From Beroe forskalii (taxonomy: Eukaryota > Ctenophora > Nuda > Beroida > Beroidae), in NCBI GenBank assembly GCA_011033025.1, contig WFMF01000029.1:496001-560000 (forward strand): a stretch of 64,000 nt of DNA, given 5' to 3'. Both the position numbers and the translations under genes were made by a program. Shown here one piece after another: positions 1 to 64,000 of this stretch. The notes below the pieces were generated by a model. The model was not told where the DNA came from. It saw only the letters and a program-made list of their open reading frames with translations, and did no database searches. Positions within the stretch are counted from its first letter, which is position 1, and the number at the start of each line of letters is the position of its first letter.

Positions 1-345
1 GAATCATAGTGAGCTGATTCAAGATAGGGTACCTGTCACTCTCAAGCTATGACAGTGGTTCTCATCTAATCGCATGCTAATCGTTACATTTCGTGTGGGA
101 TTCATTTGTGGTAGGCTGCTGTATTTTGTTGTTACTTTAATTTATTCGTAGTGCCATACTGAATCCAGGCTCACTGATTCAAGATGGGAGAGAGAAAGGG
201 TACCTAGACCTGTCACAAGTTATAGCTATGACAGTGTTGCACATCTCTAATCGTTACATTTGTTTCACATCTCGATGGATATTTACTGGTTCAGTTGCTT
301 TACCTATTTGTTGTTACTTTTATTTCTTCATAGAACTGCTCAATG
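1..345. repeat. Imperfect tandem duplication, unit about 170 bp
   Basis: The blocks at about 1-160 and 160-345 share the same order of words: a 'ctgattcaagat' start, 'gggtacct', 'gacctgtcac', 'agctatgacagtg', 'aatcgttacattt', then 'ttgttgttact' and 'atccaggct'. This is a diverged two-copy tandem repeat. The left copy runs off the window, so more copies may lie upstream. No coding potential was seen. Confidence 0.65.
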
Positions 346-659
346 GCTGTATCCAGGCTTACTAAAGTTAGACTTAATGAATCTGCATACATTCGAATCC
401 GCTTGCTAACTAAATCTGGTAGCTTATTGAATCGAGACTTTTTGAATCCGCTTGCTGGCTGAATCCAGGTCACTGACATAATTACAGGCTCGCTGGACAC
501 TGAACCCAGGAATTATGGCATCATACTCATAGTATCATTCCTCCCATATTGATCTTGTAGAATATTTTCTTCATAATTTTAGAATATTTTCATCATAATT
601 TTAGAATATTATTCGCTAGAGTAATAATATTCAAATAACATTCTCTGCAAGACAATGAA

Positions 660-3600
660 CTCAGCGGATTATATATCATCCAGTGTTCTGCAAAGAACTA
701 CAACGTCTTTGCAAATACAATGAGAATTGTGTAGTATGAGATGCTATTTTTATAAATCTCATAATATTTAATCGAGTTTGTACTATTAATGTGACGTAAT
801 GGGAATATTAAAGAAATATGTGTGCTCATTTTCTTAATTTATTCTCATATATTCTACCATTGGATTTAGCCGTTTAGATCTTATTAACGACTTTTGAGGT
901 GTTGATCCTGCTCAGAGCGGCTGGGTTCAAATATTTAAGATTTTATTTATTTCTGATCCTTTTCACAACTTCAGTAAACATTAACTGTTGAACTTTGAAA
1001 TAAATTCCGCTTTTGCAAGCATTTAGCTCATGACTTCCTTTCCCATGACATGTTGTCCTGAACTTTATTCTCCGTAATTGTATTATGTTGCCAAGAATTT
1101 ATCTAATTTTCTATAAATAGATAATAAATTCTGGCTGAACGTGACTCATTACTAAATTTTTGTCATAATTTGTAGTGGCACACGAGTTTGGCAATTTTCC
1201 AATTTTCCATGACCGTTCGAAGGTTTGAAGTTTGATTTGATTACTCGATCTAGAAGGCTGTGGAACTTTCTCACAATTTCCTGAATTCTTTCCATATTTT
1301 GTCACTTTTTTATTCCGTGCTTTTCACATGACTCTGCCCGGTCATGCACGAAAAAGATTGCGATTTTAAACCAAAGCGTTTTAATAACAGCACGCGTTAC
1401 CAGTTGCCACACCATATGATGCTCTACAAGCTCTGTGGTTTATGAGTTAGATCTGTCACATCTTGAGCGTAAATGAAATGAATATTGATAACCCTAATAA
1501 ACTCACCGCTAATGTTAGACTGCGTCATTGGCGAATCGTCAGAGTTTCGTCACCATTATGAATTAGAATTGCAAATCAATGACATGATGAAATCGAATAT
1601 ATTTCAAGCACCCTGGACCTTATGCTCAATTCCCAGCTGCCCATCCCTCCCCCTTGACATAACTTAAATCGTAGTGAGCAGTGACATTGTGTTATGCAGA
1701 TCACTTTGCTCGTGCAGTGGTATTATAATCCTATCATTTTGGGGATCCCGTGTGACCATTACACCTCGCGGAGCTGTTATGATCATATCCCTGTCATCTT
1801 TGATTGCCTTATGTATGCGCATTAAATCAAAATCCAGCAAAGATCCAATAACTAAACACGTCACCGACCACTCAGTGAATGCCCTCCCTAGTCCCTCTGG
1901 GAGGGACTAGGGTCATCTTGTGACCATGATATTGTCTCCTTCCGGGTTCAAGGAAATCAGGGCGTTTAAACACCACACTTCCGCTTCCTCGGTTTTTTAA
2001 GTTAGTCTGGGGTATAATCGTTACATGTTGTAAGTCACGTCATTTTCAAAGTCACTTCATTGTGATGTATCATTCATTTTCAACGTGACGTCGGTGTAAT
2101 TATTTTAATAATCTTCACATGAGTAGAACATGACATCACTGCGATTGTTTGGTTATATAGCACGAAGCAACCTTCCTCCTCCATGACATCAAGTTAATGA
2201 TTCCTCTCTTTGTTATATTCAAATTGCTTCTACTCATTGCAATAATGCAATGTCATGTTTGTCATAACATACATAAAGCAGTGTTTGTCATATAGTTGCA
2301 GAAAAATGTCAGCTAATGACATTTTGTTCCATTATGTCATTCTCCTACGAATTGTTATGCATATTTGTAACTTTATTTTCCTGTGTTTACTTATTTCATG
2401 ATCAAATGTTCATCCTGGTCTGTTTGTTTCATGACCGAACATATCCTGCCCATGCTGTCATCTTTTAATCGCATTTATTTATTCGATCACACTGTCGAAC
2501 GCGCTTAAAAAGCTCAAACGATAATTTCCTCAAATATTATAACCTCTCGATTTGCTTGAGTTTTGTTGTTTTCTTTTGAAGTTTTCCTCCGCTAATTATC
2601 TTGGAGATTTGCCAAAATATGTAAAACGCAATTATGCAAATCCTATCTTCTTCTTTTATCGTTTAATTGTCAGTTTTTCTCATTATTATCCCCAAGTTTC
2701 CTGTTATTTTACCTCCAATAAATAGTTGTTTAGACTGATTTTGTCTGCAGGTCCAACAGTGAGCTATGGCTACAAAATGCGAGATTCTAGGAAAATATCG
2801 TCATATTTAAATATTTCCTCTTTTTTTAACTTTTCCCTTTTTTGTAAACATGATTGGCTGAGATTTTCCTTCGAATGATCCAAGACGCATTCTTCTTGGT
2901 TGCACCGGAGACGATACTGAGTACGTTATCTATGTTAATATTTTGGGGGAAGATATCTTCCCCCGAAAATCCCTTATTTAGATATAGATCGATAATCCGC
3001 TGATATTGTAAGCTTTAATTGTTTCGACGTATTCAAGGTTTCTTCATGTTAGAATCAACCTAAAGTAAACGGATCATGCTCGTCTTTATTCCCATATCTT
3101 CTGAATAATTGATGTATACGATTCTTCTCCAGTACATACGATACAAACTTCGCAACTTGGTACTAAAAGTCAAGTTTAACAATTCGACGTATGAGTTAGG
3201 TATGTCGCTATTGTCTCATTGCCATTTGTAACGGTTTCTATTGGTTTGTTCTGTGGCTCCGCCCTCCTCGAATGTACAAATCTATTATCTCAGAAGTTCA
3301 TAGTACGATACATTGTACATTTAAATGCAAAATACATGTTTAGGTACATAATATACATTCGATTTCCTCTGCTCCTCCCACGCCGGGATGATAATCTACC
3401 ATACGATCTCGATAAACTTGATGTATCGGGTTCATATGCTTCACCTTCACTTCCTAGTTCCTTACATGAGATATTATTTATAGCTCTGTTAGTCAGTTAT
3501 ACTTATAGAGCTACAAACTTCCAGGAATCCACCGATTCCCTCTTATCTTGCTATCGTCAGCAGCTCGATAACTATCCCTGGAATCTATAAATAGTTCCTG

Positions 3601-5938
3601 CTATCTTCTCTATATTGACGCTTGACATTGACGCCATAATCGCTCTTTAAAATGACAAATCGGTGATGTCACGCGGCACTTCTATTCCTGTGCGCGCCGC
3701 GCGGCTCACTCACATGACCGCTTATTATTATACGTTAGTCCTTCCGCGTAGGGAAGGTTTTGCTATCGATCATCGTCAGCAATCTATATAACTATATAAA
3801 ACTATCTATATATGTATTTATTTTGAATATTTGATGCCGGTATAAAGTAGACTCTCTCCTACTCGTACTCCACTCTTTGTTATTATACTCCACATGTTGC
3901 TAGGGGAAATCCTCACGATCATACGGTTGTTTCGCAGAAATATGGTTTATAGATCAGAGGAAAGTAGTCATATTTCGGTTTTTGAGGGTGAAGTTCGTCG
4001 AGATTATCGTGTTTCGTTGAGCCTAAGTGAAAGAAATTCTGTTTTCCTGGCTGCAAAGTATCATTTTGATTATAGGGTTGCTTTGCAGAAACAGGCTAGG
4101 TTATTCATAGATCAGAGCAAAATATTTATTTCGGTAAGCAACATTATGATTGACTGAAGGCAAGTTTCCGAATCAGAAATATTATTTTAACAAATCATAT
4201 ATTAGGCTTGTTTCGGTAGAAGACATGTGTGCTAGATGTTTATGTGCGAGACTTTCTGTCACACTGTGACGCAGTTTGAGAACTATCCTCGCTCCGGTTT
4301 TGGTGCTGTTTTGGTGAGAAACTTGCGACAGAATATCATTTTCATGGAAAACTATGACAGATTCATTAGCTTGAGAAGTTTGAAGAAGCAGAACGATTTT
4401 TGCATTTTGCAAATGCAGCTGCGATCGTGTGTTTTTCGTTACCATACAAATGTAAAAGCTTCAACTTTATATAATTGATTTCGTCACCAAATGAATTTAG
4501 CAAGCGGCAGAAGCACACAAAGGGTGGCAATTTTATGGAGCTCTTTATGACGATCAAATTGCAAACTGATTGCAAGAGGCGAGCTTATGTTATTGACGTC
4601 AGAAATCTGTTATATCGCATCAAATCAGGGACAAAGTCCGAGCATTTCTATTGAACTCGATAATTCGCTACAGGGCCTGCATCGATAATGACTCGTACCG
4701 ATGCTATCTTTGTTGCTTTAGTTAATTCAAATTTCTCGTTGTAACATTCTATACGTTAGTCGGGGGGCATTTCTTATCAGTATGCCCTTTTTAGGCATCT
4801 TTTCGAGATCGGCAGATAGCCCCTCCCCCTTCCATAGAAAGGGGAGGGGCTATAAAAGAAAACATCGTCCGTCCATTTAACACTTTTTAAATGCAACTTA
4901 TTTTTGCTCAACAGTTTGTTTTCGTTACCCCCACGAGTTTGGACTAACCGTTGTAGGACCACTTCCAAAACGAAAAATAGTGTCGGTTAGTTTTGTTACC
5001 CCGCAAGTTTCGAAGGACCACTTTCAGTTTCAGAACAAAATAGAATGCCAATAAAAAGTTGAGCAAGTGTTGTACGCACCATTCGTTCGCCTGCTCCCAA
5101 GTCACACGATCTCTCTTTTTTCTCCCTCCCTCCCTTATATCACATGACCTTTGCATATATTCTGTTCTCCAATCTACATATATATATTCTCATATTTTAA
5201 ACACCTGCGTCACGCTTCACGTAGATCCGACCACGTGTCAAAATAGAAGACTTCGAGAAATCGGTGGAGCGCACATTTCGTAGAATCGCAGCAAAATATA
5301 ATATGGTTGCAGATGGTTTTGTTGTGGTTGTTTTGAGTCCTGTTCAATATATAACTATGATACTAAAATATTCTTTCTGAGCAAACTCAATAACAAGCAA
5401 TTCTAAAAGAGAGGAACAGTTAGACTTATAAAATTTTGTCGTTGCTGTCGAATGTGATTCAATTTTCTGATGGATGATTTTGTCGTGGATGATGTGTTTT
5501 GCTATCGTCAAATGCATTGACTACGTGAATTAACATTTTCTAATTTTCTATTTCTTTTTCTATTTTCCATTATTGATGAGTTTGATTTATAATTTTCAAA
5601 TGATATCAATTGCCAATATAATCATTTGAACTAACCGTGCCTGCCTGAGTTAGCTAAGGTGTCTGTTTAAAGCTCTTATACTATGGATCAATTCGAATGT
5701 GACAACACTCCAAGAATGGGATTATCTGCCGTTGTGTGGAACTTCAGCAGTGATTTCAATCAAACATATAACTCAGTTTTTACGTGAAAACAAGTTGCCA
5801 AGTTGGAGAACTTTCTATTCCTCCCATGTACCCTTTTTTAATATCTATCTGTGGTGACTTGAGAATTAAAAAAAATTAAAATTGATCATCAAAATTGAGT
5901 TTTTCAAACTAAGTTTAATTAATTCTATCCATCTGCAG
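660..5938. other. Stretch with no supported gene
   Basis: About 5.3 kb of AT-rich DNA with only short open frames lacking recognisable motifs. The features seen are a perfect 12-bp hairpin at 1886-1912, a 20-bp perfect palindrome at 2945-2964 and a GGGGAGGGG/CCCCTCCCC stem near 4820-4852. Upstream exons of the gene that begins at 5939 may lie here, but none could be joined in phase. Confidence 0.5.
1886..1912. other. Perfect hairpin, 12-bp stem, 3-base loop
   Basis: The arm CCCTAGTCCCTC is followed by loop TGG and its exact reverse complement. No T-run follows and no gene ends here, so it is not a transcription terminator. It may be the relic of a small foldback insertion. Confidence 0.8.
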
Positions 5939-8716
5939 TTGTGGACAAGTTAGAGGCCCAACTGTCGTTTTGCAAGGAAGCTAAGGACAGATTCAACGAG
6001 TGCCATTCCGAGGATTCCACAGTGTTCTACGCTGGGAAAATCCAGGAACTCCAATGGCAGGTTTCTTTTCATCCAACGTATTTCAAGTGTTTCACTTTGT
6101 CATGGATACTGGTTTTCAAAATGGTTGAATTTAAATTTTGTCAATATTTAGATGTTTACCCAGGCTCTCCGAATCATTATCAATCAAAATAACGACCTAT
6201 CTAACTCTTATTTACTTTGCAGGCAGATCGTTCAGCTACAGAAACACTTTGATGCTACGGGAGAAGTTTTAAAACTCAAGCAAGAATCGATATCAGTAGA
6301 TTATCGCTTTTTAACTATAAAATTATTGAATTCAATGATATTTAATGCCAAATTATCGCTATGAATATTGAATATCAATGATGCGTAGCTATCGAAAACT
6401 TTAACTTTCACAATCTGTCCAGTCACGCACTATTTCAACTTTTTCATTGTTTTACTTGTGAAAGCTGTAGCATTCCCGATCTACGGCACTGGCCACTGAC
6501 ATAACAATAGAATAGGATCGCACAGAACGTTCATGCTGTGGTGATTGAAATTGTAAAAGGCTGCTTGGTTGTCTCACTTGACAAAATAATGACAAATAAT
6601 TCTTCTCAGATCAGTACCGGTGGTGAATGCTAACGAGAGACTTTCAGAGGACCAACTTGAACTTAACACATCCGATATCTTGTAAGTTGGAGTTTGAAAT
6701 CATGCCCGAGTATTATATTCTTTTCTCTGTCATTCAATTCTGAAGCGGAACGAAACTTACACTTCTGCTCTTTGTTAGTTTTCATTCCCCTTTCCTATTC
6801 CCACATGCCACATCCCATCCCTATTCCCCTGTCTTTTTTTCATCTCTTGCCCTATATTTAACCCTCCCCCCTCCCCAGTTTCAAACCTGCCGCCAACTCC
6901 AAGAAGCTCTACTTTATCCGGTACGTGGTCTGTCTTCCTCTCCAGAAGACAGTCCTACAAGAACAGAAAACACAGCTCTTCAAAACCGAGGATGTTCAGA
7001 AGATGGAGTCAAAGAGGATCTTCAACTTCTTCAGGTAATTGAGGAGGAAACTTGCATATTTATCATATTTATGATTTTGAATCGATATATCAATCTTGTG
7101 ATGAGAATTGGCAACATGTGAAGCAGCAAAATTGCTCACTCCGATGGTGTTATATTCTCTAGATAAATAGAAATTGAAATTTCTATAATCGCTAAATCGG
7201 TGATTATTAATTATTATCTATAAATAGAAATTGAAGATTCTATTTCTATTTCTGTTTTAGAGAATAATCACTGACATTTAATCTCAGCTGTCCCTAATCC
7301 CTCCCACTTTCCAGGAATGACCAGAAGATGTGTGATTCCCTGAGACGAGGCTACCTCACTGTGGAGCTGTATGCTGAGAAGAAGCTGAAAGCACCAACTC
7401 TTGTTGGGCTGCCTCAACGCATATCACTAGAGCCACTCCTCAAGGAATCTTCTATTAAAGGTTTTTATTTTTCTTTGTTAAATTTGAATGGCCATTTTAA
7501 AGATCTTTATTATATCTTTTTGGGAGTTAAGAGGGCCATTTAATTCTTAAATTCCTCGCAAGCAAAACACCTGCCGGTAATTCAGTAAATAATTTGTGCT
7601 TTTGTAGGAGTGAATTGGACTATTGTCTTTTCAATTCCTTTCGATCTAAATACTCATAGTGATAAGTGAGCAAGATGATGATTCAATGACCACACCACCA
7701 TCTCTGCTTCCCAATAAACGATCAATCATCAACACGTAGATTTGTACTTTATGATCATCTATTAAAGGAATACTGACTATTGGAGACAATGCTGAATGGG
7801 ACATTTCTTACTCTGTGAACATCAGACGACCTCAAACAATCGAGGTTGGTACTGAAGTTGACACAAGCCTTTTCTTTGCTTTCCACTTCAACAAATCTTA
7901 TGTTTTCTCCTATATTCAAATCGTGATCTTTTTTCACTAACAGGAGAATTTTCTGATCTTAAACTCCCTTTTTCTCCCCAGGAAAAAGACAACTTCAAGA
8001 TGGTCACGAAGGACTGGGTGAGCGTAGTCTCAGACGTTGGCAAGATATCCCGGAGAGTCTCTCTAGCCACGATGCAAGCCAGTCCTAACGCTGGAGGACA
8101 CCACCATCATAGCAGGAAGAGGAGGAACAACAGGAACCACCACAGACACCACCATCATCGGAGGCACAACAAGGTGAGAGGAGAGGAGTTAGGATGTGGC
8201 TTTTGTTTTTTTGCAGTGAACCCCAAGTTTTTTTCATTGTGGTGGTTTACGAATTAACTTTTTCTGAGTTTCAAAATTTCCTCGATTTATCCCAATTTTT
8301 GCCAAAAATTCTCTTCAATTTTGATGATTTTCGCTTATTTACATCCCCATTTTCAGCTTGTTGACGAGAAAAGCAACGGTATCGTGATCCTAGCCCACTC
8401 TGGTAGCAGTGACTCCAACGACTCCATGGAGGAAGTTACCAACAAGGACACGTGTCTTGTTGCTAACGAACACGTGACTAAAGGTCATGTGAAAAGCTTG
8501 GAGCTAGTGCCTCACGTGACATCAGATCAGGACTTATCTAGTGATGACGCGCGCGCAGAGGCTGATCTCTGTGACAAAGTCATGAACGAGTGCAGCATCA
8601 CAAACGGTGATATCAGCAATTCAGAAGAAAAGATACCGGATAAACAGAAATCTAACACTCGGAGAGTTAGCAGACTTACGAAAACCATCAGTAGACGATT
8701 TACTGACTTGTTTTAG
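5939..8716 (+). CDS. Coiled-coil / C2-domain protein, CC2D1-like (5' partial, 8 exons)
   Basis: Predicted exons: 5939-6060, 6227-6295, 6611-6681, 6879-7034, 7315-7460, 7768-7844, 7982-8173 and 8357-8716, ending in TAG. Phases agree at every junction except 6295/6611, where one base is out. The first two exons encode a charged, helix-forming segment (KLEAQLSFCKEAKDRF). Exons 4-6 carry a beta-rich block with RRGYLTVELY, a LVG turn, LEPLL and a closing VNIRRP. Its order resembles the end of the C2 domain of CC2D1A/CC2D1B (Drosophila Lgd), proteins known to bind ESCRT-III subunits and act in endosomal sorting. Exon 7 ends in a His/Arg-rich basic run, and exon 8 is acidic with a basic C-terminus (SRRFTDLF). 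AATAAA lies at 8743, 27 bases after the stop. Upstream exons were not found. The family call is inference from pattern; another C2 protein is possible. Confidence 0.6.
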
Positions 8717-8749
8717 GGGAATTGTTTTGTTCAGTTTGTTCGTAATAAA

Positions 8750-11700
8750 TAAGTAAAATAATATTATTAATTAATATATTATATATACCAAACGTAAAGA
8801 TTTTATTATGAACGGTAAAATATTTATATTCACAGCATATTTTATTTTTATTAACCGTGTTTATTAATGTTACTGCCGCTCTGTCGTGCAATTGATATAT
8901 CCTCAAAATATATTTCCAGTCAGATATCTCAAAAAGCTATTTTTTGATGAACAATGCCTATCAATTGCATTGCAGATCGGTGTGACATTCTAATTGCGTT
9001 TTTTATTGAAACTTGAATAGCATGTCGGATATCAGGGAATGCTACGAACCTCCTGATGGCTTTACTTCACTCAAATGGGTTCCAGTTTAGGTGCAGGAAA
9101 AGCATTAATGTCCTGGAGATTTCTGCCGAAAACCGAAATTTTATAAATCGGCCGGCAGGTATTTCCCACATTTCAAGGACCTAATATTTATTGCTCGGGT
9201 GACCTCTATAAGTGAAGTATAGTTCGCATGCTTATAGTCCTAATTGTCATGATCATGTTTATGATTATGTGTGCAATTTTACTTGTCAGGGTGTTGCCCC
9301 GCCCTTGCGTGCCCTACAGCACTCCCAAGTCTGATTTTAGACAGTCTCACTAATACCAGGGTAATTTGTGAATTGCCTACTGTCACAACCGTCTAAAAGT
9401 TGATCGGTATTGCATAGCGCTCTTTATATATAAAGGGTTGGGCATCGTCCTACAAATGATATTTATATATGGGTCCATCTTTGGGCGTTTCTTCCTCAAA
9501 ATCCGAACATCCCCAAAGATGATTAAATGACCAGCTGTCATTGTCAACCACACAAAATTATGAGATTTCGAGGAAATTGCCTCCGGGTGGAATTCGCAAA
9601 GGTTATCTAAAAAGATTGCATTACTATCCTTGCCAGACTTTAAGAAACAATCTTTTTACCTAGCATGCAAGGTATGATTGGTGCAAAATTTGGTAATTTT
9701 TTGAAAAGATTATTCTAAATATTTTCGCGCAAACAAAATTTCGAACCCCACATTTATAGTCCAAATTATATCCAATTTCATGGTCAAAGATAGTAATGCA
9801 ATGAAAAAGGTCAGCTGATCATCGATCAGTTTAAATTATTTAAGATTGTAAGTATACCACATTAATTGAAGTGAATTTAATAGTAATTCAGCTTTCTGAA
9901 AGGGAAGATCACTTATTATTTAACTTAAATCCCCAACCCTAAACCTCAGTTTTAAACCCAAACCCTAAACCTCAGCTCTCATCCCCCAACCTTATAAACC
10001 CCAACCCTAAACCCGACCCTCAAACCCCTCCCATCAATGCCAAATACTTCGTTTATCCACATCACGTTTATATCTAACCAATCAGCTTACAGTATTCGTG
10101 TGATGCTGCGCGCTGACTGGTTGAAACACCAGGCAACAGTAACCTAGGTTGCTAGGTTATATCTTCCTTACCACGACTATCATAATTTGTACCATTCATT
10201 AACAACAATCGAGAGAAGTGCCATAACATGCCTTGATTTTTATAGCAGTTATATGAGTCAAAAATACTTAATTATAAGTTAAGAACAACGTAATTTTAGA
10301 GATATTTTGATTTTTGGCTTTAGTTTTCGAATTGAAGCTTGTTAGGGTGGAGCTGTGAACTTTTACATTACAGCCTCCGCAAAGTTATTCTCTAGGTGAC
10401 TTTGCAATGCTCTTAGTTGCTTATGATATGTTCGATGGTCACTAGGTCTTAATCTGCTCGTTGAAATTAATGTTAAAATGTTGATAGGTTCAATTTATTT
10501 TCTAAACAGTATATCGCTGGATTTTCTAGGCTTATTAATGACAATATTTCTGATTGATAGGCTTTCTAATTAAATTTAATGGTAAATCGAATATAATTCG
10601 TTGAAAATTAGTCTGCGTTATAAATTATAAATCATGTTTAAAATCATGGTTCCAGGGAACTGCTTCTTAACCAAAATTAAGTGATACTTTACGCTTTTGA
10701 AAGGAAATTAAATGAATAATAATACTGCTACAGCAGGTCTTTTTACTTTTTGTGTGTAGATTGCTCGATTGACGGATCGGGCTCAAAAAGGCGCTCAAAT
10801 TTGCTGTTTGACTTGGTGCGTCAAGTTCAACATTCGATAAAATTATAATTTTGTCGAAAGTACAGCAAAATTGCGCGTCTTTATCGAGCCCTCTGTCAAT
10901 CGAACGATATGCAATTGCATACATATTATGCGATGCTTTATGTTTAACTGGCTTGTTATTGTTATATGAATGAATAGATTTCTTAGTGAATAGTTTTTAC
11001 ATACACGTTTTTCATTTGCCTACTTAGATTTAATTTTGAAATTTCAAATTTACTTAATTAATAAGAAGTGAATTCCCATAATTGGATTTACTTTTAGGAT
11101 TGACGGTAGTCACCCTAGTCACACTGAACCCAATCTCGTCAACTGTGGAAAACGGGTTAAATCTTGTGGCGTTTTTTTTCTTGATCGAACCATGAATTTC
11201 TTGAAGGCGACTATTGTGTTTTTTTTGTAAAACATGCGCCAAGTAGCAATTGAACAATTTTCAAAGGATCCTTAACAAAGTAAATAATCGTTGCATTTAT
11301 TTGCCTTATTTTATTCAAGTAATAATAATATTAATAAACAATGACAATTCTAATAAAATGTTTCAAAAACCATGAAATTAAAATGTGGTCAAAATTCGTC
11401 TGAATTATTGACATTGCATTTCATGATTCGTGACGTCAATTTCTTGTTGGAAAATAAACATTCTGATACCAACAATAAAAAACAGCCAAGTATATTTTAT
11501 TCCATACCAAATAACTCATATCAGAGTCAAACTAGGTACAAGCTAAAAGCTGCGGTTATTCAGCAATGATAAATTTCCCAGAGTAGCCCATGGACCATGA
11601 CCATCAGTTGGACTGACTGGTTTACGTTAAAAATGAATAATTCTAAATTCAGAAACTTGCACATTAGCCAGCAATTTTAACCTGCTGAGACCTATTTGGT

Positions 11701-11849
11701 AATATTTCTATTGCCTTCGGTCATTTCTGATCATTCTTCTGTCAATTCGGATCGTGTTTTCTGTTTGCATCACATCAATAGCAAACGGCTCTATCGGGAG
11801 GAATTATCGAGGAGCTTCAATACGATGGAAATATCATGCTCACTTTTCA
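8750..11849. other. Intergenic stretch with no supported gene
   Basis: AT-rich DNA without convincing exons. It holds a degenerate CCCTAAA-like tract at about 9925-10030. It also holds an imperfect inverted pair at about 10075-10133 whose arms contain CCAATCAGC and GCTGACTGG. Confidence 0.5.
9925..10030. repeat. Degenerate telomere-like CCCTAAA tract
   Basis: The motif 'aaccctaaac' recurs at irregular 15-30 bp spacing among C-rich words ('ccccaaccctaaac', 'aacccaaaccctaaac'). It is too irregular for a true telomere and is best read as a decayed interstitial C-rich repeat. Confidence 0.5.
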
Positions 11850-13651
11850 TTAACTTCCGTTTTCTTCGGGTATCTGATCGATATCAATGGTAGTTGATGG
11901 TTTCGGATCTTTAATGTCATCATTTGGTTCATTGTCATAATTGATGGGTTTTCCTGGGGTAACTGAAAGTTGCGGCTTCCTCAACTTTTGGTTCACTGAT
12001 AACAATGATTGGGCAGTCATGAACTGCCCTGTTATTTTCAACAGTTCCCTCATTTACATTTTGAATGGTAACATCTCTAATATGATTGGTCCTATCATCG
12101 TGTTCGTCGATGTTACTCGCATCATCCATGTCTCTTTCACTATCTCCTTCACTCTCAAAAAGTTCATCACTGTCGATAATTCCATCATGTAGGAGGGTTC
12201 CATCAATATGATCAATGATCATTTCATGATCATCACCAAGGATGTTTCTGTTGCTGTGATCAATGATTTCATTATCGATGTTTGCATTGCTGTGATCAAT
12301 GATTTCCTCGGTTATGAAATTCACGTCACTATGATCAATGATTTGATGATTAAGGATGTTTGCATCACTATGTTCTATGATTTGATCATTATTGATACTT
12401 ACATCACAGTGATCATTGATTTGATCATTAAGGATGTTTGCATCACCATGATTGATGATTTGATCATTAAGGATGTTTGCATCACCATGATCGATGATTT
12501 GATCATTAAGGATGTTTGCATAACTGTTATCAATAATTTCTACATTGATTGTATTCACATTACAATGATCAATAATCTGATCACTGAAGATGTTTGCATA
12601 GCTTTGATCAATCATTTGATCATTATTGATATTTGCATCGCCATCATCAATGACTTCATCATTTCGGATGTTTGCTGTATCACGATGATCAACGATTTCA
12701 CTCAGGATGTTTGCATTACTGTGATCAATGATATGATCATGGAAGTTTGCATCGCTATGATCAATGGGTTCATCGTTATGGATGTTTGCATCACTTTGAT
12801 CAATCATTAATCGATCATCAAGGATATTAACATCACTATGATCAATCATTTCGTCGTGGATATCAGCATCAATATGGTCAATGATTTCATCATGGATGTT
12901 TGCATCACTATGACTATGATCAATGATAGGATTCAAGACAGTTTCCCGATATGGCCAATTATTTCATCATAAAGGATGTCCCCACCACTGTGATCAATGA
13001 TCAATTCGTGATCATTAAAGATTTTCCATAAATAATTTCATCGTCCATAAAATTTTCGGCATCTCAAAAGTTTCGTCAAATTGATCCTCCTCATCGTCGC
13101 TTTCACTCACGATCTCGCCATTAAATTTGCCCTGCCATTGGCTGATCTGGCTCCTCACAATCGAAAAACTCGAAATTTGAGTCGGCATGCAATTCTGACG
13201 TATCCCCAAAGCCCGAATCATCGAATTCTGTTCCGTTATTTCTCAAGTCCTCGCTTTTCAATATTGATGGTTGCAAATGCATAGATTCGGCCAGCGTCAC
13301 AATAACAGCTTCATGGTCAGTCATGTCCCTGTAAACTTCATTAACTTGACTGGTTGGCTCAAGATCCAACCAATGATGTGTTTGACAAGAACTGGTGTCA
13401 GATTGCGTATTAGCAACCTGATCAATTGCAGCGGATATCATTTCACTGATAATTTCTTCAGATATCCTAACTGCTTCACTTGCACTGACAACGCTTGATT
13501 CAGCCTCAGTTGAAGGCCCTGCTGAGTTGATTTCAGTAGCCTGGCCTGCCTCTTCAAAATGTAAACCCGACCCAATTTCCAAGGCAGCCATGCCCCTCAG
13601 GTATGAAACAGCATCGGTCAGCTCTTTCAAGGCATCCTCAAGTTTGTTCAT
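11850..13651 (-). pseudogene. Acidic protein with 13-aa tandem repeats, frame-broken
   Basis: Reading leftward from ATG at 13651, the first open frame (to about 13121) encodes an acidic protein starting MNKLEDALKELTDAVSYLRG, with no recognised domain. Near 13120-13135 a second frame takes over (GEIVSESDDEEDQFDETFE). Between about 13060 and 12940 at least two more frame changes occur before the long repeat frame (12936-11935). The repeat unit is 13 residues (39 bp), consensus like LNDQIIDHSDANI, with about 20 copies. A final change near 11950 leads to an ending DIDQIPEENGS. Each piece looks like real protein and consecutive pieces fit one another, so this looks like one gene interrupted by small indels. 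It is either decaying or carries assembly errors. The repeat block is also open on the + strand (12208-12810), which follows from its palindromic TGATCA content. Function unknown. Confidence 0.55.
12190..12935. repeat. 39-bp coding minisatellite rich in TGATCA
   Basis: About 20 imperfect copies of a 39-bp unit, for example from 'gatgtttgcatcaccatgat' to 'gatcattaag'. Most copies keep a length divisible by three, so the 13-aa repeat is preserved. Each copy contains near-palindromic TGATCA/ATGATCAT words, giving open frames on both strands. Confidence 0.85.
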
Positions 13652-14350
13652 GTTCTTCACTCACATCAAGGGTCATCAACTTACTTTCGACTTAAGAATG
13701 TACTGTGGTGATGGTAGTCTAGAATTTTGGATTGTTGCAAATAAAACTAAGAACAAAACGACCGAAAAATAATGAGGCATGTTTAGCAACTGATGATAAA
13801 ATTCTTTAATAACTTGAAATAAAATACTTTATAAGGGGAATGTATTGCTGCAAGTAGCATTTCATTAAATCAAGGGGAATTATACCGAAAATTCATACTT
13901 GGTTGACATGGAAACGTAGATGAATACGTGAATGATGATTCTAATAAAACTAAAAATTACGAAATATTATTCCGGAATTAGCGTACTCGATTCCATTTCA
14001 AAAGAAGAATCGTCTTCAAAAAGATGAAGAATGGTATCGTTTTTCTCAATTCAAAGAAAAAAAAATCAGGGCCAAGGTGGTTAAATTAGATTTTTGGATT
14101 AGGAAGTCGGAATATATCATTTGCTGGTTAAATTGAATTTATAAATACAATACGTGGTTTAAAATATACAAAGTCCTATTGTCATAGCTTAAATACTCAA
14201 ATATAATTTAAAGATTTAAGTTCCGTGAAACGAAATACTCATTCATGGTTATCAAATAAATACGTAGCTTAAATATTTCTAATCTAATAAATTAGTAATC
14301 ATTCTAAGTTCCGTTGAACGAAACTGACGTTCACACTCAAAACAAACGAA

Positions 14351-15236
14351 TCACTTTTTCAACTTTTTGACAAGAGATCTGATCTTCTTGGCAACAGTCG
14401 TCTTGTTCTTGCTTTCTGCCTGAACTTCACTGTAGAATACGTCATCTGAACCATCATCTGAGTTCCATCCATTCTGATCAAAGTTGCTTCTGAGAGGTGT
14501 CATAGCAACAGAGTTGGGTGTCATAGCAACAGAGTTTGGTGTCATAGCAACAGAGTTGTATCTCCCAGGCCAAGGAGTGTTCTTCAGCAGTTGAAGGTGG
14601 TTGTACCTAGCAACCTCAGCTGGGAGTACAGTCGTAAAGCGTAGAGTTACTGCTCCACTGGGATGAACAGTCGTCAGAGAGGTGTCTGGTGGTGTTGATG
14701 AAGGAGTAGCCGGACAGATCTCTGTTGACTTCCCTGTAGTGGGAGAAGTCTGAAGAGGGTCTTCCTGTGGAAGTGTTGAGGAAGGAGCAGTTGGAGAGTT
14801 GCCGGGATGTGTTGTAGTAGGGGCAGCTTGGTTCTAGGGAGACAGAGGAAGGACTGACACTGACAGTTTGAGGGCTGAAACTGACATCTTTTGAGGATCT
14901 GCTTTGAAGATTCCTCTCCATGTCAGGTGTGATGTCAGGAAAGATGAAGGTAGATCCAGGATTTGAGAAACTCATAAGAAGGTCGTAGGAAGAAGGGCTG
15001 CCACACTCTTCATCTTTGAAGGTTGACATCAGGGCTTCCATGGGGGAGAAGATAAGAGGAGAACTGAGTGGTCCAGGGCAGTCCTCTGTGAAGACTTTGT
15101 CTTCAGGATGGGATGTTGAGGAGAGCATCTGGACGAAGACCTCCGAAGAGTTGTGATGGAGTTTAGCGTTGTCAGGGTGGATTGAGTGAAAGTATCCAGC
15201 TGGATCTCCAAGCATGTGGTAGCTCTCGAACATCAT
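14351..15236 (-). CDS. Serine-rich protein of unknown function, single frame break
   Basis: From ATG at 15236 a 206-codon frame begins MMFESYHMLGDPAGYF and ends at a stop near 14616. Its second half holds two copies of an imperfect block built on R-Q/D-L-S-x-C/Y-S-F-L/I-N-T. The next base-frame runs on without a break from about 14640 to the stop at 14351. That frame contains three YNSVAMTP-type octapeptides (a 24-bp DNA repeat at about 14495-14555) and ends in a basic tail (KKIRSLVKKLKK). The two frames overlap near 14620-14640. A one-base indel explains this; a 31-base GT-AG removal there would also restore frame but is implausibly short for an animal intron. A TATTTAAG box lies near 15327 upstream of the start. 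No known domain was recognised. Confidence 0.55.
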
Positions 15237-15902
15237 GATGGGGAGTTGGAACGTTGCAATCGTGAAAACAGTCAGAGCGACGAAATAGATATGAAATGTG
15301 ATGAAATGGTTACGAATCTGGACCTTAAATACACTCAGCTACTCCTAGATGCGTGATAGGATCTACAGGCGTGTCACATAGTTTGTTGTCGTTATTGGAG
15401 AATCTGAGATGGGTGTTTTCTGTTATGGGAGAATCTGAGAGGGGGTGTTTGCTGTTGTAATGAGAGGGGGGTGAGAAGGGTGTGACCTGCGATCCACCCT
15501 CATCTCATCTTATCATTGCGTGGTTTTGGTGGACATATGAGACGATGTTTATTTGTTTATTGGTTATAGGAGGATCACGTGTACACAAAATATCTGAGAT
15601 TCCCTATATTTCATTAGGTCTAATGAGTATTGAGACACTCCCGTTAAATTATCATGGCAATAAACAAACACTTATTATGAAGTGGCTTTATTTGTTTGAA
15701 GAATGTGGATCGAATCATGCCTTTTAACGATTGAAAGCGGAGGCACCCTTAAAACAACTCGTAACGAGAAATCGATCTTGTGCTATGAGCTAACGAACAG
15801 TCCTACTCCAAATTCCAAACGAAACTTGAAATCGAAAACTGTGATAATTTGCACACCAGTGGGTTCGATCTGTAAAGAGACGACCATATAAGTACTTGCA
15901 GT

Positions 15903-16213
15903 GTATAAATATTATGCCCTTACTCTCTTACTTATAATAATGCAGCTAGAAGACCGGGTAGACAGGTGGGGTGAAAAATCCGTAAAATTATATCCCAGGT
16001 CATAGGATATATATTCTTAGATCTATGTTAATGTAGTGATTATGATATTATGATAATTTAAAATACTCCCAGCTATGATGTTTAATGGGGTAAACGATGC
16101 CTGGCGCCGAGAGATCTGTCTTCCTGGATACCATTTACCTGGGAGCAGCAGATGACCTACTACAGACAAGCGGTGACCAATCAGTTCAACAAATCTTCAC
16201 CCAGCTGCTAGGG
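15903..16213 (+). CDS. Candidate first exon (16097-16213) behind a TATA-like box
   Basis: ATG at 16097 opens a 39-codon frame (MPGAERSVFLDTIYLG...) ending exactly at a consensus donor GGG/GTGAGT (intron from 16214). 'gtataaatatt' lies near 15900. The exon would end in phase 0. The next supported exon (19483) starts in phase 2, so an undetected exon must lie between them, or this exon belongs to another transcript. No domain was seen. Confidence 0.35.
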
Positions 16214-16554
16214 GTGAGTGGCTTACCCTTTGATACCGAGCTGCGCTTAACTGATTAACTTAATCTGAAGTTTTACCATTTCTTGAATTTGGAGCAATGG
16301 GCAGTGACCTACGCCCACTCTGAATTTTCTCCAGTTTGTTGTCCCCCCAAGCTTTTTCGCATTTTTGCTGTCTCTGATTTTTACGTACACTCACTTTCTC
16401 ACTTTGACTTCCCCATTTGTTCCCTTTGATACCTTTTGCTACACCCGTGACCGATATGCCCCTCAGGGCTCCTACAGTGGAATGGAAACCTCCTTAATTC
16501 GCTCAAAGTGCAATAATTTGAAACCCGCTGCAGTCTTGCAGTCCTTTGAAGATG

Positions 16555-16740
16555 AGCTGACCCCCTGGTGCATGCTTGACCCCTGATGACCCCCTGGTGC
16601 ATGCTTGTGACCCCTGGTGCATGCTTGTGACCCCCTCTGATGACCCCTGGCGCATGGACCCCTGGCATGATTGTGACCCCCCTGATGATTTCCTCTACCC
16701 CCCTGGTGGATTTCCTCTACACACACTCCCTAGAACCGGC
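16555..16740. repeat. Degenerate 18-20 bp tandem repeat
   Basis: Repeated words 'gaccccctggtgcatgcttg', 'gacccctggtgcatgcttgt' and 'gatgacccctggcgcatg' decay towards 'cctctacccccctggtgg'. Translated frames across it are low-complexity and are not considered genes. Confidence 0.75.
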
Positions 16741-17629
16741 AACATGAGTTCCTGAACTCATGAAAAGAAGGTAATTTAACACACAATCCGTTTTACTATT
16801 AGTAATATATTACTTCACCACAATAACCCCCTTTTTCCCGGTTTCATGAGGTTCCATATATCATTATTTATTATATGTTGCTAGAGAATCGGGGGCCCAC
16901 TTATATAATTACTTATTTACGCGGTGCCCGCGTTTGTGTGAAATGTGTGTGTATTATTGTGCCCCTGTTTGTGGGGTGGTATCTTTTTTGGTGGGTTTCT
17001 TCTAAATTTCTTGTTGTTGTGCAGTCCATTATTGATGAGCTCGGTTTTTAATTTGTAGGAAACGTCAGCTGCTACCATTTTTTAACGAAAACTAGTTTCA
17101 GTTTTGTTCATTGAAAATTTACATGGACTGTTCTTACCCCAATTATAGCGGTTTCAGAGTGGTTTCCGATAGTTCTAAAGTAATAGAATTCGTTTTAATT
17201 GAGTGCTTATGTATTTAAATCTGGAGCCGGCTGCGTCTATATAAAGCTATAAAAAGAATGTATTACTTTTACAGCTTCTTACCAATAACGTAAAAGTATA
17301 ACAATTATAACCGAATGCCAGCCGTGTGTCTTGTCTTTAGCTCACTCTGTCCCTCACACGGACAAACGCACATAAAATTTGATCACGCAAAATCTGTCAA
17401 ACGCTGCAAATTCCCCATGCATCCGGTCACGCATCTCCACATTCATTTTTACGCATTTTATCGCACCGAACAGGTTTATTAGTCAAGACTTACCACCCAG
17501 GACTTAATACCACTCAGGACTTTTTACCACTCGGTGAGACTCTCCGAGTGGGGGGAGGATCTTGAGGGGGACACCTCACAGGATTCCGTTCCCTGAGGTG
17601 ACCTGCGGAATGCGGGTGACTTGCAGTGC

Positions 17630-17658
17630 CAACACACGTGTCAATGGCACGTGTGTTG
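17630..17658. promoter_or_regulatory. Hairpin with an E-box (CACGTG) in each arm
   Basis: Arm CAACACACGTG, loop TCAATGG, exact reverse complement. Each 11-bp arm ends in CACGTG, the bHLH-type E-box. It lies between the candidate first exon and the zinc-finger exons. Any binding function is inference. Confidence 0.5.
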
Positions 17659-19079
17659 CTATGGTAGCGCATTTAATACTGTTCCCGTAGCAACACTCCA
17701 GTGGCGATCATATAGGTCTATAGTTGTGATTATAGATTGGTTTTAATTTACTGTTCAAGTCTTGTCTTATACTCCTGTGCATGATACGCTTCCTTGACTG
17801 AATTTTTATTAATTGCTCCACACTTTATTCAGGCGTTAAACTGTTCTGCACTATGGGTCCAAGTCCATATTCCAAATAATCAAATATGACAGGCAAACGA
17901 CTAGAACAGAAATGGTTCTCATGGGGTTGTGAAAATCATGCCCTATTCGCTGGGAGGCTGCCAAATCTAAAGACTTTGCAGCATTCTAAAGAAGTAAAGA
18001 CATTCCATTGGTTATCATTGGAACTCGAATCAACTAGACCTAGGCAACCATTCTTTAATATTTGACTCAAAATCTTCCAACACCCTATCTCGAACACTGC
18101 CACAGAAGCAGTGAAGCAACGTGAAATTATGTAAATGGCGTGATTAAACTAGACCGTTTTACTCCGAATTCCACTAGCGTGCTAATTAACAGTTCAACTA
18201 ACAACATGTTAAAAGTGATAGCCCCTCCCATAATAATCTAACAACTCCTTATTAATAAGAGTACAGTGTGCGGTGTGACAGTTTATTATTCTCTGCCAGT
18301 TCAAGAAAATACATATTATTATTACTTTATTTTATTTTAAGGATATTTTAATTCCTGCCTTCAAAAACATTTATGTTTTAGTCGATTGATTTTAATTTCC
18401 TTTATCCTATTCTTGTTGTTGAGATAGGTAAAATCATCGATTGATTCCTACCAGAGCGTACAAGATTTTAGTCCGATTGATTTTAATTTTTGTTATCCTA
18501 TTCCTGGTGTACTGAGCCCAAACAAGCAATATATTATCGCACAAAATCGCCGGTAAATCTGCTTATTTATCTGACTGAACAATTTCCTGTAAATTCAAAT
18601 TATATTGCTTTGGTGAACGTGTATGCTCCCTGTGCCTCATGGGCAATAGTCAATGTCACTTGTTCACTTGTCACGACTATGTTTACACACCATAGAAATG
18701 CTGTCGCCCATTGTCTCTCTGTTCCAAACACAAACCATTTCCTATTGTCTTGGAGTGACTGCGTCTTCCTGCATTGACAATTATACTAGCTCAATATATT
18801 CTCCTAAATTGATTCAACTGTTCTGAGAATAACTCCTGACAGCTCCTCGTTGTGTCCTCTTTTGTCCTCCTCGTTTTGTCCAAGTCGTGATGTTGCACTT
18901 TTGTCCTTGCACTTTTGGTAACTTTGTGATTGTATACTTATAGCGCCCATGCTCATGTTGAAATATAATTTAAAATCGTTCTACTCTGAAACTTCGTCGG
19001 GTCGAAGTCTGACATCTGTTCACCCTGACACCAGTTCGTCCCAGTTCGACGTCTGTACATTTTGTCTTCAGACACCAGT

Positions 19080-19262
19080 TCAGAAGTTTACCTTGACACC
19101 AGTTCGCCCTGACACTGGTCCACTCTAGTACCAGTGATTCACCCTGACACCACAACACCAGTTCACCCTGACACCACTACACCAGTTCACCCTGACACCA
19201 CAACACCAGTTCACCCTGACACCACTACACCAGTCCACTCTTACACCAGTTCACTCTGAGTT
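19080..19262. repeat. Minisatellite, 'caccagttcaccctgacac' type
   Basis: Alternating blocks of 'caccagttcaccctgacacc' and short 'acaacac'/'actacac' linkers repeat at least five times between 19140 and 19240. More degenerate copies extend left to about 19080. Noncoding. Confidence 0.8.
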
Positions 19263-19482
19263 CCTGATGCCGATCTCACCCCAATTTAACTTATCACTGT
19301 TACCCTAACATCAAGTTTGTAGTATTTATCAACATTAATTAACAATAATTAGCAGTTTTAAAACTGAATTAATCCCCAGCATCGCAGGATCTGCAATTTC
19401 CCTTTTCACTCAGTGAAAATTTCACTGTAACCCTAGCTAACACCGAGTTTTTACATCGCTAATTAAAACAATTCCCCTGCAG

Positions 19483-22400
19483 AATGGATCGGTTAGCGGA
19501 TCTGACGTGTGACCACTGTCAGGCTATTTTTCCTGACATCACTGCTCTTAGACGACACACCATCGCTTACAAACAGGTCAGTTCATCAGGGAGCCGGCAC
19601 ATATATTACGTGTCATTTTATACCACTCTTCTATTCCAGCATCGATGAACAGTGAACACTGAACCCCCCCTTTTCTCATTTACCTTATTCAAATTTGATG
19701 GACTACAGTTTGCCAAAAGGTCACTATCTCAACCTATAGCAACCTCCAACTCGTAATAAGAATACGGTTTTTAACAGTTTTCTCGCAGGCAGCAAAGAAA
19801 GGAGTGAGTTTTGAAGAGCACATCAAGGAACAAAGACGAAAACGGAAACGCATGATTCAAGGTATTTGAGGAGTTTCACCTTTGTTTTTGTTTTTCAGAC
19901 CCAATAGCCCATACCAAAGTTTCGTGAGTCACATTTTCCATGACAACCATCAAATTAATCCTTTTGAAAACCAAAAAGGCAATACTGGCCATCAAACCCT
20001 AGATTTATTTCTGGAAACCCCTCCCAATTCAATTTCGGGAAGTTTTCCAATTCTAACCGTCATGAATCGCATTGTCATCGGAGTGGTTGCTTTTTTTGAC
20101 TTCACTATCAATTTATCCTTCATTTTTATCGTTCTTTCGGAACATTCTATCATTTCTTGTTAATAACGTGATAATTTATATTGAACCATAATTGAAGATA
20201 TCAAATTAAATTTCAGTGGTGCATACCATTTCCAACACATTTCCGAACTTCTACACAGTTACCTCCATCATGTTCCGAATTCCGATGTTGATTATATTAA
20301 TTAGATTTAAGCACTAATGAGTTAACTTTACACACCCGCAATCTTGTCGCTAAAGACAAATAACTTCAATTTATATGTAGTGGACTCCAAAAACTTCAAA
20401 TCCATCGCATAGGGATTACTAAACTCCGCGAACAAAAATAGACATTGCTACGTCACTAATTCATCACTTCAATCCAAAATAATGACGTAACTTAAACTCA
20501 CTCTTCTGAGTGCAGGGCATATATTTCTACTGCTGCTCCACATGGCCACAATGTGATGATTCACAGATCCCACACTTTTATTATATAAAGCTCCTATTGG
20601 AGTCTCATGAGGGGTTAACATTTTTTGATGCGAGTTATTGTTAATTTACAAAACATCATGAAAGACGGGACAAATGTATATACTTGGTAAAGTAAACTTG
20701 TACGCATTTGTTTACAAGGATGATAATTTTTGAGAAAGGAAGCAGAAAATTAATGATTGATTGATATGACAATTGTGTTCGTAACTTGGTAATAAATGGA
20801 CTTTTAAACGTCCTATTTTAGTTAACTCAAAAAAGCAGAAAATTAATGGATTATTGATATTCAGACAATTGTGTTTTGGGTAAAATGGACTTTTTTGTCC
20901 GTGAATCAAATGGACCAAAAATATTTTTGTCCATGTAATTGCCTTCCAAAAGTGACTAAGCCAAATAATGATGCATTTATAGTTTATAACAGAGTTTTCC
21001 CCAAGTCCATGTGACTGAATTTTGTCAAAAAGAGAGTGCACTGTAAACGAGACATGGCCGAAGTTCGAAATTCTCAAAGCTGTATTTCTTTCTTGAGTTG
21101 CTAGTAAGGCTGCCAACCGTATTTGAAAATCCTTACACAAGTTAACATAATGGCGTTTTCAAGAGTCTGTAAATCGAGAACATGGCCGAAGTTCGAAATT
21201 CTCAAAGCTGTATTTTCTTTCATGAGTTAACTAGTAGTTTATTAGGATGACCCCCCACAACCGGATTTCAGATAGGGAAATTCAATAGATGGCCATTCGG
21301 TGTGGACACCCATTTCAGATGGAGATAGGGAGCAGAGATTGAATACCAATATCCCTTCAGGAACTACGGAGGAAGTTGATCCCAAGGATCTGGTGTGTGG
21401 ACAGTGTCAGATGAGTTTCATCAGTGTGGCGAGGCTCCGACGACACAACATCTCACACAAGGAAGTGGGTATTAGGTTTTATTCGAGATCATCGGTTTTT
21501 TGATTTTACGATTTGTGATTAAATGCCATTCGATTGACTATACCTACTCATTACAAATTTGAAAAAACTGTGTCTTTTTAATGGCAAATTATTTTTCATT
21601 TCCGCCTCTTTTCAGTTACATGTAAAGATGGTTGAACTCCGTCACCCGGCTGTTAAAAGTGAAGAGCATCGCAACATCAAGAAGGCCGAGGAGAAGCCAG
21701 CCCCAAGTGAGACATGAGCATTTTTTCTACGGATGTTTAAAAATCTTCACAGAAGTTGGAATTCATAAACGTTTCCGACTTATTGACTTAAGCCCATGAT
21801 TATTCATTGGTGCCCAATTGAGAATCATATCTTGATCCAATCCCCTCAGAAGTATCTTAGCGCAGATGAGAATTTTTACGGCATTATTCAACATCCGTCC
21901 ACCCCCCAGGGAGTAAGGCATGTGAGAATAAGCTCCCCCTAATCTAGGGGGAGCCCTAGATTAGGGGGAGCGGTGTATAGGGGAGCTTTCACAAGAGGTT
22001 ATCCCATGTGTAGGGAAAGCCTGGGTACGGTACAGAATTATCCAAGAATTAACGCCCTCTCACCCCAGGGAGTAAGGCATGTGAGGAATGCGGCAAGGAA
22101 TTCGACCAGGAATCCACCCTGCAACGTCACCTGCGTTACCACACGCGAATGAAGCGGCAGACTTGCGTAAAATGCGGTGTTCTGTTCCGGTCTGTGCCGT
22201 ATCTGGTGGCGCATATGGCACAGGAACACGGAGTATTTAGCAGCCCGAATGGGGAAATGCGGTGAGTGGGGAAATGCGGTGAGTGGGGAAATGCGGTGAG
22301 TGGGGAAATGCGGTGAGTGGGGAAATGCGGTGAGTGGGGAAATGCGGTGAGTGGGGAAATGCGGTGAGTGGGGAAATGCGGTGAGTGGGAAAAGGGATTG

Positions 22401-23513
22401 TAGCCGAGCCACTTCTGGGGCCTGGTCGAACGCTATCAAATTATTGTGCCTTGTACTGTTTCTAAACTACAATTTTGTCTGTGGAACGTCGATATATTCA
22501 TCTTGGCTGGGAATTCAGTTTCATTTAATTTGGGTAAATTGCGGCCATGATCTATTCAATTCAAAATTACTGTTATACAGTATGTAACACTAAACAAAAG
22601 ATAGTCTTCGTGAACTCTGTTCTATGAGGGAAATAACACAAATTTCTGCAGCAGTGACACTACTATCAACGTGAAGTGTCATAGTGTTCATGGTGAGCAA
22701 GCCCTATACCACATTCCACAAGACACTGAAATCCTGGACAAGACGGTGACACCCATGGATACTGACACTTTTAATGGCAAAGTGTCACCAATGAACGACA
22801 GCACTGAAAATGAAGTTTCAACTGATGTCAAAGTCACCATGTCAACCGATGCTGAAGGGAATTCAACCTGCAATACACAACCATTCAGTCAAGCAGCGAA
22901 ACAACTTGTTTCACCATCTCTGGATCCCATGACAACAGCTGTCAATAAGTTGACTGCGGAGTGCTTGGTGTCAATGCTGTCACGGAGCAGCATACAGCAA
23001 GAAATCTTAAGTCCTGACACCAAAGTGAAACAAGAAGAAATGGACAATGATGGAGCAACGAAACAAGAAGACACCCGCTCACCAACCAATCAAAAACCAG
23101 ACAAGTCAACGACAACCAATCCGAGAGAAGAATCTTTGCCTGCACCGAATATTTCCATATTTCCTTCTGGAGGTTTGTCTCTGACAGATCCATCTTTCAT
23201 AGCCCCATCCATACCCAAACACTTACTTCGCCTGCGGATACTGTCTCGCCTTGCCAACGCCTCCACAACCCTCGGCAACCCGCCAAGTTTCGTTAGAAGC
23301 ACACCACGTTTCCATGGCAACAAACGAACTCACCAAAAATTAGCAGGGACAGTAAATTCAGGTGGGCAAAACCCTAACTCTAGCATGATATCAGAAGATG
23401 CTCGCCCAAGGACTGACTCAGTGTTTCTAGCAAACGTTGTAGCGGCCGCTTCGCTATTTCAAATCAGACATTTTGTGATAACTTCTTATTCAGCAAGAGA
23501 GAAGACTACTTGA
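19483..23513 (+). CDS. C2H2 zinc-finger protein, 6 exons, about 485 aa
   Basis: Exons: 19483-19576, 19789-19861, 21319-21464 (or from 21361), 21616-21706, 22069-22261 and 22652-23513. All phases agree, giving 1458 coding bases from ATG 19484 to TGA. Finger 1 (C9, C12, H25) has Tyr at position 29 where the second His should be. Finger 2 is C82, C85, H98, H102. Finger 3 is C139, C142, H155, H159. Finger 4 is C167, C170, H183, H188. A basic run (RRKRKR, residues 47-52) is a likely nuclear localisation signal. The last exon encodes about 285 residues of Ser/Thr/Pro-rich, acidic, disordered sequence with a VKQEE motif (SUMO-type consensus). A nuclear DNA- or RNA-binding regulator is the likely role; its target is unknown. 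AATAAA occurs at about 23750. The 22069-22261 exon ends in a repeat that multiplies its donor site. The true start could lie further upstream. Confidence 0.85.
21907..21930 (+). other. Decoy copy of a 3' splice site and exon start
   Basis: 'cccccagggagtaaggcatgtgag' here duplicates the genuine acceptor and first exon bases at about 22063-22085 ('accccagggagtaaggcatgtgag'). The copy then diverges, and zinc-finger coding is not continued. Use of this acceptor would give an aberrant exon. Confidence 0.75.
21932..21971. other. Perfect 18-bp-stem hairpin in the zinc-finger gene intron
   Basis: GCTCCCCCTAATCTAGGG, loop GGAG, then the exact reverse complement. It sits between the decoy and the genuine acceptor of the 22069 exon, so it could influence which acceptor is used. 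Confidence 0.9.
22250..22390 (+). repeat. 17-bp repeat carrying eight tandem splice donors
   Basis: The unit GTGAGTGGGGAAATGCG is repeated exactly from 22262, giving GTGAGT at 22262, 22279, 22296, 22313, 22330, 22347, 22364 and 22381. Each is preceded by GAAATGCG. Only the first keeps the full protein: reading past it gives ATG CGG TGA, a stop. Confidence 0.95.
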
Positions 23514-24540
23514 TGAACTGTCAGTTACTATTCTTTGTTATCAGTATTTGCACGTGCTCTTCAGATTAATCGAGAATTTGTAACAGTGGGACATCAACGA
23601 CTGAATTATTATTTGGCGTTTACAGTTTTATTTATTTAGAATTTTAGGGAGAATTTTCGTATTTGGTATTAATCTTTGCACTTGATCAGTGGAATAATCA
23701 TTTCAATTTAACTTGTTAACTATATGATCGTACAATTTGTCCATTTGTTAATAAAATCAGTGGCTTCATATTACATGTGGGGAAATTTACTAAATGAGCA
23801 GATTGGCAATGCCCAGTATCCTATGTCTAATGTCACGGACCTCGGACAACAGCTCAACCAGGCAACATTTTGCATGAATCAGTTATCTAATTGCTCAAGT
23901 AATCTGTTATCCCTTGAACCCCGAAATTCTTTGATCTGCCATAACCATATTTCGGCTGGGATCAATAAACTCGATCATGAAACGTAGTCGTTTAGAATCG
24001 GACAAATTCATTTGGAGCAATCGTAGACCATTTTCGTTGCTCTGAAGTCTAGCATAAGACGATAGGATGACCAATAGGAATTCAAGCCACTTTTTGCTGA
24101 CTTATAAATCCTTGGAGGCCGTGATTTGCAAACCAATTACAACAAGCTGACTAGCAAATGAGGCCTTTGTGACAAATTTCCCAGCAATCCGGAACGCGCG
24201 CAATATGTACTCGCGTGAGCACTCAAAAGTCCAAGAAAATGTCACCGCGCGTACCAAATACAGCACACAATCGAAACCGAGGAAACTCTAGCCCTACCAT
24301 TGGTCATTTGTGATTCGTATTCATAACCCTAATGGTTGATGACTGAGCTACGTAAGCTTTCCTACCAGCAGGCTGAGCCTCCCATTACGCAGCAGCTACG
24401 TACTTCCCTTAATTCCAATTATTTCACCGTTTAAACCGAATCTTTGAAACGATTAGAGCAACTCAAGATATGACACAATACGGCGAACATAGTATACATT
24501 TTGCATGGCAACTAGCGTTATATATAATCTCGTAGCCTTC
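23514..24540. other. 3' UTR of the zinc-finger gene and intergenic DNA
   Basis: AATAAA at about 23750 and again near 23965 could end the zinc-finger transcript. No further coding exon is supported in this stretch. Confidence 0.5.
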
Positions 24541-24541
24541 C

Positions 24542-24752
24542 CACGTGCTCTGTATTACATGCACACAGAACATAGGTCACGTGACTTTAATCAAAGAGAT
24601 TAGCGCACGTGACTTCTATGGGTTCGCTCTGATTGGTCCATCCCTGACATGTGATTGGTGGATCCGGTGACATGTGACAGTTTGAGGTAATTTGATTGGT
24701 GCTTGCTCTCGGCTTAAGGGTGTGTGAGCGGGAGGGTAATGTGTTATATATT
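24542..24752 (+). promoter_or_regulatory. Promoter-like cluster: 3 E-boxes, 3 CCAAT boxes, TATA
   Basis: CACGTG at 24542, 24578 and 24606. ATTGG (inverted CCAAT) at 24632, 24654 and 24695. A TATATATTTATAG element lies near 24743. The order and spacing match animal promoters bound by bHLH factors and NF-Y, and TATA on the + strand points rightward. No protein-coding exon was identified downstream before 27.2 kb, so the product, if any, is unknown. Confidence 0.5.
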
Positions 24753-24779
24753 TATAGTGAACAGAGGGAATGCTATTAC

Positions 24780-27185
24780 ATTAAATATATAGTCAATAAA
24801 ACTACCATTTTATAGAGTGGGAAAACCATTTATCACATTATTATACATAATGCCGGGAGAAACCAAAATCATAGCGTATTTATAGCTTAATATCTCAATA
24901 TTATAGGGGGGTATTATTAACTTACGTTATATAACGTAGTAAAATCATATGTGTGCCATACTTGAAGCTTCAGAACAATCTGTGAACCATATAACTACTA
25001 CTTCTTCGCCACACAATACACTGACCACAGTTATAAGTATACAAACCTACTTATTACTTTATTATTTCCACAGAATCTCCCCTCTAGGTAGCAATACACA
25101 GTGTTATTATTAATTTAATATAGTCAAGTTGTTCAGTGTATATTTTATACTTATTCAATGTTTGTAAGGTAAATTAGACGGATATTTAGACCTCCCAGCG
25201 CTCCATTCTAAACCCTGATTATGACGTCACAACACTGGGTGTATTAGTTCTGTACGTATATAATAATATTCGTGTGACGTGTGATGTGTAAAGTAACAGT
25301 GAAATACGTGCACGTTTTGACAATGTATGTATATATATGCGTTATGCTGTTATGTAATGTACTAACTTACTATAGGGAGGAGTTGGTATGCATATATTAG
25401 TGCATATTGTACGAGGTATTATAGTGCATATATTATAGTGCATATATTATAGTGCATATAATTTTATAGTGCATATTGTACGAGGCGCAGCCGAGCTCCA
25501 TATGCACAATATTCATCCAGATGATGGCCAGCAGTAATATCAGAAATATGCATAGTGCATATGCATGCATTTCATGCATGAGAGAGAACTATGTTATGTT
25601 GATTATTATGATATAGGAGAAATTATGTGTGAAGTTTTTATGCTGAGAAGTAGGCATACACATTGATTAGAACAATAATACACAATGTATAATGTATAGC
25701 ATATTGACTTATTGAAATGGGATAACATGTACATTGTACAATGTATGTGTAATCGCAGTGTCACTTTTATGTATTTGGTAGTGAAAGGAGAGTTTATTTT
25801 ACCACATACGACATCATACCGTATAACGTATCGTATTATGCGAAAGTGCAAAGTTTCGAGTCGTTACAAATGAGCCGAAGTTGTATCAAAATTCACAATT
25901 GAGTAACATATTGAAGTATTGAGAAATAGATAGCAAGAAGCTATTTGAAGTCAAGGCTTGTTTGCCGCTTTTCGACTTTCAGTCTGATTTGTATGAACCG
26001 GCCTTCAATTATTCCATGAAATACAAAATTATGAGTTGCTAAATTTTTGGATACAAAAGCAAAACTGTTTTGCTATACCTAATGTTCGTTAGACAAAATA
26101 AGAAGCAGCATCTTGATCTTCAATTGGCGGTGGAAATTCTATTTAGAATATACTCTAGAAGGGCATCTTTTTTACAACCTTAAGTGGCATGGTTATGGTT
26201 TCCCAATTTTTCTTATTCATAGGCAAACTGTACCGAAGACACTTAGATAACAACATTACAGATTGCAATATGATTTCAAAAAAGCTGAAAGTTCTAAGCT
26301 TCATAAGGAGTCTGTCATATATCGATCAAGTTATATTATATATTACGATATATATACTTAAACATTACAAACTCATTTCCAACTACAAACAAATTAAATT
26401 AAAATTAAAAGTTTTATAAAAATAAATAAAAGAGTTTGGGTTTGTGTGAATGTTCAATCGTATTACATATAACTAGATACCCATGGTTAAGTTTTAACAA
26501 AAAAAGGTGTTTCGCTATATTTAATATGTTAGCCCTCAAGTGTACTTGAAATTACAAATGTTCTTATAAACATACGCTTGACATTCTCAAAGGTGTGAAT
26601 ATGTTATAATACGCGTTATGCATGGCCATTACAAAAAAGTAAAATTCAGTCTGAGATGCATTTTATGTCGGTAAAAAAGTTCATTTAATATTATATTTTA
26701 CTGTCACATACATATAACATAATACTGTCAAGTGGAACAACACATAGCAGCAGCGATTGAAATGTTTAAAGCAGCTGCCAAAACTTCTACGAGATATTTC
26801 ACCAAAATGTCCTACGAATTTATCACAAATATTCCTTTGGATCGCTCACATTTTCACATCTTTTATCTTTGGCGATGGAAATGGCAAAACTTTCAAATAA
26901 TCAAATCAATGATTGCAATTAAATTCGTTCTGTGCGAGTAAAATTTATGTAGTCTGTGAACGATCCAAAGGTAACAAATTATAACGTGTGCTTATAAACA
27001 GCGGAAGTAGGAACACTGAAAAGTTTCGCATTTTAAAACAAGAAAAAACACAATGTGAATTACAAACACAGCTCTCACACGAAGTCTGGGTGAATATGAC
27101 CACTACTAAACGGGGTTGGATCTACAAGAGATCCAAACAGGGTGAATATTATCAGCATTCCTTATTATTATGTGGATGAGTTCCA
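24780..27185. other. Stretch with no supported gene
   Basis: AT-rich DNA, including a 25.40-25.49 kb tandem repeat and many TGTACA/ATGTAT words. Small open frames (for example 26732-26941 and 26988-27179, +) lack motifs and splice support. Confidence 0.45.
25405..25485. repeat. 15-bp AT-rich tandem repeat
   Basis: 'gcatatattatagtg' occurs three times in tandem, followed by a variant ('gcatataattttatagtg') and by 'gcatattgtacgagg', which is also present just before the array. Confidence 0.8.
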
Positions 27186-27568
27186 ACTGGATTTATTATT
27201 TGATTTAACTTGTGTGTCCTCTGAAATCAGTCTACAAATAATATCAGCGTCTTTTTGATCAAAACTTCCGGGTCAGGGTCCAGAGTGATAGCGTCAAGTT
27301 CTCGCTCTGCCTTATAGTCCCTAACGGGCTGACATATTCTACAGATATTTATCCCTCAAGCAGGTGGCATTGTTCCAGGGGGTTGGCATTGTGCCAAGGG
27401 TGATTGCAGATCTGTCAGCAGCAGATCTGTCAGTAGAAATCTGAGATCATCTTGAGATACAATGTTACGCGCTGGTTACGCATATCACGTATCGTCACGC
27501 TGTAAATCACGCGTTTCTCACGCACTTTGTCACGCTGTATGCCACGCAGTTCGCGTGATACGATGGAG

Positions 27569-30500
27569 TTATCTGCCGAAATCTTCCCACGCCAGACGAC
27601 CCTGCTGTAGGAAGGAATGATTTAATTGCACGAATAGAATAACTCATCGAGCGAATAACAAATGAAATTCTAAGTAAAATCAGTGATGAAAATTTCAAAT
27701 ATTTGGTTTAAGTAGATGAGTGAATGACATGTTTTGAGTGTGCTCACAGGTATAGATTTTCCGACATCCTTTGCCCCGTACTGCTTCACTCCCTTGTGAG
27801 CGAAGACTGGCTCGTCAGGACGGACATGTTTTGTATTGCTGAGGGAAAGATCCGGGTTAGGGTGACAGTTCGAACTGAATTGACTGTAGAATGTTAGGAA
27901 TATTGCCAGGGAGTTTGATAGCTGAAGAAACTTAAATTTCTATAAATCTAGTGAAGGGAGATAGACTTGGCATTCCGCCAAGCATGTTACTAACTCCGAG
28001 GGAGATAAGATATCAGGGACTCACTCATATGAATCATATCTTTGTAGCGGAAGGATCGATTGTTTGTACAGATATAGCAGAATAGAGTAAGACTTGGCAT
28101 GCTGCCAAACTTTGTGTTTAATTTCCTATCCCTGCATTTCCTATTTATATCTGAACTCTGTGAGTAAGAAATGTTGCCAGATGCTGCTCTACATTAAAGT
28201 GGAAGATCAGACAGACACACATGTGCGCCTCTTGTCTACCGCACACTCTGGAGTTACAGCAGCGAGTTATTACCGAGATAATCACTAAATCAGTCACTAA
28301 ATGTAGGACACAGAATGCATTTTCTTGTTTTTCTCTTACCTTTTCCCCACATTATTAATTTTTCGCATCATTTGCTTTTTGTTTTTTCCAAAAAATCACT
28401 AGTGATTTAGCAAAAACAACAGAAAATATCATGACTCCCCTCTCCAGAGTTACAGCATTCAAATAATTACCGAGCTAATCAGTCACTAAATGCTACGTTT
28501 CGTGCACACTCCCAAATGCACATGGGTTTATTTAAAGGCTCACGCACTGACATAAGGCGGGGAGGGAGTGACGTCATTATCAGGGATTAGAATGGTAAAT
28601 TGACGACGTTACAAGGTCTGATGTTTGATGGAGAGCACCTATATAAATGCTAAATATTCTCTCCCTCATGCAAGGAATTACAGAGTTAATGGCAAGGTTA
28701 GACACTGTAGCATATTAAAGGTCTGACAACCCTGGACTATAGATCAAGGTATATAGATATTAAAATGTCTCGTGTATTCTTAAACGTTTAACAAGAGGAT
28801 CAGCCTTTGATTGGAATAACTAGTTTCGAACAACTTACAATCGGAGGCGAAACAGCAAAACAACCAGTTGTTTTAGATTTATATGCAACACTCATTGTTG
28901 CTATAATTGTTGCTATGATAGTTGCTATAGCAACCCACCTTATGACGAGTGAAGGGGAGGGAGTGGTAGCTGCGTTGTTCTCTGAAGACACTGAGTTGGT
29001 GTAGTAACTCGGCTGCGAAGTGGCGTACCTGTCATTCTGTCCTCCCTGCAAATGTGGAGGGTGATGGCTGGTTGCTAAGGCAACAGTCAGGTTGCTATAG
29101 CGACAGTCAGGTTGCTAAAGCAACAGTCAGGTTGCTAGAGCAACGGTCATGTTGCTTTCATTTTACTTTACAATTTACCTGTCGGAACATCTGAGCTGCT
29201 ACAGGTTGCAGGTGTACGAGCGTGTTGGTGTTGTTAGCGTGCTGGTTCATGTGGTTCAGCTTACCCCTGTCTGTCGTCATAACTCTGAGACCCTGCGAGG
29301 AATGAGGAATTATAATGAGGAAAGGAGAGGATTATGAGCATTTAGGAGGAAATATGAGAAGAATTATAGAATAAGGAGGAATCAAGACTCATAAGATTAT
29401 GAGGAAATTGTGACACCCCGATTTGCTCATTTGGGTAAATTTTGCGAGGAAAAACGTTCTCAAGCGTTTGATTATAATACGCTGATCTAGAAAAGGTCGA
29501 GACTCCATAGGGCACGGTCAAGGTTGCCAATTTACAATGGTTAATTCATGACTCCATTAAGGACATGGTTGGAGTCCAAGATACTGGGTATGATTGGTAT
29601 CTCAGTGCAGGGGATGCCAATTTGTTGTGTTTGTAACAAGTTAGAGGCTATTTAATGCAGGCTAACAAACTTTAGATTTGCATTGGCGACTTTAACTATA
29701 GTTTTTTCAGGCCTAACTATCTTTTACCCTCAATATCATATGCTCCAATCATGTCACAATAAAATTGTGAACTGTGCCAATTGCCAAAATGCGTGGCACG
29801 TTTTATGCATTATGGATGACCTACTTTCAGAGATGTTTAATAACACAGCCCATTACATAGGAATTCTGGGAACACTGTCTTGTAAACGTTCATGTTAAAC
29901 AACAACTATGTAGCCACCTGTTTGAGAAATTTCGGATGGATCTGAATTTCTGTCAAATTTTGGACTGAATCATCTGCCTTTGAGTACACTAAAGTCTAAA
30001 TCGACTTCTTCTCAGCTATGGTTTACACAAAATATGGGTGAGGCCAATACTAAACCTCCTAACGAAGTGACAGCAAAGGTCAGTTTAAGTTTAAATTGCA
30101 TTTTCTGGCGGAGTTTAAATTGAATTCTGGATTATGTCATTCACTAATAATAAATATTATACAGGCTATTGTTCAAATTAGCTATTGTGTGTATAGCTAC
30201 TTACTTAACATTAATTCTATTTATTTATCAGCACATATTAAATAAATGAATTATACAATATTCTTACATATGATGACATTAAGTATTAAGTATGACTTGC
30301 AATAGCTAAGTCATTCACACCTATTTAGTGTCATAAGGGGCTCCTCATTTCATATATTCAAAATGTCGTGGAAGTTAAGTTATTAACTTCAGGATCAATT
30401 TCATTTCATTACCGGATATGAATTTTGATTACTTGATCATTTCTCAATTTGTTTCTAAACTCAAAGTTTAAGTTTTATCATGAAAAAGCGCGCAAAACGA

Positions 30501-33500
30501 TAAGTCTTGGAAATCCATGCAAGAGATATTCCCCCATATCCAATACCAATACGTCACACTGTGCAAATGAAACCGCACCCAACTTTTAACCCTCCGGCAA
30601 CGTGAAAAACTGGCGGTTAACAACTCCATCAACTCACCACATTGTGCTATGATAATGACGTCATCATTTAACTGAATATTATTCTGGCATGAGATTTCAA
30701 ATTGTAACTTTGAAGGTGGCGTCGGCTCCGTGATTTTAAGTGGTGACGTTGAAACTATATCCAATATAAGCTCAAATTTCCTGTACATTCCAATTGTTTT
30801 TACCCGTTTTACGTGTATAAAACTGTGCCTGTAATTGTTTTGCAGGAGAGATCCAATCTTTCTCTCTAGGGGTGGACTCTAACTAGAGTATACACTATAC
30901 ATGGAAGAAGAGAAGTAAAATATATGGTTCCCAACCAGTTATGTTATCTGAAGACCTTTATATAATGGGTGTGTCAAGCTTTAACCTTTCACATTTCAAA
31001 GTATTCATTCACTATTTGTACGTATGACATTCAAACCTCATAAAAGGCGATTTAAACTGTGAATATTCAACTTGTCAAATTTAACTTGTCACATTCAACT
31101 TGTCTCGAAAATAGTTACTTTCGCTTCAGCAGTGACAAATTTCAAAGCTTTAAGCGAGTTTCGAAGCTTCACGAATATTCAAAAGGGCTGAATGGTCAAT
31201 ATCATGAGTCATGACGGGAATACGGGTGAGTTCTGGAAGTAAATCATTCAAGACGACTACTTATACCTAATCCCCCAGTACGCGTCAGCCCTCGCCCCCG
31301 CCCACCCCCCCCCCCCTAAATTCCCCCCAAATCTCCATCCCAAATAACATTGTTAATTTTCCACTTACCATAATGTTGTTAGTGTTGGTTGGCAACTGAG
31401 CGTTGAGCGCTTGAAGATGTCTGGTGTTGTTAGGGGTGTTAGTGTTGTTAGGGGCGTTGCTGTTAGGACCCGTGTTGTTGTTGCTGTTGTTACTGTTGTT
31501 AGGTCCGTTGTTAGGGGTTGAGGTGTTGTTGTGGTTGATTGCTTGGACGATGCTCTGAGTTACGGTGTGGGCGAGAGTACTGCCAGCTGGGCCCGAACTG
31601 CTGAAAATATTAGGAGTTAATTTTACAGAATCTAGTGAGTAATTACTAAACATGACTTTTAAAGATGAATTTAACTTTCAATGTATAGAGCAGTTACTAG
31701 TTTCAGACTGCCATGCCACATATCAAATGTTTTCGGTTAATTTTACAGAATCTAGATTTGGTTAATTTAGTTCCAGACTGTGATTAAATATAATTGTTCC
31801 GAACTACGTCTGGTTTTTACCACACATACATTTGGCATTCTGCTAATTCCTTGAAACATTCCTTCCCACACACACACATTCGCCAGCAAGGCATGTTCAT
31901 TTGTCAGATATCTCACAAGTACTGTGTGAGTCAGGACAATGAGTTGAGATTATAAGGAGGTGTGACGTGTATTCAACAACAACATCTGCACGATCCGAAC
32001 TGAACAAAACCTTGTGCGCGCGAAAAATAGGCGGTTCAACTCCCTACATTGAGCTATGATAATGACGACATCTATTAACCGCCTATTTATCTGGGCGTTT
32101 CATCTCCAACAAGTGCCGGACGATCCGGATATTTCCGGGAGGGGGAAGATGAGGAGAAGAAGAGAACTAATGGAGAAGACAAGAACAAGTGGAGAAGAAG
32201 AGAAGTAAAGGAGAAGATATGAAGTAAAGGAGAAGAAAAGAACGCTTACACACCGTGACAGTTACAGACAGAACTGGGAAGCGGCGTAATAAACTGCTGA
32301 GCGAAGTGGGAGATCTCAGACTAATGTGAGATGCGTGATGGCTCAGGAGCTGTCTAATGACTGTAGAGTAAAGAAGAGAGAGGAGAGGAGAGAGAGATTT
32401 GTAGACAGAAAGTAGGCACTTTGACTTCGTCAATTCGTCATGAAGAGTCAAGATTTCACTACTTCACACACAATCGTCCTAAGTTCGATCTGCTGTGTCG
32501 AACACTCCATGAACGATTTTTTCATCAAATCTCTTCTTCGCTCCTCCCCTCTCTTTCACTCCTTCTCTTTTTCCTCCTCCTCCCCACTTTGCAAAGCGCA
32601 GATCCTCAGTCGACTAACTCCGGCTGGAACAGGAAAGACTGCCAGAGATACGTGAGCTGTTTGCAGAGGTGGAGGAGTGACGTCATTATCAGGGTTTAGA
32701 ATGGTGAGTTAGTGACGGAGAATCGTGAGCTTTGGAGACGCTCTGCGATGGTTTCTGCCAGGAAACATCTCCGGAGAGATTACAGCGGGGTAATTGTAAG
32801 TGCTGAGGAGCAAGGAGAACACCAGACACCAAACTCTCTGCCAGTGTGACGTCATCAACTCAGTGTTTTAAAGCATGATGATGACGTCATCTGATCCTGT
32901 CTAGCAGAGGAGTGAATATGAGAGCGAGTCTTTAGTCAGAGGTGTGGTGAAAGTGAGGTGAAACTCACCGACAAAAACAGATAGGAGTGAGAATTGTGGA
33001 AGATGGGGAATCTGGAAGGATGAAATTGATGGAGGAATTGCATTCTGCCCGGTCGTAAATACTTAGCTTCATTTCTTCCCGGAAATTTTTGATGATATTC
33101 AACAAGTTAGAATCGAGATGCTTATATAGATGCTGAAATGGATCATATAACACTGGTAGATCTCCCAATTCGAGAACACAATGATCCGAATTCTTATGAT
33201 TCTTATGAATTATTCTGATCTCTCATTACAAAGGAACAGGCAAAGTTGGTCACGTAATGGTAGGAGAATGCTTATGCCATACAAGGATCCGACCGGAACA
33301 TTTTATTAATAGACTTTTAATTCAGTTAAATCAATAATTCTTTGGAAAACAGTAAATGAGCCACATCTGTCAACGAATTAAATATAATAAATGCCATAAC
33401 TTAGTTCACGCAGATTACCAGGAGAAGTCAGAAAATCAGAAGATAAAGGAGAATGCAATTTTCAAGCAACTATGAAATTCTTCTGAATAGATCTTCTTTA

Positions 33501-36500
33501 GTTCAATAATTTCTTCTGAAGAACACTCTACACTGGGGAGCCCTACATTGTGTGAACATAATGACTCTAATTTAACTAGACTGAAAGTGGCATGTTATTT
33601 CACTGGAAGTGAAGTACAATACAAAGAGGAGTTGTATAAGGGCAGGGGTAAAGCAATTTATAGCGAACATTTTTGGAAAACTACAAAAAAGTGGCATTAT
33701 TTGCCTAAGTTTGTTTCATAAAATCATAAGTCTATCCCCCTAGATACAAGCTCAGAAATTGAGCATATTAGACTTAGATTTGATAAAAGTTTTCATGCCA
33801 TTTGCATACAAGGTCAAATAATATATTTTAAATGAATCATAAATCTTTCTTCGAAGCTGAAATTATTCCATAGATAATTTTGAATCTACTCACTGCGACC
33901 AAAGAAATTACATTCTCTTACATTTTATGCTTTAGAATTCAAGCTTGCGCACTCTACGAGTCGACACATCACTACATAAAGTTAAGAGTGACGTCATTAT
34001 CATGGTTGAAAAAGGAGCGTTTATGACATCATGCCGACTAGTTCACATGGCCAGCACAAAACAGCAGCAAAGCCCTCTGAAAGCCTTGCAAGTGCTGTGA
34101 TTCGTTACACGTATAATTAACTCTAATTTACTCTAAAAACAAAGCCACGCAACTAAAATCAGGAATTTACGAAAATTACAAATCTGGACAGGGTTTATTT
34201 ATTTTAATCAAATAACTTTGGAAGTGCACAAGAAATGTAATTATATTTGCGGGAGTTCAAATATTCTAGAACGGCAGGACAAACATCTCTAATTTAATTT
34301 CATTACATGACACAACAAGTGCATGAGAATTGCATGTCGTTTTAGAACTTCTCTTGAAACAGCTACATTCAGACTACCGACCAAAGGATGTGTTACACAC
34401 CTGTAGTGGGTTCGAAGAATGAGAATGACTTTGAAATTCCCAGTCGCGCGGCTCCATGCATGAACGTGTTATACTGTTAAATCAGTATCACATACATACA
34501 AATGTTCAAATGGCGATCGTGTGGAAACTTCAGGTGACGTACCTACGTTACACACTAAGATTCTGGAAGAAAATACAGAAGTGACAGGTACATTACTCAT
34601 AGAACTACATTTTGTAGCACCTATTTCTTCAGTCTATGACGTAACGCACTGAACAATCGGGTAACTTTACCGTTAGAGTTCCTCGTTAGTTCAGTACTGC
34701 CAGTTCACGTTACGTAATACGTAATATATTACATTATTCATCCCACATGAAGTGGAAATGTACGTAGGTTAGGTGATTTCATTTCTAACACGGGCGTGGA
34801 ACACATGACACACAAGCTAGATGGTGAAATAGGCAATAAATTACCTAAAACACATGAATCATGATGGAATGGGATTGATAAATTGCCTAAAGTAGGTAAT
34901 AAATAGGGCTGTTGAAGACGATCAAAGCATGAAAATAACAGCTACCAGACAAGCAAAATCGTGTCAATTATAGTCTCAACAAGTTACCTGAATTGTGAGG
35001 TCATGAGGGCACTGATCTGACTCATTCCCTCGGCTGCCGCCAGACCCAGTGTCTCTGTTCTCACAAGGGTCCGGGTTTGATCCGACTTAGCCGACAGGGG
35101 CGCGTCGTTAACTGACGAGTTCTGAAATGGAAGGCAAGGGTTATTAAACTGGACCACGTAACCAAAATAATAGGGCCAGGAAAAAATGGTTTCTATGATA
35201 CTTAATGGGGGACGGATCTGCAAGAGATACAAACAACCCGGCGTGCGAAGCGGGGTTAATCGGGGTCACGGAAAAATGGTCGAGAGAGGCGTCTTTATCA
35301 GAGCTTAGTATGATAAATTGTTGACAAATTGATGGTAAAATTCCAACCTTGTCAGGGCTCAAGACCATCTCCCCATCCTCGTTAGGTAGCCCTGCCAGGA
35401 ACCTCCCTCCGTTGTTACGACTCCTTCGTAAAGCATGCTGGTGTCTCGACTCGTGCAGATACTTCTGAAGTTATAAAATGTTAAATAAGTGTGTTCCATG
35501 TTCTAATATGTACATTCGTCTGATCTTCACAGTTTTAGTATTCATAAATTGTATAGTTTAAAATTTAATGGGTTATTCAAAATATCTAAATAGATTCAGA
35601 GTGTATGGATCAGCTATGAGTGGGTAGCCAGCATGAATCAATATAATCAACTCGACATTAAATCGAGATTGAGATAGAATTGAGATTAAATTGGATGAAT
35701 TATCGAGATAAAATCGAGATAAAATAGAGATTAAACAAAGATCAAATCGACGTCCAACCTGTCTGCTCTTGGGAATCTTGCCCTGGGCCTCTAACCGAGC
35801 TCTCTGCTGTCTCCTTTTCATTATCCGATGGTACTGCTTTGCGTTAACGTAGAGGGGCTCGTCTGAGTCCCCATTGCTCACTAACGTGTTCTGAGAGAGG
35901 GTGGGGTTAGAAATAGGGGGTTAGGATTGGGAGGGTTAGAATAAGGGGGATTATAAGTAGATGAGCTAGAAGGATTAGAATTTGAACTAAATTAAGTGTT
36001 TTTAAAGGTTTCAAGGCTTAGAATTAAACCTACAAAACACATGATAGAATTAGTGATTGTTAAAATATATGATGCCATGTTTGGTTCTGCTCCACTTTAA
36101 AAACATTTCCTTGCTCCGAATGTAATTGCATCCGCCTAAAGTGGCACATAGGTCGGTATAATCACAGGTCTAATCAAAGTCTGGAATTAGGTCAACTGAT
36201 GTCTGACGAATTTAATTTAGTCCGACTCCCATAATTGGATTAGCTTGGTAGAGTCTGGGTTCGTTTAAAATTCAAATGCGGATACCTGGTCTTTAACGTT
36301 AATGGCAGAATATTGAAATTGCTAGACTGCTTTGGAAATTGAATAAAATTTAGGTTTTTAGCTTCTATAATATCCAAAATAAACACTCCAAGGGGCAGAA
36401 TAAAGAGCACATAAAATTCTGTGGAGTTAAAGGGCAGCCAATTTTACAGGGGGGAACAAGTACATTGGGACAGTTTAATATTTCTTGAAGCCTTCCTAGA

Positions 36501-39500
36501 CTAGAACATGGTCGTGCATAATAATATGTTAATATATGTGATTATGAGAGTTCCAATCCTGTGTGTGAGGGGCACAAGGGAGGTTTCAGTAAGCCTTCCG
36601 TCCACTGTTTTATATCTATCTTTCTATCTAACCTGGGATTGTCTAAAGTCAAGACGTTTTGGAGCAAACTCCAATGGAACTACAGGTACAAATCATGAAC
36701 TTAGTAGGTACCCAGATATGAGTGAGTCGGTAGAAATTGGACATTCGATCTCATTGGTCGCCAAGACACCACCTTTTTACAGGGCAAAATTAAGATATTA
36801 TGCACCAGCAAAACGAAAACCAATCGAACTTATGAACTTATCAAATCTAATTGCCCTCATCATTATTGGTGCATTGATTTAATGATAAATTTATCAGGTA
36901 ATTAATTCATTGAGGGACAATTAGCGATTATTTGATTAAATTGACAAAAATATCACGTTCTGGAATTCAAATTTTACAATAGGATTTGAGTTGACGGTTA
37001 AATTAATACTGTACTGAAAATTGACGTTATAAGTACCATTGACCTTTGTGCGGCTTTTGACTAAAAATATCTACATCTTTTGATAAAAATGGCAGTGATA
37101 GGTACTCTAATATCGAATATAATGGACTGATAAGGACAATTAAAATTCAATAATAATGCGACAAATAACATAACAATGACTTTAATCGACACTGGAATGA
37201 TTGTTTAAGTTAATATTCAGTTTTATTTGATAAGTTGAAGATACATGAAGCTGCACAACCCTACAAATCCGCCCTAATCAATAATTTGGGGGAAAATGTA
37301 ATGCCTAACAAGAATTCAGCATAGGCATATTATCTTGCTCTGCTCCTCTATCTTATTCTCATAAGGAAGTTAGAATATCTCTCCCTCTCTCGTTATACTA
37401 AATTCATACATTGACAACCCACTTGTGCATATACCCGCTTTAAGTTACAATATTACAATACTCGAATAATATCAATAGTTCACCCATAGGTTGATTTGAC
37501 ATCGACCAATCAGCGTGCGAGTTGACTGTAAACTCATACGCTGATTGGTCAATGTCTTGACGATTGTGTGATATCCAATGGGAAAGCTCCTATACTCGAA
37601 TAATGTTACACTCTTCTATTATAGAAAGAAGGTTGTTATCCCTAAAAAGGGGTCGGCATAGAGTGTAACCTGCAGTTATAGCGGGCGTTTATGTAAACGG
37701 CATAAATAGTACTACACGCACGAGTGGCTTTGGATTAAATGGGTTTTAAGTTGATTATTCTACGGTTTTTAAGTTGATTATTTCAAGGAATGATGTGAAC
37801 ATTTAAGTATTTTATCTAATAACCACAGCACAGAAGTGCTTTAATCTGATCAATCCATGTCTTTATATTAAGTAGGCAGAAATAATGCTAATATGACATA
37901 ATGTTAAAATGACATTAGATGTAGATGTAACTAGAACCGATTTCAAGGCTTGTACTGATGTGCTGAAGTTGCCAAATGATCTCACAGCTTTGAACAAGTT
38001 GTGAGGGCTGAAGCATAGAAATTAGATTTGGATACTGACTTGATTAGAGCAAATTCCTACTTTTGTGCACCCTCTACTCCTGTATAGTGTGTACGGCGCA
38101 CGTTGTATGGTGTATATACCGACCAATGCAAATGTAATTGTATAATGTATAGTGTACATTGTACAAAGAACATACATAATACATACGTCCTTCATCGTGC
38201 TCAATCAACCAATTATTCTTGAATGAAACTTAACACCCTGATATATTATGAACTAAAAGATTGCCAATTGTCCTAATTAAAAGTGATCTTATCCTGAAAC
38301 TATCTGTTTGTTTAGCAGCCGATGAATTACATGGAATAACCCTGAGGAGCTACTTGAATTGTACCAGAACAGGGTAAAACCAACAACTCCATATATGGAA
38401 TAATGAGGCGGGTGCTTTCCCGCCAACCTTAACAATGTATGTTGTGTACCTGAAGGTCTTGTGTGAGAATAAAGTGTGACGTCATAAAATCACCACTGTA
38501 ATCAGTGATGATGACGCCATGTTCTCATCCGCCTATTATTTGAGCGGGAATTGTATAATTACCTCCGTAGGTTCCGTGAAATGCCCCGTGAAATTGACCA
38601 TCTGACATACACGGTCCTTCTAAACAGCAGCCAAGATATGAAGGGTTAATTATAATTAATTAGCGTAATTAAAAATCCGGACAAAATGTGGATATTCCAG
38701 ATCTGGAATTAAATTTTAAAGAGAAACAAAAGAAATTTGGAGAAAAGAATAAAAACACAGGGAAATTTGGAGAAAATATAAGAATAAAAACAGGGAAAAT
38801 ATTGTACGTATAAAGATATAAGACACCCAACTTGCACAAAATAAGACAGGTAATATGAAAAGCAAGGTGAATCACAAAGGGTGTGGCGGACCACCAAACT
38901 CAGGACAAGCATTGAGAGGGGGGTGAGATCAAAGGGGGCTGATCAGGTCTATCAGCATGCTTTATCTGATGCCAGCACTTAATGTCTGATGATAGAGCAC
39001 TTTGTATGCGTATTGTCTAGAAACACGACATTGCATTAGGTAGAAGTAGGTACTATAAATGTGACGATGAGTAATGGGCCTTCTGATGAAGGGGTGCAAA
39101 TGATTGACTAGTCATCAGTGATATAATGTGAGGTGTGACGAATTGTGTTGGCAAAACTCAACATAATGTGTAGGGTTGTTTGATTTCAGGGCCTGAGAGA
39201 AGGAATCAAGTACACAAAAGACACTCAATACTGAATCCTAAGGCAAGAAGAATGAGGAAATAAAGAATTAACTAATTAAGGAGGGGTAAAACATGCCTCA
39301 TGATTCAAAAGTCGAATTCATGTCACCATCATGAGATGTTATTCAACTATTAAACTTAGAAATCGCATGCATCTAACAGAGTTTAGGATAGAAATCACAA
39401 AAGAAGAAACTAGAATTTGAGTATAATTTCTTAAGCTATGCGGAAAAGAAGTAAGTCCATCAACGAAGACCTGTTCGGTATTCATAATGTTTCGAAATTC

Positions 39501-40062
39501 TGGCACAATGAAAATTATCTAATAAAGCTGATGACGGCAAGGAATAGCTCAATATATGGATAATCAGAGTACATAATTGCATACCGACTCGACATCAAAT
39601 TTCAAATTAAACTGCACAGGAATTGACATGTACAAGTGAGAATCTACAGTGAGTTACACACATGCTTTGTGAAATGAAATGACAGTGGTTGCCGCTCATT
39701 CCGTGTTTCAAATGAGACCATTGACTTAGCTTCCTACTTTGCAGGCTAAGACATGCTTAGTTTGGTCAATAAATCACCTGAATCAGGTTGTTGTCGATTG
39801 ATCCCGCCAGGGGCACAGCCACGGCCGTGTTTGAAGCCGTCAGCATGGCCAACTGCTGCCCCGTAGCGGAGTTGGGGTCGATGATGGCATAAATCTGCCT
39901 TTGCGAAGGGTCGCTCCCAGTGGTCTGAAAGAGCTGGAGCTGCTCGGCTCCCGATCCATTTCCGATAATCTGAACGGCGGTCAGGTTCTGAAAAGTCCCC
40001 GCAGTACCAGCAACTCTGACGTAATTAACGGGTGGCTGTGCTTCTCGACAGCTCTCTGTCAT
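27569..40062 (-). CDS. NFYA: Nuclear transcription factor Y subunit alpha, 9 coding exons, about 415 aa
   Basis: NF-YA is the CCAAT-contacting subunit of the heterotrimer NF-Y, which acts in the nucleus. Exons: 39778-40062, 35759-35890, 35348-35464, 34988-35121, 31369-31600, 29179-29292, 28939-29045, 27748-27838 and 27569-27604 (TAA). All phases match and sum to 1248 bases. ATG 40062 has an in-frame stop upstream. Exon 2 carries the A1 helix that binds NF-YB/NF-YC (EPLYVNAKQYHRIMKRR). Exon 3 carries the DNA-reading A2 segment (KYLHESRHQHALRR then GGRF). Both lie within residues 106-161. Exon 1 (95 aa) is a short hydrophobic/Gln-containing activation segment. Exon 5 is strongly Asn-rich. About 250 residues follow the DNA-binding block, whereas vertebrate NF-YA has it near the C-terminus. 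A further in-phase 39-bp exon may lie at 38563-38601. TTTATT (AATAAA on this strand) near 27192 fits a polyadenylation signal. Confidence 0.93.
29062..29155. repeat. 20-bp repeat of X-box-like palindromes in an NF-YA intron
   Basis: Four tandem copies of GGTTGCTAxxGCAACAGTCA occupy most of the 133-bp intron 29046-29178. Each holds a near-palindrome such as GTTGCTAAAGCAAC, close to the RFX X-box consensus GTNRCC-N-RGYAAC. A further GTTGCTATAGCAAC lies at about 28921-28934 in the next intron. Confidence 0.85.
31301..31318. repeat. Poly-C run in an NF-YA intron
   Basis: A C-homopolymer just downstream (in gene orientation) of the Asn-rich exon. Its length is likely to be uncertain in an assembly. 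Confidence 0.8.
31601..34987 (-). other. Long NF-YA intron with repeated CRE-type words
   Basis: No further in-phase exon was found. Palindrome TGACGTCA occurs at about 32678, 32846, 32882 and 33989. Two of these lie in the exact 17-mer GAGTGACGTCATTATCA, also present at 28567 and 41140. A purine-rich GAAGAAGAGAAG tract lies at about 32145-32245. Confidence 0.5.
37499..37557. promoter_or_regulatory. Hairpin bearing two CCAATCAGC (NF-Y-type) sites
   Basis: 'gacatcgaccaatcagcgtg' is followed by a near-exact inverted copy ('acgctgattggtcaatgtc') about 10 bases later. Each arm carries the ideal NF-Y sequence CCAATCAGC. It lies in the first NF-YA intron. Function is inferred only. Confidence 0.55.
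38563..38601 (-). CDS. NFYA: Possible extra 39-bp cassette exon of NF-YA
   Basis: On the minus strand an AG acceptor precedes 13 in-phase codons (MVNFTGHFTEPTE), followed by a good donor (GAG/GTAATT). Both boundaries are phase 0, as needed between exons 1 and 2. The polypyrimidine tract is weak and the peptide is not a known NF-YA segment, so the exon is only possible. Confidence 0.3.
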
Positions 40063-40330
40063 TACTTTGCACCCGATCTAAATTTTCTCCAGATCTAAAC
40101 AAATATCCCTCCTCCAGGCCAGAATAACTCTGATTGTACAATGCACTACAAACTACAAACTGCTATTGGCTAAACACAACTCAGCCGTACAATCACAGAG
40201 AGCACGGCAAGGGCGCTATCGACCCACGTGATCAAATTGAGCCATATATGGAATAATGCCACTTCCTCAGTAACACTGTCCATCACTCCTGTGCAACATG
40301 ATCTCGAAACGACTGTTGAATAAAGCCGCG
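40063..40330 (-). promoter_or_regulatory. Likely NF-YA promoter region
   Basis: The region upstream of the NF-YA ATG contains an ATTGG box near 40165, a CACGTG E-box near 40226 and CG-rich DNA beyond 40330. No clear TATA box was identified on the minus strand. Confidence 0.35.
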
Positions 40331-41840
40331 CGTTTCTGATGATAATATGATAGCTGCGCGGCGTAGCGTAGGTCGGGCAAAACTGTCTATGTTCCTAGCA
40401 TAGGTGTGTACGCAGGGGTATACGTGTTTAGCAACTGTCTATGGTCTAGTTAAAATTGAAACTGATTTGCACTTTGCAGCTTTACTTTCCCTTTCGAAAA
40501 GTCTTGTTTGTCGATGTTCCTAGGCCCGCATAGGTTTGTCAGACGAATAGACGATGTCTAAACCGCTGACGCAAGCCTGCAGCCGCGCAGCGGAAGGGTC
40601 TATCAACGATAGCAAGCGGCCGTTGCCGCGCCTATTTCTTTAGCCCGTATAGGTGTGTGTACGCGCCGTGCGCGCGAGGGTAGGGATATACGTGTTTACG
40701 ACGCGCGCGGCGCTTCCCTACGATGGGGTTAGCGCGTGTCCCAGGTTTCCCCTAACCAGGGGTGTCGTGCTTGCCGCGCCGCGCACTCCGTGCGCGTAAC
40801 CAGGGCTCTGGTAAGGGCAACCAAGACCCTGGTTACTCGACGCCCCTGGTTTTTGCCAGGCGTTGCCTGGCCCCCTCGCGCGCGCGCCCCGACTCGCAGA
40901 TATGGGGCAGGCAACGTCTGGCAACCTGGTTTGGGGACGGGAAAAAGCGGTATGTGTCCCATATAACGCCGGCTGAGTGACGTCACAGATCTAAACGTCA
41001 ATTTTTCTGTATCCTAACTAACCATGACCCTAACCAAAACCCTGTCTTAATCCTTACCCTAACCCTAACAAACTTGATCCTAATCCTGACCTTAACTCTA
41101 ATCCTTAAAGCGCTAGGTGCGCTTAAACGTAATTTTCTGAGTGACGTCATTATCATAGATAATGAAGAGCTCAGAGTTATATGGGACACTAGCCGAAAAA
41201 GCGCGCCGCGCGAGTCAAACAGGGATATTACGTCTTTTAGCAAGTGTTTAGCTACTGTCGATGTCGTTTTGCTAATCACGAATACTCCTGACCTCTCTTC
41301 GCGTTGTGCTGCAGCGCGACCGCCTACTCAGAAGCGTGAGGAAGCGCCACGCGCGCGTACGCACACCTATGCGGGCTTAAGAACCCTGGTTAAGGCAATG
41401 ACTTTCCCTTATCAGGTTCAGGACTTTCAACCTGGATAGAGGAACTAGGGGCGTTGCGGTCGAGCTTGTCAAACGTTGCAGTTGCTTTGCTAAACACGTA
41501 TATCCCTGTTATCGTCGCGCGGTGCGCTGTCCCGTAGGGAAGCGCGCGGCGCGTACACACACCTATGCGGGCTGAGGAACAGTTGCTTTGCTCTAACCAG
41601 GCTTCATTCTGCTCGCCGTTTCACCAAACCAGGTGCATACGCGCACGCGGCTTATATTGAGGAGGAACGAGGGCGCGCCGCGCGCGCACAATATGCTCAT
41701 TACGCATTTAGTTGTCCTACGTTGTAGGACCTATTTTGCGCGCGCGCGCTGCGAACAAACAGGGACACATAGCATGTGGCAAGCATTTAGCCGCGCGCAA
41801 TTCATTCCCACGATTCAAATAATCTTGCGGAGTAAAAAAA
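40330..41840. mobile_element. CG-rich block with inverted arms, possible foldback-type element
   Basis: Left-arm words (40398 'cctagcataggtgtgtacgc', 40518 'gttcctaggcccgcataggt', 40636 'cccgtataggtgtgtgtac') reappear inverted at 41357 ('gcacacctatgcgggcttaa') and 41560 ('acacacctatgcgggctgag'). 'gggatatacgtgtttacg' near 40683 likewise pairs with 'acacgtatatccctg' near 41497. Between the arms lie repeated 'ccctggttac'/'aaccaggg' words and CGCGCG runs. Base composition is sharply unlike the AT-rich surroundings. Open frames here are Arg/Ala-rich products of CG composition. Confidence 0.5.
41010..41110. repeat. Degenerate CCCTAA telomere-like tract
   Basis: 'accctaaccctaac' and variants ('atgaccctaacc', 'gatcctaatcctgacc') run for about 100 bases. 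This is a decayed interstitial tract inside the CG-rich block. Confidence 0.6.
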
Positions 41841-41974
41841 GTTAGCCAATCAGCGCGAGTTTCGACAATGTTCATTCCATGCTATTGTTCTTGTGCGTAT
41901 GCGAGCTGATTGTTCAACTGTGCAACTGCATGTGCTCATTGTGTTCGTAGTATGTCAGTATTGATGGCTCTTTG

Positions 41975-44730
41975 ACGCCTTAGACCTTCATCGACCCATT
42001 AATTCAGAAGGAAGAAAACATTAACGGGTCTCGATACCCCAAAATTTGAAATCCTCGTTCAAAATTACGTCAGGAATGGCGGTTTTTGGGATTCAATCGG
42101 CCATGTTTAGATTTGACCCCTGAGACCCTTATTGACCCCTTATTTCAGAGGGAAGGAAACTTTTTAGGGTCTCGAGACCTCGAAAATCGAAATCCTCGTT
42201 CAAAAGTACGTCAGGAATGGCGGTTTTTGGAATTCAATCGGCCATGTTTAGATTTGACCCCTGAGACCCTTATTGACCCCTTATTTCAGAGGGAAGGAAA
42301 CTTTTTAGGGTCTCGAGACCTCGAAAATCGAAATCCTCGTTCAAAAGTACGTCAGGAATGGCGGTTTTTGGGATTCAATCGGCCATGTTTAGATTTGACC
42401 CCTGAGACCCTTATTGACCCCTTATTTCAGAGGGAAGGAAACTTTTTAGGGTCTCGAGACCTCGAAAATTGAAATCCTCGTTCAAAATTACGTCAGGAAT
42501 GGCGGTTTTTGGGATTCAATCGGCCATGTTTAGATTTGACCCTTGAGACCCTTATTGACCCCTTATTTCAGAGGGAAGGAAACGTTTTAGGGTCTCGAGA
42601 CCTCGAAAATCGAAATCCTCGTTCAAAAATACGTTAGAAATGTTGGTTCGTGAGTGTCAACCGGATGAAATGAATTTTGACCCCTTATTTTCCAGAAAAG
42701 CCGCGCAGCGATCTTTTTATATGCAAAGTACACCATCCGCAGCATTCCAAAACAGCTCTGCAACTGTCTTGTCCGTGTGTGTACACACAAACGACGAAAT
42801 AGTCACGTGACTATAGTGTCTGTCTGTTTGTTCGCTGAGCCAAGCATTGTCCGTGTGTTTGTCACGGTTTGTCCGTTTGTTTGTCTGTACGGTTGTAATT
42901 GTGTTCGTTCGGTTGTATTTATCATTTTTTGGAGTTGGAAAGACATTTTTGGAGTTGAAAAGATTATTTTTCGAATTTTAAAAAATAAATTTTCAAAAAT
43001 TCAAAAATACAACCGAACGAACACAATTACAACCGTACAGACAAACAAACGGACAAACCGTGACAAACACACGGACAATGCGCGGCTCAGCGAACAAACA
43101 AACAGACACTATAGTCACGTGACAATTTCGTCGTTTGTGTGTATATACACGGACAAGACAGTTGCACAGCTGTTTTGAAATGCTGCGGATAGTGTACTTT
43201 GCATATAAAAAGATCGCTGCGCGGCTTTTTGGGAAATAAGGGGTCAAAATTCATTTCATCCGATTGACACTCACGAACCAACATTTCTAACGTATTTTTG
43301 AACGAGGATTTCGATTTTCGAGGTCCCGAGACCCTAAAAAGTTTCCTTCCCTCTGAAATAAGGGGTCAATAAGGGTCTCAGGGGTCAAATCTAAACATGA
43401 CCGATTGAATTCCAAAAACCGTCATTCCTAAGGTACTTTTGAACGAGGAATTCGATTTTCGAGGTCTCGAGACCCTAAAAGGTTTCCTTCCCTCTGAAAT
43501 AAGGGGTCAATAAGGGTCTCAGGGGTCAAATCTAAACATGACCGATTGAATCCCAAAAACCGCCATTCCTGACGTAATTTTGAACGAGGATTTCGATTTT
43601 TGGGGTCTCGAGACCCGAAAATGTTTCCTTCCCTCTGAAATAAGGGGTCAATAAGGGTCTCAGGGGTCAAATCTAAACATGACCGATTGAATTCCAAAAA
43701 CCGTCATTCCTAAGGAACTTTTGAACGAGGATTTCGATTTTCGAGGTCTCGAGACCCTAAAAAGTTTCCTTCCCTCTGAAATAAGGGGTCAATAAGGGTC
43801 TCAGGGGTCAAATCTAAACATGGCCGATTGAATTCCAAAAATCGTCATTCCTACCGTACTTTTGAACGAGGATTTCGATTTTTGGGGTCTCGAGACCCGA
43901 AAATGTTTCCTTCCCTCTGAAATAAGGGGTCTATAAGGGTCTCAGGGGTCAAATCTAAACATGGTCGATTGAATTCCAAGAACCGACATTCCTAACGTAC
44001 TTTTGAACGAGGATTTCGATTTTCGAGGTCTCGAGACCCTAAAAAGTTTCCTTCCCTCTGGAATAAGGGGTCAATAAGGGTCTCAGGGGTCAAATCTAAA
44101 CATGACCGATTGGATCCCAAAAACCGCCGTTCCTGACGTAATTTTGAACGAGGATTTCGATTTTTGGGGTCTCGAGACCCGAAAATGTTTCCTTCCCCCT
44201 GAAATAAGGGGTCTATAAGGGTCTCAGAAGTCAAATATAAACATGGCCGATTGAATTCCGAAAACCGTCATTCCTAACGTACTTTTGAACGAGGATTTCG
44301 ATTTTCGATGTCTCGATACCCTAAAAAGTTTCCTTCTCTCTGAAATAAGGGGTCATTAAGGGTCTCAGGGGTCAAATCTAAACATGGCCGATTGAATCCC
44401 AAAAACCGCCATTCCTGACGTAATTTTGAACGAGGAGTTCGATTTTTGGGGTCTTGAGACCCGAAAGTGTTTCTTTCCCTCTGAAATAAGGGGTCTATAA
44501 GGGTCTCATAAGTCAAATCTAAACATGGCCGATTGAATTCCAAAAACCGTCATTCCTAACGTGCTTTTCTAATGAAGATTGATCGATTTTCGGGGTTTCA
44601 AGACCCGAAAATGTTTTCTTCCCTCAGAAATAAGGGGTAAACAAGGGTCTAAGGGGTCAAATCTAGAAATTGCCTATTCAATCCCAAAAACTGCCATTCC
44701 TTTTGAAATAAGGGGTCGATAAGGCACACA
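41975..44730. mobile_element. Foldback element with arms of 141-bp tandem repeats
   Basis: The left arm (about 41975-42630) has about four and a half copies of an exact 141-bp unit ('ccatgtttagatttgacccc' at 42101, 42242, 42383 and 42524). The right arm (about 43300-44725) has about ten inverted copies. Inside them, unique arms 42630-42920 and 43006-43300 are inverted copies of roughly 95 percent identity. They enclose an 85-bp AT-rich loop (42921-43005). Each repeat contains the perfect palindrome GGTCTCGAGACC. Because 141 is 47 codons, long frames run through the repeats, but they are repeat products and not a transposase. The architecture matches foldback (FB/TU) transposons of insects and sea urchins; no autonomous gene is present. 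Confidence 0.85.
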
Positions 44731-44749
44731 GTCCGGGTCTAGGTGGTAT

Positions 44750-45815
44750 CATACAGTTATATCATTGTTTTGCCAGGGTTCTATTGTTATTGCAAGGGTC
44801 ATTTTGTTATGCTAAGTGTTATTCTAAGGGTCCTACTGTTATTTTAAGGGTTCTATTGTTATTCTACGGGTCCTATTGTTATTCTAAGGGTCCTATTTTT
44901 ATTCTTAGGGTTATATTGTTATTCTAATGGTCCTAATGTTATTCTAAGGGTCCTACTGTTATTCTAAGGGTCCTAATGTTATTCTAAGGGTCCTACTGTT
45001 ATTCTAAGGGTTCTATTGTTATTCTAAGGGTCCTACTGTTATTCTAAAGGTTCTATTGTTATTCTAAGGGTCCTACTGTTATTCTAAGGGTTGTATTGCT
45101 ATTGTAAGGGTCCTACTGTTATTCTAAGGGTCCTATTGTTATTCTAAGGGTCCTATTGTTATTCTAAGGGTCCTTCTGTTATTCTAAAGGGTCTATTGTT
45201 ATTCTAAGGGTCCTACTGTTATTCTAAGGGTTGTATTGCTATTGTAAGGGTCCTACTGTTATTCTAAGGGTCCTAATGTTATTCTAAGGGTCCTACTGTT
45301 ATTCTAAGGGTTCTATTGTTATTCTAAGGGTCCTACTGTTATTCTAAGGGTCCTATTGTTATTCTAAGGGTCCTACTGTTATTCTAAGGGTTGTATTGTT
45401 ATTCTAAGGGTCTATTGTTATTCTAAGGGTCCTATTGTTATTCTAAGGGTCCTATTATTTATTCTAAAGGGTCCTTCTGTTATTCTAAAAGGGTCTATTG
45501 TTATTCTAAGGGTCCTACTGTTATTCTAAGGGTTGTATTGCTATTGTAAGGGTCCTACTGTTATTCTAAGGGTCCTATTGTTATTCTAAGGGTCCTATTG
45601 TTATTCTAAGGGTCCTTCTGTTATTCTAAAGGGTCTATTGTTATTCTAAGGGTCCTACTGTTATTCTAAGGGTTGTATTGCTATTGTAAGGGTCCTACTG
45701 TTATTCTAAGGGTCCTATTGTTATTCTAAGGGTCCTACTGTTATTCTAAGGGTCCTATTGTTATTCTAAGGGTCCTACTGTTATTCTAAAGGTTCTATTG
45801 TTATTCTAAGGGCCA
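44750..45815. repeat. 20-bp minisatellite, about 53 copies
   Basis: Unit ATTCTAAGGGTCCTATTGTT with variants at few positions (ACTG, TTCTATTG, TTGTATTGCT). Variant units recur in the same order: the pair 'ggttgtattgctattgtaag' plus 'ggtcctactg' appears near 45090, 45230, 45530 and 45675. This is evidence of higher-order duplication. It abuts the foldback element. Confidence 0.95.
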
Positions 45816-47686
45816 ATAATCTTAAGTACTAGTATATCCATAGTACCAGGACACTACGTCATTGAGAAGCACAGTACTTACGTCAGAGCACTGGGGCCGG
45901 GGCCTGGTGGGGCCCTACAGCAATGTGAGGTAACTTCAACTCATGCGATAACTTCCGTGGCAGACTGTGAATGAGTGGAAATCGAAAATGGGCATGATAG
46001 ACTGCTGTCTTAAAGACTGAAGTGTTGGACGATGTACTGTTACACAAGTGAAATAGTAATAAAACTCTTACGAAAGATGGCCATGGGCCATGGAGATTGA
46101 AGGCAAAAAATACGAATAATGAAAATAAAGCGAAACTGGAACAGCAAGGCACAATCCATTAATAAAAAGTTCACCAGACCATCAGAACAAATTAATGGGA
46201 TCCAATTAAGGGCCCCAAGGTGTTGGCAAGACTGCTGTTCTCACACACGTATTACTGACTGTACTACACCACAAAACATATGAATACCTTATTCAATTAA
46301 CTAATTAAGAGCATTGAATGGGCGGTAACAGATGCATCATGATTCCCTAATTAGGCGTGGTGCTTCCTATAATTAGGTTGAAGTAATTTGAACTATTCTA
46401 ACGATTCAGTACCGGGATGAGGACGTGAGAAGGGTGACACTCATCAAATTAGGGACTAGGGATGACCTTGACCGGATGACCTATGGCCTCGGGCTTCGGT
46501 AGGGACACCAACAGATCCAAAAGATTACACATAGCAAGATACACGGTGCAAATGGGAGGTATTATAGTTGGACAGAGCAGGTAGAGGATTGCTTAAAACG
46601 CAGTCCTCTACAAGCAATGCTTTAAACGGTGCTATTACTAAATAGTTCAAATGAACATTGCAGATAGGTAAGTAGAACCACATCACTTCACATAGCATAA
46701 TATGGAGCATGAAAGGTCGGAGCTGCAGCGTACCAGGCACGAATCAGACTTCTAACGGATTTCAAAGGTTCATTTCGTTTTAGCAGCTCATACCTACGCA
46801 GGATTGGCGAATGTTTGTCAAAGTTGATGAGTACGATGGGACCCAGGGGTAATCAAGGAATGCAAAGCTGGCACTATCAGTCTCCAGGGTTATCCTCCAT
46901 TTCAATTACATTTACAAAACCCATCAAACCTATTCACATTTTGAATATTTGTGGGCTACAAGCTTTAACTATGTGGTGTTTGGGGACTTATCCTAACATT
47001 TTTTGTCCAATATATCCCTCAAAATGTAAAGCTAGCAGTAACATTTGAAACAAAATCTTAAAAATTGCAAATCGACATAATCAAATCAATCTATTACACA
47101 ATCATTCGTTTAAAATTTAAATTTATTCTGATGAAACGATGTAAAACTAAAAAGTACAAGCATAAATATTATTCAAATCACTGAGAACACTGATTCAATC
47201 ACCCAATCAGGCCCCATTTTTATGAAAAGTCTGATATTAAAACGATGATAATTTACAAAATGTCTGTTCTCAACGCCTCTATACAACAACTGATAAGAAT
47301 ACATTTACAAAATAGAGTTTATAAAATATAATACTGTACAATAGTTGGATTACTAATATCCTTGTGTCTCCACAACACCCCAAGGTAGATGGACAATACA
47401 CCACTCTTCATCTTGTGTATTTCCGAACGGAGAAAACATCCTCCTCACGTTTCTACCTTGAGCTAACAGTGCCGAACTTAAGGCAGATGTTCGGTACGTT
47501 TCTAGGTTCGCAATGATTGTGCAGCTCGGAATATCTTGATATTCAAACGTAACTTATACGCTAAAAATCGAAATATTACGAGCCACACCAAACACCTACA
47601 AACGCCCGAATACCACCTTAGATTCAGCAAAACATCACAACTTCACACATCACACTACCGTCCTCTTCCCAACTTCACACATGACA
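45816..47686. other. 3' flank of the MYND gene; no other gene supported
   Basis: AT-rich DNA with minor open frames on both strands and no motif. TTTATT near 47122 (AATAAA on the minus strand) could be the polyadenylation signal of the gene ending at 47687. Confidence 0.45.
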
Positions 47687-47834
47687 CTACCGTCCACTGC
47701 TTCCAGAAGTCCTGGGTCTGCAGTGGTTCTGATGTTCGGGCCAATCCCGGTCAATGCACTCCTTGCTGCAGTAGAGGGGCCTTGGCAGATCGGACACGGC
47801 CACGTCTTCTTCTGCTGGTGACACGTCGCACAGG
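47687..47834 (-). CDS. Terminal exon encoding the MYND zinc finger, one-base frame break
   Basis: The exon opens in phase with exon 51004-51141 (G/CC junction). It reads CATCHQQKKTWPCPIC in one frame and YCSKECIDRDWPEHQNHC, then TAG at 47687, in the next. The spacing C-x2-C-x8-C-x2-C-x5-C-x3-C-x7-H-x3-C is canonical MYND. MYND fingers bind proline-rich peptides (PxLxP-type) in other proteins. The exon has 148 bases where 149 are needed. A four-base homopolymer at 47776-47779 is the obvious site of loss. Confidence 0.85.
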
Positions 47835-50800
47835 CTGCGGGAGGAGAAGTGTTAGATTAGCCCTGACACTGACCTAATCAGGAAAGATATAGACTTTACA
47901 TTGACCAATCAGCACGCTATTATGGGATGAATTTCTATCATAAGACTTGTACACTCAAAGGGACAGCTTGGTTTAGCCCTAGAGGCCACAAATTCTATCC
48001 GAATGACCGAAAAATTGGTATGAGTGCTTCTTATGATAGTCCAAACAATGTTTGACTGAATTTGTGACTTCCGGGGAAAGTCAAATTTTCGACCATTTTT
48101 GACCATTTTGCCTTACTACTACGCTACTCTGCCTTATTTTTCAGGGTCTGATTTTTGATTTTAATTTATTATTTTTTAGGTAATCATTAATTTGATTACC
48201 TAACGGTCTGACATTACAGTATTTTTGTGTAATAAGACAAACTGGTCAATAATAGTTTAATAAGGACTTAGGAAGGCTATTTCGACCAATTTCTGAGGAA
48301 ATATGGCATTATCGAATGATATACTATCATAAGACTTGTACACTTAAAGGGACAGCTTGGTTTCGCCCTGGAAGCCACAAATTCTATCCCAATGACCTAA
48401 AAATTGGTATGCATGCTTCTTTTGATAGTCCAAACAATGTTTGACTGGATTTATGACTTGTGGAGAAAGTGAAATTTTCGGCCATTTTTGACCATTTTGC
48501 CTTACTATACATCAGTGTTTTTGGTCGATTTTGGCCATTTTTTGACATATCGATTGTTCAAGCATTTTTGAACAAACTGGTCAAGAATAGTTTAGTAATG
48601 ACTCAGGAAGGCTATTTTGACCATTTCCTGAGGAAATATGGCATTATGGGATGAATTACTATCATAAGACTTGTACACTCAAAGGGACAGCTTGGTTTTG
48701 CCCTAGAGGCCACAAATTCCATCCGAATGACCTAAAAATTGGTATGTGTGCTTCTTTTGATAGTCCAAACAATGTTTGACTGGATTTGTGACTTCCGGGA
48801 AAGTGAAATTTTCGGCCATTTTTGACCATTTTGCCTTACTATACATCAGTGTTTTTGGTCGATTTTGGCCATTTTTTGACATATCGATTGTTCAAGCATT
48901 TTTGAACAAACTGGTCAAGAATAGTTTAGTAATGACTCAGGAAGGCTATTTTGACCATTTCCTGAGGAAATATGGCATTATGGGATGAATTACTATCATA
49001 AGACTTGTACACTCAAAGGGACAGCTTGGTTTTGCCCTAGAGGCCACAAATTCCATCCGAATGACCTAAAAATTGGTATGTGTGCTTCTTTTGATAGTCC
49101 AAACAATTTTTGACTGGATTTATGACTTGCGGGGAAAGTCAAATTTTCGGCCATTTTTGACCATTTTGCCTTACTATACATCAGTGTTTTTGGTCGATTT
49201 TGGCCTTTTTTTGACATATCGATTGTTCAAGCATTTTTGAACAAACTGGTCAAGAATAGTTTAGTAATGACTCAGGAAGGCTATTTTGACCATTTCCTGA
49301 GGAAATATGGCATTATGGGATGAATTACTATCATAAGACTTGTACACTCAAAGGGACAGCTTGGTTTTGCCCTAGAGGCCACAAATTCCATCCGAATGAC
49401 CTAAAAATTGGTATGTGTGCTTCTTTTGATAGTCCAAACAATGTTTGACTGGATTTGTGACTTCCGGGGAAAGTGAAATTTTCGGCCATTTTTGACCATT
49501 TTGCCTTACTATACATCAGTGTTTTTGGTCGATTTTGGCCATTTTTTGACATATCGATTGTTCAAGCATTTTTCAACAAACTGGTCAAGAATAGTTTAGT
49601 AATGACTCAGGAAGGCTATTTTGACCATTTCCTGAGGAAATATGGCATTATGGGATGAATTACTATCATAAGACTTGTACACTCAAAGGGACAGCTTGGT
49701 TTTGCCCTAGAGGCCACAAATTCCATCCGAATGACCTAAAAATTGGTATGTGTGCTTCTTTTGATAGTCCAAACAATGTTTGACTGGATTTATGACTTGC
49801 GGAGAAAGTGAAATTTTCGGCCATTTTTGACCATTTTGCCTTACTATACATCAGTGTTTTTGGTCGATTTTGGCCTTTTTTTGACATATCGATTGTTCAA
49901 GCATTTTTGAACAAACTGGTCAAGAATAGTTTAGTAATGACTCAGGAAGGCTATTTTGACCATTTCCTGAGGAAATATGGCATTATGGGATGAATTACTA
50001 TCATAAGACTTGTACACTCAAAGGGACAGCTTGGTTTTGCCCTAGAGGCCACAAATTCCATCCGAATGACCGAAAAATTGGTATGTGTGCTTCTTTTGAT
50101 AGTCCAAACAATGTTTGACTGGATTTGTGACTTCGGGGAAAGTCAAATTTTCGGCCATTTTGACCATTTTGCCTTACTATACATCAGTGTTTTGGTCGAT
50201 TTTGGCCATTTTTGACTTATCGATTGTTTTTGACAATTTTTTGAACAAACTGGTCAAGAATAGTTTAGTAATGACTCAGGAAGGCTATTTTGACCATTTC
50301 CTGAGGAAATATGGCATTATGGGATGATTTACTATCATAAGACTTTTACACTCAAAGGGACAGCTTAGTTTTGCCCTAGAGGCCACAAATTCCATCCGAA
50401 TGACCTGAAAAATTGGTATCTGTGCTTCTTATGAAAGTCCAAACAATGTTTGACTGGATTTGTGACTTCCGGGGAAAGTCAAATTTTCGGCCATTTTTGA
50501 CCATTTTGCCTTACTATACATCAGTGTTTTTGGTCGATTTTGGCCATTTTTTGACATATCGATTGTTCAAGCATTTTTGAACAAACTGGTCAAGAATAGT
50601 TTAGTAATGACTCAGGAAGGCTATTTTGACCATTTCCTGAGGAAATATGGCATTATGGGATGAATTACTATCATAAGACTTGTACACTCAAAGGGACAGC
50701 TTGGTTTTGCCCTAGAGGCCACAAATTCCATCCGAATGACCTAAAAATTTGTATGTGTGCTTCTTTTGATAGTCCAAACAATGTTTGACTGGATTTGTGA

Positions 50801-53800
50801 CTTGACACTGACCAATCAGCACGAAAACTCGTGAACAAGTGTGTAGGATTTTCTGAATTTTGATCAGGGGGCTTTAAGGAAATAAGGAGGGGGTCCTCCG
50901 GATAAACTTACTATGATCATTTGGAAACATCAGGGGATTATAAAGATGGCAGAGGATATAAAAATAATAAAATTTCGATTTAAGTCTGGCCCCCAACAGG
51001 TACCTGCAAGCGAGTGTTTCCTCAGCTTCCATCCCTCGTCCTCTCCCATGGGGTGATCACTGATCTCTGGTAGGTTCTTGTACTCTGATGGGCTGGGAAC
51101 ACTCTCACGGCGTCCCAGAGCACCCCAGACTAGTTGCAGAGCTGAGGGAAAGGGAGGGTTACTTGGGAGGTGGTAACTCAATAAACATGGACCTCAGAGA
51201 GGAAAAAAAGCAACAATCATGCAACCACTCTAGACAGAACATTTAACAATGCTAATAAATGATTAATGATATCAGTTTTAATGAAATTTAACATTTAAAC
51301 TTAAAGAAACATAGAAAAGTTTGAAATCAAACATCGGAATCATTTCCTTAAACGTGGATCAAAATTTGTCAAAAGTTCAGAATATGGTATGCCACGAAAA
51401 ACACATTGCTTGATTGATTGGTTTTACGATGAAAGAAGTAAAATCTTTTGAAAATGATAATTTTTGAGATTTTCTCACTAGAACGTGTACTTACAACGTC
51501 TACGGAGCTCACTAGCCACTGAAAATTCATGTAAAGTCAGTTTACTGTAATGGAAAACTTAAATTTCGCTTCTCATTAAATCTCCATCCAATCGTCATAC
51601 TTCTTATATTCATATTGACTTATCGGAAGGGAAGATAGAATTCTCCGGTTTAACTTCAAATTCACGTGCAATTCTCATGGCATGATGACACCAAATCAAA
51701 CGAAAAAATTGTAAAAATTTGCATGCATGATGCATAATAAGATCGTTCATTTACATTGGATAAACAAAGAAATAGGAAAATCCGTATTCCTTGCTTTGAA
51801 TATCAGATTCTGAGATTAAGATGATAAAAACAGACAATAACACTGGTATGATACATTAGACAATAAATTATTGGTTTTAAAGGTTCAGAAAGTGTCCGAT
51901 ATAAACTACCGGACATCCTCAATATTATGGGAAGCCTTGAAATAATCCCAACAACAGGCAATCAATCAAAGCAAAATCATTTTTGGCAAGGGCCGATCAG
52001 TTTGCAGCACTTCTGTAATCTGTACTGTGGTTTGCAGATAAATATACTGTACATAGGCAGTATACCAAATTTGTTAATGAAAATCAAATTAGAATATGAA
52101 AACTAAAAAACCCCGGTTAAATGAAATCATTAAATCAAACCAAACGTCAATCAACAACGTTTTATCTCGGAAATAATCTGAAACTGGATGAACTTGGTTG
52201 CAGACTTAGGTACAAAATGTGAAGAAGATTATCAAAGTATACTAATAATCAATCTAAATGATATTTTACAATCTCCTCAATCATAACTTAATCATAACAA
52301 ATAACAAATAGCTCATTTCTCCATAACAAAATCATAAATGTTTAGTTGATGATTGTAGACTCATAGAATCAAACATAGATTTCTGATCTTTGTCCCTTCT
52401 GATCATTAACATGCAGAGTTTATAATTCTGAGATTTAGGGCTAAATCACGACTACAATCATTATTTGCTTGATGCACGAATTGAAATGTCCATACTTCCA
52501 GCAACATGATATGTTACACAAGTAACGCGAATACGGCAAAAGAGAACCATTCTGAAATTTCTAGTCCGCCCGGCACCATGCAAGAACATGCTATACGTAT
52601 GAGTATTAAATGAGTATCACGCACGTACTTATGGCGGTCATGTGGAAATTTCAGAATGCGTCCTCAGAAGTCAAAACTCGCATCTTAGTCACAACATAAT
52701 CAGATTCTATCAATCAGATAATACCATGTACCATGCACAATATAGTTAACCTGAAGGTCTTCTCTGTCCACTGCTTACTCCAGTGAACTCAGCGTCAGTA
52801 GTAGCGCCTTCGTTATAGTAGACGTTGCCTTCTCCAGACTTGGAATTAGTGGGGTTTGGGGTTCATGGAGGAAGTGCAATTAATTAAACTTAAATCAGTG
52901 GGATTTGGGGCTGAAATGAAAATAGGGGGGAGGAGAAAAGTGATTTTTTTCTTCGATACAAGAACAGGAAATTAAAGAATTAACAAAATCCACACAAGTA
53001 AAATGAAACATTGAAACTAACTTGTTATCTTCCTGTGAACCAGCTGCTTTTGTTACGTGGGACATTCTGACGGGCAGATCAACCTGAAAAGTTTAATTGA
53101 GTGATTGAATAGATTACCTGTTAAGGAAATTAACCATTTACTCATTTACAAAATCATTCTTGAAGAATATGTGGAATTTTGGTCATTCTTCTCAGCTCAA
53201 ATTCATCCCCTAGAGCTGCAGTGAGTTCCGATATCGGTGTCTGAAATTCCAATGTCGAGGTGCAGTGTGTGGGATGAAAATTATCGGACGAAATCGAGTA
53301 AATTTAGTCGCGTTAACAATCGGTAATATTTTGGCACATTTCCCAGAATGTCCTACAAATGCGTCACGCGCGGTAACAATTTGAGATTATTAACGCGCAG
53401 CACGCGCGTTGCAGCATGCCGATCGACTCGGGAATTTCAGACACCGATCTCAGAGGTGGTCACACCTCTGAGATCGTTTCCTCATCTCCACCGTCAATAA
53501 CAATACTCACGTTGACAGGTCTGTTGGTGTATTTGTAGTAACCTCCAAAGGCAGCTCCTACGAGCATGAAGGCCACTAGAATAGGAACCACAATGGCCAC
53601 TACGTTAGAGGATTTAGCTGCAGGGGATTCGGGATCGTTAGTTTCAAGGCTTCTACTTGGTTAAATTTAGTGGCCAAAAGTTTGTATGCCATTCAAGAAA
53701 TACCATATTTAACTAATACCATATTGATTTCACACCATAATTGATGGACACCAATCCACTCTGAAACATATACCGGTTTCCTGACTAAAACAATTCAATG

Positions 53801-55598
53801 TAACCCAGGTAAAAACAACACGGCGCCGTAAACCATAACGTAGATTATAATTTATACATAGGTTTTGTGTCCTCTGAGAAAGAAGAGAGTTTTGCTGTCT
53901 TGCCGTTGAATGATAGCTGCAGATTACTGTTTGCAGCGTCTTGGTTGATTGTCGAAACAGCGGCCAATGTATCTGAGAAGGGGGGAATTCATCATGCAGA
54001 TGTTTTTGAATATATGAAATGATTCATTCGATACTCTCAAATTCATAGAAGTTTGATCGATTGTACCATATTGAGAACCACTAAATCATAAAAAGCCTGC
54101 AGGTTTCGGGTACCTTCTCTGGGTAGCAGCACTAGTAGAAACAGTGGTCTCCACAACTATGGATCCTGCGTAGTGGTCGATATCGTCGAAATAGTAGTCT
54201 GGGTACTTCTCTTGTAGGTAGGTCTTCAGGTATGAGGAGAAACCTGCATGATTAGATAAACGGCTGTATGACATGTTTCGAAAATGTAGCTTTAGAAGCA
54301 TCAAAGAGAAAAATATTTTTAAGTTTTAAAGACTGCGATCCGATGTACATTGTTAGTTGTTCATTAATTTACTCTAAAAAGCACGTTTGCTGTGACCTGT
54401 GACCCATTGAGACCAATGAATGCTCTATGTTTAAGTATGTACCTTCTGAGTCCTGGTCGACGAAAGAAGAGTAATCTCCGTCAAAGTTGAATACGACTCT
54501 CTGGAGGGGACTGTCTGGAGACTGCTCAGTGATCTCAACTTCCAAATCATATGAATCGTATGCCTGATATAGCAGAGAGATGATAATTCCTTATTCTCAT
54601 CTGAGAACAATATAGTTGAGTAGTTGAGATGTCCCAGAAACTCAAAAAATACCGAGACAATAAAGCTGAATCCCGAAAGAACTTAAATACTTAAATAATT
54701 AGAATGGCAAATACATTTTGATTGTTCAAGACTCCGGAGAATATGTCCAAGTCTTTACCCACCGGGTCTGAGGTGTCTAGGCTGAGGGTCAGTACATAGG
54801 ATCCCTTCCTTGAGAGCCTAACGTCAGTTAGATTCCCGTAGCCACTGATGAACTTGACCTGGAGAGGGTGTTAACAGATTAGCAAGTTCAACATCGAATA
54901 ATAGTGCCGACAGGAATTTATAGCAAAATTTAACAGCACGAGAAACAATCTCTGCCTTTGCCCTTCTCTTTGAAGTTTCCAAGCTCCATTTGAGCTTATC
55001 CTCCCCATTAGACACCTTATCGACCCCAAACTAAAACTGAAGCATTCATCAGACTATGGGTCATTGGATTGGGGTTTAGGCTGCCTTTTAAGTTTCACCC
55101 ACCTCATTGGTTCCGAGGAGTCTGCCATGTTCAGGTCCTGACTTGACAGCGACCTTAGCACCCCACGCACTATCTCCAACTCCGAGTAGAGGCACTACTT
55201 CACCATCCTTAGTAACCACTTTAGAGTGAACCTCCATGTTGGAGAGCATCTCAACTTTCTGTGGGGCAGGGGGGGGGGAGTTTAAGAAATTCTCAATGGT
55301 ACAAATCTGGATTATGTGCCAGAATAAGTTAGGCACCGTACGTTTGACGGAAAATTCATTAAGGAACTTCTTTTGATAGCTCAAGATAGCTGCATCAATC
55401 CAACAATTTGAGGAAAAATTTAAAAGCAAAGATTTTCATGAAATCTCACATCGGGCTTGTCCAGGAGGTTGAAAGCACTGGGAACCAGGATCTTGACGAC
55501 TCCCTGAGACTTGGCTTTAGCTTTTGTCTGCTTCTCCTGCTTCTGTGCGAATGTCTGACCGTCAGTCACCCTGCCAGCGTCTTCTTCGCTCAGTTTCT
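47687..55598 (-). CDS. Single-pass membrane protein, SEA-like ectodomain and cytoplasmic MYND finger (5' partial)
   Basis: Eleven exons: 55450-55598, 55103-55258, 54763-54858, 54443-54563, 54133-54243 (alternative end 54114), 53858-53972, 53511-53652, 53022-53083, 52751-52838, 51004-51141 and 47687-47834. Phases agree except at 53022/52838 and inside the last exon; exon 5 needs the weak donor at 54133. Exons 2-3 encode a beta-rich module (PLLGV, HGRLLGT, then GSYVLTL) resembling fibrocystin/PKHD1-type repeats. Exons 5-6 resemble a SEA domain (F-x-x-YL start, GSIVVE core). Exon 7 has a transmembrane helix (VVAIVVPILVAFMLVGAAF) followed by YYKYTNR, placing the rest in the cytoplasm. The last exon is a MYND zinc finger with all eight ligands: C-x2-C-x8-C-x2-C, YC-x3-C, DWPEH, x3-C. 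One base is missing between its halves, in the run at 47776-47779. The 5' end lies beyond the satellite arrays or the window. Function unknown; adhesion or signalling is inference. Confidence 0.75.
47902..50823. repeat. 335-bp satellite array 1, flanked by 15-bp direct repeats
   Basis: About 8.6 tandem copies of a 335-bp unit (landmarks: 'actatcataagacttgtaca', 'gggacagcttggtt', 'aattttcggccatttttgac', 'ggtcgattttggcc', 'ctgaggaaatatggcattat'). The leftmost copies are divergent, one with an insertion around 48130-48230; the inner copies are nearly identical. TGACCAATCAGCACG occurs at both edges (47902-47916 and 50809-50823). The array fills the last intron of the MYND gene. Open frames in it recur at exact 335-bp intervals and are repeat products. 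Confidence 0.95.
50930..51003 (-). other. Intron DNA after exon 51004-51141
   Basis: A consensus donor (CAG/GTACCT) follows the exon. The downstream reading is AT-rich intron leading to satellite array 1. Confidence 0.6.
53230..53451. mobile_element. MITE-like insertion with about 21-bp inverted ends
   Basis: CGGTGTCTGAAATTCC (53235-53250) is matched by its exact reverse complement at 53431-53446, with near matches extending further out. The roughly 220-bp interior is noncoding and contains CGCGCG words. It sits in the intron after the transmembrane exon. Confidence 0.55.
53445..53476. other. Perfect 14-bp-stem hairpin
   Basis: CGATCTCAGAGGTG, loop GTCA, exact reverse complement. It overlaps the right end of the MITE-like insertion, 35 bp from the transmembrane exon. 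Confidence 0.9.
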
Positions 55599-55635
55599 CT
55601 GGGGAGATTGCTAATTGCTTACTTGCTTATCGTAT

Positions 55636-58600
55636 GGAATCGATGAATTACTATCATAAGACTTGCACACTCAAAGGGACAGCTTGGTTTTGCCCTAGAG
55701 GACACAAATTCCATCCGAATGACCGAAAAATTGGTATGTGTGCTTCTTATGATAGTCCAAACAATGTTTGACTGGATTTGTGACTTCCGGGGAAAGTCAA
55801 ATTTTCGGCCATTTTTGACCATTTTGCCTTACTATACATCAGTGTTTTTGGTCGATTTTGGCAATTTTTTGACTTATCGATTGTTCAAGCAATTTTGATT
55901 AAACTGGTCAATAATAGTTAAATGAGGACTTAGGAAGGCTATTTCGACCAATTTTTGAGGAAATATGGCATTATGGGATGAATTACTACCATAAGACTTG
56001 TACACTCAAAGGTACAGCTTGGTTTTGCCCAAGCCAAAAATTCCATCCGAATGACCGAAAAATTGGTATGTGTGCTTCTTATGATAGTCCAAACAATGTT
56101 TGACTGGATTTATGACTTGCAGAGAAAGTGAAATTTTCGGCCATTTTTGACCATTTTGCCTTACTATACATCAGTGTTTTTGGTCGATTTTGGCAATTTT
56201 TTGACTTATCGATTGTTCAAGCATTTTTGAAAAAGCTGGTCAAAAATAGTTTAATAAGGACTTAGGAAGGCTATTTTGACCATTTCCTGAGGAAATATGG
56301 CATTATGGGATGAATTACTATCATAAGACTTGTACACTAATTTAAGGGACAGCTTGGTCTTGCCCTAGAGGCCACAAATTCCATCCAAATGACCTAAAAA
56401 TTGGTATCTGTGCTTCTTATGATAGTCCAAACAATGTTTGACTGGATTTGTGACTTCCGGGGAAAGTCAAATTTTCGGCCATTTTTGACCATTTTGCCTT
56501 ACTATACATCAGTGTTTTTGGTCAATTTTGGCCATTCTTTGACTTATCGATTGTTCAAGCATTTTTGAACAAACTAGTCAAGAATAGTTTAGTAATGACT
56601 CAGGAAGGCCATTTTGACCATTTTCTGAGGAAATATGGCATAATGGGATGAATTACTATCATAAGACTTGTACACTCAAAGGGACAGCTTGGTTTCGCCC
56701 TGGAAGCCACAAATTCTATCCTAATAACCTAAAAATTGGTATGCGTGCTCCTTTTGATAGTCCAAACAATGTTTGACTGGATTTGTGACTTCCGGGGAAA
56801 GTCAAATTTTCGGCCATTTTTGACCATTTTGCCTTACTATACATCAGTGTTTTTGGTCGATTTTGGCAATTTTTTGACTTATCGATTGTTCAAGCATTTT
56901 TGAATAAACTGGTCAATAATAGTTTAATAAGGACTTAGGAAGGCTATTTCGACCAATTTCTGAGGAAATATGGCATTATGGGATGAATTACTATCATAAG
57001 ACTTGTACACTAAAAGGGACAGCTTGGTTTTGCCCTAGAGGCCACAAATTCCATCCAAATGATCTAAAAATTGGTATCTGTGCTTCTTATGATAGTCCAA
57101 ACAATGTTTGACTGGATTTGTGACTTCCGGGGAAAGTCAAATTTTCGGCCATTTTTGACCATTTTGCCTTACTATACATCAGTGTTTTTGGTCGATTTTG
57201 GCCATTCTTTGACTTATCGATTGTTCAAGCATTTTTGAACAAACTAGTCAAGAATAGTTTAGTAATGAATCAGGAAGGCTATTTTGACCATTTTCTGATG
57301 AGATATGGCATTATGGGATGAATTACTATCATAAGACTTGTACACTCAAAGGGACAGCTTGGTTTCGCCCTGGAAGCCACAAATTCTATCCGAATAACTT
57401 AAAAATTGGTATGCGTGCTCCTTTTGATAGTCCAAACAATGTTTGACTGGATTCATGACTTGCGGAGAAAGTGAAATTTTCGGCCATTTTTGACGATTTT
57501 GCCTTATTATACATCAGTGTTTTTGGTCGATTTTGGCAATTTTTTGACTTATCGATTGTTCAAGCATTTTATAATAAACTGGTCAAGAATAGTTTAATAA
57601 GGACTTAGGATGGCTATTTTGACCATTTCCTGAGGAAATATGGCATTATGGAATGAATTACTATCATAAGACTTGTACACTAAAAGGGACAGCTTGGTTT
57701 TGCCCTAGAGGCCACAAATTCCATCCAAATGACCTAAAAATTGGTATCTGTGCTTCTTATGATAGTCCAAACAATGTTTGACTGGATTTGTGACTTCCGG
57801 GGAAAGTCAAATTTTCGGCCATTTTTGACCATTTTGCCTTACTATACATCAGTGTTTTTGGTCGATTTTGGCCATTCTTTGACTTATCGATTGTTCAAGC
57901 ATTTTTGAACAAACTAGTCAAGAATAGTTTAGTAATGAATCAGGAAGGCTATTTTGACCATTTTCTGAGGAAATATGGCATTATGGGATGAATTACTATC
58001 ATAAGACTTGTACACTCAAAGGGACAGCTTGGTTTCGCCCTGGAAGCCACAAATTCTATCCGAATAACTTAAAAATTGGTATGCGTGCTCCTTTTGATAG
58101 TCCAAACAATGTTTGACTGGATTTGTGATTTCCGGGGAAAGTCAAATCTTCGGCCATTTTTGACCATTTTGCCTTACTATACATCAGTGTTTTTGGTCGA
58201 TTTTGGCAATTTTTGACTTATCGATTGTTCAAGCATTTTTGAACAAACTGGTCAATAATAGTTTAATAAGGACTTAGGAAGGCTATTTTGACCAATTTCT
58301 GAGGAAATATGGCATTATGGGATGAATTACTATCATAAGACTTGTACACTCAAAGGGACAGCTTGGTTTTGCCCTAGAGGCCACAAATTCCATCCAAATG
58401 ACCTAAAAATTGGTATCTGTGCTTCTTATGATAGTCCAAACAATGTTTGACTGGATTTGTGAATTGTGACTTCCGGGGAAAGTCAAATTTTCGGCCATTT
58501 TGACCATTTTGCCTTACTATACATCAGTGTTTTGGTCGATTTTGGCCATTCTTTTGACTTATCGATTGTTCAAGCATTTTTGAACAAACTAGTCAAGAAT

Positions 58601-58965
58601 AGTTTAGTAATGAATCAGGAAGGCTATTTTGACCATTTTCTGAGGAAATATGGCATTATGGGATGAATTACTATCATAAGACTTGTACACTCAAAGGGAC
58701 AGCTTGGTTTCGCCCTGGAAGCCACAAATTCTATCCGAATAACTTAAAAATTGGTATGCGTGCTCCTTTTGATAGTCCAAACAATGTTTGACTGGATTTA
58801 TGACTTGCGGAGAAAGTGAAATTTTCGGCCATTTTTGACCATTTTGCCTTATTATGCATCAGTGTTTTTGGTCGATTTTGGCAATTTTTTGACTTATCGA
58901 TTGTTCAAGCATTTTTGAATAAACTGGTCAAAAATAGTTTAATAAGGACTTAGGATGGCTATTTT
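55636..58965. repeat. 335-bp satellite array 2 with dimeric higher-order structure
   Basis: About ten copies of the same 335-bp family. From about 56320 onward two unit types alternate. Type A has 'ccctagaggcc', 'tccatccaaatgac', 'ggtatctgtgcttcttatg' and 'gccattctttgac'. Type B has 'ccctggaagcc', 'tctatccgaataac', 'ggtatgcgtgctccttttg' and 'ggcaattttttgac'. This makes a roughly 670-bp A-B dimer repeated four times. The array ends abruptly where the retroelement begins. Confidence 0.95.
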
Positions 58966-59201
58966 TGTCATACCCTAACCCCGTTCACCCTTCTAGGATG
59001 TGAATGACTCCCTTGTTTTCATCATACCTTCTTGGATAACTTCAATCATCAACACCCTCTACTCCTGGCTCCAACAATACGGTACACACACTACACCGCG
59101 TATTTGTGAACTAATATCAGTATAAGTTGATATAGTGGTTCTTTAACCTTATTTGATCACACCACCTCATTTCATATCACAGACTAATTTGAGATTTAGC
59201 T

Positions 59202-61706
59202 ATGGCAAAACTTCGAGGACCAACTTGGGATCAAAACTATGAACGCTGGAAGAAGCTGCTACAGTCGTGGATGAGACTTCAAGGTAAAGATATCAGTGAT
59301 TCTGAGTTGGTTGCTGCTGTGACTTTAGGATTGAGTGAATCTAAGAAACTCCCATCTGGGGAAAATGTGGTTGATGCCATCTTGGATTTGGATGATGAGG
59401 AATTGTATCCTTCGAAAAGACCCACGGAAGAAGAGTTGGTAACTATGGAGGAGTTTACTCTGAAAGATGGCAAAAGATATGTGCCAGGTCTGAGTGCTAT
59501 AATCAAAACTCTGAAAGCTAAGTACTCAGAAACAGAAGATGTCATATTATTCAATGCATACGAGGAATTTGACTCCCTGAAAAAAGAGAGCAGTGAATCA
59601 ATGAAAGAATATGTTCTGAAGTTTGAGAGATTGTATAAAAAGCTAGAGAAGAAGGATACTAAGTTACCAGACATCATGCTAGCATACAAGCTCATGAAAG
59701 GGGCTAACCTTGGGAAAGATGAGGTTATTGCTAAAGTTGGAATGGGCGGTGATACGATGACTTACACCAAGATGAAGTCAATATTACTAAGCATGAATGA
59801 GGGAGTTGTTCAGGTTGGAACAAACAGCAAAGTGTCACCTAAAATCAAGTTGGTAAAAGAAGAGCCAGCAGATGTCTTATATCAGGATGGATACTGGGAG
59901 AGTGGAGAGCAAGGAAACCATCCTGGTCGATCTACAGATACTCTATATGAAGAGGAAATGGATGAACAGTCATACCACGATGCAGAAGAGTTTCAGCCAG
60001 TCCTCTACCAGAAATTCAGGAAGGGCTACCGAGGTGGCTCTATTCCTTATCAAAGAGGAGGGCAAAGTAGTAGCTCAAGTAGCAACTCTCGTCCAAGTTC
60101 TAGGCAAAGTAGTGACTCAAACCATTCTCAGTACAGCTCAGGTAGCGACCACTCTCAAAAATCTGCAGGTTCCAGAAGACCCAACAACCCAAGTACTTGT
60201 AAAATCTGTAGGTCAATCTTCCACTGGGCTAATCAGTGTCCACATAGGAATGAGATTAGAAACAATGAGTCGAGAAGTAGCAAACCAGAAACGATACTGA
60301 AACTAGATTGTATGTTCATTGATGATGAAGAGCTGGACCACCTTACATCAGAATCTAAGAATGTTGCCCTTCTTGATTGTGGAGCAGCCAAAACTGTTGT
60401 GGGACGACAATGGTTTGAATCTTTTGAAGACAGTCTGGATGAGAATAAAAAGTCTCAACTGAAGGAAGAGCAAAGGGTGGCTCACTTCAAGTTCGGAGAT
60501 GGCAAACCAGTTACCTCAGAGATAGTGAAAGTGATCCCCATCAAGATGTGTGGAAAAGACATGGTCATTAAAGCTAACCTCGTCGAAAACAACGTTCCCT
60601 TACTCATATCCAATGAATCTCTGAAATCTGCTAAAGCTAAGCTGAACTTCGTACAGGACACTATCGAAGTTGGAGGGAACATCCAGAAACTCATCTCTAC
60701 CTCATCAGGTCACTACGGGATTCCATTGAGCAATAAAGGAGGGAGTCAGGAAGACAGCGAAGACAGTGAACACGAGGTGTTTATGTCTAAGGATGAAGAC
60801 CCCAAGAAACTAGCCTTGCATATCCACAGATACTTCGCTCATGCTTCACCCCAGAAATTGAAACAATTCGTTTCAAACACCAACCACCATAGAAGAGATG
60901 ACATCTGCAAAGCATTGGATGAGATGGATTGTGACATCTGTAAGAAACACAAGAAGGAAGCTCCCAAGCCAAAAACTGGGATTCCTATGGCAGATAGATT
61001 CAACCAGACTGTGGCTTTAGATCTCAAATTCCTTGAAGGCGATGAGATCATATTACATGCAATTGATCTGTTGACCAGATTTTCAACAGCCACAATCATA
61101 GAGAACAAAACTGGTGAAGCTGTTGTGTCTGAATTTCTGAAGAATTGGATAGCTATATTTGGAGCTCCTGAGAATACATTGGTTGACAATGGTAAGGAGT
61201 TCTGCAACAAGGACTTCTTGGACATGTGCCAAAACCTAAACATCAACATGAAGACTACTGCTGCCTTCTCGCCATTCAGCAATGGTGTTGTAGAACGTCA
61301 CAATGGCATACTTGCTGAAATGACTCTCAAGATTAAGGAAGAGACTCAGTGCTCATCAGCCACTGCACTGTGTTGGGCACTCCAAGCAAAGAACAGCATG
61401 AGCAATGTATATGGATTCTCTCCAATGCAGCTCGTGTTGGGATACAACCCAAAGATACCAGGATTGGACGATTCTAAAATCAACCTGGGTCAGATTGAGA
61501 GAAGAACATCCAGTGAGATTGTTGCTTCGAACTTAAACGCCATGCATGAGGCTAAAGCTTTCTTGGAGGCACAGGCATCAGATAGATTAGCCAGAGCACT
61601 CAAAGGACGTGTTTATCAAGCCTATGAATGTCAGTACTTTGCAGTGACAGAGTATATTACCGAACAGGCATTAGAGACACAACTTGGCATGGTCCTGGAA
61701 TCGTGA
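59202..61706 (+). pseudogene. Copia-type gag-protease-integrase ORF (frame-shifted and truncated)
   Basis: An 834-codon frame. The N-terminal third is a gag-like helical region. A CCHC zinc knuckle (CKICRSIFHWANQC) follows near residue 335. The protease active-site region is LLDCGAAKTVVG. The integrase has an H-x4-H and CDIC zinc-binding pair, then catalytic D in VALDLKF, D in LVDNGKEF and E in NGVVERHNG. The last two are 35 residues apart (DD35E). The frame shifts near 61628: the natural continuation (WHGPGIVIGQYKK, VRVHPSKL) is in the next frame. Nothing corresponding to reverse transcriptase follows, so the element cannot move by itself. Confidence 0.9.
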
Positions 61707-62290
61707 TCGGCCAATACAAGAAGCTGGTTTTGGTTAAACACGGTGGTTCATTTGTCAGAGTACACCCCTCAAAGCTCATCTTGCAGACCAGGGCTGATGA
61801 AGAAGTGAACTCAGATCAACTCTTAGAAGATAGCAGCCAGACACAACAGAGCAATGAGAGAAGAAACACCATTCAGAGTGCTAACTGTGAAGAGGAATCT
61901 TCTAGTGAAGATGAAGATGACACACCGGATAGTAATCCTCAAGTAACAGAAGCAAACCTCCCAATGATGAACCTGTGGAAGAAAGCAGGCATTTCAATAG
62001 TCCTGAAGAAAATGCTGCGGAAGGAATCAGGCATGTTACTACTCTAAAGAAAATGCTGCAGAAACCTTTAGCTCAGACCGCTGGACACCAGTAGAGAGAG
62101 GATAAGAAGAAGGCTAGATTTGTGTTGAAGGGAGGAGACAGCATTCGCTACAAGAAGTCAGGTGAAAAATCATGGAACAGTGGGACAGTTTTAGGACCTG
62201 CAGGAACAGCTAAGGGGTTAACAAGAACCGTTACAACATCCAAGATAGTGATGGAAAGGACTTATCAGTTTTTGCTGATAGATTGGATGA
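61628..62290 (+). pseudogene. C-terminal integrase and linker remnants of the same element
   Basis: The frame from 61628 to 62047 carries the integrase C-terminal strand motif WHGPGIVIGQYKK and an acidic linker. After a stop, the frame from 62122 resumes with GDSIRYKKSGEKSWNSG and then changes frame again (NIQDSDGKDLSVFADRLDES). These are pieces of the linker normally preceding reverse transcriptase in this group. Satellite DNA follows. Confidence 0.75.
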
Positions 62291-63761
62291 GTCTAAAATT
62301 GGTATGCGTGCTTCTTTTGATAGTCCAAACAATGTTTGACTGGATTTGTGACTTTCGGGGAAAGTGAAATTTTCGGCCATTTTGACCATTTTGCCTTACT
62401 ATACATCAGTGTTTTTGGTCGATTTTGGCAAATTTTTGACTTATCGATTGTTCAACCATTTTTGAACAAGCTGGTCAAGAATAGTTTAATAAGGACTTAG
62501 GAAGGCTATTTTGACCATTTCCTGAGGAAATATGGCATTATGGGATGAATTACTATCATAAGACTTGTACATTCAAAGGGACAGCTTGATTTTGCCCTAG
62601 AGGCCCCAAATTCCATCCGAATGACCTAAAAATTGGTATGCGTGCTTCTTTTGATAGTCCAAACAATGTTTGACTGGATTTGTGACTTTCGGGGAAAGTG
62701 AAATTTTCGGCCATTTTTGGCCATTTTGCCTTACTATACATCAGTGTTTTTGGTCGATTTTGGCCATTTTTTGACTTATCGATTGTTCAACCATTTTTGA
62801 ACAAGCTGGTCAAGAATAGTTTAATAAGGACTTAGGAAGGCTATTTTGACCATTTCCTGAGGAAATATGGCATTATGGGATGAATTACTATCATAAGACT
62901 TGTACACTCAAAGGGACAGCTTGGTTTTGCCCTAGAGGCCCCAAATTCCATCCGAATGACCTAAAAATTGGTATGCGTGCTTCTTTTGATAGTCCAAACA
63001 ATGTTTGACTGGATTTGTGACTTTCGGGGAAAGTGAAATTTTCGGCCATTTTTGGCCATTTTGCCTTACTATACATCAGTGTTTTTGGTCGATTTTGGCC
63101 ATTTTTTGACTTATCGATTGTTCAACCATTTTTGATCAAGCTGGTCAAGGATAGTTTAATAAGGACTTAGGAAGGCTATTTTGACCATTTCCTGAGGAAA
63201 TATGGCATTATGGGATGAATTACTATCATAAGACTTGTACACTCAAAGGGACAGCTTGGTTTTGCCCTAGAGGCCCCAAATTCCATCCGAATGACCTAAA
63301 AATTGGTATGCGTGCTTCTTTTGATAGTCCAAACAATGTTTGACTGGATTTGTGACTTTCGGGGAAAGTGAAATTTTCGGCCATTTTTGGCCATTTTGCC
63401 TTACTATACATCAGTGTTTTTGGTCGATTTTGGCCATTTTTGACTTATCGATTGTTCAACCATTTTTGAACAAGCTGGTCAAGAATAGTTTAATAAGGAC
63501 TTAGGAAGGCTATTTTGACCATTTCCTGAGGAAATATGGCATTATGGGATGAATTACTATCATAAGACTTGTACACTCAAAGGGACAGCTTGATTTTGCC
63601 CTAGAGGCCCCAAATTCCATCCGAATGACCTAAAAATTGGTATGCGTGCTTCTTTTGATAGTCCAAACAATGTTTGACTGGATTTGTGACTCTCGGGGTA
63701 AGTCAAATTTTCGGCCATTTTTGGCCATTTTGCCTTACTATACATCAGTGTTTTTGGTCGA
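62291..63761. repeat. 335-bp satellite array 3, highly homogeneous
   Basis: About 4.4 copies of the same family, but a distinct subtype: 'gaggccccaaattcc', 'ggtatgcgtgcttcttttg', 'gtgactttcggggaaag' and 'gttcaaccattt'. Copies differ at only a few positions, suggesting recent amplification. It ends at 'ggtcg' followed by unique DNA. Confidence 0.95.
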
Positions 63762-64000
63762 CCTCAACAAAGACAGAGAACCAGACGTAATGGTGAGCAG
63801 TCTCTAGATTTATTCATCTGAGCTTAGTTGACCCCTGATCTGTCAGATAAAACTGAGTTTGGACTGTTTTGGAGTCACAATCGACTGGTGTCAATGTACA
63901 GTGGTATTAAACCCCTCTTACCCTCTATGGAACCTCCTAACTCCATACTGAACCCCTTTTACCCTCTACTAAACCCCTGTAACTCCCCAACAAATCCCTT
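63762..64000. other. Unique DNA at the window edge with a short C-rich repeat
   Basis: No exon was recognised. The last 100 bases repeat 'aacccctcttaccctct', 'gaaccccttttaccctct' and 'aaacccctgtaactcc', an imperfect C-rich tandem that continues beyond the window. Confidence 0.5.

Follow-up and report, generated by a model that had tools for sequence, protein, structure and literature searches.

MYND zinc fingers are modules usual in nuclear regulators, and DEAF-1 and CBFA2T1 (ETO), which carry such fingers, are soluble proteins. MYND fingers bind peptides (PMC3555993). The cytoplasmic tail of human fibrocystin-L consists of 8-9 residues, and that of fibrocystin of 192 residues (PMC13424714). 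According to the same source, human fibrocystin undergoes Notch-like processing, by which the tail is released, and has a SEA domain before the membrane; signals for the cilium, the nucleus and the mitochondrion lie in its tail, and the description of the tail given there does not speak of a MYND finger. This tail has been called unique among vertebrate proteins. In SEA modules GSVVV/GSIVA is a self-cleavage motif, and furin cleavage occurs in the same SEA loop (PMC6954182). The initial annotation of the locus studied here knew of no SEA-transmembrane-MYND protein, which agrees with our full-text literature searches; a fibrocystin-MYND protein was sought there as well, and none was among the matches listed.

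Structure of the window gene

The window, that is, the whole analysed stretch of 64,000 nucleotides of Beroe forskalii DNA, contains only the 3'-terminal part of a gene for a receptor of the fibrocystin-L (PKHD1L1) type. A better-preserved relative lies in the same genome on a different contig, with exons at C636:663785-668536. In the window, a chain of 12 exons was confirmed on the minus strand from 55598 to 47687, with exon borders that were selected by us so as to be AG/GT. Identities below are to the C636 relative.

E1, 55450..55598, minus strand: start of the membrane-proximal beta-rich domain, from borders and frame; 24/46 aligned residues identical
E2, 55103..55258, minus strand: beta-rich domain; 34/52 identical
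E3, 54763..54858, minus strand: beta-rich domain; 22/30 identical
E4, 54443..54563, minus strand: first part of the SEA-like module; 25/40 identical; no Pfam SEA match
E5, 54114..54243, minus strand: SEA-like module with YYFDDIDHYAGSIVVETTVST, a possible G/S self-cleavage motif; 28/40 identical
E6, 53858..53972, minus strand: last part of the SEA-like module; out of phase with E5; 16/37 identical
E7, 53511..53652, minus strand: transmembrane helix (hydropathy); 16/35 identical
E8, 53022..53083, minus strand: cytoplasmic tail; equated with E8 of the relative solely from order and phase
E9, 52751..52838, minus strand: cytoplasmic tail; out of phase with E8 in the window assembly
E10, 51495..51518, minus strand: 24-base model exon of the tail, placed solely by splice borders and phase; the relative shows no counterpart
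E11, 51004..51141, minus strand: tail exon with a donor at 51003; the relative shows no separate counterpart
Satellite array with a 335-bp unit, 48237..50804, no strand assigned: inside the E11/E12 intron
E12, 47687..47834, minus strand: MYND-finger exon with the stop codon; finger halves in different frames, 14/18 and 16/31 identical

The ordering of these exons by splice phase, as initially proposed, holds at 9 of the 11 junctions and fails at E5/E6 and E8/E9; the junction equivalent to E5/E6 in the relative is in phase. Counting the break within the E12 finger, the frame of the window copy is broken three times. E1 to E9 follow in the same order in the window and the relative, and both have the finger. 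Since the relative, elsewhere in the genome, keeps this order together with a complete finger, the window chain is beyond chance.

The single transmembrane helix proposed earlier is found near the C-terminus in both copies by hydropathy scans of E7. In the window, E7 has one strongly hydrophobic stretch with a Kyte-Doolittle value of 2.87 over 19 residues. The distance from the helix to the finger is about 114 residues in the window model and the cytoplasmic linker before the finger is 94 residues in the relative; the initial annotation gave a tail of roughly 100 residues.

E1 is the most upstream exon of the window gene found on its contig, C347; further upstream exons were sought in 48 kb of this contig and none was found. 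Between C347:577.7-578.0 kb and C636:645.7-646.0 kb there is a match in several frames, but the likeness extends to the DNA (89 percent over 330 bases), and the stretch was set aside as a repeat and not a domain exon.

The relative on contig C636

From E4 to the MYND exon, the seven exons of the relative join into a single open frame of 292 residues; their borders are GT/AG, and all six junctions are in phase. This frame spans the SEA-like module, the transmembrane helix, the tail and a complete MYND finger. There is one frame break, as E3 meets a stop and is out of phase with E4 at a border chosen by us.

Same-strand exons upstream encode TIG, G8 and CEMIP beta-helix domains. The IPT/TIG profile PF01833 matches one open frame with E 7.1e-7 and a second with E 0.057. 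There are two G8 regions, and PF10162 matches with E 1.1e-22; with an E limit of 0.001 the genome yields eight G8 matches, all of them on C636 and none at the window gene. The CEMIP profile PF24606 has matches with E 5.8e-8 and, further upstream, 2.9e-27, and the beta helix PF13229 is found with E 1.3e-9. An exon with a furin-like RRKKR/S site stands at the end of the ectodomain, ahead of the beta-rich domain. Against PDB sequences, the G8/beta-helix stretch produced just three matches, all weak: sorting nexin-9 twice (E 0.086 and 0.097) and, with E 0.19, a cell surface hyaluronidase (8c6i). The furin-site stretch had a single PDB match, to a capsid protein fusion (E 0.028), which was taken as chance.

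Because of the TIG, G8 and CEMIP beta-helix domains upstream, the relative is assigned to the fibrocystin-L/PKHD1L1-type receptors. The domain exons further upstream and the exons at the 3' end are presumably spliced into a single transcript. Like PKHD1L1, the relative has TIG, two G8 regions, a CEMIP-type beta-helix and a transmembrane helix near the C-terminus. Unlike the human protein, whose tail is reported to have 8-9 residues, it has a 94-residue linker and a MYND finger. To our knowledge, human fibrocystin-L has no extra SEA-like GSIVV module before the membrane. Fibrocystin (polyductin, PKHD1) is described as having a long cytoplasmic tail, a SEA region before the membrane and Notch-like processing; the receptor proposed here resembles it in its long tail, in its SEA-like module and in its predicted processing. 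The difference is that the fibrocystin tail carries the signals named above and, as far as it is described, is not said to carry a MYND finger.

Membership in the fibrocystin-L family, the restriction of the window to the 3' end and the splitting of the finger between frames had been missed in the initial annotation.

SEA-like module

The module encoded by E4-E6 contains the segment GSIVVETTVST, including GSIVV, identical in the window copy and the relative. The SEA profile PF01390 matches neither copy; when it was used to look for local SEA examples in the whole genome, allowing E values as high as 10, there were three weak hits, all of them short of the cut-off and at other loci. In a comparison of a two-sequence profile of the module with PDB sequences no SEA was recognised either. 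As all SEA profile searches failed, the label is kept as "SEA-like": it denotes an unproven, motif-level resemblance, namely GSIVV in a plausible layout. The SEA-type modules of MUC1, GPR110/GPR116 and Notch2/GPR126 are similar in having a GSVVV/GSIVA-type motif or a furin site in the SEA loop (PMC6954182), and differ in that they have no detectable sequence match to the module of the window or the relative. We know of no MYND tail in these proteins.

MYND finger and its link to the membrane exons

The splice junction between 51004 and 47834 proposed initially has GT, AG and matching phase. Directly beyond it comes CATC...CPIC, which makes up the first half of a MYND finger; the second half (YCSKEC...DWPEHQNHC) is in another reading frame in the window assembly. 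It is thus ruled out that the window as assembled encodes a complete finger. The second half alone matches PF01753 (E 7.4e-6), and the window is not among the 35 matches of the genome-wide PF01753 search at E up to 0.001. The C-terminal finger of the initial annotation is complete in the relative, at C636:668382-668536 (PF01753, E 4.3e-7). All eight zinc ligands (C4-C2HC) are in order there, and likewise in the window when the halves are set end to end.

One possibility is that the MYND exon is part of a neighbouring gene and is merely close by. Indeed, a distance of 3.2 kb, with the satellite array in between, separates it from the tail exon in the window. However, in the relative the distance from the tail exon to the MYND exon is just 469 bp, in phase and within a single open frame. 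The relative has no AATAAA or ATTAAA between the tail exon and the finger, and an AATAAA follows the finger at 669110. Moreover, the tail and the finger are linked at both loci, and with 35 matches in 216 Mb the chance expectation for a MYND match on the same strand and no more than 1 kb away is about 8e-5. A separate gene is therefore rejected on the strength of the C636 relative, as a very improbable explanation. The linkage of the transmembrane helix to the MYND finger, asserted initially for the window, is supported by these gene models, chiefly by that of the relative.

By sequence, the closest solved MYND fingers are those of DEAF-1 (E 0.0016) and CBFA2T1/ETO (E 0.0078), which share the eight zinc ligands and their order. 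These two proteins are transcriptional regulators, and of the five corepressor-contact residues named for DEAF-1 (PMC3555993) only the tryptophan is kept here, in an alignment read by eye. Since the other four differ, binding of SMRT/NCoR is not predicted.

Status of the window copy

The substitutions point to protein-level constraint between the window copy and the relative, and at this level constraint is shown: dN/dS is about 0.17 overall and likewise in the MYND exon, and 193 of the 359 differences in 329 codons are at third codon positions. This argues against the window copy being a decayed 3' fragment, a pseudogene that satellites and a retroelement have cut off from the rest of the gene, with the C636 gene alone working, although two sequences cannot apportion constraint per branch. 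The three frame breaks, the adjacency of the first exon to a satellite array and the lack of an upstream exon within the 48 kb examined would all fit such decay. On the other hand, a conserved HSP70 gene of the same assembly also shifts frame within an exon, and thus base errors in the assembly are plausible; this control is one HSP70 gene, two other HSP70 matches with listed stops (C894, C581) having been left out. We regard a pseudogene as rather unlikely.

Alternatively, the window copy may supply the 3' end to a third gene (copy B), of which C636 has the 5' part up to where that contig stops; the two contigs would then have been separated or misjoined at the satellite. Contig C636 terminates inside an exon two exons before E1, the window gene starts at E1 beside satellite, and the divergence from the relative is of comparable size on both sides (17/37 identical residues in the last exon of copy B, 24/46 in E1 of the window). 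However, C347 runs more than 300 kb past the window, the last two exons before E1 have no significant match near the window, and an earlier exon of copy B is far closer to the relative (81 percent). This arrangement is quite conceivable, if somewhat short of probable.

Proposed mechanism

We consider it rather probable that the window carries the 3' end of the gene for a fibrocystin-L-type type I receptor with a SEA-like module, a helix and a MYND tail, working by cut and release. The anatomy of this receptor is highly likely, and its cut-and-release mechanism, drawn by analogy, is tentative. In the relative, the TIG/G8/CEMIP beta-helix ectodomain leads to a segment with the furin-like RRKKR/S site; in both copies the beta-rich domain is followed by the SEA-like module (GSIVV) just outside the membrane, the helix, the linker and the MYND finger. 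By analogy with fibrocystin, the ectodomain would be cut in or near the SEA-like modules and remain attached. A ligand or pull would then strip it off, the remaining stub is predicted to be cut within the membrane, and the MYND finger of the freed tail is predicted to bind proline-rich partners in the cytosol or nucleus. We infer from the same analogy every cleavage step, the release of the tail and the binding of partners; the most likely function would be cleavage of the ectodomain followed by release of the MYND-bearing tail.

Another plausible arrangement, to which we give slightly less than even weight, is that the tail stays put and the finger is a fixed membrane scaffold recruiting proline-rich partners. 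Peptide binding by MYND fingers (PMC3555993) would suffice for it, and cleavage here is a prediction from sequence. However, the RRKKR/S exon of the relative and GSIVV in both copies point to cleavage, and fibrocystin is reported as cleaved (PMC13424714). Returning to cut and release, a bolder proposal, which we hold doubtful, is a Notch-like pathway in a lineage of fibrocystin-L-type receptors, leading from the cilium or the cell surface into the nucleus. The ectodomain would be cleaved at two SEA-like modules in succession, one of the furin type and the other self-cleaving. Intramembrane cleavage would add to this, and the released effector would be a transcription-cofactor-binding MYND finger.

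The role of the tails in the fibrocystin family is still under debate. The data suggest a fibrocystin-L-type cell-surface protein with a MYND tail, a receptor that is composed in a new way and would signal by cut and release. If this is true, the fibrocystin receptor family can bear a dedicated effector, a tail ending in a recognisable peptide-binding finger, and the proposed cut-and-release signalling would be open to direct test.

Structure of the gene and its relative on C636

The gene in the window lies on the minus strand (55598 to 47687) and was modelled as 12 exons, E1-E12, with borders placed at AG and GT sites. In the initial annotation the chain encodes a beta-rich ectodomain, a SEA-like module, one transmembrane helix, a tail of roughly 100 residues and a C-terminal MYND finger. 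The exon chain proposed there stands in large part: phases match at nine of the 11 junctions, whereas E5/E6 and E8/E9 are out of phase and fail to join. E7 contains a single strongly hydrophobic stretch, the proposed transmembrane helix. The junction between 51004 and 47834, named as critical, has its GT, its AG and the correct phase, and leads into the first half of the zinc finger, CATC...CPIC. The second half, YCSKEC...DWPEHQNHC, is encoded in another reading frame of the same exon and by itself scores 7.4e-6 against PF01753 (MYND finger). A genome-wide search with PF01753 (E up to 0.001) gave 35 matches, none of them in the window. Thus, read letter for letter, the window encodes no whole MYND finger, and the idea that it does was rejected.

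When the tail and ectodomain exons were used as queries against the same genome, one other locus was found, C636:665133-668437, here termed the relative. A query built from the latter returned the same two loci and three weak matches to the finger end elsewhere (E 0.001 to 0.23). The C-terminal MYND finger, which is split over two frames in the window, is complete in the relative.

Related features on contig C636
668382-668536, MYND exon of the relative, complete finger (PF01753 4.3e-7)
499.4-508.7 kb, minus strand, matching part of copy A, whose long blocks, introns included, have 82-84 percent identity with the relative
within 721-738 kb, copy B, reaching the contig end

The finger of the relative has all eight zinc ligands. 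Its exons E4-E9 and the MYND exon splice without a phase break at any of their six junctions, which gives a single 292-residue open frame with a stop at its end. The tail exon and the finger are separated by a gap of 469 bp with no AATAAA or ATTAAA; an AATAAA occurs at C636:669110. The exon match is not one to one, as the window model has two extra tail exons, E10 and E11. The linker is about 114 residues in the window model and 94 in the relative. The relative was spliced over its last 13 exons. One observation counts against this reading: with the borders chosen, E3 of the relative has a stop just 5' of its donor and is out of phase with E4. An earlier GT is present within E3, and the E2 donor is GC.

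Selection and frame breaks

The window and the relative were compared over 329 aligned codons; 99 of the differences fall on first, 67 on second and 193 on third positions, giving dN 0.32 and dS 1.88 (saturated), a ratio of about 0.17. In the 49 codons of the MYND exon, with its two frames treated separately, the values are 0.22 and 1.30, and the ratio is likewise about 0.17. These ratios, which cover E1-E7 and the MYND exon, suggest that both copies were under protein-level constraint for most of their separate history, although two sequences cannot place it on a particular branch. KKTWPCPIC is the same in the two copies, as is the RPR that follows the final cysteine.

The frame breaks of the window could be assembly errors, since the conserved HSP70 gene at C419:53975-55322 also changes frame inside an exon, likely by a base error of the assembly (this is one gene read through and gives no rate).

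The fibrocystin-L family

On the strand of these 3' exons and upstream of them, the relative has exons whose translations, joined by eye, match G8 (PF10162 1.1e-22), right-handed beta helix (PF13229 1.3e-9) and CEMIP beta-helix (PF24606 5.8e-8). Single open frames still further upstream contain a TIG domain (7.1e-7) and another CEMIP beta-helix (2.9e-27); G8 is matched a second time at C636:652377. A layout with TIG, G8 and beta-helix is described for fibrocystin and fibrocystin-L in PMC13424714, and by its domain sequences the relative is of this layout. From domain order and strand we infer that the upstream domains and the spliced 3' exons belong to one transcript.

All eight G8 matches found in the genome (E up to 0.001) are on C636, clustered with at least two more copies. 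The match of copy A to the relative ends short of E1. The end of C636 at 738221 cuts an exon of copy B two exons before E1. The pieces at 721-738 kb are 65 to 98.5 percent identical to the relative, a spread that could reflect local gene conversion.

No upstream exons of the window copy were found in the 48 kb of its contig examined. This copy may represent the 3' end of copy B, separated from the rest at a satellite, or else a fragment.

Other genes and repeats of the window
11935-12963, minus strand, open frame of 342 residues, much of which (12257-12920) is a tract of 39-bp repeats (IIDHSDANI-type units); matched by no Pfam domain at E up to 0.01
35576-35920, minus strand, NF-YA gene exon (CBFB_NFYA 4.4e-14)
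41971-44701, two oppositely oriented arrays of a 141-bp repeat, which make up inverted arms of 728 nt (94 percent complementary); the 527 nt between the arms contain most of a 250-nt inverted repeat
44817-45812, minisatellite, 20-bp unit, about 50 copies
47919-48118, lone partial unit of the 335-bp satellite
48237-50804, 335-bp satellite, in the E11/E12 intron; in the three arrays of this satellite the units are mostly about 91-94 percent alike
55642-58965, same satellite, directly upstream of E1
59193-61706, plus strand, Copia-type retroelement frame, 837 aa (rve 2.3e-9; Retrotran_gag_2 1.6e-5, under its cut-off), flanked by two satellite arrays
62295-63761, same satellite, beyond the retroelement

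Candidate cleavage modules and the finger

Two juxtamembrane segments resemble cleavage modules by sequence. The first was seen only in the C636 copies; in the relative it has RRKKR/S followed by a beta-like stretch. The second, E4-E6, is the SEA-like module of the initial annotation. Both copies share YYFDD[IV]DHY[AS]GSIVVETTVST, its best-conserved part, including GSIVV. None of the profile searches supports SEA here, and the module is called SEA-like. In PMC6954182 the SEA self-cleavage motif is given as GSVVV or GSIVA, and the loop that has it is also where furin cuts other SEA domains.

The closest solved sequences to the finger are those of DEAF-1 (0.0016) and CBFA2T1 (0.0078). PMC3555993 names five residues through which DEAF-1 contacts corepressors; by our reading of the alignment, the finger keeps only the tryptophan. 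As the other four differ, binding of SMRT/NCoR is not predicted.

Among the papers listed by full-text searches of openly licensed literature, no title or abstract opening deals with a fibrocystin, PKHD1L1 or G8 protein bearing MYND, with a protein that combines MYND, a SEA domain and a transmembrane segment, or with a transmembrane MYND protein linked to gamma-secretase and an intracellular domain. Unnamed database entries of the same architecture may well exist.

Human fibrocystin is reported in PMC13424714 to be a substrate of a convertase, of ADAM proteases that cut inside its SEA domain, and of gamma-secretase, its freed tail going to the nucleus or mitochondria; the tail of human fibrocystin-L is reported to have only 8-9 residues. 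The gene described here joins a fibrocystin-L ectodomain and possible cleavage modules to a tail that bears a protein-binding finger. Read most economically, this anatomy is that of a receptor that would be cleaved and would release its MYND-bearing tail to putative partners.
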